A DNA stretch of 64,000 bases from Isoetes taiwanensis (taxonomy: Eukaryota > Streptophyta > Lycopodiopsida > Isoetales > Isoetaceae). Of this stretch, positions 1 to 64,000 are shown piece by piece (position 1 is the stretch's first letter; every line of letters begins with the position of its first letter). A program made the translations under genes and the position numbers. The notes under the pieces were generated by a model. That model did no database searches, was not told the DNA's origin, and saw nothing but the letters and a program-made list of their open reading frames with translations. The stretch spans positions 8,709,003 through 8,773,002 of the forward strand of contig JAJEKV010000006.1 in the NCBI GenBank assembly GCA_021234155.1. The letters run 5' to 3'.

Positions 1-1353
1 ATAAAGTAAGTGAATGCAGACGATATTCTTACATATTCGCCCCTGCGACAAAAAGCATGACATTGTTGCCCTCTGATAAGAGAGCTTTGTTAGCACATAC
101 TTCTAGTTCTTTCTACTCTTAAATCGCAGCATGATTATACTTTTGTCAATCTCTGCTTGCATCCACGCCAGGCACATATCCAATTGTGTGCATCCCACTC
201 TCAAAATTGTTCCATAGGATCTAAGAAAAGTTGCAAATAAATTTGAAACCACTTTCCTTGCAATTGGCCGATCATGCAGCTGCAGTGTTGGAAAATTTTC
301 CGGTTCTTTTCCTATCAACCTGATATGGTCAAAATTTGGATACGGATCAAAGACCGAAGTCAACAGAAATCAAAGATGGTATTGACAAACTTGAGGAAGT
401 GAAGTTGCTACATTGAGTATCAATAAAAACTGATGTATCCATGACTTAATCAGCACGTATTTTCTTCCAAACTCCTGCAGATGACATTCTAGAGAGAAAA
501 GAGAAGTCCATGCCAACCTCACAGAAAACAGACCCCACACAGAATCTCCCTCTCATAGAAATAATTCTTGATACCCATAGGCCTACTTATTTCCAACAAT
601 ACCCCTCACAAGTGTCTAAATTTATCAATCTCAATCTTGACAGCTACGATATGTAATGGATCCACATGCGGATATTCCTTGATTAAGTTCTACAAAATAT
701 GGACCATGGGAGAACACAAGCAAGGTCTTGGTACTTCCAGGTTGCATGGAAATGCAAATATGAAATTCGAGTTTGGATCAAAGCAGTGGTTGGTATGCCT
801 CAGTATCAAGTCCAAAAAGCACACACTTAAAGAATTATCTTCAATTCAAATTAGTATAAAAAGACACAAGATGTTTGTGGTTTTGGTCAATACTTCCCAA
901 ACTCTGTAAGAGGGAAACTCAATGCTGCTCTGTGATTGCATGTTTACAGGGAATGGTGAAGGTATTACTTGCCCAATATAACCCAAGGCCCACATATGAA
1001 GCAGTCCTGCTTACGTTTTCTGCAACTAGGAGTCTTTCTTGACTGGTTAAGCCCCGTGTTGCTGAAAATGTCATTTTGATCTATTGAGACTCGGCTGTAA
1101 TCATCATAATCTACCGATCTGCAAGATGGTTATTCGACCATCAAATACCGGATTCCTTAGAGACTTTAAAAGCATAAGGCTAACCTTGCAATAAATGTTT
1201 ACAATATGACCATATTGATTGCCAAAGTGAAACACCGTAATGATCATTGAGATACCTTCAAAATAAGAGAATAAAGCCTATCATTTACTCTGTAATACCC
1301 AATGCAACATCACTCTCCTCTAGTATCTCTTCTGAGCATAAAGGAATTGTCTT
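1..1353. other. Non-coding stretch, nothing recognised
   Basis: AT-rich sequence on both strands. An open frame on minus at 103-363 (86 codons) and one on plus at 568-909 (113 codons) have no motif or composition that I recognise as a protein family. I see no RNA gene or clear repeat. It may hold the 3' flank of the phosphopantetheinyl transferase relic that follows on minus. Confidence 0.4.
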
Positions 1354-2066
1354 TCAAAAATGGAAACTGCACTCGACTTTATCATTCTGAGTGCAAATAG
1401 AAGCATAGTGGGTAAGGGATGGTTCAAACAGGAGGAACCTCCAACAGTTTAGACATGGGACATCTATTTTGCTAAAAGAGATTGCCTGTGCATGTGGATG
1501 GATTGGAAGGTCTGTAACCTTTTTTAAAGAGAGATGTATAGTCTTTGACTCCATTAAGTGCAAACTAAAACACTTCAAGGATTCTCCACTGATTCCCCTC
1601 CCTGTAACCTTCACATATGCCTCTTTAAAGGTCCACAGCTGCAAGAAATTTTTTTGTTGCTCATCAGAATCATCAAATTCTTGTAACCAAGAGACTTCAT
1701 CTGGAGAGAACCTACGCTTTGCCAACTTCATAGACCCCGAACTTAGTTTGCGGATGCAGTTGACACGCCACAGGTTAAGAGGGAACTTATATGTGAGATA
1801 TTGAAGCAAAGTGATGGAGCATTCTGTTGCTTCTGCCTGGTTTTCCAAACTTATTTTTTATGAAGGTCAAAGAAGTTGGGTCTGCAAGTCCATTGGTATA
1901 TCTTGCCAGGGTAGTCCTCACTAGAACACGGGCAAGAAGGCGCTGCTTCCTTATTGTGTCAGTGCTGGCGTGGTGCACAAATGCCCTCTCATCTGGACCG
2001 ATGAAATACATAACTAGTTCAACTACTTATTGCCATATCTTCATACATCGGGATGCCTTTGCCAAC
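1354..2066 (-). pseudogene. Decayed Sfp-type 4'-phosphopantetheinyl transferase
   Basis: Family role: transfer of the phosphopantetheine arm of CoA to a serine of carrier proteins (fatty-acid, polyketide or peptide synthesis, lysine pathway). Seen: an upstream frame (1787-2011) with SPDER-like start FIGPDERAFV, the helix LLARVLVRTTLARY, then KNKFGKP and a remnant of the HFxISHT box (HFASISHI). The downstream frame (1354-1848) holds RRFSPDEVSWL and the catalytic LWTFKEAYVKVTGRG (the WxxKEA motif that helps bind magnesium and CoA). The two halves are in different frames and overlap. The stretch that should carry the GxDxE magnesium site between them is scrambled, and the start of the protein is missing upstream of 2066. 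A processed or exon-derived relic is most likely. Unrecognised small introns are an alternative, but the loss of the GxDxE box argues against a working enzyme. Confidence 0.7.
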
Positions 2067-2708
2067 ATAAACCAAGCAACGTAGAATACAAAACCCAACT
2101 AACCTTGACTCACACTTGCATTTTCCGAAGATGTCAGCCATTCGAATCGTGATAAAACTGCCATATTTTAGTAAGAACGGAGTAATTTACTGCAGCACAA
2201 TTGCAATTACAATAAGCAAGTCCCACTGGCGGCAGAAAAATGGCATCAGATTTGTGAAAAACGTACCCCTGGAGCTCGTTTTCAAGTAAAGCAAGGAATC
2301 CAGCCTACCCAACAGCAGAGGCAAGCAAAATCAACGGGCAGAGCAATTGAGTCTAGTGGCTCTCAAAAATTTCATGCACTTCCTGTGCGAAGCTCGTAGA
2401 ATTCCAAACGCAACCCACTGAAATAGCCGACCCCTCTGCTTTGTTCACCTAAAACCCTACTCGCGATAAGGATGCAGGCGCCACAGCAGCCCCTCCGCCC
2501 TTCGCATGCGATTCCTCGACCAGGCAACTGTAGCATCCATGCGTAAGAATCGATGTCCTTGCCTATCCTCCCAAGCAACCCCAGCCGCCCATCTCGTCAC
2601 GTGGCCAAATCAATGGCCCACAATCCCCCAGACCTCAAACGATCGTCCATCCAGACAGCACCGTGTAAGAAAGGAAGATAATATATAAACAAAATATAAT
2701 GGAAACAC
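2067..2708. other. Upstream flank of the PPTase relic, no gene recognised
   Basis: More GC-rich around 2390-2640 than its neighbours. Short open frames on both strands (minus 2372-2578, plus 2506-2688) show no recognisable family. It could be an old promoter or 5' exon region for the minus-strand relic, but I cannot show this. Confidence 0.3.
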
Positions 2709-3010
2709 AATGGCCCGGTGGTGTGGGCGAACCCAAGCCAGGCTCAAAACCCACTGACTATTATCGGGTGGTTCATAAATTAAAAAAATATACATCGCGT
2801 TGACAGTCTAGTGGTCAAACCATTGGTTATGGGCAACCCCCAGCCAGGCTCAAAACCCATTGACTATCATCGGGTGACTCAGAAAAGAAAAAAAATATCT
2901 ATCGCGCTGGTAGTCTAGTGGTCAAGCCAAGCCATTGGTTATGGGCAATCCCCACCCAGGCTCAAAACCCACTGTCTACCATCGGATGGTGGCAAAAAGA
3001 GGAATGAAAA
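2709..3010 (+). repeat. Tandem tRNA-type SINE array (about three units)
   Basis: A unit of about 107 bp repeats at 2794 and 2901, with a 5'-truncated unit before it (about 2709-2793). Each complete unit has a pol III A-box-like GTCTAGTGGTCAA (2806 and 2912 regions) and all three have a B-box-like GGCTCAAAACCC (2741-2752, 2847-2858, 2959-2970). The units end in A-rich tails before the next unit starts. This is the layout of a tRNA-derived SINE inserted, or duplicated, head to tail. The source tRNA cannot be named from this alone. A further B-box-like GGTTCAAACCC lies at 3033-3043. Confidence 0.6.
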
Positions 3011-3698
3011 AACTGAAGGAGAACACAAGGCAATAGCACTGGGTTCAAACCCGTATGTTCTCAAATTAATACGTAGTTTAAGTGGAATTTTAGCATGTAA
3101 ACCATTAAATTGCTCACGAGTTGCATATATTCATCGAAAAATATCTCAAGTAATCATGGACCTTTCATTATTTCGGCTTCACACGATCATATGTGATTGA
3201 TTCATCACTTGCCTTAGTAATTATGTAAAATGAGGGTTCTATTGTTGAATAAGATGAGAAAGGATGTAATTGTAGTATAAATAAGATAGAATATGAAGTA
3301 GGTTCGGCATGAGAAATGTCGTATGGCCAACCACTCTCCTTCACAAGCCACATTCCCTTATAGTTAAAGAATCCTAGAACATAAGGGAATTTTGGGGAGG
3401 TTTTTTGGACTTCTTTACAGAAATTCCTGATGATAATTTTGGAAAAGAGAAATGTTTGCGGCATTTCTTGTATTTATAATTCTAGTACTATGTGAAAGCT
3501 ATCTACACATATATAATTCAGTTTCCAAATATTCGATTCTTTTATGCTCTATGATCTTGGCGACACGTTATGTAGAATGGCATGGGGGAGGCCATTCTTG
3601 ACATGACCATGACAGAGAATCGGGGAGCCCCGTAGAGGGGGCGACCTGATTCGCAGGTCATGGGGGCAAGAAGAATGGTCGACCCCATGCCATTGTAC
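3011..3698. other. AT-rich spacer with an inverted repeat
   Basis: No gene recognised. The segment around 3573-3603 (ATGGCATGGGGGAGGCCATTC) is partly inverted-repeated at 3670-3696, giving a fold-back next to the small element that starts at 3699. Confidence 0.35.
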
Positions 3699-3810
3699 TA
3701 CGTCAAGGCAAGAAGAATCGGATTCTCCAGGTTTTGTGGACCCATTTTCCATTCTTGACAAGAATGATCAGAGTATCGGGCAAGAACATAGACCCACTTG
3801 CCTTGACGTA
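3699..3810. mobile_element. Small MITE-like element with perfect 14-bp inverted ends
   Basis: TACGTCAAGGCAAG at 3699-3712 is exactly inverted at 3797-3810. If the outer TA is counted as target, the inverted ends are CGTCAAGGCAAG with a TA duplication, as expected for Tc1/mariner-type miniature elements. The interior of about 84 bp has no coding capacity. A simple hairpin without transposition history is the alternative. Confidence 0.4.
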
Positions 3811-5690
3811 TAATTCTTTTTCCTGGGTACATATTTCCGGCGTACGTTTCCGGGGAATTTTCTGAGTTGTGGCGATGGAGGGCAATCGGATGCCATAGCC
3901 GGACCCTTAGCTTATTCTTTGTGCTGAAGTGGTCTGATGAGGAGTTGTGGAAGAAACGTAAATGAAAATAGATTGGCCTCGATCATCACATGCAGCTACA
4001 GAGCTTCGGATCCTTCCTTTCTTTCCCAGCGTTCGGCTTAAATCCTTCCCTTTCTCTATGATCTTTGGTGATGCAGATTATTTCCATGGATTCGTTTGAG
4101 CATGAAAGAGATTCGTGATGATATTATTGCTATGAAAGATTATTGCAGATTATTTCCATGGATTCGTGAAGAGATTATTACTATGAAAGAAACCAATAGA
4201 AAAGCATGCTTCTGGTGTTAAGCTGACAAAAGGAGGCTGACTCAGGCTGACTGGAAAGATCAGGGAAGAACAAGGAAAAATATATATATTTCTAAAAAAA
4301 AGGAGATCATGGTTTGCAAATAGGGCATTGACAATTTTTTTGAAGGACGACCGACCCAACAGCCATATTCAGAAGGTTTTTCCGGATCTCTGTTCGGCAT
4401 CAGACAAGCTATCTATCATATTCGGCCGTTTTGCCAGCATCTTCATCAATCAGTATTTCTGTTTCAACGGTTTGTGTGGAATATATTTACCCTTGCAGAA
4501 TAGGCAGCAAATGCCTTCATTTCGGATGGAGTGTATGATTTCTAGGCTGAAGATCCAGCCGTGGCATGAAATACTGGTGGCAGGCAACAGAGATTACAAC
4601 TGAACCTCTTTTTTCGTCATCATTCTTGCAAGCTTGCCTCAGTTTCGGGCCTGTGGAACTTGAATCTGGCAGCCCAACAACCCAAAAAAAAACTCCTCTA
4701 TTGAATCTGGTTATAATAAGTTTTTCACATCGTTGGGCTTCCAGGAAGAGCTTATTTATAGAATTGTTGAAGCATAGGAACATCCAGCTGCAAATACTAA
4801 ATATATTATGGAAGAGAGAAGCAAGCTATCAGTTTCAAATGGGTCATGTTTGACAACTCCGGCAAAATGAAACCTGTTAAGAAGCAAGTTATAAGTTTCA
4901 AATGGGTTATTTTGGGTTATGCCATAGCAAAGCTTAATTCTGCTATGTTTCATTATCTTAAAGTAAGGCACCATTTTGTTTGCGTGGCGCGTGCTTGGCA
5001 CTGCTCGCTTCTTTGGACCCAAAAGCCTCCCTAAATCTGCTTAAAAATCTCCAGATATATTCGACCTGCCCTGAAATTTAGCACGAAAGAGTTGCAAGGC
5101 GATGGAGCAGCGATTTGTTGCCCAAAAACTCGCCCAAATGAACAAACCTGAGATTTTTCGCCCAAATTTGAGTACTCCGCTCAGTAAACCATACTTGAGC
5201 TCATGTATTTTTAATATCATTATGGTGAAAGCCAAACTTAACATTGTCTCTAGCATCGTAATATGCTCCCACCAGATTTATCTGTCAAAACATTCAGTTT
5301 CGGGTTAAATTCATCCCTCCGCTTCTTGCCATCAAAGAGACATATTCAAGGAATAGCATAAATAGGAAGGGGCAAAAATCCATGCTATCAGGAAAAGCTA
5401 TTTGTAATTTTATGCATCAGACAATGGAAAAGCTATTTATAATTTCATGTCAGAAAATGGAAATATCAAACACCATGATATAAGATCTGTTTTGATTACG
5501 CCAGCAAGGAATAGAGAAGAAATGGAACTGAATTTATGAATTTCTAGTTGTTTGCATTCTTGATGGGCCGGTATGCTTATGTAGTGTTTTCTATTGAGAT
5601 TTCATAGTTACTTTTACTATCATTAGGTAGCTCCATTTAGTTTTTATAAATTTGCAATTCTTCACTTGATGGTGGAACTGTGTGTGACAG
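3811..5690. other. Intergenic region with one direct repeat
   Basis: No gene family recognised. GCAGATTATTTCCATGGATT occurs twice, near 4075 and 4145, a 70-bp-spaced local duplication. The last part, before the armadillo exon at 5691, probably contains intron sequence of that gene. Confidence 0.35.
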
Positions 5691-5995
5691 GATGAAATTT
5701 GCAAATCTGTGGAAAAGTTGGGTGGTCTAAAGATGATTGCATTTCTAGATGAAGCAACAAGTTACGCGAATATCACAGCTGTCAAAAGTGCTCTTGGTCT
5801 ATTAACGTAGTTGATATGGCGTCTATAAATACTAGTTTTCTCTTCAGCTATCTTGAGTCTATTACGTGATAGCTTCTGCAGTTAAGTGGAAGTGATGCCA
5901 ATAAAGATGCTATTGTATCATATGGTGGACTGGATAAGCTAGTGAGAATGGGCAATTGTTTTTTAGATGATCATGTTACATATGCTTATTCTTAA
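5691..5995 (+). pseudogene. Two exons of an ARMC6-like armadillo-repeat gene (fragment)
   Basis: Seen: after a splice-acceptor-like TGTGTGTGACAG, the frame from 5691 reads DEICKSVEKLGGLKMIAFLD and continues to an SALGLLT end. A GT...AG intron-like gap (about 5807-5881) follows. Then QLSGSDANKDAIVSYGGLDK (from 5879) leads to a stop near 5993. These are consecutive armadillo-type repeats in the style of ARMC6 proteins (SGSDANKDAIV with GG-LDK). The phase across the apparent intron is not clean, and no other exons are visible on either side. I read it as a gene fragment. A working gene with long introns reaching outside the recognised parts is less likely. Confidence 0.5.
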
Positions 5996-6836
5996 CTATC
6001 CTCATTGTTTGTGTCCAACAACCTCAAGCCCATCTCCTCCCCTCCCCCTCCAACTAGTTCATAAAAAATAAAAAGCAACATTGGTGAGTAGCACATGTTT
6101 GATGTTAATTTTAAACTGGCATCAAGTTCAACGTCACACAAATCCATCTATGTAAGCGAGTCAATAAAGAGAAATGTTCGCGGCGGCCGCCGCGATAAAT
6201 TTTTTGTACTGATACAATGTGGTTTCTTGCTTGGACATGAAAGTTATAACTCAACATTAGAAATGGGTATTGATGGCGCTTGTTACATTGGGCTACCATG
6301 TACTTGTATGATTCTTGTATGAATGGTGTTGTTATGTATAGTTAATTGCATGGTTATGGACATGGATATGCTGGTTCTCGCTATGTCTACAAATAATGAT
6401 GACTCTAACATACATGTGGGGCATGCGGTGAGATCTTGGCTGATGCATGAGTGCATATCCTTTGGGGCAAGGGCAGGGTCCACTTGGAGTGGACTGGACT
6501 GCTTCCAAACCCTGGCATGCTTGCACAATAACCCACTCAGCCTAGTGGGTTATTGCGCAAAACCCCCTAGTGTAGCGTTAAAGTTTTCCTTTGCCAATGT
6601 CTAAAGCCTTAGAGTTGAGTCCACACATAATGTGGACATGTAAATATGCAACAATGATATCCAAATTTGTCTAGAAAGAGGCCATTACTGTCACAAACAG
6701 CATCATTTCAGTGTTTATGTAATATGAGGGGGTTTAAAAACAGGTCAGAAGGATCAAATTACCAAGTAACATACATAATACATGCTATAAGCTCCACTGC
6801 TATAAAGGAAGAAATTCTGCTAAGAAAAAGGAAGTT
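5996..6836. other. Spacer with a GC palindrome and a hairpin
   Basis: No gene recognised. It contains a perfect 16-bp palindrome CGCGGCGGCCGCCGCG at 6179-6194 in otherwise AT-rich DNA. It also has a hairpin with 17-bp arms (6521-6537 and 6544-6560, one mismatch) and a 6-base loop. The end of this stretch is the 3' flank of the minus-strand esterase gene. Confidence 0.5.
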
Positions 6837-7775
6837 TTACACATGCTGATCCAACCAGAGTTTGATTTGAGAAGTGACAATAGTTCTGTTCTCTTCAGAC
6901 TCACCTTGGAAAAGAGAATGGCGCATACCATCATACAATTTGAAGGTTTTGTCCTGACTTTGAGCTCTGTTATACAGCTCCTGGCTAGCAGTTGGATCAG
7001 CAACAACATCATCAGTTCCATGCATAACAAGAAAAGGAGCTTTAACTTTCTCCAAATTCTTCATCAAATATGCACACATGCCAACAAGTTCTCTCATGGT
7101 TCCAACCCTGGGCTTACCTGTGTAACGTCTAGGATTTCCACCAATAAGTTTACCTCTTTCTGGGTCCCTGATAGCCTTTCTCACTATGTTGTTCTCAGGC
7201 ATAACAGCCCATGAATCAGCAAATCCAAGCATCAGCATTCTATATCCATACAGATGTATCAGAGATGGTTTCATACCATCAGGAATCATAATCAATGGAG
7301 CAGAAAGAATAATCCCATCCCAGCCTTCAGGATCTTGCAAATGCATAAGTAGGGTTATACCTCCTCCCATGGATTCTCCAAATAGAAACCTTGGCAGATC
7401 CTTGTATGGCACAGAATCCCTAACAGATTTGAAATAAAGAAGGGATGTTTCTGCAAATTTGTGGACATCATAGACATAGCCATGGATACCTTCTGATCGG
7501 CCATGACCTAACAGATCCGCCGTAAAGGCGCCATAGCCCCATTGCGCCATTAATATCGCCAAGCTCTGAAATAGCCATCCTGCATCGCTGCCATAGCCGT
7601 GAGTAAGGCAAACTATGGCTTTTGGAGATCGGTTCAAGGGAAGAAAAGATTGAGTAAAGATCTTTCCGTTTGGAGTATCAAAATACTGCGAAGAATGCTT
7701 GATGCCCTGTGACGAATAGAACTCTTCTTCCGGCATGTCGCCCCAATAATTTGCAGGTTTGCTCTGCTCCGCCAT
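6837..7775 (-). CDS. Caffeoylshikimate esterase / monoacylglycerol lipase-like alpha/beta hydrolase
   Basis: Intact 312-codon single-exon frame. The N-terminus NYWGDMPEEEFYSSQG, then FDTPNGKIFTQSFLPL, is the hallmark start of plant caffeoylshikimate esterases, which cleave caffeoyl shikimate in lignin precursor synthesis and are related to monoacylglycerol lipases. Catalytic parts: oxyanion HG at residues 59-60, nucleophile Ser135 in GESMG, Asp256 in HGTDDVV and His286 in GMRHSLF. The DLLGHGRSEG and RYTGKPRVGTMREL blocks also match the family. Length is close to the ~330 residues usual in angiosperms. There is no signal peptide, so it is probably cytosolic. The start is the first Met and keeps the full conserved N-terminus. 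In non-seed plants this family could act mainly as a lipase, so the substrate is uncertain. The family and intactness are not. Confidence 0.9.
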   Translation of the reverse strand: MAEQSKPANYWGDMPEEEFYSSQGIKHSSQYFDTPNGKIFTQSFLPLNRSPKAIVCLTHGYGSDAGWLFQSLAILMAQWGYGAFTADLLGHGRSEGIHGYVYDVHKFAETSLLYFKSVRDSVPYKDLPRFLFGESMGGGITLLMHLQDPEGWDGIILSAPLIMIPDGMKPSLIHLYGYRMLMLGFADSWAVMPENNIVRKAIRDPERGKLIGGNPRRYTGKPRVGTMRELVGMCAYLMKNLEKVKAPFLVMHGTDDVVADPTASQELYNRAQSQDKTFKLYDGMRHSLFQGESEENRTIVTSQIKLWLDQHV

Positions 7776-8933
7776 AGCAATCTGCTACGAAATCAAAACC
7801 GAGGCAGATAAAAGTAGGATCAAAATGCTGAACTTGAGCTCCAGATCCGGCCCTGCGGATCAGATTCAGATTTGGATTACAGACTGGAAATGGGCTGTCA
7901 AATGCAAAGCAAAATTGAAGATCGGAGCAGAGGGCGAAGCTGGCCGCATCTGCTCGAGAAATTAAAGCGGTTGAGACTGTGCACTTTTAACGGTGGGAAT
8001 TTATCTAATCCTTCATCGCAGCCGTCAAATGCGCGTGCCAATTTCTCTAGCCTACTTTCATTGAATGTTTGGTAAACAAACGTCTTTGTTTGGTAAGGAA
8101 ATGTCAAAGTGTGTGTCTTTTATCGAATAACTTTTTTTTTGTGGACTCGGAATCTTTCATTCCCCACAATATTATTCAAACATTTCTTAAAACGAAGATA
8201 GGCTAGTATAGATTTCTTACTAAGGTTGCCCAATGTTTTTTAAGGATCGAGCCCTTGGGTTTTTTTTTCAAAAAATGTTAAATTTTTCTAATCTAAGTTT
8301 TGCCACGTGCACCCTGTGTAGACCCATATGCATCGGACTATTGGGAGAAAATTTAGGATCCAACGGCTCAAGATTATTTGGATTTTTAAAACATGCGAGG
8401 AAACCAAAGGAACTTCATAAGCTTCCACAACATCATTGAAACATTTCTTAAAAGGAAAATCATAAGCTTGGATATTGCACTCTCGTAATATAAAACAACC
8501 AATATAACACTTATACATACTATATCTAGTGTTTTAGTGCTTGTGTAAGTGGAATTGGCACCTCCTACAAACCTCATTTTAAATTGGGGTAGACAACTAA
8601 TGCGCAACATGTCATAGAATTCATCATGCCTCACATGTCCCCTAAATGATCATCATAACACAATAAAACGCAACATAGTTCGAAAATAGCAGAGTTCGGC
8701 CCCTAAAAATCCGCCCACTTCCCTTACATTCCGGTTATCTCAAAAAATTTCCGGCAAGAAAACACAAAATTTCCGGTAAAATACACTAAAAATGCACTGG
8801 CATATGTTTTTTCTGATAGCCTCCAATATCAAGCGGCATTTTTACTGGCTAGGCATATTGCTATTTCCGAGCCCTAGAATGCAAGGCAAAAAAAACTTGG
8901 CATGCCTTTACTTCATTAATGACTTTATAGTTT
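7776..8933. other. Promoter side of the esterase gene and AT-rich spacer
   Basis: The first 200-300 bp upstream of the minus-strand start (7776-8050) are somewhat richer in GC and probably hold the promoter and 5' UTR. No clear TATA box was fixed. The rest has no recognisable gene. Confidence 0.35.
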
Positions 8934-10297
8934 ACGTAAACGACACTTAGGTGTCATCCTTCCCCCTTAACCAATGTGGTGGTGACACGTGTCGTTTTTT
9001 ATTCGACTTTCATTTTCAGGCATGTAGCCTATATAGTCTACATCCATTTTATTTAGTTGCATTCCAAATGTTTTAGTTGCATTCCAGTATTCAAATTTTT
9101 CACTTGCATTCCAATGGACAGATCATTTTACACTAAATTTCAGAGATCATTTTACACAGAAATCATTTGGAACATCATTACACTGATCATTACACAGATA
9201 TACAAAAAGCACAGATATACAAAAAGCACAGATTATATTTCACAATGAGTACAAAATCATATTTCAAAAGCACAGATTATATTTCACAATGAGTACAGAT
9301 CATATTCCAGTAAACACAGATAATATTCCAGTATTTCCAAAACACAGATCATATTCCATCAGCCTCAACATCAAACTCATCTTCCATGTCACTATCTTGA
9401 TCATCCTGCATGTTAGAAATATCTCCAAGCACAGGGGTTCTAGAAGTACAACCCTCAGGAGTAAGAATGTTGAAGGTCGGGGCTTAACAATCCATGGCTG
9501 CAAACCTCGAAGAAGCTCTATAAAGTAGAACTAAAGTATGCAATAGAACCTTCAGATGAGAATCCATATCAAACCTTCACAGCAGATCTTCAATCTACAA
9601 CACATTCAAATTAGAATGTTCACCATAAACATGCACAATGTAAATACCTAACATGCAGAATACTTAACATACAGAATACTCAACATGCAGAAAGCTAACT
9701 GGTTATCTCAGGGATGCAGAGTCGACAGACCAAAACTGGGCTAACTCACTCGGCTAAGCTGTTGTATTCTCCACAAAACGTCACTCCAGCACTATAAACT
9801 TCCAAAATATTGCAATGTACCTTCAGAATTAACAATATGATGAACCTAGAAGCAAGATCCATGTCTGCAAGTAAAAGAACAAGAAAGTTAGCTAAAAGAA
9901 AACTCACACTTCAAGAAAATCACAAAAATACCTGAGTTTAGTGAAACAGATCTTCAGAACCTTGAAAACTCTCGAGCAAAACAAAATTCCAGCTTGCTTC
10001 AGGTCAAAAATCATGCATCTTAGGCCAGCGCCATAGATTCTTTCCAAAAAAACCTTCAAATCTTGAAAAAATGATACCAAATCGATCTTCCAACTTGCGC
10101 CAACTGAAATCCTAACAAACTAAGGCCAGCGCCTTAAAAAATCTGGCCGGCGCCTCAAAAAGAAACAGGACGACGTCTCCGAAGATCCATCGCCTACTTG
10201 CAAGCAGTAAAGCGTAAAAAAACGAGGAAAAAAATTTGTGAAGGAAAAAAATGGTGACGTGGCGCCGAGGGGGATGACACCTAAGTGTCGTCCACGT
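8934..10297. mobile_element. 1.36-kb element with 26-bp inverted termini, non-autonomous
   Basis: The ends at 8934-8959 and 10272-10297 are inverted copies with two mismatches in 26 bases. Their core CGACACTTAGGTGTCATCC is itself partly palindromic (GACACTTAGGTGTC). The interior has short direct repeats (TTAGTTGCATTCCA near 9052-9110, and the AAAGCACAGATTATATTTCACAATGAGTACA type unit, about 9216-9300) and no long frame. No convincing target duplication flanks it, so the superfamily (Mutator-like or other) is open. Confidence 0.5.
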
Positions 10298-10300
10298 TTT

Positions 10301-10327
10301 AGGAATGTCCACTTAGTGGACATTCCT
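10301..10327. repeat. Perfect hairpin next to the 1.36-kb element
   Basis: 12-bp arms AGGAATGTCCAC and its complement flank a TTA centre. It lies 3 bp outside the right terminus of the inverted-end element and may be part of its target or of a second fold-back. Confidence 0.6.
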
Positions 10328-10437
10328 ATATACAAGAATTCTAGGCCATCGCGATTGTTGACCACTTGTGTAGAAAATTGAGTCATTGAAGAGGAATTTT
10401 CATAAAGCATGTATACTTTGCAAGTTATTCATATTTC

Positions 10438-10526
10438 CACTTAAGGTGACATTCTCATGTGGAAACACTGCCAACGTGCAGAGGCGCAGAGCTAGTGTTG
10501 ACACATGAGAATGTAACCTAAAGTGA
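10438..10526. repeat. Fold-back repeat, possible miniature element
   Basis: The arm at 10438-10461 (ending GACATTCTCATGTG) is inverted at 10502-10526. Pairing extends inward through AACACT/AGTGTT. The stem is about 30 bp with a loop of about 25 bases. No target duplication was recognised. Confidence 0.5.
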
Positions 10527-10530
10527 CTTT

Positions 10531-12468
10531 TTTTTTTTTTAATTGAAGGCTATGCTAAAGTGACATTTTTGTTACGTGAAAACCGCCTATGTTACATTAT
10601 GTGGCAGAATGTCGAGTAAATGTATAGAATGTTAGGTAAATGTCTAGAAAATAGAATGCAAAATCTACTAAACATTCCTTAAAAGAATCAATGCCACATG
10701 TCAACACGATTCGATTCGACTAAGAGGCAGAATGTAATGTAAGTGGTTTTTACTTGTTTCATCATGTGCATCCAAGCAATTTTTCTTGTTGGATAAACTA
10801 TCAAATTTCTTTCTATTTTGTTTTTGTCGGGACGACTTTTGTTGGTTGGTCAAAAGATTTTTATATTTTTCATTTTGTACATCCAATGTGCCAGTTGAGT
10901 TGAACCCCGATCATGAAGTCAAATCATTACCTTATTTCAGCTTAACTGTTCATACCCTTTTAACATGGGTGATTGGGCTTTTTGAAGTTCAAGTTACCCA
11001 ATGAAAGCAACATGCTATAGATGTAAGAATCCTACTTCATGGAGGAGGATTGGCTACAAAATCGTGAACTTTACTTCAATAGCCTGAGTAAAAAAGGCTT
11101 TCTAGACCTGTTTCAAATCTTCCCAGATGGCAAGTGATATCAATGTCCCCCTTCCAATATATGAATGAACTAGTTCCACCAAAACCCTAAACAAGCATTC
11201 CTGATGGGACCAACCGTAAAGATTGCATTTGTGGCAAATGTTCTGCATCGCATATAGTGCCTTTCAACCAGCTGTTACTCTTTGTTGGGCACATGTATCC
11301 CAATATGTGGGAGTAGTGATTTGTGACGAGCCTGCTGAGTTGGCCCTCCTGGCAACTCGAGATCTTGTCCAAACTTACAAGACTATGCTATGTTGTTATG
11401 AATTGATCTTCAAATCATTTCATCATCCATTTAAAGATCTTAAGAAACTATTATTAGCTTTAATAAACTATTACTACTTTTAGTTTGTAATGAAATGATC
11501 TCATCAACTACAACTAGTTTTAGCAAATCACTACATTAGTAACTGACATCAATAACCATGTGGTAAACCACTATTCATTTTGACAAACCACTATAGCATA
11601 TAGTTTCCTTTTATTAAATAAATTGTTGTACAAAAAACCATGTCTATCATGGTTTTTAGATTATCTGATACTATTTTTATATGGCAGTTCATTTTTAGGC
11701 GTTGTAATTCCAAGCCATGTAGGGGGAGTGGTGGGATAAACCTCGTATATGCATACCCTCTCTGCCGACATCTGGCACTGGAGGACCTCTTACTATGGAG
11801 TCATAGAGTTGACGTAACATCTTTGTCAGGAGAACTACATCTGATGTCACAGAGCATAACAACAACGGAGAAACACAGATGAATATGAGAATGATGGAGA
11901 AACCCAAGCTACAAAACCTAAAAGCCCGACCCCGGAGGATTCAAGAATATATACTAAGACAGTAGTAGGACAATGCAAAGGCCATGGACATGTGATGCTT
12001 TTTACAACATTTACTATACATGTGCTTAAGCCATACCCTTGCCGAAAATGCCCATACAACCTAACCATGTCGAAGCACCTTTGCTATTAAACAGTTCTCC
12101 ATAGAAATACAAGCAACATCTCACTACCTTTCCTCCATAAGGAATACTACATCTCAATGTAATTTACTAGCTAAAATAATTTGTTTTTAATTGCAAAAGT
12201 GAGACCAACAATGTTGTTTATAGTCACTTCGTAGAAGCCCCTAAGCTTTTTATGACTCTCTTCACCCAACTAGGTTCGATCTCAGTAAAAAATCCCCAGG
12301 TTCTATCTCCAAGCCCAATACTTACAATTAAACCACTTAGCTATCTAAACCTATTCAAAATATTATCTTGAAATTCCTACCTAATATTTTGGCATGTAAT
12401 CAAATTTTGTGCGCAGCACTCCTCCGTTTTGTCACCTAAGCTATTTCTAACATTTATCAGATATAGTT
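10531..12468. other. AT-rich spacer, nothing recognised
   Basis: Short frames only (for example plus 10786-11004, plus 11223-11483, minus 11847-12068), none with a family signature. No repeat of note was seen. It ends at the target duplication of the hAT element. Confidence 0.4.
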
Positions 12469-12476
12469 GTTCCTAG
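12469..12476. repeat. Left 8-bp target-site duplication of the hAT element
   Basis: GTTCCTAG directly precedes the CAGGGATAGG terminus and is repeated exactly at 22214-22221. Eight-base duplications are the hallmark of hAT insertion. Confidence 0.9.
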
Positions 12477-12870
12477 CAGGGATAGGTTCAATACTGTATA
12501 TGTTTTATACGTAATACGTATTTTTCGTTTGATACGGCACAAATTTGACGTTTAATACGTCAAAAATATGTCAAAAAAAAATTCCGGCGTCGGAAAAATT
12601 TCGCGTGTTTAAACAAATTTGCTTAAACTACTAAGTCATATCTTCAGCGTAAAAAAAGTTTGTTTTTTAAACGCCTTGAACCAAAAGTTTCATAAAGCGA
12701 AATGAACTGTTTAAACTACGAAAAAAAAACTTCGGCGTTTAAACAGTTCTTTTCGCTTACGCGAAATTTTTTAAACTTCGCGTAAGCGAAAACAACTGTT
12801 TAAACTTCGCGCGAAAAGATACTTCAGCGTAAAGTGAAGCGGTTGTTTTAAACTACGTAACTTTGCAAAG
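12477..12870. repeat. Left terminal and subterminal repeat region of the hAT element
   Basis: A terminus of 13 perfect bases is followed by TACGTATTTTT words. Then come alternating GTTTAAAC/TTTAAACTTCGCG and GCGAAA/TTTCGC words between about 12600 and 12860. The same vocabulary recurs, inverted, at 21850-22190. Confidence 0.75.
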
Positions 12871-13314
12871 CATATTGGGGCATTTTGCTAGGGGAAAAAA
12901 AATCTTTTAATAATTGTTTGGTCTATTTTGTGCATGTGAAATATTATATATAAGAAAAACGTGTTTAGCTCTAGAATTCGCCTTGAACGTTGACTACCAG
13001 GTCGAGTCCACATACTCCTTGGGAAACGGTCAGCCTTTGAGGTGTGGGTATTTGCGTCCCGGGGGCGACGGAATTGTGAAGTGAGATTCCTCCTTCACGA
13101 AGTTTTCCCGACACCTTGGTTCCTACCCCGCTCCTTAGAGACCTATAGGTTCCTGTCCTTCACTCCTTACGTTCGAACGGGACGTCGATGTAACATATGC
13201 GTAGTGAGCTTGCTCCTTCGCGTATATAGACGTCGGCCTTTAGTTCGGACGATCAAGGAGACTTTACCCTTTAGCATACCAGAGCAGAGACAGTAATTTT
13301 AGATAGCAGCAGGG

Positions 13315-14346
13315 ATGGCAGTTGGTCATGCATCTACATCAGGCGCCACTGGCGGCCATGCATCTACATCCGGCGCCGCCGGCGGTCATGCATCATCGTC
13401 TAGGGGTGCGCGGCCATCGCGCGGTCATGGCAGGGCCACGGGGGTTGGAACAGCACGTGGAAGAATTATATGTCGAAATACTGGTGGTCGAAAGAGAGGT
13501 CCTGAGTGGGGATTTGTGAAGGAATTTGGTCAGAATGAGTGGCAATGCGTATTTTGTGGGTACACGTCAATAAATGGATCCTCGACAAGAATACGAGCTC
13601 ATCTTTTACGGGATCCTAAAATTGGGGTGCAAACATGTACGGCATCTGCTGACATACGACAAGATGCAATTGAAGTGTTGGGTCAAAAAAAGAATAGCAG
13701 CAGAAGAACACAGCCAAGGGATAGCCAAGGACCTTCACCATGCCAAGAAGAGATCAATTACACCACCCCTCCTGCAGCGGCAGCGCCAATGTACCAACCA
13801 GAGGGTGGACTAGGGTCGGGTGAAAAAAGAATGGCAGAGACAATTGAGATAGTGGAAAGACAGACTAAGCAACAGAGGGTTGACCAGTGCTTAACATCAG
13901 AGCAACTGAAGAAGACGCAATTGAAGGTTGTAGAGGCATTTTTATATGCCGGGTTGTCTCCACATATTTTGGAGCACAAAGCAATGAAAGAAGCCTTCCA
14001 GGAAGTTGCCAAAGCAGGGCCGGCTTTTATATTGCCTTCATACAAACATGCCAATAACAAAATGGTGGATGAAATACACGGGAGAATGGTCGAGAGGGTG
14101 GAAATGAAGTTAAGTCGTGTTACTGAAGCCAGGCCGGCCTCACTAGTGACTGATGGTTGGAGCAATGTAAACAAGGACCATCTTATAAATTTCATGATTG
14201 TGTATCCGGGGGCTAAAGTATTCTTGAAAACCGTAGAAACCAAAAAACCACCAAGTCACGGGAGATTGGATTTTCAAAAACAAAGGTCGTGGATAGAGAG
14301 TTTTGGGGTCGAAGAGAATATTTCAGGTCGTAATGGACAACGCTAA
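13315..14346 (+). CDS. hAT transposase, N-terminal part (BED finger + DUF659)
   Basis: Function: binds element ends and catalyses cut-and-paste transposition in the nucleus. The frame of 343 codons starts with a GHASTSGA-type decapeptide repeated about three times, then a basic stretch. A BED-type zinc finger follows (Cys78, Cys81 in WQCVFCGYTS, His96, Cys108). A DUF659 region covers roughly residues 210-320, with SLVTDGWSNVNKDHLINFMI holding the first catalytic-core aspartate. It ends prematurely at 14346 after a frame slip. The next DUF659 block VVMDNANCKLAGELL continues in another frame at about 14328-14372. The ATG is the first after an untranslated leader from about 12950. The start is supported by continuous frame to the BED finger. 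Confidence 0.8.
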   Translation: MAVGHASTSGATGGHASTSGAAGGHASSSRGARPSRGHGRATGVGTARGRIICRNTGGRKRGPEWGFVKEFGQNEWQCVFCGYTSINGSSTRIRAHLLRDPKIGVQTCTASADIRQDAIEVLGQKKNSSRRTQPRDSQGPSPCQEEINYTTPPAAAAPMYQPEGGLGSGEKRMAETIEIVERQTKQQRVDQCLTSEQLKKTQLKVVEAFLYAGLSPHILEHKAMKEAFQEVAKAGPAFILPSYKHANNKMVDEIHGRMVERVEMKLSRVTEARPASLVTDGWSNVNKDHLINFMIVYPGAKVFLKTVETKKPPSHGRLDFQKQRSWIESFGVEENISGRNGQR

Positions 14347-15896
14347 TTGTAAATTAGCGGGTGAATTGTTGAGTCTGAATTTCCGTGATTGCACGCCGGT
14401 ACCGCCAATGCCATTGCCTGAACTTATTCTTTGAAGGACCGGTTTTCACAAAGACACTTGGTTCAAAGATCCCATTCAAAAGGCCCGCCGCCTCGTGAAA
14501 TTCATCACAAAGAAGCCGCAATTTACGCCATATACAAGTCATTATGCGTCGAAGGCCCTAGCACTCATGAATCCCGCCGGACTTCGATTTGGTTCCAATT
14601 ACATTTGTCTTGAAAGAGTGCCGAGGTGTCGCGACTTCGATTATCTCGACCTTCAACCATACGAGTTCTTTGAATGGGAGAGGAGACGAAGGGAAAAATG
14701 CCTCAAAACACCGGCAGAAAGAAAGTGCCACCCTTCGAGAAATGCTTGGGCGGAGACATTTTGGAGAGGCGTAAAGAATGTTGTCAAGTGCATGCAACCC
14801 GTTTGTCATGCCATCAAAACCCTTGATTCTTCAAGGCAAGCACCGAAAGGTGCGGAGGTGCCGGGCACTCCATTCAATCCTTTCTACGTGATGGCCCCAA
14901 TGCACCCTTTGACAATGCTAAGCGCAAGCAAAGACTTAGAGACTTCAATGAACGATGGAATAAGTCCTACAATGATCTTCATGGCGCCAAGACATGCTTT
15001 AGACCCACACAACCCGATATGGACCAGCATACGGATAAAGAAGTGATGGGTTCATTGAAGAAGGTTGCAAAAATGTTTTACCCCAACAAATCGGACTACA
15101 AAACTTTCATTGCCGAAGTTAACTCAATACCGTAACTTGAGTGGAAGGTGGGCGATGAAGAGCTTCACGATACACCGGAGAGTCACAAGAAGGAACCAAA
15201 TATGGAATCTTATGCATGGTGGCAAGCCCATGGACCAGTTAATGATACGTTCTATGTGCCCTTGCAATGACTATCCTCTCCTTGGTATCCTCCAATAGTG
15301 CAAGTGAGAGGAACTGAGTGCTTATAAGTACATACATAGTGTGACACCTAAATCGCCTCTTGCATAAGAAGGTGACAAACTTATATATAACTTCTCAAAT
15401 TGGCGGCTCTTGAATCGCAAATGATGGTGCGGCCGTGAGTTGATAAGCTACAGCTTTCCTTTTATGGATGCAGATTCCCGAAGTGGAAGAGGACAACTTC
15501 AAGACAAAGGAGGACGAAGCGCTTGTCAGTAAATGCCGCTAACCATGTCAATGAGGACATTCAAGGTACCCATTTTGTCGATGTCGAAGATGATTTAGAC
15601 AAGAACATGTTCTCGGATGACTCAGACGACAGCGAAGATACAGAAGAGGAGTCTGATGATACAGAAAGGCCAGGTCTAAATAATACAGGAGATCTGCTTG
15701 AGGACTTAATAGTACGTGAGCCAGCGGACTCTCCAATGCCAATCTCCCAGACAAATAGGCAACGTGTCAGAAGAAATACAACTCGAGGACGTTGCAGTAA
15801 GGGAAAGGGCCAAAGGAGGTTGAACCTAGGCCAGCATGCAGAAGAGGATGGAAGCCCAGATGATGCAACTGATGAAGATGGTGACGTCTAGAAAGA
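14328..15896 (+). pseudogene. hAT transposase, C-terminal part (frame-broken) with acidic tail
   Basis: Continuation of the transposase in several frames. VVMDNANCKLAG lies around 14330. The stretch 14495-15046 (183 codons) includes TSHYASKALALMNPAG and GVKNVVKCMQPVCHAIKTLD. A further frame around 15030-15260 has EVNSIP followed by ESYAWWQAHGPVNDTF, resembling the C-terminal hAT dimerisation region (WWxxHG). The last block (15523-15891) is very acidic (FSDDSDDSEDTEEESDD), then basic (RQRVRRNTTRGRCSKGKGQRR), and ends at 15891. At least two frame changes and in-frame stops separate these blocks. Some may be introns, but I cannot place splice sites, so I call this part broken. Confidence 0.6.
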
Positions 15897-17333
15897 TGAT
15901 GCGATGAGTATCCTACCCTCAGTCTATCTATTGTAACTGTTTATGAGGATGTTCAAACTATTGTAACCATTTTGGCACTATGAATAACAAGTAAAGTTTT
16001 TTGTTACAAGTATTTGTCTTCTATATATTTCGTCACCTTGTTTTATGTTTCTTTCATGTACGATGTTTCTTTCATGTATCATCATGGTTCACGTAACTTC
16101 GGTCCATGTTTCATTCATGTGTAACATCAGTCGACCTAAGTGCCTAGAGAAACCTCACACCCGCCAAAGCCGGATTTGGCGTAGCAAAGTTACTCGTCAA
16201 TCACTAATCTCAAATGAACCCACCTCGCCAGAGGGGACACATCCTCCAATTTCAAGTCATAGTGATGCTCAAGGTTCATCAATAGAAGGAGTTAGGATGT
16301 TCCATGATTTGGTGCCTAACAGCCGCTATATAGATGGACAACGCCCAGCCACCATTTTGGCTTGAAATTAGAGTGCGCTCTCACCTCTGACGCCTCGAGA
16401 CCTGGGTCCAGGCATCGAGACGTCCCAATCTTTGCTTTCCCCCGGCTCTTTGGACAATGGAACTTAGCATGTAAACTTTGAACCTCAGTGCAAGCATCGA
16501 GACTTCCCAAGCCTTGCTTTCACCCCTCTTTGGACGATGGAACTTAGCATGTAAACTAAGCTACATTGCCCAAAGAGGAGGGGAAAGAAAGACTGGGAAG
16601 TCTCGATACTTGAACTCATCAATCACTAACCCCTAATGAACCCACAGAATCGCTATGAGTCACTAGGCCTTATATCCTCCGTGGCCATAATAAAAATAGA
16701 GTACTCAAAAACCTTGTAACCTCCTTTAGAACGAACGATTTCTGCTCCCACCCCCATTTTGGGCGTCTTTGTGTAATATAACCTAGCAAAGTATCTAAGA
16801 TACATTGACACAGAGACACCCAAAAGAGAGTGAGAGCAAAGCTCGCTCCTTCTAAAGGAGGTAACAAGAATTTCGAGAAGTCTATATCGTTTGCCATGGA
16901 GAATATAAAGCCTAGTGACCTGACAACCATTCAAGAGGGTCGCAATCTAATTCAGGCAACCATTCAAGAGGGTCGCGCTCTTGGCTTACTCCCTTCTCGA
17001 GTTTCCTGCTTGATGTATCTAAATCGCCACCTAAAATGAGTGAGCGACCTTATCCTAGGGGGCAATTTAGACACATCAAATAGGACAAACAAAAGCGACT
17101 AAGCCTGACATGAGGTCCAGATGTCAAATAGGTTGCGTGTGCAGATGTTTTGACTCCCTCACATACTTACTTTACTTAACTATAATACAAACAACTCAAT
17201 GCGGCAGCCCAAACCCAAAATTTTATTAAGACAAAAGAAATCCTCGTCAACGAGCGTTGGTTCGTTCATGTGCATCTGAGATCTTAGGGAAAAATATCAA
17301 AAAATAAATGTAGATAGCTGATAGCTCATGGGT
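15897..17333. other. Middle of the hAT element: fold-backs, no gene
   Basis: Between the convergent transposase and cargo genes. It contains inverted repeats, for example 16494-16540 against 16566-16610 (GAGACTTCCCA...TGGGAAGTCTC) and 16713-16736 against 16840-16866 (TAACCTCCTTTAGAA...TTCTAAAGGAGGTAAC). It also has a local direct repeat AACCATTCAAGAGGGTCGC (about 16924 and 16958). No coding signature was seen. Confidence 0.5.
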
Positions 17334-18795
17334 TCAAGTACTCGTCCCGCATCCAAGTTCACACCTTCGCCACCGCCGCCCCTGAGCGGGCGGCAGTGCT
17401 TGATTGATGTCTGGTACCTCTTCACCTTCACGCGGTTCTTCTACCCCCCTCCAAAGGTCCATTTCACGTTGGGATTGGAACACATGAGCCATTCCATCCC
17501 TCCTGCGAGCAACCAGAGGTGGCAAGGGAGGCATGCGTGATTGCGGGTTGAGCATTGCATACCGGGCGCCTGTATAATATAACCATCATCTGGCCGGACG
17601 TAAACCCACGCCCATCATCCAATCCAACAAGCACCTCAAATGCACGATGTCCACACCCTAAGGCATACCAACCAACTTGGGTTAGATTGTCCGCACACAC
17701 TTGACAATATCTAAAGTCCCCGCTCTTTACATCGTCCCACCGACTTTCATATAGGTATTCGGAGGGAGGTATGCAATACCCCTCGCCCTTGGAGACTCTA
17801 AGGGGATCAGAATCTAAGACTCTTGATATTGTGTGCATGTGCTCATTGTCTACTCTCAACACCGCATTTTCCCTACCCAAAGTCGCAAGTTGATTCTTCG
17901 TGTCGTCTAATAATTACTCGGCTGACCATCTTGTCATGAGCATTTGCACGATTTTTTAAGCCGCATAAAGTTTTCCTTTGACAGAGTGAGGTTTCGACTT
18001 CTTTCATTCTCTAACTGAGCCTTCAGTTCTATCTCATCTGTTACTGCACCTGCTGCTGCAACCCCCGCCACATCTAAAAGTTTTATGGCATCTTGAAGCA
18101 GATAGGTTATAGTCACGGGCTCATCACCAAGAGCGCTTTTCCGACCACCGCGCCCCATGAAGCTTCACTCTCTTTGTCTGCTACCACGCCACTTCCTTGT
18201 TTCCACTTTCTAATCGGCATAATTTACGGGCTCCCCTCACAATCTCATAGTACACTTGCTTGGCAAACGCCTTTGTCAATTCGTGGTTTTTTATCATTGT
18301 TCCTTTTACTTGCACCCACCTCTCCAAAGCTTTAGCTCGGACTTCGTGGATCTTGCAAATGTTATGCCTTATACTTACACCGCTCTCCTGCTTGGCGGTC
18401 GACGCCAAACCTGCTTGACGCCTAAATTGGCCTCGATATCCTCAAAATCTCCTCCATGTGGGCAACAACCTGGGCCCATGTCACATGCAACTCCATGCAC
18501 CTCTCAGAATTGTGACACCTTCTTTCTTTGCCACTTCGCCATTGCCCTCAACCTTAACAACTCTTTTGCACGCGCTTCATTCATTCTAGCATGTTCCTCT
18601 GCTTTCTGTATCTGTTGTGCCCTAACCTCTAACAATGTAGGTAGAGAAGGCAAATCAAATCCGTCTGGGTCTGGAGTTCTCAAAGTGTCCGGCACAGAGA
18701 AGTCTCCTCTATGCGCGGTTTCATCAGCCCCTTCTCTCGTGTGCTGATGAGAAGAACTCGGTTGCCCATGAGACGAACTGGGTCGTTGAGACATT
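17334..18795 (-). pseudogene. Coiled-coil / RING-like cargo gene of the hAT element (frame-broken)
   Basis: Read on minus. A start MSQRPSSSHGQPSSSHQHTR near 18795 leads into a helical charged region (LEVRAQQIQKAEEHARMNEA) to about 18504. Then follow ALERWVQVKGTMIKNHELTK (18181-18408), MGRGGRKSALGDEPVTITYL with a coil ELKAQLENERSRNLTLSKEN (17934-18158), and GRENAVLRVDNEHMHT leading to YCQVCADNLTQVGWYALGCG-H (17464-17880). The CxxC...CGH spacing, with a later RRPVC, looks like a degenerate RING finger, a fold used by ubiquitin ligases. The blocks lie in different frames, so either introns or decay break the gene. Not a known hAT component, so the cargo role is inferred from its place inside the element. 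Confidence 0.45.
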
Positions 18796-19188
18796 CTTAA
18801 GTGTTTGGCACTAGGTAGTTGTGAGTTCGTTATCTTGCGGATAGGCTTTACATTAACTGCGCGAAATAAAAAACAACTCAATATGACTTATAAATTATAA
18901 AAAAAAAACAAGTGCAACAAAAATAAATACATAAGAATGCCAAAGATGTTTTATTGAATGTAAAAGCAATTGATCAATGATTATTTTCTTTGGTTGCATA
19001 CAAGAGAGCTCATAAATGGCACGCTAAGCGTGACTTGGTCCAGCTTGCTCAGCATCGTCTGCCCCTAACCCAACTTGAGGAATCCAATCTGATTCCGATT
19101 GGGGTCTTGTGCAATGTGTTGGAGAGCAATTCCGTGTGCTCGCATGATGGTGTTCGAGAGTGGGTTCAGATCAAACTTATGCCTTATC

Positions 19189-20504
19189 TCAGATTGGGAT
19201 TCGGCCACGATGCTTCAAATAATCGCACATGTTTCGAAACCTCTGTCTTTGTTCATTGGTACCCATACTATCCAAGAAAGAGTGCTTGCGTGCAAAATCA
19301 GCAAGGTAATAGATAAAGTAGGCTGCCCCTAAGAGATCGAAGTCTACCCTTGCAAGCATCGTCTTAGTTCCATCTCTTTTTGGACCCCAATATAAATCAT
19401 CATGCATGTATGGATATGCAAGCCTTTCATTCTCAATGGCCTTTTTGGCAGCAGCATCCATGCCTTTGTATGCCCACCGCTTCACTTCCACTGGCTCGCC
19501 TATTAGGCGTTCTTCTCCCCAATCACATATACCAATATAAACAGCCTGGGGGTCCGTGCATCCTCGCTCTTTCCCATATTCAAAATGAAGCAAGACATTG
19601 CCCGGGTGCAAGTCCATGTGTAGATGGTGCTCTTTATGAAGCTTAAGCAAGCCGCTTAAAAACGACATAGTTAGATCACCCACTCTTTGAGCAACATATA
19701 ACTCCCGCTTTCGCTGCTCAAGCTTATGGACGCCAACCTCGACAAAGAGGGCTTGCACCCTAATCTCTTAAATGCATGCCTGGCAAACTCATTATCTCCA
19801 TGATGCACAAAAAGAGATGCACAAGAACCCCATTCCAAAGAGGGAAATATCAACCTTGTTCTTTCCAACCCGGTTGTAACGACCAATGCAACAGATGATA
19901 GAGCCATGTCTAACCCGTGATTTGTGATTCCCCATGTTTTTCATCATGGCCTTTACTATCACATCAGTCTGGCCGCATCTAACCGCACATCCTCATTCTC
20001 AAATTTAACACAATAGGGTTCGCTCTTTAAGAAAACTAGAACCCAAGATATTGCATTTGAACACCGCTCCATATGTTCCCCGAACCAATTCTCGGTCCCG
20101 TTCATTATTTGAGAGGAATCCACCATTGCAAACCATATAGTCTTGGCATCTGCCCTTTTTCTTGCTTCCCACTCTTTATCGGGCCTCACCAGATGCTTGG
20201 CTCTAATAGTCTCAGGCCAACACTTTCTTAACTAGGTGAGGGGGTTGATGTGTTTTTTTCTAAGCTTTCGATTCGTCCCAAGCCGTGGTTCCATTCCACA
20301 GCCTTTATCTTTTAAAGACTCTCTCAAGCTGGGACTAGTTAGATTTGCCAACGATGAATCATATTTCCAGTTGCACGGGATACATTGCCATCTATCCAAG
20401 CATACCTTTCTCGGGAGTCTTTTTCGTGTTCTACGCCTATCATTCGAGGCCCAAAAGCTCTCTCTCAAAGATCTCTCATGAGACTTGAGTGGAAGTCTAG
20501 CCAT
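19189..20504 (-). pseudogene. Protein-kinase-fold cargo gene of the hAT element (frame-broken)
   Basis: Read on minus. Early blocks are 20232-20504 (LPRKVCLDRWQCIPCNWKYD) and 19959-20189 (NAISWVLVFLKSEPYCVKFE). A further block FPSLEWGSCASLFVHHGDNE lies within 19671-19907. The last 189 codons (19189-19758) carry the kinase core: HLHMDLHPGNVLLH (catalytic-loop Asp49, Asn54 of that block) and GICDWGEERLIGE, where DWG replaces the usual DFG metal-binding triad. After these comes LARVDFDLLGAAYFIYYLAD in the place of the helix-F region. HxDLHPGN is typical of kinase-like phosphotransferases more than of receptor kinases. The conserved N-lobe lysine was not identified. Frame changes separate the blocks. 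It sits between the coiled-coil gene and the right terminus. Confidence 0.5.
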
Positions 20505-21849
20505 CCTTCATCCTGCTTGTAGTAATCAACTCTAACTCGATGGGGTGGCAAAGACATATTCGCCACAGAGCCAATTCATTAAAGCTGGTCTTAAGGAGGA
20601 CCATGGTCGCTTGGGGTCTTGATCTTTTTTTCTCAGATCTTAGTAGAGGACTCACCTCTCGGGTTCATGTGAGGCTCTCGCTTCTACCCTAGGTCCTTCT
20701 TTAGGGGCTCATGTGAGGCTCTCGCTTCTACCCTAGGTCCTTCTTTAGGGCTCATGTGAGGCTCACGCTTCTAGTCTAAGCCCGCCTAACTCTTGTGGAT
20801 TCATAGCAGCTTTTAGAAGAAACCGTATAGATAGCAATATGCTTATATGACAAATGTAGCAAAGCAAAGAACAATACCTACAAGTCCGGGAAAAAAAAAA
20901 AAAAAAACCCACTTTAGTGAGTGTCAATAATGCCAAAATAGTTCATTAAGATTCTAGTAAACTACTAAGTTTCAAGCTTGACAGCTTGTAGGCACCACGA
21001 AGTTTAACAAGTTCTCTCGCTTTCTTCAATAAGTTTAACTTATGATCCGACCCAGCCTATCACTCCATTAGGAAACTCCTGGCACTCAACTGAACATATT
21101 GCATAAGACCACCTAGTAAAGTCACAAATATTTAATGAAATATACGCCACTCCCTATATTAGTGTTGGACTTTCACAACAACACCGCCGTAAAATAGGGT
21201 ATATCTCATTAAATATTCTCCTAACCTTCCATAAGAGTACAACACCCACCTTTTAGCACCAATCACAGGACCGCCAACAAGCGGCGGAGAGGGCTATACA
21301 CCTAAATGGGAGGTTGACCCTAGCAATCCCGACATCAGCAATGACACCCACCCTCGGCATGGCACAATTCAATGTGGCACGCCAGCGAGGGTCACCGCCT
21401 CGCCCAAGGATCAATCTCAACTAAAACCTAGTCTTTCTTTTTGGGAACTCCCTACCCTCACCGCTATCGTTGTCGATGAAAGGGTAGGCAACCAAATTTC
21501 TTTCTTATTTATTATTTTATTTTTATTTCATTATTTTTTCTTTTTTATTGTTTTCGTTTCTATTGTTTTTTTTTTTTTTTTTCGTTTTTTTTTACAAAAA
21601 TCGGTCCGGATTCGACCACGTAATCCAGACGCCACCATCGCCACGCCCCTCAATGGAGGGGGGCAACAAAGAGGGCCTCACTATGGAGGAACCCTAGACC
21701 TACAATAAAAAAAACAACAAAAACTAACTAGGTTTTGCCTAAAAACTAAGAAAAAAATGAAAAAAAGGGAAAAGGGGCACGGTGTTGTGAAGGAGGGCGC
21801 TAGGGTTTACCTTTTTCTCAAGAAAAACAAAGGAAATGCGCCTCAAAAT
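20505..21849. other. Right interior of the hAT element, including a 44-bp tandem repeat
   Basis: TCATGTGAGGCTCTCGCTTC units recur at about 20664, 20708 and 20751 (period about 44 bp). An inverted pair around 21130-21150 and 21195-21220 shares ATATTTAATGA / TCATTAAATAT. Pyrimidine tracts occur at 21500-21595. No gene was recognised. Confidence 0.5.
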
Positions 21850-22213
21850 ATATAAAGAAAAGTTCATTAAGTTTAAAACTACTATTTCGCTTAAACCTCG
21901 CCACAGAAGTTTTAAACTTATAAAACAAAATTTTAGCGAAAAAAGTTTCGCTGTGAAGTTTAAACCTTCCGTTAAACTACTTTTACGAAAAAATAAGCGA
22001 ACTTAAGACTTCGTGATACGCCAAGTCGGAGGCGATTCGCATAGTTTAAAAATAAAGTTTCGCTTACGGCGAAAAGGTTTTCGCTTTACGCCGAACTTTT
22101 TTTTCGGTAAGGCAAGTATTTAATACAAAAAATACCTATTTTTCCCAAAAATACGTATTTTTGGACTTTATACGTCTGAAAAAATAATTTCATACGTACA
22201 GAACCTATCCCTG
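21850..22213. repeat. Right subterminal and terminal repeat region of the hAT element
   Basis: Inverted counterpart of the left end: AAGTTTAAA, AAAGCGAA/TTCGCTTA and ATACGTATTTTTGG-type words, ending GAACCTATCCCTG at 22201-22213. Confidence 0.75.
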
Positions 22214-22221
22214 GTTCCTAG
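22214..22221. repeat. Right 8-bp target-site duplication of the hAT element
   Basis: GTTCCTAG, identical to 12469-12476, immediately after the right terminus. Confidence 0.9.
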
Positions 22222-22483
22222 ATAACGATTAGCATAGCAAGGAAGTCAGGACCGATAGTCGATGACAAACATATGTTTGCATCTGTAAATACGAAATGAA
22301 ATTGGTAAGAATTGTTTATTCAGGCACGACAAATCGCACAATCATAATGATGGTTCGAACTCTCTTGTTTGACATGAATGTCCTTTTACGTATTTGAGGG
22401 AAAGCAACCAACACAATCGTCTATCTTTTAAACCATCTACCTCACCGCAACAATGACAATTACACAATTTTGGTGTAACAATT

Positions 22484-24360
22484 TTGGTGTTAATTTGGTG
22501 TAACAATCAACAATTCGGTGTTTGCAAAACTGCTTGTTGGGATTCTCGAGGAGCAGTTGACGGGCTGGGCAGAGGCAGCAGAGGTGCGGCCCTCACCCAA
22601 AGCAGATTCAGCACCCGCACTCAACCATTGACCACATCTTCACGCTATAACTCGATTGAAGACAAAGAACCGCCGATCTATATTGTTGCTTTGTGGATTT
22701 TGGCGAAGGCATTTGACAATCGCGGCTCGAAAAACTATGGGCAAGACTGCAATACCGGGGTTCCCATAGATTTGCGCAATGCAATTAACGCACTATATGA
22801 AAGATGCTCGGGTCGGTTGCAGCAGACAAGCCAACCATTTGATAGTAGTATCGAGTTCGCCGTGATGCCCTCTCCCCAACATTGTTTGGACTTTACATTG
22901 ATCAATTGGAGAACCGGCTTGTCCGATAATGGGGCTATGGAGCTCACCTTCTCTATCGAGATCATAAGACAGCTTAATATATGCCGATGATGTGGACCTC
23001 CTAGCTTACACACCAGCCAGCATGCAACGACATCTCAATGCCCCTCGACACATTCGCGCCAGTTTAATCGATATGCGTCAACCCGCCAAGACTAAGGTGG
23101 TTTTCATATCATCTTCACGTCACCGAGGGTCCCTCCCTTCGCTACCAAGGCCGTAATGTGGAAGTTGCATCCACATACAAGTATTTGGGAGTGGAGTTTC
23201 CTTCTACTATGCACCGGACACATCCATACCTGGCCACGAAAGTGACGGTAGTGGAAGGCACTATATGCAATGCAAAACAATAGTCATAGAGCGAGTTGTA
23301 TGATTGGGCCCATCACCACACCTGCTCAAGGTCTTAGTAGAGCCCGTCCTTTTATACCTGGTGGAAGTATGGGGTCCAAAAAGGTATCACTTGCTACTTG
23401 GAATGACTTGGAGCAGTCCGTAAAGCCTTCTTAGTACGAAAGCACTAGGGGTGAAGTCCACAAATCCCCATATCAAATTCTCTACCGCAGAGACGTAATT
23501 TTGCCTCTTCGTAGGGCCCCTTGATCGCCACATTGTTTATTTTCCCAGGAAGATGGTCAACATGGACGATGCTCGCCTCCCTAAACTAGCTTATATCATG
23601 GCAATGGGGCGCAGCCCCTCAAGGCCTCTTTGGAAGGAAAAGAGAGCCTCAATGGTTGGCTAGATGGAATGTGCAGAGCACGTGCATACATGTGCAAACA
23701 GAGGCGCATCGCCATAGCTTGAGGCAATATCTTGACGCTTGCTTCCTCAGCAAGCTTTGGGATGCCAATGCCCTTGAACATGTCAAGACAAAGACACTAC
23801 CGCCACATAAATCCCACATTGAACGAGGCCCGCAATGCTATCTCAAGCACCCACTTGCCCATGAAAAGGCGCAGACTCATTGCCGCCATTCGCACAGGGG
23901 CACATCATCTTCGAATTGAGATGGGCAGATGGATTGATGAGCCACGCCAGGACAGGCTCTGTCAATGCTGCCAAATGGGAGTCATTGAGGATGGATCTCA
24001 TACCCTTCAAAGTTGCCCAGCATATGATCAAATTCGGACGCTATGCCGAAGGTGGTCGTCGCCCGCCCACCGTTACATGTGACATTGAGCACAGCATCCG
24101 TACGGGTGCTGGTATCATACCTTCAGGAGGTTATGGACATGCGAGATCAGCTATGTCCTCAGGCACACACTTGACATGTATATATACATTGATGTATACT
24201 TGTACAGTTTGACAGCATTCTTATTACTGCCACGGTTTTTCCCTCGAAAACCCTTCGGGGCGGGGGTTTTTTAACCTGGACAGTAATAGTTATGGGTCCC
24301 ATAGGCCGATTGGCCTCAGTGGACGATAAAAAAATCATTCTCATTCTCATTCTACTGATA
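22484..24360 (+). mobile_element. 5'-truncated LINE (non-LTR retrotransposon) relic
   Basis: Seen: LWILAKAFDNRGSKNYG, then VPIDLRNAINALYERCSGRL and SSIEFAVMPSPQHCLDFTLI (corrupted QGCPLSPTLF-type block) in the frame 22484-22990. Next is YADDVDLLAYTPASMQRHL just after 22978: the YADD reverse-transcriptase active site, one frame over. YKYLGVEFP-like sequence (KTKVVFIS and STYKYLGVEF) follows. The 3' part (about 23732-24082) includes LCQCCQMGVIEDGSHTLQSC, a C-terminal CCHC finger of LINE proteins. A short T-rich/hairpin tail ends with repeated CATTCT near 24335-24355. The 5' end (endonuclease) is missing and the frames are broken several times. Confidence 0.75.
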
Positions 24361-24439
24361 CCTTACTTTCACCTCCTCTTATGTCATCAGCTCTTGCATC
24401 CCCTCATCCAACTCGCATAATAAAAGCACCTGCGTGGGC

Positions 24440-25536
24440 AGAGGATTGCTTGTTCATTTCGAATTCTCCCTATTGAACCTCTTACATACCATCAAGCAAT
24501 TTATAATCCACCTAAAGGTGAGTGGATATGAGCCATGCAAGATGAAATTCACTCTATTCATGAAGCTGAAATATAGTCTCTGGTTTCTCGCCCTTCTGAC
24601 AGGCCCATCATTTCTTGCAAATGGGTTTATATGTTAAAATATCACCCCAACGGAGACATTGCCCACTTTAAGGTGCATTTGGTGGCCCATAAATTCAATT
24701 AAACAGAAGGTATTCATATGCTCCTATAGCACCCATAATATCAATTCAGACTCTTCTTGCCTATGCTACTCTCAAACGTTATTTAGTTCATCAAATGGAT
24801 GTTCAAAATGCTTTTTTAAATGGTGGTCTAATAGAAGAACTTTATTTAGAACAACCATAGGGATTTGTTGCAGCAGATTCCAGTCAAGTATGTCGCCCAC
24901 ACAAGGCACTTTATGGTCTTCCTCAAGCCTCTGCGTCTTGGTACACAAGGCTAGATCGGACCCTTTACCAATTGGGCTTTTAGCACAATGATGCCAATCC
25001 TTCAGTCTAATTCTGCCTCAAACCTTCCTTTCTTACTATTGTTTGCTATGTCAATGATCTCTTGATCATTGCTGCCTCTCAGAAAGAGTGCAGCCCCTCA
25101 AATCACAACTCCATTCCTTTTTTGAAATGAAAGATTTTGGGTCTATTCATTACTTTCTCAGTCTACAAATTGATTAAAATCATGGCTATCTCTCCCTCAA
25201 CCAGACCAAATACCTGTCTGACATTCTCGCCAAATCCCATATTCTTGATTGCAATTTTGTCTCCACTTCTCTTGAATTCGGCGTCCATCTAGTTCTTGAC
25301 GACCCTCCCTGCTCTAGTTCCCTTCATCACATTCATTTCCAATACCGAAATATTCTTGGAATGATCAATTTCACTGTATTTCTACCCCACCAGCTGCACT
25401 TCCCCTTTGCAAGCTTTCTCAGTTCTCCAATGATCTTCCTTGGCATTCTTTCTAATATATAGTGTTGCATATTCTTGAGGCTTATATGATTTGGTCAATA
25501 TATTAGGTAGGGAAGTAGAATCACATCTTCTATGCC
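24440..25536 (+). mobile_element. Ty1/copia pol fragment (reverse transcriptase), decayed
   Basis: Blocks in order: ISCKWVYMLKYHPNGDIAHF-type start (about 24608), HQMDVQNAFLNGGLIEELYL (about 24790, the classical copia LDVKNAFLHG-type block), RPHKALYGLPQASASWYTRL (about 24895), and CYVNDLLIIAA (about 25047), where the active-site YVDD has become YVND. Then FFEMKDFGSIHYFLSLQID (about 25120) and QTKYLSDILAKSHI. Several in-frame stops and slips are present. LTRs were not recognised. It is cut at 25537 by the solo LTR insertion. Confidence 0.8.
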
Positions 25537-25541
25537 ATAAC

Positions 25542-27148
25542 TGTGACGTATATTTCTAGGCCACGTCACCATACAAGCCTACCTTAGTAGCCTTGTATTC
25601 TGTATAAGCGTGGAAGGGTGTATGGCTAAGTTATTCACATAACTTAGCCAATCTTAGGGATGGACCATTTTCCACATGGCCCCATCCTATTGGGCACCTG
25701 CCACACGGATGCACCCAATTGGGTCACGTGGCATGACATGGCAACCCTAACCTATAAATGGCCAAACCCTAATCCTAGGCCAATTTTCTGGCTCCAACAG
25801 TCTTGGAACCTTGCTCGTGCTTGAAACATCGTTTCGAGAACTGTCTGTTGTGGCATAGCCTAGCTCAACAGTCCCCAGAGCGTGTGCACATCGAAGAGCA
25901 CGGGGTCTACTTCGAACTCCTTGAAGATCATGGAGATGCCGGGTGCAGGAGGGAGTTCCTTAGGAGCAGGTATTTAGAGTATAGTCTTTTGTAGATCTCC
26001 TGAAAGTTATAGTTCCAGGTGGGTTAGCGTTTCGTAAGGCATTCTAGAACCTTCAATGTAGATTTTGAACCCTAATCAATGAACCCTAATTGTAAGTTAG
26101 ATGCATGTGATTAGGATTAGATGGTTTTCTCATTATTTATCATGTTATATGGATATATAATGTTGTTTGATCATGTTTGCTCCTCTTGTATTGGGAAGGG
26201 GGATAGAGACCTAGTGGCCATTATCTAGATGATGCTCCTAGTTTAGACCCCTTAGTTCCTATTAGATGCGGCCTGTGCATAGAGCCCACCAGGCTATGGA
26301 GGCTATGGAGTGATTGAGCACCACATAACGGGGTTACTGGTAAAGTGGAGGGAGGTTCCTGCTGAGTGGGCTACTGAGGACCCATAGCGGGCTAGGCCTA
26401 TAGTCGGTCATTTCGTGTGGGCCGGGTATGGGTCCGACACTTCCTGGGTCAATAGTGTCGCCCTGACTCTCAAGAGTTGCAGGTATCGGCCTGACTCTTA
26501 TTTTGGGGGAGTTCAGTTGAGTACGGACGTGTGTCGCCACGATCCTCTAGCCACCCATGGAGCCACTATTCTCTGGGAAGGGGAGATGCAACCCTTCCTA
26601 CCTCATCGAACCGAGGAGATTCAATCCGGAGTAGTCTTGTTGGGTGATACTATGAGACTGCATCTTCGGCAGGTTACAATCATGTTAGAGTCTGATTTAA
26701 CCCATCTGCAAAATATGCACAGGAGCGATGGATGGAGTGGTCAACCCTAGCCATTGTCTATAGCCAGCCCCGCCATTGTTATATCTCAGCCTGCTCTATC
26801 TTGAGGCCTAGCCATCAGTCTACTTTCCTTACGAGTCTGAGCCTGGGTAGGAGCTCATATGTTTTGCAGTTTGTTGTTATCTTTTGATGTATCTATGCTT
26901 ATATGGATGCGCTACCCTTCGAGGTAGTTGATTGTGCTGTTATTGCTAATGCTGCCGATATGTTTATGCTTCTGCTGTTATAGGAGCCCATAGAGGAAGG
27001 GCACGCAAGACACCTTTGTATTCCCTTCCCGCACCATGGTGATCCTAGGTGCGGGATAGACAGAGGGCCCATGCGGCCGGAGGGTGGGATGCAAGATTTC
27101 CGACGAGATGTACGACGGGGCGTCGTATATTTGGTGGGGAACGTCACA
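25542..27148 (+). mobile_element. Solo LTR of a Ty3/gypsy element, 1.6 kb
   Basis: Starts TGTGACGTATATTTC and ends GGGGAACGTCACA, with the identical pentamer ATAAC on both sides (25537-25541 and 27149-27153). This is a perfect gypsy-type target duplication. A TATA-like CCTATAAATGG lies at 25750. Its middle shares blocks with the LTRs of the giant element at 37-62 kb (CTTGTATTGGGAAGGGGG, GGATGGAGTGG, GAGTCTGAGCCT-GGGTAGGA), so it is a diverged member of the same family group. No internal region is present, so it arose by LTR-LTR recombination. Confidence 0.85.
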
Positions 27149-27153
27149 ATAAC

Positions 27154-27530
27154 ATAGAATGGTTTTCTTGCTTTTCCTTATTAAGACTTCTATTTTATTC
27201 CAGTGCCATTCTATCTACAGCAAGAGCAACGTTGCTTCCTTTTTTTCCTGTAAGAGAAAAAGGAGAGCAACGTTGCTTCATTTGACTTCTTCCTCAAACA
27301 CATATGCAAGAGCTCATTATGGTGCAAGAGCTTGCTTTCTTGAGGCCGACACATATGCAATCTACCATTCAATGATGAAAGCACTACATGCTTCTATAAA
27401 TAATGCTTATCTTGGTGGACTGATGCCTAAGATGGTCTACCTTTATCCTAGCCCATAACATTCTTATGAGATGTGCATAATAGATCTCAGTAGAAATATG
27501 TTCAATTTTAGAGATGGTACCTGCTAAGGA
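27154..27530. other. Continuation of the solo-LTR target, unassigned
   Basis: Short plus-strand frame 27159-27458 with no recognised motif. The word GAGAGCAACGTTGCTTC (27251-27278 region) echoes GAGCAACGTTGCTTCC near 27223, a local repeat. Probably old element sequence. Confidence 0.3.
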
Positions 27531-28166
27531 CATGTGTTGCACGATCCTCTAGCCACCCATGAAACCATTGTGCTCGGGGAAGGGATTTGTTCCATTCCTG
27601 CCTCATCAGACCAAGGAGATGCAACCTGGAATAGTCTTATGGGGTGACTCTATGAGATTACGTCTTCAAAAGGCTACAATCATGCCACAACATGTTTCAG
27701 CCTATCTGCAAAGTGTGCATATGAGGGACAAATGGAGTGGACTACCATAGCCAATGCTCTATGCCAGCCAACGCCATTGTCATGACTCTATCTGTTGTTG
27801 CCCAAAGAACTTGACCATCATTTCGACCCCCTTTGAGTTTGAGCCTGAGGTAGAACCCTCATTTATGATGCATTGTATATGTTATATTAATGTTATGTTG
27901 ATGATGGATGGGCCACTCTTTGTGGTGGCATATTATTATGTGTAATGTTGCTAGTGTAACATATATATACGCTCCTGTAGTATAGGATATTCTAGAGAAG
28001 GCATGGGACAAATGACACTTCCATATCCTTCGCTCAGACACTTGGCCATTACAAATGGTCCGACTCAGATGGGGGACCTGTCATGGTAATAGTTTTGTTG
28101 GGAAAAGGAATTTCTCGTATTTATACGATGAGAGCATCGTTTAGGTTTGGGGAGTGTGACAATTTC
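27531..28166 (+). mobile_element. Second gypsy LTR fragment
   Basis: GATCCTCTAGCCACCCATG, TGCCTCATCAGACCAAGGAG and CTGCAAAGTGTGCATATGAG follow the same order as in the solo LTR (26540-26740) and the giant element's LTRs. It is truncated at its 5' side and ends near GGGGAGTGTGAC at 28166. No target duplication was seen. Confidence 0.65.
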
Positions 28167-28174
28167 CAATCAAA

Positions 28175-28710
28175 AACTATGCTAACCTTCTCTAGATCTA
28201 TGGAGACACCTTGGTGTGATATGATAGCCAAGAAACTCTACATTATCCTGATTGAACTGGCATTTCTCCAGTTTGGCATAAAGTCCATGTTCTTGCAGCT
28301 TCTGAAGGACCTTCCAATCATGTTCGTCATGCTCTTCTAGAGTCTTCAAATAAGCCAGAATATCATCCAAATAAATGATAACAAAGAGATCTAACAACTC
28401 TCGAAAGACGTCGTTACCCATGTGCTAAAAGACTGCTGGATCATTAATAGGACCGAAGGGCATGACAGTATACCCAAAATGACCATACCAAGTTCAAAAA
28501 ACTATCTTTCACTCATCACTTTCTTTGATCCGAATAAGATTATTGGCACCTATAAAATCAATTTTAGTGAATTACCGTGCACCTTGCAGTCATTCAAGCA
28601 ACTCTCAAATCAGAGGAAGAGAATGTTGATTGTGCATCATGACCTTGTTGAGGCTACAATAATCCACAACTAACCGCAAAGAACTATTCTCTTGAAGAGA
28701 AATAAGATGG
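28175..28710 (-). mobile_element. Antisense gypsy reverse-transcriptase fragment
   Basis: On minus, the frame 28182-28421 contains [12 protein letters not shown] (YLDD active site), then [20 protein letters not shown] and KLEKCQF, a classical Ty3/gypsy block. Upstream on minus (28422-28700) the SLRLVVDY-type, KFTKIDF and HFGYTVMPFG blocks follow with stops. It abuts the LTR fragment in opposite orientation, so the two come from different insertions or a rearrangement. Confidence 0.8.
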
Positions 28711-30770
28711 CAACTTCTGTAGATGATTGAAAATGCTGGACAGACTCACTTGCAAGATTCTTCTCCATATAGGTCTGCAAAGCTTCTAACTCTGTTGGCA
28801 GCAAAGAGGCCACATGGTGGGTTTTGTCCTTCGCTAGAGATCAATGAGGCAGTCATAGAGACAATGCTCCAGAAGCTTGCTGGCTTTAACCTTATTAAAA
28901 AATGTCGATAAAGGAAGGGCAGGAGTGGGCATCACTGAAGTTGACGGATGAACTTGAATTGCAAATGTTGAACTCGATCTTGCTTGCAAATTTGATAAAC
29001 TTGTGGAGATAAGTCTTCAAGATACAGATCTGAGGACATGACTAGGATGAAGCTTTTACAGAAACGGGAACCTGGACTGGAGCAGGGACATGAACTAGAG
29101 CAGGAACTAGGACATCATCTGAAACATGGACTGAATAGGAGAAGGGAATCAGATCAGGATATGGAGCAGAAATAGGAACTGGAACATGAACAAGAGCGGA
29201 ATCAGGTGCCCACAATACTACACAGACTGGAATAGATATAGAGACAAAAAATTACAAATGAACTAGAATTAGAACTAGAACCAGTAAACCAAAATGATCT
29301 TGAATGTCAGTCAATCTGTGGGTTATGCAACTCGAGCCAGAGAAGACCCAAGGCTATGGCGCATGTGGCCTAACAATGAGATTAAAGGAAATGCTCCAAT
29401 AAGCTCCTTCAAAGAGAACCCAAAGAGGTATAATACATTCTATGACTGCATCCGAAGAGATCTCTCATCCATCAATCACACTAACAAAACTCAGGTGGCT
29501 CAATCTTGATTCTAGAGATGGCATGCTTAGGAGCAAATGCACTATCCATAAAAGGAGGCATTTGCACCACTATTGAGTTATGTCAAAGCATCTAACCTTC
29601 CTACCTTAAGGAATAAACCTTCATCACATTTGGAAGGAGTCTGACAAATATAGGCCAGTCGTCGAGAGACTCCTACTACTTAGATTGGACTCGAAAGATT
29701 TTCGACCGATTTGATCGCTTAACAGGACATCCGCAATCGATATGGTTAATACCTCCATCGTAGAGGCAGAGGTTGGCCTCTCTTTAGTGCTGCTTCTCGA
29801 CCCGGGGGATTCAGCATTCTTTGCAGTACGGGACATGTGCATGCAATAAAGGGGAATTTTTACCATTTTGTATTTGTATACTTACCAATAGGAGGTTTTT
29901 TCGCCATTATCTGGGCCAAAATATATACTTTAGGGTTAAATTTTCTTTCAAAGATCAGTATACTAGGGATGTTTTTGGACACTCTTCGAACGTAGATGTC
30001 CATACGTTTTTATTACTAAGTGCATCCCCCAGGCTTCTCGATTGCAGACAAGGGCCCTCGAATCACACGATCAATCTGCATAGGTGTCTGGCCATCTGAC
30101 TTAGGGGATACGAGCAGTTCAGAAACTGTTGTGACTACTAGAGCTTGCGAAATTAGACAATGAGGTTGATTTCGTATTTCTTGTTTCGCTTAAAAAGACG
30201 GTTATTACAAACAGTCTCGAAAGGCCGCATCATTATAGAGTATATCTATAGAAATATAGTGGAACTCAGAAGGATAAATGGAAGCTGGATGAGAACCTTG
30301 TCTGAGTTTGCCATGCTAAGTAACAGTTGGCACTGCCGATCGATATCTCAAAAACATGCCTCATGTTCATGAGTGAACGTGGCAAAATTCTGCAACTCGA
30401 GAGCCCCTCTCTTCAGCAAGGGGACAAAATGCTTAAAGCTTATCTTGAAAGTAGAGAGCCAACTAGCCGACATGTTCCCGATCCGTGAGATAAATTATAA
30501 GGGTGGAGGTGCATAACGAGACGAATCTGATTCAAAAACCATCAGAGCTTGGATCTAATGCTATCAAATTTCTCTAACAAGTTAATCTTAGGCTCTGATA
30601 ACCTCCTCTCAAAGCTAGAGGTTGACTCATGAGACGATACTCGTTCTTTGAGCTCTTTATTGTCTAGTTGCAATTGCTGGCATACTTGAACAAGCTGTTG
30701 GACTTGCTATAGGCTGACAAAAGTTGCAACTATATTCTAGAGATACAAATAAACATTACGGGTATTATGC
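28711..30770. other. Spacer, no gene recognised
   Basis: A purine-rich stretch (29040-29290) is built from repeated GAACTGGAACATGAAC/GAACTAGAAC-type words. Frames at 29294-29509, 29624-29866 (minus) and 29821-30099 show no family signature. It may be remnant pol-flanking element sequence. Confidence 0.35.
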
Positions 30771-30774
30771 TCAT

Positions 30775-30896
30775 ATGTATAAAGATGGTTGTCACACGGA
30801 TACAAAAATGTAGTTGCACGAGGCTGGATTCAAACTTGCAACTCTCTTCGCCACATATCTTTATCAACTATCTTTATCAACTGAGCTGCCTATATT
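30775..30896 (-). repeat. tRNA-derived SINE head (minus strand)
   Basis: Read on minus: TAGCTCAGTTGATAAAG (A-box) with an internal duplication of GATAAAGATAGTT/GATATG, then CAAGTTTGAATCCAGCC (B-box). The cloverleaf is not complete, so this is a SINE head or tRNA pseudogene and not a tRNA gene. Confidence 0.5.
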
Positions 30897-31430
30897 CTTT
30901 GAGAATATTATCTTATATCATCCTTACAGTGATGGTTCCTGAACCTAGGTGCATGTGCGACACTTGGTATAATCTCATCTATTGGAGTGGTCCGACTCCT
31001 CTAGGTATATATAGAGGAGTCTTATTCTTGTCGAACTATTCTGGTTCAACGCCAATCTTCAGCCTTTAGCTCAAGCCCTTATATTCAGCTCTAATCTATC
31101 AAGTGTTCCAGCATTCTCTCGTAGTTTCCCTTGTGGGCACCTCCCTTAAAGGATGTACTTGCTTGTTGGTCTCCGTGGACAAAGTATAAATGCATTGGAC
31201 TTGCTTGTTGGCCTCATTTCAAATGCATCTCATATGAATTGGTTTTCATTGAACAATGGTAAGAACGGTAATTTTCATCAGGTAAGAATGGTAATTTTCA
31301 TCAATGTACAGGATGGGTGGACAATGTCCTATTATGGTTCTTACTAGAAGTATCAAATTGTATTGGAATCTCTAATACAAGTAATGCTTTCCGCAGTCAT
31401 AATTACATAATATACAAATAACAATCTCTA
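30897..31430. other. 3' flank of the receptor kinase gene
   Basis: No gene recognised. A TATATATAG at about 31008 with flanking inverted CTCCTCTA/TAGAGGAG forms a small hairpin (30996-31020). The stretch nearest 31430 is the likely 3' UTR of the minus-strand kinase gene. Confidence 0.35.
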
Positions 31431-34088
31431 CTACACATCTCCTTCATCATCAACAGAATAGGGGTTATTTTCGTCATTGACATGGCGATATCCTTGCCTG
31501 TTGAAGACATCACTACCCTCGAGCATTTTGACAACCCCCTTCATAGAGGGGCGCATATTAGCATCTTCACAAGTGCACAAAAGTGCAACTTCTGTTGCCC
31601 GTCTCCCTTCTTCCTCATTGTAATCTTCCTGCATTAGCAATCGAGGATCAATTAATGTGCCATTTTTTATGCTCTCCTTAGCCCACTCTGAAAAATTTGT
31701 AGATTCTTCTTCTAATGCAACTGTTGCATAGCTTCTATGATCACTCAGAACCTCCAACACGACTATCCCAAAGCTGTAAACATCGTTCTTTTCGGAGACG
31801 CTTCCATTTATCCATTCTGGTGCCAAATAACCAAAAGTTCCCATCATTTTAGTGATAAACATTGAAGTCTGATCACCAGGCATCAACCTGCACAGTCCAA
31901 AATCTGAGACCTTAGCATTGAATGATTCATCCAACAATATATTTTGAGGTTTGACATCTAGATGAAGAATTTTGGGTTGGCATTCCTGATGCAAGTATGC
32001 TAGTCCTTGTGCAGTCCCTAAGAGAATTCTCATTCTCTTTGTCCAACTGAGAAAGACATCATCACTAAAGATCCATTTTTCTAAAGAGCTATTGGACATG
32101 AATTCATAAACAAGAAGTTTGTATGGGCCTTCTACACAGAATCCCAGTAACTGCACAAGATTGACATGGTGTATCCTTCCCAAAGTTTCAATTTCTGTCT
32201 TAAATTCCTGCATTCCCTGGCTATTGCTTTCCAACTTTTTGACTGCAACCTTCTTTCCATCAAGCAAGGTTCCCTCGTATACTCCACCAAACCCACCTTT
32301 CCCTAGCATTTTGCTGAAGTTATTCGTAATTGCTTCCAATTCCGGATAGCTAAAATTGGACAAAGACACCATTATGCCAGGAGAATCATCCGGACGCCCA
32401 CGTAAAAAAAGCCAGAGAAAAACTCTTTTGAATATTTGTATAGACAACCTGATAGACTGCATCTTTGCTGCATCAGATATGATGTAATGGGAGAAATAAG
32501 CCCATATTGAGGTAAACAACAAGATAAGAGTTAGCCCAGAGAAGGTTATTATAATGCCGTTTTGAAAATATTGAGAAACAAGTTGTACACTGATAGAAAT
32601 GAAGGCAGCAGCAGTGAAAAAGTTTAGAAAAACAACTAAGCAAATGCGTGCAGTGCGGTTGCAATGTTTACGTCCTGGCAGTTCTGTTATGATGAGACAT
32701 ATGGTGTTGATAACAGAGAAAGGGTAAAGGAAAAAGGAACCCCACGAAAAAATCTCTGCCACATATATAGCTTGTTGATTATCAGGCTGTTGTTGTGCCA
32801 CCACTGTTACATATGAGAACAGAATTGTTGTCATGTGCAGTATCACCAACACCTTGATAGCTTTTGAAGAATTAGGGTTTCTGCGCAGGAACTTGAGTAG
32901 GAATATTATGGTGGTTTGCAAAGTGACTAGATCAATGGCCAAAGCAGCTGCTGTGAATTTTGTAAATCGCACATAGCTAAACCAAACATAATAATAATAC
33001 ATATCTATGTAATACCAATACAGATGATGAAGCAGCAAGCTAGGTAGTCTAGCCATGGCTGTTACAGTTGCAAAGGTCGAACAAAGGATGATGATAAGCA
33101 GAACAGAGTTCAGACGAGAAGTCCTTTTGAAGACCCATAAAAATTGCAGGTAGATCATGGGAATGACCAGGCCAAGGATCAAACATGTAACCAAGATTGT
33201 TTTCCAGCGGGCTTCAAGGCAGTTAGCAAAGGCAATAGAATTATCATAATAGGGCGTTAGGGTTGTGCCATTATTTTTACCAGAACAACAAGCAGGGTGC
33301 CAACTCCACGTACCCGTTTCATATTTGTAGACGATGAAGGATCCATCCGGTTGCAGTCTCATGAAAACGTAGTTTATGCTAGAGTATGTTCCTTTTATAA
33401 GCGCATCAATGCGTACTTGCCATCTGAAATCTGTAGGCAAATCGCTGCTGTTGAAGCTATACAGGCCATCTTTATGGAGCTGGGCTTTTACTCCACCTGT
33501 CCAAAGCTGGCATAGCCGTTTTGAGGAGCTTTCGTTCACCATTAGGGTTCCGTCCTGCCATATGGCTGTAGCATTTCCTGCTGAATACATCTTTGTAAAA
33601 TTTTGCCCTAAAGGCAGGATGTCTGATATATAATCCGTGCTGTGCCATACCGCTGCATCGTTCCCATCATACAGAACTAAGTTTCCACTTGATTCCATCT
33701 TCCAGCTCTTCACGCCTTTGCCTGCCGACCAAACAGCTTCCTTGCCATCATCCTTCAGCACAATTGTTCCACTTGAATTTAGCACTAGCGTAGAATCCCA
33801 TCCTACTCTCTGCTTTGAGTCCCAGATCATCTGAGGCTCTCCGTTGTCAATTCTCACAAAAATTCCAAATACAAATTTGTGTTTTGATTTTGGCACTCGT
33901 TGAAAGGAAAGCGAGAATTCCTCGTTACCTAAAATGGTGAAATTGTCGACCAGAACCGGATATAGGGGACCCATATCAGTATCCCAGTGGACACTGCGAG
34001 GAATAAGAGTATAGTTGATTGAAAGAGATTGAGCTTGTATTGTAAAGCAGCATAATAAGAAGACGACGACACTGGTTAGTAGCGCCAT
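31431..34088 (-). CDS. Bulb-lectin receptor-like kinase with about seven membrane segments
   Basis: Intact intronless 885-codon frame. Residues 1-20 form a signal peptide. Residues ~25-200 are a bulb-type (G-type, mannose-binding-like) lectin region with STLVLNSSGTIVLKDDG and SSGNLVLYDG. A glycosylatable stretch runs to ~290. Instead of one membrane helix there are about seven hydrophobic segments: ~297-320, 326-346, 378-401, 412-431, 445-470, 481-505 and 511-538. The kinase domain (~588-860) is complete: LGKGGFGGVY (595-604), Lys617, Glu632, HLDVKPQN with Asp711, DFG 729-731 and APE 756-758. The residue before the catalytic Asp is Leu, so it is a non-RD kinase. Role by family: plasma-membrane perception of a carbohydrate or other ligand and Ser/Thr phosphorylation. 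The multi-pass linker is very unusual for plant receptor kinases. The start Met precedes the signal peptide directly. Confidence 0.92.
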   Translation of the reverse strand: MALLTSVVVFLLCCFTIQAQSLSINYTLIPRSVHWDTDMGPLYPVLVDNFTILGNEEFSLSFQRVPKSKHKFVFGIFVRIDNGEPQMIWDSKQRVGWDSTLVLNSSGTIVLKDDGKEAVWSAGKGVKSWKMESSGNLVLYDGNDAAVWHSTDYISDILPLGQNFTKMYSAGNATAIWQDGTLMVNESSSKRLCQLWTGGVKAQLHKDGLYSFNSSDLPTDFRWQVRIDALIKGTYSSINYVFMRLQPDGSFIVYKYETGTWSWHPACCSGKNNGTTLTPYYDNSIAFANCLEARWKTILVTCLILGLVIPMIYLQFLWVFKRTSRLNSVLLIIILCSTFATVTAMARLPSLLLHHLYWYYIDMYYYYVWFSYVRFTKFTAAALAIDLVTLQTTIIFLLKFLRRNPNSSKAIKVLVILHMTTILFSYVTVVAQQQPDNQQAIYVAEIFSWGSFFLYPFSVINTICLIITELPGRKHCNRTARICLVVFLNFFTAAAFISISVQLVSQYFQNGIIITFSGLTLILLFTSIWAYFSHYIISDAAKMQSIRLSIQIFKRVFLWLFLRGRPDDSPGIMVSLSNFSYPELEAITNNFSKMLGKGGFGGVYEGTLLDGKKVAVKKLESNSQGMQEFKTEIETLGRIHHVNLVQLLGFCVEGPYKLLVYEFMSNSSLEKWIFSDDVFLSWTKRMRILLGTAQGLAYLHQECQPKILHLDVKPQNILLDESFNAKVSDFGLCRLMPGDQTSMFITKMMGTFGYLAPEWINGSVSEKNDVYSFGIVVLEVLSDHRSYATVALEEESTNFSEWAKESIKNGTLIDPRLLMQEDYNEEEGRRATEVALLCTCEDANMRPSMKGVVKMLEGSDVFNRQGYRHVNDENNPYSVDDEGDV

Positions 34089-36698
34089 ATTTGCGCTTAT
34101 TTTACAACAGCGACTGTCGAACCAGACACCAGAACAAGTTAGATCCAGAATCTAGAACAAACCAGGCACTAGAAGAAGCGCCAAAGTTTTGATTTGGCCA
34201 AACTCTACAGTCCAAAAACTAATAACTAATGACAAATATCTTAGTAACAGTCCACACATAACTGTGACTACACGACTTCTGGCTCCCTTGTGTTTGGGGG
34301 AGTGAATGTATGCAGACCAATGTTAAATTTTAGTGCCATTATGTGGTTTCAAATTTGTGGAGTCGTTTGTAGACGCCCATAAGTTATGATGAAGGGGATG
34401 GGGATATAAATATCTTTCTACAAATAATTTAATTGCCTCAAGTTTATAGGTCCAAAATGCAACAAAAAATTTCGAAAGTAAACAACAAAATGGCCAATTT
34501 TAGAACTGAAAGTTTTCTTCTCAATGCAAGCTTCTTGCTAAGTCTGCATAGCAAAACTAGAGAAAATTATATTGGAATTATGTCTTAATTTTGAGACAAA
34601 TTTTATATTGTGTGTTTTTAGTGACATAGTCAAATCCTCAAAGTCTTATGTGAAAAGCACAAAAATATAATATCATATTACAAAATGGAAGTTGGCCCGC
34701 CGTCTTGAATGTGGGGTCGCCACGTGCCATGTCTCTACAACATGGAATGGAAATAGGCCCAACCATTCCGCTAAACAAGTCAAAGAACCGGACGAAGCGG
34801 TAAAACTCCGACGTTTTCAGCTTGACGCCAAAAGATAAAAGATCCGGCAAAAGATCTATATCAGATGATTTTAGCTCTGTTCTAGTCCATCTCTGTCTTG
34901 TTTTAGCTTTGTTTAGCTCTATTAAAAATTGATTTAGCTCTGTTCAGTGCTGGATCTACACCATATGATCTGGCAAAAATATCTACACCAGATGGTTTTG
35001 TTACCTGTGCCAGCTTTTGTGCCGAATCTACACCGGATGTATTCTCTGTCGGATCTACACCAAAAGCTCTGGCCGGATCTAAAGAGATAAATCTACAACA
35101 AAACAACAACGGTTGAAGCTAAAAAACGGCTCCCAAACTTCCATTTTGTAGAATAGAAATGGGGGCTCCCTTTCCAAGGATAGACAACATTTCACAATAT
35201 AGCATAATAGCATGCAAATGATGGAGAAATTTGAATACGACAGTATTATTATAGAAGTAGGCACACACAACCGAGTTTCATAAAGTTGTAGAACACCAAA
35301 TAAAAAAAGACATTCCATGTTGCTTTTTATAGAACTACAATTTTTTTCCTCCACCTTCCACATTCCATCTTTTAGAACTACAATGTTTCTCCTCCACCTT
35401 TTAACCTACAAATCCTAATGTAGAACAATTCTTCACTGTCCAAAGAAGAATTCATCCCAGCATATTTCTTCTTGTAAGCATCATGCCATTACGACCAAAG
35501 CTACAATATTGAAAACGCAGAGGATTAGTCCTTTGAAATTCACATGGCAGAAGTTGAACATACAAGAAGATTCACATTTTCGAAGTTGGACTCACAATAA
35601 GAAGCCGAACATGTAAGAAGATACACATTTTCAAATCGACACTACCCACCTAAATTGTGCTACCAGAATCATTTTGAAAATAGAGTAAAAAATATATTCT
35701 AAACCAAAAAGTTTATGGTACCTAACAACATGAATAAGTTTAGATATAGTCAGCAAACGTAATGGTGTAATACAAAAGTGTTTAGTTTATCTTGAAAATA
35801 TGTTTAAAGAGGTGGGTTTTCTCCGAAATAGGCTTACTTATATATGCATCCCATCACCTAAAAATAAGCCAAAAAAAGACCAATTTAACTAAAAGATAGG
35901 CTTAAACAGAAGTTAGTTGTTATCTAAAAAAAGTTGGATAAAGGCCAAAAAAGAGAGCATGCTTAATGTGGTTTTTCAAGCCCATTTACATGCTAAAACT
36001 AAAAGCCGAATATAACAAACTTGCTTGCTTATATGTAGAAGAAATGAAAATAAAGAAAAAATGAGAAACTTTGTTGCTATGAATCAGCAGATTACATGCC
36101 CAAAACTCATTACTGGCACATACGTACCTTAAAAAATCAGCAAAGGAAACCCTCTAACTGGCTATTGCAACCTCAGACGAAGAACAAGCTCTGAAGAAGA
36201 AGAAGAACAAGAACAAGAAGAAGCAATCTCGGCAAGAAGAACAAAGCTCTGGCACCATGGCAAGTGGACAAGGAGTTGTTTAGGTTATTAGAAGTGCTAA
36301 CAAGAGTGTCCGGCACTGCATCCTTGCTGGAAAATGGCGCTCCTCATGATCATGCCAGAAAAGGTCTTTCTCCTTCCTTTTATATATATCCGCGTTTTCC
36401 TCCTTATCGATCTTCAGATGTATCTCCAGATGCAAACGTAAAAGAAAGAAGTACCTAGTTTAACAGAAATGGGCTTATGGCTTTTCTTGAACGTCATTGT
36501 ACCTAGCAGAAACGGGCTTGTGGCTCTTCTTGAATGTCGCTGGAGAAGGGCTCCAAGAGGTAGTTTAGGCGGGCAATAAAATTTGTGTGAGCGGGAAAAT
36601 AAGATTCAAAATAATAACTGAGCGAGGAAAAGTTAGAATAGAATTCATTTACGGACATTTTATTAAAGAACATAACATGCTGGGATAGCATGGCTCTG
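34089..36698. other. Promoter side of the kinase gene and long AT-rich spacer
   Basis: No gene recognised in 2.6 kb. GGATCTACACC-type words recur around 34955-35070 (GGATCTACACCATATGATCT, GAATCTACACCGGATG, GGATCTACACCAAAAG), a degenerate local repeat. The promoter of the kinase gene should lie in 34089-34700, but no clear TATA box was fixed. Confidence 0.35.
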
Positions 36699-36779
36699 GA
36701 TGCACAAGCACGAGACTTGGCTCTTGATGCACAAGCACGAGACTTGGCTCTTGATGCACAAGCACGAGGCTTGCGAAGT
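36699..36779. repeat. 27-bp minisatellite, three units
   Basis: GATGCACAAGCACGAGACTT units start at 36699, 36726 and 36753, with a single change in the third. Confidence 0.85.
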
Positions 36780-36910
36780 CATTAGCTGAAAATGTTGCCA
36801 TTCTTGCATCTACGAGAGGTACAAATCAATATTTCTTGTGTACTTACATCTCAAATGTTTTAACTGTCTCAAATGTTTTTTAATGTTATTCTTAGTTGCA
36901 TCTTTCTATA

Positions 36911-37070
36911 CTAGCGCCTTGTTCACTTTCTCTCTCTCTAGCTCTCTTTCTCTCTCTAGCCTTCTCTTACCTTCTTCCTCTCTGCTCTGTCTCTCCCTTT
37001 TTCCACTGTCTCTCTAGCCTTCTTTTCTTTCTCTCTCTGCTATGTCTCTCTAGCCTTCTTTCTCTCTCTA
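36911..37070. repeat. CT-rich microsatellite-like tract
   Basis: Runs of CTCTCTCT and TTTCTCTC interspersed with CTAGCCTTCT. The plus-strand frame through it (36896-37267) is low-complexity and not a gene. Confidence 0.8.
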
Positions 37071-37304
37071 CATCCTATCAAGGCGATCCTATTAAGGCGA
37101 CCCATGGCGCGCCAATAGAGTGTTCCAGGTTCTATAACACTCAAAATTCACTGCATTTGTCGCCTTCTCTTCCTTCCTTGTGTTCTGCCTTCTCTTCCTT
37201 TCCCATTTCAACCTATTCCAAAAAGCTCATTCAAACCAAGCCCATACCAAAAGTATTCCGACAGTAGCCGGAATCGAACCTCCTCCCCAACTCTCGGGCC
37301 AATC

Positions 37305-38869
37305 AGTGGCGTTCGGCCAAAGATTATCGGTCCCCTGGGCGTATCTTTGTGCGCCGCTCATCACGCAGCATACCGCCCACTCCGACCGACGTGTACGCCA
37401 ACGGATAGCCAGGTAAGTAGCCCTAGGGGCAACTTGCTAGGAGTGTTCATATATTATTAATGTGCACATGTGCACATTAATGTGGGCACACCTTTCCATG
37501 TTGGCATATTTTGCCACCTAGCCATTAAAGGCAAGTTGGGCCTTTCCAATTATCCCACATGCCAAAATGGGTAATTGGAAACCCTAGCCTAAACCCCATG
37601 TCTATTTAGGGTAGGAAAACCCTAGCTTGCTAGTTTTTAGTCCTTAGGGTTTTAGAGCTTCGGTTTTGGCTGCCCCAGGAGCCAAAACAGCCTCCCGAGC
37701 AGCCGCCTGCGAATTGGCCATCGGTTCCCACAATTGATCAGCCCAAAGAGGATGGTTGAACTTCGGTCGAGGAGGAAACCACTCAAGGATCAGGTATTTG
37801 GTCAATTTAATAGCTTAAACCGTCTTCTAGTCATAGAATCAGTAGGTTTAGACTATTAAATTGCCCATAGCAGCTATCTAGATCTTAGATCTCGGACACT
37901 AACTAAAGAACCTAACTCTATGATTAGATCTAGTTCTTTAGTTCTTCTGTGATGTATTTGGATGATGTATCTCTGTGAACTCCTTGTATTGGGAAGGGGG
38001 GTAGAGGCCCTAAAGCTTGTAGTTGATGCTCCTAGAGTAGCCTCTCTAGCACACTGTAGATTCGGCCTGTGCACAAGAACCACACACCGTGGGTGAAGGG
38101 GCCAGGGCCGGCTTAGAAGGAGGTTAGGTGTTCGACTCTTGAACGATCCCTATGGTGTGTTAGTGCTACCGGGGATCATTGTGACTAGGTCTAATGGCTT
38201 ACCACTGAGTGCGGGTAAGGCATGGGCTCGACACCCGTGAAGTGGTGTACACTTTCCAGTGGGTTCAGTCGAATACGGGCAGTGGCCCTCTAGTCACCTT
38301 GAGTCAGCATGTAGACCTCTGGAGGGAGTGATCCCTACCTGCCCCATCGGAACTGGGGAGATGAAACCCAGGAATAGCCCTTTTGGCTATGCATCCCGGA
38401 GGAGCTGATCGTCCCCCAACACTTTTCACCTACTGCAAAGTGTGCACAGGGGAGGGCGGATGGAGTGGACAACCCTAGGCCATGTTCATATGCCAGCCAA
38501 CTCCATTGCCATGAATTAAATGCGCAATGAACTCTGGAGACCCAAGCCGTCAGTCACTCCCTTGAGTCTGAGCCTTGGGTAGGATTCCCTATGTGATGTG
38601 CTGACCATTGTCTATGCAGATGTTGATATACCACCCCTCTGGGTGGATGGAGGATTCTGTTGGTACTGACATGTATGTTTACGCTTCCGCAGCTAGGTAG
38701 GCCCTGAGGGAGACAGGGTAGAATGACACCTTCACTCTTCCCACTGGGACTCGTTACGGGTGCAGTGATATGTGGAGGGCCCTGTATCAGCATGGAGCTG
38801 GTGTGGGGGAAGAACTCCTGTTTGTATACGGTGAGAGCACCGCACCCCCACGGTAGGGGGGCGTCCGCA
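37305..38869 (+). repeat. Left LTR of the giant element
   Basis: Aligns along its length with 61191-62747. It begins near AGTGGCG (the right copy has TGTGACG) and ends GGCGTCCGCA just before the primer site. Contains a 26-bp perfect palindrome at 37456-37481 (core TGTGCACATGTGCACA) and a promoter-like CTATTTAGGGTAGG near 37602. Minus-strand frames inside it (such as 37874-38083) are identical in both LTRs and are not genes. Confidence 0.88.
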
Positions 38870-38870
38870 G

Positions 38871-38882
38871 TGGTATCAGAGC
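38871..38882 (+). other. Primer binding site (initiator tRNA-Met)
   Basis: TGGTATCAGAGC, complementary to the 3' end of plant initiator tRNA-Met, lies one base after the LTR end at 38869, the expected place for minus-strand priming. Confidence 0.9.
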
Positions 38883-39072
38883 AATGTTCTTGGAGACCAA
38901 GAGCAAAGCACTGGCCATGTCCCAGTAGTACTAACTTGATAGGATCCTCAAGCCTCGAAAAGTGGGAAATTTTTTTCTCATCTTTGTAGTTTATGCTAAG
39001 CTAGTAACAATTAAGTGAATTGGAATTTAACAAGATTAAAAAGAATGAGACAAAATTTTTCCAAGTGAGGTG

Positions 39073-39137
39073 GTCTCCACATTTCGGCGCTGGTCCTTGA
39101 AACTAAATTTTAGTTTTGAAGCGGTAGGCTGTGAGAC
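39073..39137. repeat. Hairpin module copy 1
   Basis: GTCTCC...GCGCTGGTC...AAACTAAA/TTTAGTTTTG...GTGAGAC: an imperfect inverted repeat of 65 bp. Three related copies occur at 39260, 40935 and 41133. Confidence 0.75.
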
Positions 39138-39259
39138 ATCGAATAAGAACACCAAAACATGATGAATTTGAGAAAAATAATGTGGTAAGGCTAATTCTAA
39201 GGTAGGAATTAGTTAGAATAGCATGTTTTAATTACCTAAAAACCCTAGAAATGTATGAG

Positions 39260-39326
39260 ATCTCACAGCTCGCGCCTGGTCGCAAAACTAAACATTAGTA
39301 TTGGAACGAGGCGCAAGCTGTGAGAC
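39260..39326. repeat. Hairpin module copy 2
   Basis: The best-preserved copy: about 24 of 30 arm positions pair (TCTCACAGCTCGCGCC with GGCGCAAGCTGTGAGA). It lies about 104 bp upstream of the TATA box of the histone-like unit. Confidence 0.8.
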
Positions 39327-39429
39327 CAATAGGTAGAAAAAAGTCTGAAATAAGTATAAGTTTTAGCTAAGTTGGTGCCTTAGCATGTTAAACAGAGCAA
39401 CTTGAGTTTTGACCTAAAATTCCCCAAGC

Positions 39430-39437
39430 TATAAATA
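39430..39437 (+). promoter_or_regulatory. TATA box of the histone-H3-like unit
   Basis: TATAAATA, 103 bases before the ATG at 39540, followed by CCCCCCTCATTTTTTCG. The same arrangement (TATAAATAGA then CCCCTCATTTCTCG) recurs at 41391, which argues for a duplicated internal promoter. Confidence 0.65.
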
Positions 39438-39539
39438 GATGTAGAACCCCCCTCATTTTTTCGTCCAAGCCCTAGAAATCCGCTCTTCCCAACTTAGGCG
39501 ATCTTTCGGCGCTTTTATCCGATTGACGATCCGTAAAGC

Positions 39540-40789
39540 ATGGCCCGAACCAAACAGACCGCAAGGAAGCGTCGCCCAGGCGAAACCACCAGCGCCACTG
39601 AGGCGGAGATCATTCGGAAGATGCTTCGTGAGAGGCTCGCGAGAGGGGGTCGTTCGCCTTCGGACGAGGAGCAAGACACGTCCGATCTGATTGATGTCTT
39701 CAACCAGCAGGCGGAGCAGGACGAGGCCACATCACCGAACTCCATGGACGAGGAGACGAGGGAGGTGTATGAAGAAATAGAGCGGGAGATCCGGCAGCAG
39801 GAACAAGCAGAAGACCATTCAGACGCACCCACAGAGATCCTCGAGCAGGATGAGCAAGTGACAGGTCTGGAGCCAGCAGAGGTAGCAGACCTTAGAAGGT
39901 TCATCAGAAAGTACAGAAGAGAAGGGAAGACAAAAAGAGGAAAAGGGAGGAAGAGGAACAAAAGGCAGCAGAAGAGAAGAAGAAGGCGAAAGGGAAGTTC
40001 GTGGCTGGCATAAGGAGAACGGCGGGACCGCCTCGCCAAGGAAGAGGCCGAACCCCAAGATTGTCATCAAGGAGCGGCAACCCGACGAACCCCCAAACCC
40101 CTCCGACGACTCTTCTGAGGAGGACTTCAACCCTAATGCTGCAGGTGGAAGCTCTTCCAAGCACCCAGCGACGAAGAAGGGGAAGTACCCGAAAGCAGCC
40201 GACCCTGAAAGCAACCCCAAAGAAGATCAAGTGCGTAAGGCCCCCGAAAATACCCGGCATGGGATAGAAAGAAGCAACCACGACCTGCCCGGGAAGCCTA
40301 CGTCACCGGATGAGGTGAAGATTTACGAGAGGAAGATGAGGGAGCACGAGGCCTACATGAAGAAATGGGAGGCCTACAACAAATATTATGAAGAAAACGG
40401 GGTCAGTTCATCGAGGGAGGGCGACCAACGGCAAAGAAACCTTAAAGCCGCCACCAATCGGGCCAAAGGTTCCCAAGCCACCACCCAAGAAGAAAGTCGA
40501 TAGGAAGGAGGTGGAGAGAAGAGCGCTAAGGGAGATTAGACACTTCCAACAAGCAGCCTACGGACTTCTAATCCCCCGCCCCTTCGCCTTTCGGTTGAGC
40601 GAGAAGTGATGCAGCCTCTGAGCAATTTTAGAGTCACTTGACGAGGCGCGGGCAATGCAAGAGGCGGTTGAGGCAAAAATAGTGCAACATTTTGAGGATT
40701 CAACAGCTTGCACTATTCACGCCAAGCGGGTAACCCTAATGCGGCAAGACATGAGTCTTGCGAGCCGTATAAAGGGAGAACGCCCTTAG
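39540..40789 (+). pseudogene. Histone H3 / CENH3-like protein with long inserted linker (frame-broken)
   Basis: The ATG at 39540 reads MARTKQTARK: residues 2-10 equal residues 1-9 of mature histone H3, including Lys4 and Lys9. Ser10 is replaced by Arg. A charged linker of about 320 codons follows, with acidic (PPNPSDDSSEEDFNP) and Lys/Arg-rich stretches and a helical EVKIYERKMREHEAYMKKWE. The C-terminus is a histone fold: RALREIRHFQQAAYGLLIPR (from about 40518), then [18 protein letters not shown] and [20 protein letters not shown], ending RIKGERP at 40789. REIRHFQ and LLIP are closer to CENH3, while the RIKGERP end is closer to H3. Normal H3 is 136 residues. Tail, linker and fold lie in three frames, and TGA codons at 40607 and 40619 interrupt helix 1. 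It has its own TATA box. It is not a known gypsy component. A captured host histone gene is the best reading. Confidence 0.8.
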
Positions 40790-40934
40790 AACTTGTTTTG
40801 TAAATAATTAAAAATTTTGTAATATAGAGCAGTTTTGTGTACCTTGATTGCATAAACTTGATTAATTAGAGCAAATTAATAAGTTTTAGCTTTTATTTCG
40901 TGAAATAGGACATTTGCAAGCCGAGAGACATGAT

Positions 40935-40999
40935 GTCTCCCAACTTTACCGGGTCGCAAAACTAACTTTTAGTTTTGAAGCCAGGCTAAGTCGTGAGAC
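40935..40999. repeat. Hairpin module copy 3
   Basis: GTCTCCCAACTTTACCGGGTC...AAACTAA...TTAGTTTTGAAGC...GTGAGAC. Same design as copies 1 and 2, but with more mismatches in the outer arm. It starts the second promoter region, 146 bp after the histone-like stop. Confidence 0.75.
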
Positions 41000-41132
41000 C
41001 TAAACAAACTTGACCAAAACAGCTCCAAATCGGCCAAATAAGGGGTCAATTCTGCACCGATTTGATGAGCCCATCACCCTTACACCATCGGTTTACCCAA
41101 ATTAGACAACTTTTGATCGAAATGAGATCGAT

Positions 41133-41202
41133 GTCTCCGCATTTCGCGCTGGTCAAAGAACTAAAAGTTAGTTTTTTGGCGAGGCGCAAAGTCGCGAGAG
41201 AC
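41133..41202. repeat. Hairpin module copy 4
   Basis: GTCTCCGCATTTCGCGCTGG...AACTAAAAGTTAGTT...GCGAGGCGCAAAGTCGCGAGA. The spacing to copy 3 (198 bp) resembles that of copies 1 and 2 (187 bp), so the hairpin pair was duplicated as a unit. Confidence 0.75.
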
Positions 41203-41390
41203 CTCTTACCATTTCTTCACCAGACTTGTCAAAGTCACCTTCAACCTATTGCATAGCATCTTTTAGGTAATCTAGCCTTGTTCAAGCATCCCACATAGTC
41301 CTCAAACTCCCATTTTGACCTCGGATAGGCTAGAATTACCCAACCCTAGGAAATTTTCAAGTCATCCAAAATTAGGGTTTTCCCCTTTTC

Positions 41391-41398
41391 TATAAATA
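41391..41398 (+). promoter_or_regulatory. TATA box of the second internal unit
   Basis: TATAAATA followed by GACCCCTCATTTCTCG, parallel to 39430. The next ATG is at 41512. Confidence 0.6.
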
Positions 41399-41511
41399 GA
41401 CCCCTCATTTCTCGGATAGCACCCTACAAATCGCATACCCCTTCTAGCCAATTTCTCAACTCCTCCGGCGCTCTTGCAACCGTTTGTTACCCTCTTACTC
41501 GCAATTAATCA

Positions 41512-42956
41512 ATGGCAACTTCGATTTCCACCAGATGGTACAGCGCCCGGCTCATATGTCTTGAGGGGACGTCGACCAGAATCTTCCGGATCTTCGGGAA
41601 GGAGGTAGATGTCCAAGCAACCTTGCACCGCAGCGACCCGGCTTATAGTAGAGTCTTGACTGAAGTTCCAAGCTAGGGTAGAACCAGCTTAGTGCAACTC
41701 CCCCTTGTGTAGGCTATTTTGTTCCTAGACAGGTCCCTGAGCAAGATTAGACGATGTCCCTAACATCGCCAAATACCTCACAAACAAAGCGCCACAAGCG
41801 CCTTTGAGCCAATGGTCCTAATCGTCAATAGGACCAAGTACTTCTCTTTCAACACCGCCTTGGCAATCTTTCTTACCCAATTGCGAGAACACCGTGGGGA
41901 AACCTCCATTCCCCCATGGACGTGGACCCATTAGCCATAGCAAAGAGAGCAACGGCTCCTCACCACAGTATGAACAGAGGGCGGGAAGGGAAGGAAGAAG
42001 ACTTAAGAACAGAATCAAGAAGAGGAAGACTATGTCGAGCTCGACCCAAATGGAGGAGCGCGACAAGCAGCAAGAGTGGCAAGACTTCAAAGAAGCCGGC
42101 AGACTCTCAGTCGCGCCACCCTCGGTTAGGCATCACAAGCCTAGCTCCCATTATTGTCGAAGGTGAGGAGTTTACGCTCTAAGCGACATTCAAAACCTCC
42201 CGAGGGGAAAGGGAGTACCGACCAAGAGTTGCTACACCAACTCCGAAAGAATGGACTTGGGCGACTTCATCGTCAGGAGAATCGACTTCCCCTCCAAGTA
42301 AGGGAAGCCGACACTTACACGGGAGAGTTTACCTCCGATATCCAAGCCTCTGACAACATCGGCCGGTTATGGAGGCGGACAAGGCCGAGAACAAGCTACC
42401 GACGGAGGAAGAGTTCCTTGCTCTTGAGAAGCAGATGGGGATCCGCTATGCGACCTCAAACATCCTAACGGCAAGCTCGTCCCGCAGAACCTCCCGGGGA
42501 GAGGGCCGGCCCGATTCGACCTCGGGAGGGCTTCAAAGAATAGAGACTACAGGGAGCTCACCACGGTGGAGGTTGATGACTTGAGAAGCGCATACGTAGC
42601 CGGATACCGAAGTGGTCGAGGACCCGATCCTAGCGAACTCAAATCACTACGGTATTACACCGCCACTGGCGATGGATGGAAGAATAGCGGTTATCCACCG
42701 CAAGTTCACCCCTGGGGCGAGGAAGGAGTATCGCTGGTGATTGCACTCTCGGATTCGCCGCATCATTGCGGTTACCCTTAACACCGAAGTATGCAATCAC
42801 GGTGAAGAGAGCGGTAGCACTCGACGCCTTCGACTTCGCCATACCTTACAAAAGGCAAAAGCAAGACTGCCGGTGACAGCAGACTTATACCCCCCACGCA
42901 TGAATAGAAGATTTGGCAAGAGCATTACAAGGTGGATCTCCACCAATGTCGCTTAG
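41512..42956 (+). pseudogene. Second internal transcription unit, unknown protein (frame-broken)
   Basis: The ATG at 41512 reads MATSISTRWYSARLICLEGT and runs 54 codons to a stop. Further coding-like blocks in changing frames follow: a Lys/Arg-rich part (41894-42180), ENKLPTEEEFLALEKQMGIR (about 42390), TTVEVDDLRSAYVAGYRSGR (about 42560) and LKSLRYYTATGDGWK. I do not recognise the family. It lies between the histone-like unit and gag, with its own hairpins and TATA box, and an AT-rich 3' flank (43040-43110) with polyadenylation-like words. It may be a second accessory gene. Because frames change often, the boundaries are approximate. Confidence 0.4.
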
Positions 42957-43199
42957 GAACTTGGGCCATTCATTAGGAACGGCCCAAGTGAAAAAAAGTT
43001 CTGGAGGACAATCCATCTTACCGGCACAACCGGGAATGATTAGCCGTAGTTGTAATTTCTCAGATTAGCGTAATATAAATATAAATATAATATTCTCTTG
43101 CACTATAAATGTTTTGTTGATATATTTTGTGTCCCCCCCTAACCATGCCAACAAACATAAACAATCCAAGAAAACAAGGAAAACTAACCATGTAGCTAT

Positions 43200-44464
43200 G
43201 AACCGCTTGTGTATGCGACTAGAGGCCTAAAGCCGGAGGAGAACGACAAGCTACTTGGAACTTATAGAGGAACAGAGTCCGCCAGCCACGCCGGACAAGG
43301 AACCCTTGAAGAATTTGGACAAATGACCCGGAAGAAGAAATATCGCAAAATGAGGACGGACCTCTCGAACGGATAAAGGCTTTGCTAGCCGCTGCAAAGC
43401 GGGAGCGGTTCGGTGGGTAACGCTCAACTGCCGCAAGCATCATTTCGGAGAAACGGTAGAGACAGGAAAGAGCAACAAGAGAGGAAGGTCCCAGTTGGAC
43501 TCCTCGATTCAAGCTCGATTCGGACTCGGCCCGGGAGGAAGAAGAAGAGCGTAACCAAGACCCAAACACGATGGAAGGCGAGGAACGCCCGGACGGACGA
43601 CAAAGGGACACAAGAACCTCGACTACCGGGGAGAAGAAGGTAGATTACGCGACCGGGCAATGTATGGAAGGCCCGAATCTGAACAGTTCGGGGAGAACAG
43701 TGTCGATTATTAAAGCGAGAGGCATGGCTGGACCTAAATGAGTGAATGCGGCAATGCTTATGGCATGAAGGATAAGGACAAAGGTAGAGTGGCAAATGAC
43801 CAACTTGAAAGGAGCGCCACGAATTTGGTGGAAAGGTTATGCAAAGGCACATGGCTTAAGCGGGGATGCTTGCGGGTTCAAGAAGTTTGCTAAAGCCTTC
43901 AAAGCGCCATTACGTTCCAAAGAGAGCACAAGTCCAAGATGATCACGCCCATTCTGACGGTTTGCGGCAAGGCAACAAGTCGAGACACGAAATACACCTG
44001 AGGAATTTATGAGGCTAAGGTCAGATGTGCCAAAGTTAGGTGAGAAGCATGCGGTGGAAAGCTACATTGAAGGTCCGAATGAGGACATCCGCAAGTTTGT
44101 AAGGGCAATAAACCCTAGAACAAGATGTCGAGGCGGAGTCCAAGGCAATAAGCTTGCAAGGAACAGGGACCTCGGAATAGCGGCGAGGCGGCAGCGATAT
44201 TACCAAGATAAAGGCAAGGCGTGGCCGGTTTTAGCGGAGGAGGACCGGCCGGGACCCAAATTAGAGCCCCATATAGTGGCAATCAAGGGAAGCGGCGGGG
44301 AGAAGAAGCGGAGTGTCTTTCAAAGACAAACGAGAAGGGTCAAACTACTCCAAAGCGGTCGCGATCCTTTCTGCGAGCCATGCCCAAGGAAAAGAGAGCG
44401 AGAGTGCATAGAAAAAGCGGCTTTGCTTTCATTGCTTCCAGCCGAAAGCCATAGGGCAAAATGA
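43200..44464 (+). pseudogene. Gypsy gag (frame-broken)
   Basis: Structural capsid/nucleocapsid protein of the element. Seen: TNLKGAPRIWWKGYAKAHGL and SGDACGFKKFAKAFK (about 43795-43905), then in another frame FMRLRSDVPKLGEKHAVESY and IEGPNEDIRKFVRAINP (44009-44110), followed by RDLGIAARRQRYYQDKGKAW. These are conserved gag blocks of plant gypsy elements. A zinc-knuckle remnant CFHCFQP lies near 44424. The upstream limit is uncertain, since 43200-43780 is charged, low-complexity and in several frames. Confidence 0.75.
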
Positions 44465-44679
44465 ACCCCATATGTCATGAGTCAAATAAGCCAGAGAGTT
44501 GGGAGATTGGGACACTCACCGACGACGGCGGCGGCCGAGGAGGCCCGCGACTACATTCGGGTGAGTGTCATATCTTTGCCGCAATAGATCTGAGCAAGCA
44601 GAGAGCCGGTATAAAGTAATTTCCATTTGCGATTAGGAAAGGCCAAGGCCAAGTCATTTATAGTCCCCGATAGATTCTG

Positions 44680-45020
44680 AAGTAGCCATAACTTTGCATC
44701 TCCCGAATGGTTCAAATGTTGAAGTTGAAACCATTAAAGTCAAAGCCAAGGCCCGTTGTCTTAGCAAGTGGAGCGATAAAGGCGGGGCGGTAAAAAGAAT
44801 CAACTTTGACATCGACTTGCAGGGATTAAGATCCGGATAGGGGCGGAAGTAATGGGCATCGGCAAAATCACGACTTGATAATAGGTATGGAGTACCTTGG
44901 ACCAGCGAGGGCCATTATTGATTGTGGAAAGCGGAAGGTGACCTTCCGGCACCCGACGACAAGATCATTGAGATAACAGGGTAAAGAAGTTGTTCCCATC
45001 ATGCGGTGTATGTCTTCTAA
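44680..45020 (+). pseudogene. Gypsy aspartic protease remnant
   Basis: INFDIDLQGL (about 44798), followed in other frames by DLIIGMEYLGPARAIIDCGK (about 44873) and RKVTFRHP, which is the C-terminal half of a retroelement protease (I-G-M-x-x-L then A-I-I-D-C). The catalytic D(S/T)G was not found with confidence. It continues toward RT. Confidence 0.55.
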
Positions 45021-45299
45021 ACGCATTTGTTCAAGTGCATCAAGAGTGAGCAAGTGGCATACATCTTCAAGCTTGAGAGTAGTGAGCGGAATTGGAAGGA
45101 AGCAAAGAAGACAAGATGCTCAGCAAGTTGCCGAGGCAAATAGCTAAGTTGATCCGCGGAGTTCCACGATCTCTTTCGGATGAGATCAAGCAGCTCCCTC
45201 CTTATAGGGGAGTCGAGTCGCGAGATAGCACTTTCGAACCGGGAACAAAACCAACAAGCAAGGCTCCATATAGAATGACAACGCAAGAGTTGCCGAGTT

Positions 45300-46569
45300 T
45301 GAAGCGATTGCGGGAGCTGCCGACCTAGGTTTCATTAGACCTAGTGTCTCGCCGTTTGGAGCCCATTCTTTTTGTCAAGAAGAAGGATGGATCTTTGAGG
45401 ATGTGCATAGACTATAGGCAGTTGAATAAGCACACCATTAAGAACAAGTATCGCTTCCAAGATCGGGCGACTTGATGGATCAGCTTCAAGGAGCAAAGAT
45501 CTTCTCCAAAATCGACTTAAGGCTCGGGTTATCATCGATCGGATAAAGGAGGAAGATATCCACAAGACCGCCTTCGGACGCGGTATGGGCATTATGAGTT
45601 CCGCGGTAATGCCTTTTATCTATCAAATGCCCCTCAACGTTCATGAGGCTCATGAGCGATATCTTGAGGAGTTCCCGGACACCTTTGTGATTGTTTTCTT
45701 TGATGACATTTTGGTGTATAGCGAGATCCCTTGAAGAGCACGTGCAACACTTGAGAAAGAGTGCTAGAGAAGTTGAAGAGGCACCAGTTATGCGCCAAGT
45801 TGTCGGGCGAAGTGCCGCCGCCTAGCGAGAAAGGTGGAATACCTTGGTCATGTGATCTCGGCGAAGGCATCTCGGCGGACCCCGCCAAGATTGAAGCAGC
45901 TGATTCGATGGCGGCACCGAAGAATGTGCATGAGGTCGGAAGTTTTCTCGGGCTAGCGGTACTCTGAGAAGTTCGTGAAGAACTTTGCTAAGATAGCAGC
46001 CGTTAACACCGACGGCGGGCGAGAGAAGGTGAAAAGATTGGGTAGAGCATTGGCACAAGAAAGCCCAAAAGGGGTTTGAATTGTTGAAAGAAGCTCGATG
46101 GCACTGCCTTGACCTTGCCGGACCGGGAGAAAGATAAGCTTGTAGCAACAGATCGCGAGTAAGATAGCTACAGTGCGGTGCTTATGCAAGAAGAGCGGCG
46201 TGGTAGCATATGATTCCAGAAGATGAACGACGCCAGAGCGCCACCAACGACGATCGGGAATTGCTTGCGGTTGTCAGGGCATTAAGAATATGGAGGCACT
46301 ATCTCTTGGGAAGGAAGTTCCAATTGGATACCGACCATCAGAGCCTCCAATATGTATTCACGCAACCACACCTTAATCTGAGGCAGCGGAGATGGATGGA
46401 GTTCCTCGAAGAATATGACTTTGATATAGTCTACAAGCCGGGGAAACTCAATGTGGTAGCAGATGCGCTTTCAAGGCATCCCTTGACAACTAGAGTGCAT
46501 TGCAATGCAATTTCGACGCTCTCCAGCAACTTTGGTAAGAAGATTGAAGAGTCCTTAAGTCGTATTTAA
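45300..46569 (+). pseudogene. Gypsy reverse transcriptase and RNase H (frame-broken)
   Basis: [22 protein letters not shown] (about 45383-45440), [17 protein letters not shown] (about 45473) and the active site VFFDDILVYS (FFDD at 45696-45707). RNase H: an intact frame 46210-46569 with [33 protein letters not shown] and the end block [19 protein letters not shown] and RNase H are separated by several frame slips, although every block is present in the right order. Pol is interrupted after RNase H at about 46557, where inverted repeats start. The integrase resumes at 58.8 kb. Confidence 0.85.
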
Positions 46570-46739
46570 TTAAAGTGGGACAAATCTTGAATTTTGGAAC
46601 TCGGACTGAAAATGGGACTCACACACCATAAAAGAAATTTCTGAATTGATTGCTTGAATAGAATTACACATGACACACATAGAATTGGGTTACTTGTTTT
46701 CCTCATAAATTTTACAAACCAGTAGTTGAGAAAGTTTTC

Positions 46740-49440
46740 AAACTTCTCAATATTATGCACCCTCATACAATGATATAGCATGGAGGTTGCTCATGGCCTT
46801 GTCCATCTCCTTTCTTGGGATCTTGTGTGTGTTGTCTTTTGCAATGTGAGAACTTGGATATGACCATACCACACACTCCACCAATTCCCTCCTTTGAGGG
46901 TCGGCATAATTTGGCCTCCACTTCTTCTCCCAAAGCCGATCGGTGTATTGCTCCTTCAAGTTGCCCTTCTTGTGCCTCCCAATGGGCTCCCAATATTGAA
47001 TTTGGAATCGGGGCGCAAACTCCTCTCCATCGGGCATAGTGGTGGTCACATCGAGAGAGTGCCACCCCTAACCATATTGGGCCGGTCCTCATCATCGGGC
47101 CTTACTAGCACAAAGTATCCTTCCTTGATGTCCTCAAAGGGATCCCACTCGGGAAGATCAAACCACTTCGGCTTTGAGGCCTTACTTCCCACAAACCACT
47201 TGGGACCCAAGTGAGCATTCTTAGACGTGCTTGCACCTTGAGAACCCTCCCATCTTGACTCGGCAGAACCCGTCTCTTAGCTCCCTCCCACATGGGTACA
47301 TTCGGTTTCTAAGCATGTCACAACTTTCTCGATGACTTGATTAGGGAGTCCATTTGATTTTTCTTAAGAGTGGAGGTGTGCTTTCCATTTCGAACATCAT
47401 CCCAAAGGCGTTATGTAATCCTTGATGCCCTTCACCCGGTTGGCTAGAGTCTTTGACTGTCTTGAAGGGAGGTAGTGGTTTTGGCTACCCTTTAGGAATG
47501 AGAACTTCACCAAAGAAGCACCCCTTTGCCACAACTTCGATACCTTGTGCACAGGCATCCACAACTTGTCACTGGTCTCCACTTATATTGCATGATTGGT
47601 ATTCCATCCCTAACCCAAAACTTGAATTGAAGTGGCTTTGTGTGTCTGTCAACCTGGTCCTTGCCATCTAGCAAGTATCCTTCTACAAATGATTTCCAAT
47701 CGCAACCTCATCCATCAAGAAAGCCATTGGGTTGGGGTCAATGCAGCTCTCAAACACATCCATTAGTTCGGGGAGAATGGTCACGTTTTTCTCTCTTGAG
47801 CTTGGTGGAGAAAGTTCAAAGAATCCATCTATATCATCATGCGTATGCCCAACCATCATGAATCCCACTTTCACAACTTTGAATACTCCCACTGCCAAAG
47901 TATGACATTGCCCCAAACATCCATCTATTCTTGTTTTCTTTCCAACGGTTGTCCAAGCGAACACATAGCTCCTCGGTGATTTCTCAAGTAAGGGGAAATC
48001 ATCCCAAGTCCTCCTTGATTCACTAGACACCTTGGATGTGAGCTTTTTATCGCCTTTGGTAACAAAGCGGTTGATCATCCATCAAAGCCTCAAAAATGGG
48101 TCTTTGAAGGGAATACCTCCTCCCTTCTATCGTTCCTTTCTCTAGTGTTCTCAAGCACTTGAAAATAGAGCTCACATGGAAGTTTGGATCATCTCTCCAT
48201 AGATCAAGCACAAAATGACCATATGTTCCAGTTCCATGACCATGTGTTAATACACCCGGACTTACTTTCATCACGAAAAGTTTTGACAACGCTTGGGTAA
48301 AGGATCTAGCTTTGGCAAGAAAGTCTTGTGTTGGTCCATCTTATCATGAATTATACACAAAAATTTGTCCTACCGCATCTCGAGGAAAATGTTCTCCACT
48401 TTGCCAATACAACTGTCTACATGATATTTGGTCCCTTTGGTGATCTGCAAATTGCTCCCTAATTGCCATTCTTTCTTTTCTATTGCGGTTGATGCAAGTG
48501 TATCCTTGAGTTGAATGCAAGTGTTGCACTTTGAGAATGGCATGTGTTGTAGGACACTCACGTCCAGAAGTGAGTGCTCCATAACTTGCTGAAATGTGAT
48601 TGAGAAAGAGGCCTACCTCCGGTAGTTTCTAGGATGGAGTTGACCTCCTTAAGGCACTCCTTTTGGATATAGTGTTGTGGCAACACTCTTTTGCACCACT
48701 ACGCACAGGTGCTCGTTCTGCTCGACTTGTGGGGCATAGATTGAGACATGTATCTCACAAAGCTCTCTAAGAGCTGCAATGGCCTTTAGAGTATTTGCTC
48801 TAGGTTTCAAAGTGAGTGCATTACCATGTTGGAACAAAGTGTGCCCTTTTCTAACCTGCTCCCAAGATATCACGTAAAATGAAGACTTGCTCACCCCAAG
48901 AATCCATCTCAATGCTCTCATACATACCTTCATTCCCCTCAATTGATATAGCGGTAGTCTGTGTTTTCATCATAGCCGGAATTCCTACACAAGGAGTAAA
49001 TGAAATTAATCCTATCTTTTTGAAGTTGTCCAATGTATTGGGACCTTATCCAAGACGAGGTCATCCACATTGTAATGCACCTGTGCAATCTAGGTTGCAA
49101 CACTCTTGTCCCCTAATTGCCTCGGGTTTTCTTTGGTTGGTGCCATACTTTCCATCCTTTCTAAATATTTGTCACTTCTAGGCCTCTTGGGCACCTTTGG
49201 CTGCCTTTTATGAAAGACATAAGCGTCTCTTCCTTGTGATCAAAGGATGCTCATCGACCACCAAATCTTCCACATGGCCTTGGGTGGGCCTTGGGGTGTG
49301 TAGTTCAGTGGGGCATTCTAGAGTATCACCATTCTTGTGTGTAATAAATCTAATTGGCCATCTCAACTGAGCTTGGGACTCCGGCACCACTGAGCACACA
49401 ATGCAATCACTAGAGCTTCCCTAGGACATGATAGTATCAA
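46740..49440 (-). pseudogene. Antisense DUF7869-like gene (frame-broken)
   Basis: Read on minus, blocks in order: CVVPESQAQLRWPIRFITHK (about 49390), AISIEGNEGMYESIEMDSWG (about 48960), SKCNTCIQLKDT with a CxxC pair (about 48520), a REQFADHQRDQISCRQLYW block (about 48440), CIIHDKMDQHKTFLPK (about 48340), GVLTHGHGTGTYGHFVLDLW (about 48230), FAWTTVGKKTR, then VGFMMVGHTHDDIDGFFELS (about 47840). It ends with a charged tail to about 46750. The KCxxC..., MDQ-KT-LP, G-L-HG and GHTHDDID series is the signature of DUF7869 proteins, which are of unknown function and often found in multicopy, transposon-like families. Several frame changes break it. It runs opposite to pol. Confidence 0.6.
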
Positions 49441-50880
49441 CCCGATAAGAAGCTTCACAATGCCAACTCCAAGATGTTCATCTCCCAACCTCTCATCATT
49501 CACACTATCAAATGGATCAAGCTGCGGTTATTATGCCCTCTGCAAATACCCGTGCAGTTTGCAAGGGTGCAACAAAAGGCAACCCATCTTCCTCCATTGG
49601 AGCCTAGGGCAATGGCCTCCTTTGGACTTCCACGGCTCCATTTTACTCATCTCACATGCTCCCCGAATGAAAAAGCTCACATTAAAACCATATAGCCCCA
49701 AACACCACAAATATGACCATATGAACCATATAAAACCATACAAACATATTAAATATAACCATATTAAATCATACAACCATATTAACTAAAATCATATAAC
49801 CATATTAAAGCATACAACCACACTCATTCTAAACCATATGTGAACATTGTAACCATATATACCATTGATACTATTCAACCATTGAAACCTTATTAAATAC
49901 ATAAGATAACATATATAAATATATAACCTACCCTTTCATATCTTGGCATGGCCCGCGTGGCGCCTCTTGAGAGGTTTGAAACCGTTACCCGTCGGCTAAA
50001 TCCTTTGCGTCATGGAGGGCATGGCCCACACGTGACAATGGTTTTATATTATTGCACTTTTACGAGGGTTCGGGGGTGCGGCCCGATTAACTTGCACCCT
50101 CTTCCTCTCCCCCACCATTCTTCCTCCCCTGTTTTCTCGATCACTCTTGAGCTCCTGTTTTCCTTAAAGCGCCCGCTTTTTCGATAAAGCGATCGATCGA
50201 GCAACCGAACGATTCCAAGGCCATCTTATGACAAAGCAGCTTGGTCGACGGATCGGGGCGCTTCCAGCAGCCAGAAGTTCTCGCCTTGATTCATTGTTCG
50301 GCGGGCATTACCTTTGAGAAGAAAGTGAGGCCCTTTTTAGTCTTTGCTTTTAGTTTTACGTAAGTCGTTTAGTGCATTTTTACTTATATTACATTTGTTA
50401 GAGGCTCTTATTAATCCACGATACAATTTACTGCCCGACAAATCCTTATTCACGCTTTGCCAACGACTATACCCACATGGAAGCGAACTTCGGAAGCCTC
50501 CTCCTCATCCAACAAATCTTCGGGTATGTTTTTGTAATATCATACCCTTTTTAATCTCATTTTTTCTATCTTGTTCTCCAACCATTCTGCATTTGTTCTC
50601 CAATTTGTTCTCTTTTTCTCATTAATCTTTGTATTGTTTTCTGTTTTTTGTGATCTTTTTCTTGCTTGTGGTTGAATTGAATACATTGTATGCGGGCACA
50701 AGTGAGAATAGTGGTTAGAGTAGTAGCAAACAACCAAGATAGAAATCATCGGTAGACCTGGTGTTAGGAAGTAAGATATTGCGAGCATTAATGTAACATA
50801 ACTAGGAATGTCTTTCTCCCGCAAGAACTAAGAATAGGAATTGCTTCCGCGGAATCTCCATTTCTAACTCACGGCAAATC
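49441..50880. other. AT-rich spacer inside the insertion
   Basis: 49680-49920 is built from repeated ACCATAT/CATATTAA-type words (low complexity). 49950-50880 has short frames without a family signature. Confidence 0.4.
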
Positions 50881-52360
50881 CAACTGCGGGGAGACATGCG
50901 AGAAGGGAGTGGCGAGTTGAGAATACTTCACTTTGCCAGCAGTCCGGGAAGTACAGGCCTTCTTCTCGACTCCCGAGTCGAGAACTTCTCTCTTCAGGCG
51001 GTAGAAGAGGGAGTGTACACTGGACCATTGGCGGAGTTGAGGGATTCTCGACTTCATGACCGAATTGCACGGCTACCCAATGTCTTCACATTCTTTAGAA
51101 CCCTGCTGCAGCCTTCTCGACTTCGTGAGTCGAGAATGTGATACTACCAATGGCTCTTTGTGCGGTCGCGGAGTGCCTCCACCCACCCGAGCCACTCTCC
51201 TTCAACCATGCTCGCCGAATATTGCGAAGAGGACCGGCTCCGGCCGGGTGGAGGCCTCGGCGACTAACCAGCGAGTCTTTGGCGGCTTTCTCGACTTCGT
51301 GAGTCGAAAAAAACGCTCTAGTGCACTCTAGAGCTGGCTGCGGAGGCGATCTCAACCACTCTCCTTCTATCTTCCTCGGACATTGCGAGAGGGAAGTGGT
51401 TTTGGCCGTCTGCAGCGCCAACTCTTAGCAACCCAATTCTCTGTGTGTGGTCGCAAAGGCCTCTACCCAATCAAAGACCGTCTCCTTGAACCATCTTCGT
51501 CGAATATTGCGGGGATGGGCTCGATTGGTGGAGGCCTCGGCGACTAACCACGAGTTGTGCGGCTGCTTTCGGCTGGTGAGTCGGCTTGAAACTCTAGTGC
51601 ACTCTAGTGACTCTGGCACAGCAGGCAGTCTTAAACACTCTCCTTCTATCTTCCTCGGACATTGCGAAGGGGGAAGTGTTTTTTGACCGCCTGCGGGCCA
51701 ACTCTTAGCAACCCAATTCTCACATGTGTGGTCGCAGATGGCCTCTACCCAATCAAAGACCGTCTCCTTGAACCTTCTTAAAATTGAATATTGCGAAGGG
51801 GATGGGCTCGATTGGGTGGAGGCCTCTACAACCAACCACTTGAAACCACGAGCTTGTTGTATGCATTCTCGGCTCGCTGAGTGGGAATGCCTCACCCAAC
51901 CGCACTCCATGTGTACTAACCGGAGTTCGGATGGCCAAGGCATTCTCGACTTGCGGTCGAGAATGTAGACGAGAAGCCAAGCATTCTCGACTCGCAAGTC
52001 GAGAATCCCTTAACCGACCAATTCTCCTGCATTAATGCGGTAGCGATTGGCCTCGACCCGGTCGAGTCACTCTCCTTGAACCATCTTCGTCCGAATATTG
52101 CGAAGGGGAGGGACTCGGGGGGTGGGAGGCCTTTACAACTAACCACGCGGGGAAACCACGAGGAAGCCAAGGCTTGCATTCTCTACAAGTCTTGCACTTT
52201 CTATTCTCTGTTTTTAGTCCCAAGTGCCTCTAGCACATGCGAGCCACTCTCCTTGAACCATCTTCCTCGAATATTGCGAAGAGGAGTGGTTGGACAGTGG
52301 AGGCCCCTCCGACTAACTACAAGAGGATGCATTTGAACCGCATCTCACGGGCCTTAGTCC
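50881..52360. repeat. Tandem, hairpin-bearing repeat array
   Basis: Units around 51170, 51450, 51735, 52045 and 52210 share GTCTCCTTGAACCATCTTCG, GAATATTGCGAAGGGGA and GGTGGAGGCCTCGGCGACTA. In the clearest units the flanks pair: GCCTCTACCCAATC before and GATTGGGTGGAGGC after. A larger period of about 285 bp links 51365 and 51658 (ATTGCGA-GGGAAGTG...AACTCTTAGCAACCCAATTC). Degraded copies of the CGACTCGCGAGTCG palindrome sit between units (for example near 50970, 51118, 51290, 51943, 51987). Frames reading through are not genes. Confidence 0.7.
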
Positions 52361-53435
52361 TAGCACGATCTATGTACAACATTCCAAGTAAACAGTCCAT
52401 GAAAAACACACCTAAAAGCGGGCTGTTCTTTACCCCGATCAATGTTTCCTTGCCGAGCATCTCTCAACCTAGAGAGTAAATCATCTCGAAGCTGAAAAAT
52501 CTTTGGACAAGGAAACACTTGAATCCGTCGAGCTTATCAGCAGTTCCATTATTTAAACACATCGGCATGTTCTACAAGCGAAATAACATAGGCATCTCTG
52601 AAACTCACCTCTTCCGCGTAATTCCTTGGGCCCTTTGTATCCACGGATCCCATGACCTCACCCGAGTCTTTGCTTCTTACATCCGGTCTCTTCAAGAGTG
52701 TATTAGCATCTAATACTTTCAGATCAACTGCGATTCTCGCGTATCCCCTTTCCATGGCGCCCTTGATGTAGAGTTCGATTGTCGGCGGCTCCTCTCCGCT
52801 TCCTACCTTAGCTCCGTGCTCATCGATCAAATCAAGCTGCTTGCAATAGGGCCAGCGGTCGGGGAAAACACACATATGCAAGGCATTTGTTAGCGGCTTA
52901 CAGCGTCGCGGCGCCATTCCGGAAGTCGCTAACGGTCGATGATCCCCTCCGACCTCGAGTTCCCCAATGCGCGGGGAAGATAAACTTCACGCTCCACTCA
53001 CTTAGTCCCTTGATGTGATTAAATTTGAAATAGTGTTTGGGGGGCTAAAGCCGGCCGTCTTTGTACCCTTAGCCCGCTTTTTTTCATAAATGATTGCATG
53101 TCCTTAACTTCAAATTAAAAGAACACGCCCGATCTTTTTTTACATGCAGTCCTAAAACTCACAATGCTTGCGGAGGAAACTTAATTTCTGAGTGGTCAGA
53201 AGAGGATGAGAGGGCATACACACATGACTCCGTCCAAGAAGCGGGCCGGAGGATGCTTACGCCAAGCGGCAAGAAGAAGAAGACAAACACCCGGGTAAGC
53301 TCGAGGTTTTCTTTTGTCGGAATACTTTAAGCGATCCATCCTTTCTTCTTGCGGCATTCACCTCGGACTCACTTGGTGATCAGCGGCGAACTCCATTCTT
53401 AGTCATCGAGGGGCTGGAGCGAGCTTCTTGAAGCA
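52361..53435. other. Spacer before the plus-strand coding segments
   Basis: Minus frame 52549-52917 (122 codons) contains GSGEEPPTIELYIKGAMERG and is not recognised. No motif supports a gene. Confidence 0.3.
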
Positions 53436-54529
53436 ATGGCCGGTTCTTGGTGGTATGTCGAGGTATCGACAAGTGGGAAGGAGAAAGATCATTTCTACAC
53501 CAAAGGGACAAGAAGAGCTCCGGAGACAAGTACAAGAAAATCGGTGTTGTGCTCTCGTCTGCGCCCGGTTAAAGCATTTAACACTACATGTCGAGGGCTG
53601 CCGGAAAGAGTAAGTTCTATCGCCGCGAAAAAATTAGCGGTTTCAAATTATTCTCACTCTTCCATGAGCAAGGCTAAGGGCACCCGAAAAAAGGGCGCCT
53701 TTAAATTGTCGAGAACCTTGGGTGGAAGGATGCGGAAGGGATGAAGGAGGCGGAACCCTAACATCCGGGGAGCTTGGTATGGAGATTTCGAGTCGGGGAA
53801 AAGCTGTTCAATACGGGGAGCTTCACTTCTCTTGTCTTTGAAGACTCTACAACACTCTGCGGTGGGGAATGTTGTGGTTCATACACAAAAAGTCCACCAA
53901 AAACAAAGATGGGGATGATGACACCACCACGGGAGGAATCGGATGACCGAAGGAGACGAAGATATGGTCGACTCCCCAAACCTCGATCCGGATGATCGAT
54001 CAGGATTTCACAGAGAGGGGCCGCGAAAATGGAAGCGTCTAGCTTCGGTATTATCCGTTGGGAATATCACACACAAACTGCTGCTTCTTTGGACATTAGG
54101 CGGCTGAAGGTTTGCACGGGAGATGCCGTCTTGTTCAACCACGGGAATTTAATCCAGGCACACATCTTTGGAGATTCTCGAACCGATGGTGCGACATCTG
54201 TTCGCATCCAATGCCTGCGGATGTCATACCTTTTAGCGAGTCGGCAATGAGTTGTTCACCGGAAGTCCGAGGAAGATCTGAAGGGAAAAGAAGTCCGGTT
54301 ACGGGTTGTAGGCGGTCGGCGATTCGATGAGGCGGCTCAAGTATTGCGAGCGGAGAAGGAGGTGCCGCAAAGGATCAAGGATAGATATGCCAGCGAGAGT
54401 CGCGAGTTCTTTCGGTGGAGCGCCCGAACTTAACCGGCGGGCGGCATTAGCCACGCTGCGGAACACAATAGCGGCGAGTGCCCGCCTCACGTAAGGTAAA
54501 TAACTCTCTGAATCTTTCCATTCTCACTT

Positions 54530-54905
54530 CGCTGAAGTCGAAAGCCCCGCCATCCTAACATTTGCCGATTATCACTTTGGGGTTTCGACTCGCGAAATCG
54601 AAAGCCGAAGTAACCTGAGAAAATCAAAGGATGTGGAGCTTTCGACTTCGCGAGTCGAAAACCCTTAGCCGATAAAAAGAAAATTAGACATTCAAGGGAC
54701 TTTCTCGACTTCGCGGTCGAAAAGCCTACCATCTAACATTTGCCCGATTATCATCGGAGTTTCGACTTCGCGAGTCGAAAAGCGAAGTATCTGAAAAATC
54801 AAAGGATCTAGAGCTTTCTCATTCGCGAGTCGAAAAACCGAAAGTAAAAGAAAATTAGACATTCAAAGGGACTTTCTCGACTCGCGAGTCGAAAACCGAA
54901 CTACT
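54530..54905. repeat. Tandem repeat carrying palindrome copies
   Basis: Two units of about 190 bp: AGAAAATTAGACATTCAA, CATTTGCC-GATTATCA and CAAAGGAT-T--AGCTTTC recur in the same order. Each unit holds two to three copies of the CGACTTCGCGAGTCG palindrome. Confidence 0.7.
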
Positions 54906-57758
54906 ATTCTTGTTTATTCCGGGTGTTTGTATATACTTTCATGCTCGACATTGGTACATTATCCGAATGCAGCCCCTATCTGACGGATCATACCGCGCTA
55001 GGCAACGATGGGAAAGCATTGGGTTGTCCTCGGCCCTAAAGGAAACGTGGGCTCCCTCGGATAAGTGGAAGACCTTTGAAACTATCTTGGATATGTTCTG
55101 CTGGAGGGACGAGGAAGATGGCGAGGGAGAGGAAGAAGAGGAGAAGAAGAAGAGAACACCAAGGAAAGGCGGGGAGTCTCTCTCGGACCAATATGACCTC
55201 AATGGAGAAAATGGACTGACATATGGGCTCAATGGACAAGAGGCAAGGCTGAAGGACAGCAATGGAGAATTTCCAAGCGGGCGGACCCCAAGTTGTTTGA
55301 CAAGCGGTTCATGAAGAGGATCTGAGGGGCCTCACGCGGACAAAAAACGCTTGACCTACAAGGCAAAATCTTGGAGGGAACAATCCTGGCGAGGAAGACC
55401 AGGAGTTCTAAATTGCGGGGCGCAAAAGATTATGCCCACGATCCTAAAAGCGGCGGCGTCGCGTTAGAAGAAGGCATCCGCGAGGTTACGCAGCGTTGCA
55501 TCTAATGAATACCATGATTTTGATTATTACAAGGAAAAGGCTGCCCTTGATGAGGAAGACATGAAGGAATTGAACCGTCTATGTCAACCCTACATCAACA
55601 CCAAGGCTGAAGCGTAGCGTCAAAACCCTTCCTTTCCCCTGAGCGTGCTATGGCAATTCGAAAAGGAAGCTTGGATTCGGGGGTGGTCCCATTTAAAAGT
55701 GACGATAGCTCCCCCCATTTACGGTTACTTTGGGACACAAGGGATTTGGTGATGCAGGCCTTTTTGACCCGTGGCACTATTTTCCATCAATATGATCGAA
55801 GACCCCACCCTTTTTATGACAAAGCTGACATAGAAGCGGTGGTACAAGGCGTGTCACGGACATGACCGACTGGATACTTTCGGTTTCCTTGTCTTTTTTG
55901 CATGCGGGCAATCAAACAACTTCTTTGTCTCCCAATGGGCGGTGATATTAACTTCACCAACAAGATCATGCACTCCATATCACGAACTTGATCATGAGTG
56001 CGGACTTGGCTTGCCCGAAGGCACCAAGCTTTGCCAACATAGTTTTGGTTTTGATTTCAAGATCGGTGGTCGACTGGATAAGTGGTGGTCTAGCGAGCAT
56101 CATTATCTCGACAAGTTCATGATCTCTCAAGAGCGAGATGGAACCACGGAAGGGGGGGTTTATGGAGGATGTTCCATCGATGGACAAGGTCAGCAAAGAT
56201 GGTGCGACCGGTCCTATACATAGAATTCCTATCCGGCCAAGAGTTATCAAGTACTTCATAACCAGCTTGGTGGGGAAGATCAAATTGTATCGCGAGTGGT
56301 ACATGAATGGCCTGTTCTCTCGAGGGGGCTATCTTTGTATGGAATGAAACCTATATCCGTGGTTGGAAATAAGGACATGGTTGAAACCATTCAGTCATAC
56401 ACGGATCTGCTTCATGAGCATTTCAAGGGAGGAAGACAAATGGAAGCGATAAAGGCGGCGAGGGCGAGGGAGACAAACGGCGGAGGCGAGGATGTCGAAG
56501 GTTTGGACGAGAATCTTTGCCGAAAACATTATTGAAAACACGAGATTGAGGTGAGTTTACTTTGCTCTATCGGTGTTTCTCGACTTCAGCGAGTCGAGAA
56601 AACTCGTTCCTTTCAATACCTTTTCTTTTCATTCTCGACTTCGCGAGTCGAAAAACTCGTTCCTTTTCGCCGGATGTCATCATTTCGAGGGAATTCCAGC
56701 TCAACGAGTCGGGATCATTGTCATTTGGCGGCGGTTCCGCGGCGCCGAGGAGAATGAGAATGAAAATCTGAGCAAGACAACGCTCCACGACCGAAAGAAC
56801 ACGAAAAGATAATGATCCCGCATTTGGATCCCGATGAACGGAAATATGGTCGAGAGCCAAACTCCAAGCGGGATCCGGTGGTCCCCACCAAGCTTGTAAT
56901 ATTTGGCGTCAATGGAGTATTAGGCTGCGGTATACCACGACAAAGACGTCCCGAGATTAACACCTCATGAGATCCCAATGAAAGCGAGCATAAAATAGTG
57001 TATCCGAGGCCTAGAGCTAAGGAAATTATTGGCTGGTGCACGCACGGGATTTGAAGTGGGCATATGGTCTTGTATGGCAAAGAAAAATATTGTCAATGTT
57101 CTTGGTGTTCTCGGCATTTCAGTTTTGAAGTTCAAGTTCGTTTGGAGAAACGAAAGGGTCGAGCATGTGAAGGACCTCGATCCGGCCATCACAAAGGGAA
57201 GCCTATAATGGTGAAAAGGCTGGGCCGGGGTTTATGAGCAATTCGGGACTATGGCAAACACAACAACGCTGATCATAGGCGACTCCGCCTACAAGTGCTA
57301 TCATAGCAGCGCAAAAATACAATCATTGCTAAGCCATATCGACCGAAGAATATGAGACGGATAGGTGGTTGTCCTTGGGACTCATGTCTGTCTTGGCGGA
57401 ATCCCTCTTTGCCATTCTTGTCGCCCGATGTGCTTACGAACTATCCGAGCCTCACGGAACCCGATCGAGAGAGCAAGCCGATCATGAAAGCTATGGACGA
57501 CAAATACTTTGGTGAACAAGAAGAGTGACCCTTGCTTTTCGATAGTCAAATTGTGTGAATATTGTAATCAAAGCGTGAACACATGTATTGACCATTTTGT
57601 AATGAATATACTTGTATATTGAGTTTTGATGCCTTTCTCGACTCACGAGTGAGAAAGGCATGCTTGTCTGTTGATGAAACCATTTGTATGTTTGATTGTG
57701 TCACTAGATGCAGCCACAATCTATTATGATAATGCTTGTACATTGGGTTTCACGGGCC

Positions 57759-57782
57759 TTTCTCGACTCGCGAGTCGAGAAA
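57759..57782. repeat. Perfect 24-bp palindrome, best copy of a dispersed family
   Basis: Core CGACTCGCGAGTCG flanked by TTTCT and AGAAA. About twenty variants occur between 50.9 and 58.7 kb, for example near 51987, 54640, 54760, 54873, 56578, 56633, 57635 and 57890. All lie outside the recognised coding blocks. Confidence 0.8.
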
Positions 57783-58834
57783 AGGCATCTTTAATTTTCT
57801 CGTTGACAAAAGCATTTGTATGCTTCCGTGTGTGTGATTGGATGCAACCATATTCTAATGAGTATGGTTGTACTTTGACTTTACGGGCCTTTCTGATTTC
57901 GAGTCGAGAAAGACACTACTCCCCGTCATTGGATGCGGTTGTATGGAATGAATGTTCTCCGTTGTAATTTGATTTCAACGTTCTTTTCTTCGTTTTGACT
58001 AATGACACCGTAATTGTTAATCATACTCTCCTTGCTCCGGTGGTTCGGCCACGGATCCGACACCAGCGCATCCCCGCTCGAGCATCCACGAGAGACCGCT
58101 CCAGGCGGCACGGATCCCGCTCAAGGCGGAAGAAATACCGTTAACAGCACGATTCGATCCACGCTACACTCTTGCCCGGCCTTTGGGACAAGGTTGCTCG
58201 CGAATTCGAGAGGTTGCTCGCTACACCACAGGGATAAAGAACGGCGAAGAACAAAGAGAGACAGTCCAACAAGCTCAAAGCATCTTGCAAGCATTGCATA
58301 ACATCCACGGAGGGTGGGGAAGGAGCATATTCGATGAAAGGCTGCGGGAGGCGAAAGTGGAGAAGTCGGGTGGGCAGGGCGGCGGTAGCTCGAGGCACCT
58401 CCACGTGAGGCATTCCACACTCTTCGGGTTGCCCCAAGGCTTCGAGGCGGCATGAAGAAGCGCCACAAGTTAATCCCCTAAGGTGGACCACCTACCAAGA
58501 TGATGTAATGTAGTGACAAAGCCAAGACCGCCATGGTCTCTGCGTCCGATGTAAAAATACATTGTATCTGCTCAATTTATTAATAAAAATTCTTTTTCAA
58601 CTAGATCTTTGGTTTCAAACTTTAATGAATTTCCTTTGTTTTTGGTTTGCATTGTTTTTGTTCTCGACTTCATGAACACAGGAAAAGCTGGAGCAAAGCT
58701 TCGGATTCGAGTTTTATTCAAAAATTCGAATTTAGGATAGTTTTCGGTCGGGGGTGCTACTTTTATGTAAAATTACCGGGGTTCGAAAAAAAATGGGAAT
58801 GGAATGAGTCCCACTTCAATTAAATCGACTTCCT

Positions 58835-59870
58835 TGCCAACGGATGTGGATTTCGGGGAAGTATGGGCAAAGCCTCTCTAAGGAGGCTAGAAACGGATAA
58901 AGAGCGGGAGGCCTTCAAGCATTATAAGAAGGAAGGCAACCTGTTATACCATAAGAACAAGTTGTGCGTGCCGAATCATCGGTGTAAGGAAGTTGATCCT
59001 CCATGACACGCTACAACAGCAATAGCCGGCCATGCGGGATTCATGAAAACATATTTCAAAGTCTTGGCAGCAAACTATTATTGGCTAGGAATGAAGAAGC
59101 AAATAGCTTCGCTACATCAAGGAATGTCGGCTATGCCAGTGAGGCGAAGGCGGAGGCAGCTTGAATTCGAGGGCATTAGAGCCATTAGCGGTGCCAAACG
59201 CTAAGTGGGAGGTAATCGGCATGGATTTCATCCGCAGGACTCCCAAAAACGGCGAGAGGCAAGGATGCCTTGATGGTAGTGGTCGACAAGTTGTCGAAGA
59301 TGGCACATTTTGTGCCTTGCGGGACCACGAATCTGACTATGGATCTGACAAAGCTCTTCACCAAAGAGATCTTGAGGCTTCATGGCATGCCAAGGGAGAT
59401 TATCTCCGAGCGGGGATCCAAAGTTCATGAGTGCCTTTTGGCAAGACCTCTTTCGCGGCGATTCGGACCAAGCTATCCATGAGCACGGCGTATCATCCTC
59501 GGACGGATGGCGAATGGAGCGGACCAACGAGGATTTAGAGGACATGCTTTCTGAAACTATGTCCGGAATAAGCAAGGTATGTGGGAAGAATTTATTCACT
59601 TGGTGGAGTTTGCATACAATAGCACCAAGCAGGAATCATCCCAAATGTGCGCCGTTTATGATCAATTCACGGCTATCGATTACTAACTCGGACACTTGGC
59701 ACAACCCGTGTCAAAAGTGGAAGTTTCCACGGCCGGATGTTGGCTGATATGCAGCAGCTTGTGGAAGAGGTTCGAGGGTATCTGCTAGCGAAAGAAGAAG
59801 TCGACAAAAGAGCATCGTAGACAAGCATCGAGCGATAAGGGAGTTCAAAGTTGGAGATGATGTTTGGCTC
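58835..59870 (+). pseudogene. Gypsy integrase (frame-broken)
   Basis: Inserts the cDNA into chromatin. Seen in order: VDFGEVWAKP, EGNLLYHKNKLCVPNH (about 58930), AIAGHAGFMKTYFKVLAANY (about 59020), KECRLCQ zinc pair, LEPLAVPNAKWEVIGMDFIR (59170-59235) with the first catalytic Asp at 59224. Then LSKMAHFVPCGTTNLTMDLT and MPREIISERGSK follow. The second catalytic position reads Glu (GAG at 59408) where families have Asp. After a slip come FMSAFWQDLF and a DGxxERTNEDLEDML end block with the third acidic residue. At least four frame changes are present, so the enzyme is not functional as read. Confidence 0.8.
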
Positions 59871-59879
59871 AAGATCAAG

Positions 59880-60324
59880 GTGAAGCGGCGGCTTCGAGTT
59901 GGGAATTGCAAGAAGCTTGCTCCAAAGGTTAGGCGGACCTTCGGAATAGTCGAGAGAGTAGGTAATCAAGCCTACAAGCTAGACTTGCCGGACACCCTAA
60001 AGATTCATAAGGTCTTCCATGTGAGTTTGTTGAAGAAGCACACTCCAAATCCGGGCGAAGTCTTGGACACTCCAACGTTGTTGGAAATGACAGAGGAGCA
60101 ACGGTGGAAATAGTTCGAAAATGATTCTTGATAAAGCTTTCAAGAAGACAAGGAGGTCGGAGTTCCTCCAATACTTGGTCAAGTGGAAACACTTGCCCAC
60201 GGAAGACGCGACGTGGGTACTTAAGAAGGATTTAGTAAAGCGGTACCCACGGTTTATGGAGCAATGGGACGGCAAGGTCATCTCCAAGAAATCGGCTCGA
60301 GGCATGTCGATTTCGCGAGGTTAA
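59880..60324 (+). pseudogene. Integrase C-terminus and chromodomain
   Basis: First frame (59880-60113): KKLAPKVRRTFGIVERVGNQ, then AYKLDLPDTLKIHKVFHVSL and LKKHTPNP, the usual pre-chromodomain block. Second frame (60121-60324): MILDKAFKKTRRSEFLQYLV, then KWKHLPTEDATWVLKKDLVK, a chromodomain (LVKWKxxP--DATWxxxxDL). Family knowledge: such domains can bind methylated H3 tails and steer integration to heterochromatin. A one-codon gap/stop (TAG at 60111) separates the frames. The combination with an H3-tail-bearing protein in the same element is notable. Confidence 0.8.
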
Positions 60325-61177
60325 TTCTTGTGTAGTTAGGATTAATCTCGCGATGCCACCTATGCTTGGTATGGGTCGCGATGTGTTGTTACCGATGATG
60401 AGACCACTACGGGGATCTCTAGGGCGTGGTGTAATGTCAACGTAGGCATGACCGCTTTTTAGCAGGCAGTGGAAGGTAGATTAGAAAGTCTACTGCCCCA
60501 CGGAAGTAGACGACCTCGAAGAAAGGAGGTCATTAAGGAATGCACCGATAGGAAAAGCACCTCTAGCCCCATATATGCTTTGATAGGAGGAATCAGGGCC
60601 TTCACGCCCCATATCTGGGAAGGACCTATCCTCCACGGCCCCAGGCAACTAGGGTGTAGGCATGAGCGCATATAGGCACATAAGCGCCTGTCTCCACGGC
60701 CATAATGGAAGATTCACCCTCTTCCCTCTGGCCGGAGATTAGCCATGCATCCATGTAGATAGGTGGGGTGGTCACCATATAACCAAAAATTTATTAAATA
60801 ATTAAAAGCGGTACTAACGTGAGTGTCGACACCAGGCGGTAGAGAGCCCGGAGGGCAAGGAGGTCGAAGACGAAGACTTGCAACACAAGTTTTGTTAGAA
60901 TGTGTTGCAAGGAATGAAGAGTACCTCCTGGACAATAATTATAGATATGAAATGTTGAAATTTTGTCTAATTTAAGATAGTGAATAACTTGTTAGTGGTG
61001 TTATGAATTGTTAAGTATTCCATAGTATGATGACGTGATAATGTTTTAAAAATATTACCTTAGGGTAATCCCGGTAAATGTATAACTATTATATTGTATG
61101 CATCACGTTGATTGCATTGCGGATTAGGAAGATCCCAAGGTGGGGAGACCCGCGATCTTTGCGGGCGACATCGTTTC
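60325..61177. other. 3' untranslated part of the retrotransposon
   Basis: No gene recognised between the chromodomain and the purine tract. GGTGGGGAGA occurs twice (about 61139 and 61180). The first may be a decayed or duplicated polypurine tract. Confidence 0.5.
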
Positions 61178-61190
61178 AAGGTGGGGAGAA
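61178..61190 (+). other. Polypurine tract
   Basis: AAGGTGGGGAGAA directly before the TGTGACG start of the right LTR, the expected plus-strand priming site. Confidence 0.8.
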
Positions 61191-62747
61191 TGTGACGATC
61201 CAAAGCCGATTATACGGTCCCGGGGCGTTATCTTGCTTCGGCGCCGCAGCGTACCGCGCCACTCCGACCAAGCGTAATGCCACGCAGCGGATAGCGAGTA
61301 AGTAGCCCTAGGGGCAACTTGCTAGGAGTGTTCATATATTATTAATGTGCACATGTGCACATTAATGTGGCACACCTTTCCATGTTGGCATATTTTGCCA
61401 CCTAGCCATTAAAGGCAAGTTGGGCCTTTCAATTATCCCACATGCCAAAATGGGTAATTGGAAACCCTAACCTAAACCCCATGTCTATTTAGGGTAGGAA
61501 AATCCTAGCTTGCTAGTTTTAGTCCCTTAGGGTTTTAGAGCTCGGTTTTGGCTGCCCTGTGAGCCAAAACCGCCTCCCGCCGCCCAAGCGAATTGCGCCA
61601 TCGGTTCCCCAGATTGATCAGCCCAGCCCGGGATGGTTGAACTTCAGTCGAGGAGCCACTCAAGGATCAGGTATTTGGTCAATTTAATAGCTTAAACCGT
61701 CTTCTAGTCATAGAATCAGTAGGTTTAGACTATTAAATTGCCCATAGCAGCTATCTAGATCTTAGATCTCGGACACTAACTAAAGAACCTAACTCTATGA
61801 TTAGATCTAGTTCTTTAGTTCTTCTGTGATGTATTTGGATGATGTATCTCTGTGAACTCCTTGTATTGGGAAGGGGGGTAGAGGCCCTAAAGCTTGTAGT
61901 TGATGCTCCTAGAGTAGCCTCTCTAGCACACTGTAGATTCGGCCTGTGCACAAGAACCACACCTGGTTGTGGGTGAAGGGGCCAGACTGGCTTAGAAGGA
62001 GGTTCGTGTTCTGACTCTTGAACGATCCCTATGGTGTGTTAGTGCTACCGGGGATCATTGTGACTAGGTCTAATGGCTTACCACTGAGTGCGGGTAAGGC
62101 ATGGGCTCGACACCCGTGAAGTGGTGTACACTTTCCAGTGGGTTCAGTCGAATACGGGCAGTGGCCCTCTAGTCACCTTGAGTCAGCATGTAGACCTCTG
62201 GAGGGAGTGATCCCTACCTGCCCCATCGGAACTGGGGAGATGAAACCCAGGAATAGCCCTTTTGGCTATGCATCCGGCGGGCTACAGTCAGGTCCCAACA
62301 CTTTTCAGCCTACTCTGCAAAGTGTGCACAGGAGGGGCGGATGGAGTGGACAACCCTAGGCCATGTTCATATGCCAGCCAACTCCATTGCCATGAATTCT
62401 GTCTGCAATGAACTCTGGAGACCCAAGCCGTCAGTCACTCCCTTGAGTCTGAGCCTTGGGTAGGATTCCCTATGTGATGTGCTGACCATTGTCTATGCAG
62501 ATGTTGATATACCACCCCTCTGGGTGGATGGAGGATTCTGTTGGTACTGACATGTATGTTTACGCTTCCGCAGCTAGGTAGGCCCCGGAGACAGGGGTAG
62601 AATGACACCTTCACTCTTCCCACTTTGGGACTCGTTCACGGTGCAGTGATATATGTGGAGGGCCCCCTGACGGCATGGAGCTGGTGTGGGGGAAGAACTC
62701 CTGTTTGTATACGGTGAGAGCACCGTACACGAGTAGGGGACGTCACA
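61191..62747 (+). repeat. Right LTR of the giant element
   Basis: Starts TGTGACGATCC and ends GGGGACGTCACA, the same start/end style as the solo LTR at 25542-27148. Matches 37305-38869 over its length. The 26-bp perfect palindrome recurs at 61341-61366. Differences from the left copy are clustered (for example around 61555-61660, 61960-62010 and 62265-62300) rather than spread evenly. Confidence 0.9.
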
Positions 62748-62842
62748 CCAACCACTGAGGGCGGGTTGTTTATGTTTTTAAACATCTTTCAATTCTTCAT
62801 AGCACTTTAACTCTTTAACCCTCATCCATACCATAGAACTTC

Positions 62843-63992
62843 ATGGCCGCTTCTGTAGCCCCTTGCCCAGACCCCCATTTGGAGGGAGACATTCCTCAGC
62901 CCCAGCCTCAGCCCGCCTGGGAGACCCAGGGGGAGGGGCCGCCGCGAAAACGGCCCCGGTCAGATAACAAAGACAAGGGAGAAACCTCTTCGATGAGGAG
63001 GGAAGCCCGGGCGAAGGCCCAATCTATGAGATTGACTCGGGAGATGGATGAAGGCTGCTCAAGCCCGGCACAGGCGCAGACGAGGGCCATGAAATAGCTG
63101 GAGGAATAGATCTAGAGTAACAGAACCCAGATTGCAAGATTGATAAAGAGAGATACTGATCCTCGGCATCCCTCGTGCTCAAAGGACGGTTAGCGTGAAA
63201 AGGCAACGGGTTCTGAGAGATGGAGACCCGCATGCAGCAGTTAGAAGACGGTCTTTGCTTGGCCCACTTTGAGAGGCAACAGGATAAGCAGGGCCTTGCC
63301 GACTTGCGAGCTCGCATGGATTCCCTCCTCACCACCATGGAGACTATGGCATCACGGCGGACATGGTGTTGAGCGAGGATCACGATGGCAACTATTTCCC
63401 GCCTCAAGTCCCGGTTCAGGGGTATGCCACCGTGATACGAAACGTCCGAGCCATCGTCGAAGCCAGCCAGGCAGAGCTAAGAAACATGCAGAGTAAGGCT
63501 GAGACACAAGATCAGGAGATTCAGGAGCTCAAAGCAATCATTGCCCAGCAAGGCAGCGGCCTCCATGCTGAGGTCCATGAACACCTGCGGCACTGCACAA
63601 ATGAGTTGGCCAAGCAGCAGAGATTCCAACAGGAGCTAGGCTCCCGACTCCACGCAACAGAGGCCGTAACACAGGGACAGCCAAAGCGCCGCGTGCCCCA
63701 CACCCCCAGTGTCGCCAAACGCATGCCAGACACCACCTCCTCCATCTCGCACCACCACACCCCCGGGCCGTGGCAGCCCACACACTCGATAACAAAGGCC
63801 ACCTGGGGACAGCTAATGTTGCCCCTCGACTCAGTGAGCAGCAGGAGCAGAGCCGCCGACGCCATAATGTGGTGTCAAGGTTGCACCAAGAAAGGGAGAG
63901 AAGGGGATGCACACCAATATCCGAGAGCGCAAGCTCCCAAAACAAAGGCAAATCAGAATTGTATTAATCGTAAGTATGAATACAAGATATAA
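62843..63992 (+). other. Coiled-coil ORFs of unknown, probably element-derived protein
   Basis: ATG at 62843 starts an 84-codon frame with a Pro/Gln part and a basic stretch (PPRKRPRSDNKDKGETSSMR), stopping at 63097. A second frame around 63220-63370 has METRMQQLEDGLCLAHFERQ and RARMDSLLTTMETM. A third, 63363-63992 (209 codons), has AELRNMQSKAETQDQEIQEL, a heptad coiled coil, then a Pro/Thr-rich tail. Charged N-terminus plus coiled coil would fit a gag-like or virus-like structural protein of another retroelement, but no capsid or zinc-knuckle motif is visible. The sequence runs to the window end, so it is incomplete. Confidence 0.35.
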
Positions 63993-64000
63993 AAGGGGCG

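Follow-up and report, generated by a model that had tools for sequence, protein, structure and literature searches.

A chromovirus lineage in the genome of Isoetes taiwanensis appears to have captured a canonical histone H3 and to have maintained it, behind a long N-terminal extension, as a nucleosome-competent variant; on the basis of sequence comparisons we assign this reading a probability of about 0.55. The H3 gene would thereby have come to form the C-terminal portion of an accessory protein, termed ORF1, between the primer-binding site and gag. The lineage is represented by a decayed copy in a stretch of 64,000 nucleotides of contig JAJEKV010000006.1 (assembly GCA_021234155.1), hereafter called the window, to which all coordinates refer unless a relative is named.

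The histone-bearing chromovirus of the window

The window element is a decayed Ty3/gypsy chromovirus of 25 kb with two LTRs. The 5′ LTR (37305..38867, +) and the 3′ LTR (61191..62745, +), both with approximate ends, were delineated by their mutual alignment, in which 37364-38842 and 61245-62725 are 94.0% identical over 1507 bp. The primer-binding site TGGTATCAGAGC, which we take to be of the initiator-Met tRNA type, was read from the sequence at 38871..38882 (+), and the 3′ LTR begins directly after the polypurine tract AAGGTGGGGAGAA. The decayed region from the gag capsid to the protease (43799..44866, +) was recognized by tblastn with the gag-pol of the relative L025 (28.7% identity, 2e-17), the RVP_2 profile scoring 0.03, under its cut-off. 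Reverse transcriptase (RT) and RNase H lie in broken frames at 45101..46569 (+; RT 47% identity, RT_RNaseH 6.5e-16); the RVT_1 profile is weak (0.014), and RT and protease are clear by tblastn with the pol sequences of relatives. Between RNase H and integrase, pol is split by a nested insert of ca. 12.3 kb (46561..58844, no strand assigned), as indicated by mapping of the L018 pol, whose residues 911-1100 fall on 46000-46560 and 1106-1189 on 58845-59108, with five residues between. Because this pol maps to both sides of the insert, the element would measure ca. 13 kb without it; L018 itself spans ca. 13 kb, from a 5′ LTR starting at its position 129 to the end of the 3′ LTR at position 3363 of the adjoining stretch. 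The nested insert contains a DUF7869 match on the minus strand at ca. 47.7-48.0 kb. Integrase pieces with an SH3-like Tf2-1 domain (58845..60041, +; SH3_Tf2-1 9.6e-19 and tblastn; H2C2 at 0.0033, under its cut-off) are followed by a chromodomain (60124..60270, +; Pfam Chromo 2.3e-9 and alignment to HP1).

Paired LTRs, primer site, polypurine tract, gypsy gene order and a chromodomain after the integrase thus all mark the element as a chromovirus. Plant chromoviruses (PMC6317226) share with it the LTRs, a primer site of the initiator-Met type, the gag-PR-RT-RH-INT order and the position of the chromodomain. In contrast to these, the Isoetes element has additional genes inserted ahead of gag, behind the primer site, and the first of them ends in H3. 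We know of no described chromovirus that carries a histone.

ORF1 of the window copy begins with an ATG at 39540 (+), which opens MARTKQTARKRRPGE... in a frame of 157 codons. Its first ten residues, MARTKQTARK (39540..39569, +), agree with the H3 tail in 10/10 positions and have a homologous start in L025, while the best tail match in 20 shuffled windows reached 5 or 6 of 10 residues. The exact H3 tail at an ATG, and its occurrence beyond chance, both claimed in the first-pass annotation, are therefore confirmed, and a chance origin is ruled out; searches of the tail stretch against PDB and Pfam returned nothing useful. The charged linker, estimated beforehand at about 320 codons, indeed separates tail and fold by ca. 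318 codons (39570..40522, +, by frame reading). The H3 fold (40523..40789, +) is real: phmmer against PDB matches H3 at E 1e-14, Pfam Histone scores 2.9e-11, over its cut-off, and tblastn gives 7e-15 for H3.3 (40523-40783), 2e-13 for Arabidopsis CENH3 and 6e-11 for human CENP-A. Tail and fold had been described as one unit, of which the fold stands and the continuity does not, since tail (39540-39923), middle (40015-40401) and fold (40442-40786) occupy three separate frames, with in-frame stops inside the fold. Because of these breaks the window copy makes no tail-linker-fold protein; it is dead. No H4, H2A or H2B was detected in the window by tblastn at 1e-3.

The position of the unit between primer site and gag was likewise given correctly, except that a second unit, at the ORF2 position (ca. 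41.5-43.0 kb), intervenes before gag. This decayed ORF2 position (41390..43000, +), with a TATA-like box at 41390, was assigned because relatives have their ORF2 at the corresponding position; the stretch has no Pfam match at E 10, and homology to the relatives' ORF2 was not found at E 0.01. Both units are preceded by a pair of palindromic modules of ca. 65-75 bp each, one pair upstream of ORF1 (39070..39330, +; cores ACTAA-n-TTAGT at 39102 and 39287) and one upstream of ORF2 (40935..41210, +; cores at 40961 and 41160), and these are the only four sites of the pattern on the plus strand of the window. Each pair is followed by a TATA-like box CTATAAATAG and the two ORFs have similar leaders, that of ORF1 occupying, together with its box, 39429..39539 (+). 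The arrangement suggests, without proof, that ORF1 and ORF2 are transcribed separately from promoter-like units. The pattern is absent from the 20 relatives scanned, and the modules are thus perhaps particular to the subfamily of the window.

The differences between paired LTRs are clustered in three elements, those of the window, L023 and L011, where clean runs extend over 206-308 bp and exceed 500-1000 random placements; in simulations (n = 500) the runs proved longer for the LTR pairs of L023 and L011 and not for those of L018, L019 and L024. Such clustering may reflect conversion or consensus error. In view of the clustering, the frame breaks of the window copy might be assembly errors; relatives in the same assembly have long open frames.

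Relatives in the Isoetes taiwanensis genome

In a profile search of the 1,658,258,908-base assembly the best 150 of 8705 loose histone candidates were scored, and the following counts rest on these 150 and do not represent a genome-wide count. Fifteen are host-H3-like, matching from profile position 2, and the eight of them inspected as L001-L008 all show MARTKQTARKSTGG. A stop inside the match occurs in five of the 150. Thirty of the 135 others were opened, comprising 20 loci chosen for long frames (L009-L028) and ten sampled at intervals along the list whatever their frame (L034-L043), which were fetched too short for gag. By tblastn at 1e-5, the H3 core is present in 30/30, preceded by the N-terminal part of ORF1 in 29/30 (missing in L041) and accompanied by ORF2 in 29/30. 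Among the long-frame loci the N-terminal part was found in 20/20, H3 in 20/20, ORF2 in 19/20, gag in 18/20, RT-RNase H in 13/20 and gag or pol in 19/20; the corresponding values of the stepped set are 9/10 for the N-terminal part, 10/10 for H3 and 10/10 for ORF2. Gag gave no match in L009 and L012, the latter being devoid of gag or pol matches within 10 kb. In L011 (3879-4151) ORF2 is missing and gag follows directly after ORF1; ORF2 may be dispensable or may have been lost by deletion there.

Upstream of ORF1, 14 of the 20 long-frame loci have an exact primer site, which is 613-761 bp from the ATG in 12 of these 14; the distance is 1332 bp in L025, and L028 has no clear ATG. A second LTR copy downstream was found in all five elements followed (91.1-96.7% identity), and the polypurine tract, by exact pattern, in three of them. 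The data support the assignment of the H3 gene to the element, and independent copies with intact frames were found to have it, as expected, behind the primer site (primer site in 14/20, ORF1 open in 18). The broken window copy alone would be compatible with a single capture event or a pseudogene that does not serve the element, as the first-pass annotation had envisaged in case the histone were confined to this copy. Against that stand the H3 in 30/30 opened loci, the long open frames and the purifying selection described below; recurrence and open frames rule out a one-off pseudogene for the family, so that this hardly credible explanation holds at most for the window copy. Searches of viral contigs for the fold, RNase H and the tail pattern, and of prokaryote genomes, revealed no relatives, as expected of plant-free collections.

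ORF1 and ORF2 proteins

An ORF1 open from the family-type methionine to the end of H3, 411-459 codons long, is present in 18 of the 20 long-frame loci; this methionine is absent in L015 and L028. In L013 the stop after H3 is lost, and its ORF1 was trimmed after H3 for comparison and dN/dS analysis. The protein begins with a conserved N-terminal part of ca. 205 residues, continues with a charged linker and ends in the H3 core. The three ORF1s tested all match Pfam Histone over the cut-off (L025 9.4e-42, L023 8.3e-42, L024 1.2e-41), and the N-terminal part has no Pfam match. AlphaFold predicted ORF1 with a confidence of ca. 70-90 over much of the N-terminal part and a low one over the histone part, and a fold search with the model gave no match at E 0.001. 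According to their starts the 18 ORF1s were divided into the classes A (MPRFK or MSRFK, 12/18), B (ME.., 5/18) and C (MANTK, 1/18); the subfamily of the window is referred to as D. ORF1s of A and B are ca. 43% identical overall, with nearly identical H3 cores. ORF2 is a conserved protein of ca. 450-480 amino acids for which none of the three sequences tested matched a family, and its predicted model was too poor for a fold search. Across subfamilies, the ORF2s compared (L014, L018, L022, L023, L025) show 44-81% identity to that of L014.

Phylogeny of the H3 core

In a tree with comparison H3 and CENH3 sequences, the A-C cores form one group inside canonical H3 with a support of 84/81 (not starred). 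The window fold sits on a very long branch and takes no firm place in this tree or in a smaller one; the best tree has a split that leaves it together with the CENH3 sequences (75/76, not significant), and the AU test does not reject a constraint that unites it with the remaining element H3s (p-AU 0.347). Its plain identity is nearly equal for both, 41/86 for rice CENH3 and 40/86 for H3. The CENH3 label proposed earlier is not supported, as LLIP and RHFQ are those of the window copy, and the 18 ORF1s, which read LIRR, LIRK, LLRK or close variants, group with canonical H3. A CENH3 origin and the suggested bias of the element towards centromeres are likewise unsupported.

Conservation and selection

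The 18 ORF1s and host H3 agree without exception in 65 of the 98 columns of the core. Among 13 DNA-contact positions, 12 are kept in 18/18 and one in 17/18 (R63C in L013), and nine H3-H3′ positions are kept in 18/18 throughout; these counts cover the 18 ORF1s. Such constraint, in which R63C is the single departure at the DNA-contact and H3-H3′ positions, fits a protein that has to reside in nucleosomes. Median dN/dS values (Nei-Gojobori, pairs within a subfamily) amount to 0.16 for the N-terminal part, 0.23 for the linker and 0.03 for H3 within A (66 pairs, with 27, 15 and 0 saturated-dS pairs, respectively, left out of the dS median) and to 0.12, 0.09 and 0.02 within B (10 pairs); almost every comparison across subfamilies has a saturated dS. 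The low H3 values are partly due to ascertainment and biased downward, because the loci were picked by histone score, and the values of the N-terminal part are free of this bias, though long frames were favoured. Judged by these ratios, strong purifying selection acts on the H3 core, in part an effect of ascertainment, and maintenance of the core for a nucleosome function appears very probable. The readable H3 in many copies suggests that the element profits from it by building or disguising chromatin.

ORF1 might also serve to compact the DNA or RNA of the element within the particle or en route to the nucleus, by analogy with the role thought of for DNA-virus histones. The first 205 residues of ORF1 are net negative and the following linker and core net positive in 18/18, and nucleosome-like particles are built from the histones that giant DNA viruses encode (PMC11500106). 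Nevertheless, such packaging is very unlikely to be the main role, given that an H3 without H4 leaves the retention of the H3-H3′ and DNA-contact surfaces unexplained and that the window encodes no detectable partner histone.

Tail states and possible functions

Alignment of the 18 A-C ORF1s on the GGK-like motif places a proline at the K9 position in 18/18, and an ARKS motif is found in 0/18 of the upstream stretches; the A-C H3 is thus without K9 and K27 contexts. Its tail is not bare, since K14 is kept in 18/18 and RTK in some copies. Position 36 is lysine in 1/18 (L017, ungapped count), position 90 is leucine in 18/18, and position 87 is phenylalanine in 13 and histidine in five (all B), the latter as in plant H3.3. 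A modifiable H3 tail comprising K4, K9 and K27 was accordingly not found in A-C, and the window copy has K4 and K9 only, no H3-like K27 stretch being seen.

In the nucleosome-competent variant that we favour, the ORF1 protein would pair with H4 and enter nucleosomes, most likely on the element's own DNA. Nucleosomes containing A-C ORF1 would be refractory to the usual silencing marks because the K9 position and ARKS are lacking. This anti-silencing use, deduced from the tail states, is a tentative suggestion. It is countered by the subfamily of the window, which keeps ARTKQTARK at the very N-terminus and whose fold is diverged and broken; in D, the K4/K9 tail lies far from the fold and may serve as a tail mimic too. 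In a more elaborate and rather doubtful version, element DNA would be wrapped in home-made nucleosomes, with an H3 lacking K9/K27 contexts, delivery by the host H3.3 route and the N-terminal part as a tether, so that new copies would escape heterochromatin, and the group II chromodomain might read these nucleosomes and steer integration.

Alternatively, ORF1 might act by histone mimicry as a decoy for writers and readers of H3, above all in the subfamily of the window, where the exact MARTKQTARK precedes the long spacer. A second, decayed D start occurs in L025, ca. 639 bp downstream of an identical primer site and behind a matching leader (68% identity to the window over 743 bp), and its R-T-K codons differ from those of the window at third positions only. 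However, the next codon of this L025 tail is changed and the frame then shifts inside the tail, the A-C proteins have no free N-terminal tail and yet an almost unchanged fold, and a decoy would need the tail alone and no nucleosome contact residues. Mimicry is therefore regarded as unlikely to be the main function. L025 (29-2600, +) is a mosaic in which a D-type LTR, with a stretch 81% identical to the window's subfamily, the primer site and the decayed MARTK start lead into an A-type ORF1 and element.

A chromodomain is recognizable by sequence in L018 and L019 as well as in the window. Aligned to HP1, the window domain keeps W45 and not Y24 and Y48, and only the W45 cage position is kept in L019, too. 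Group I, the H3K9me readers, was excluded since the three aromatic cage residues are not present as a set, only the W45 position being kept; with one of three cage aromatics the window domain reads as group II by the criterion given in PMC3350952. The ligand of group II is described as not found in PMC3350952 and PMC12786077, and the H3 of ORF1, if the protein is made, would be a candidate partner for such domains.

One may consider that the ORF1 histone marks integration sites or partners the group II chromodomain, at the centromere or at the element's own clusters. To our knowledge, plant elements with group II chromodomains carry no histone, and the grouping of the A-C cores with canonical H3 leaves a CENH3 kinship unsupported. 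The presence of the domain in three elements, of a group with a partner described as unknown (PMC3350952, PMC6317226, PMC12786077), speaks for targeting, but the domains of this group are described from many plant elements (PMC3350952). We consider targeting quite unlikely as the primary role and retain the nucleosome-competent H3 variant as the preferred reading.

Relation to known systems

A search of the open-licence literature, preprints aside, yielded no retroelement-encoded histone among the matches listed. Large Ty3/gypsy elements of Phalaenopsis, an orchid, likewise bear a host-type gene as an additional ORF, in that case with an AlkB domain of an RNA demethylase instead of the core histone of the Isoetes element (PMC9289625). 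Core histones are also encoded by the mobile or viral genomes of DNA viruses (bracovirus H4, giant viruses), as described in the review PMC9145170, in whose main text the terms retrotransposon and retroelement do not occur. In contrast to the DNA viruses, the carrier here is an LTR retrotransposon with H3 only and a long N-terminal part ahead of it. With CENH3/CENP-A the element H3 shares a long or diverged N-terminus and, in the window copy, RHFQ and LLIP, whereas the relatives retain the letters of canonical H3 and a C-terminus of the H3 type. Through its exact ARTKQTARK the subfamily of the window resembles the histone mimics of viruses (reviewed in PMC10208167); in distinction from these, the whole H3 fold is present here as well.

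Provided that the protein is made, no earlier core histone in a retroelement is known to us, and a transposon would here directly have appropriated the nucleosome, the means by which hosts silence it. The question whether transposons resist silencing by replacing histones thereby becomes testable.

Additional features of the window

On the minus strand, 31434-34088 contains an open frame of 885 amino acids. Its product has a kinase domain and, in mid-protein, several hydrophobic stretches, together with a B_lectin match that stays under its cut-off, and looks like a lectin-multipass-kinase protein. An ORF at 13315-14346 has a DUF659 match (1.5e-6, under its cut-off) and is transposase-like. 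LTR-like fragments are located at 26522-27794, and a second chromovirus RT fragment, 46-49% identical to the pol of L025 and L018, lies at 28215-28694 on the minus strand.
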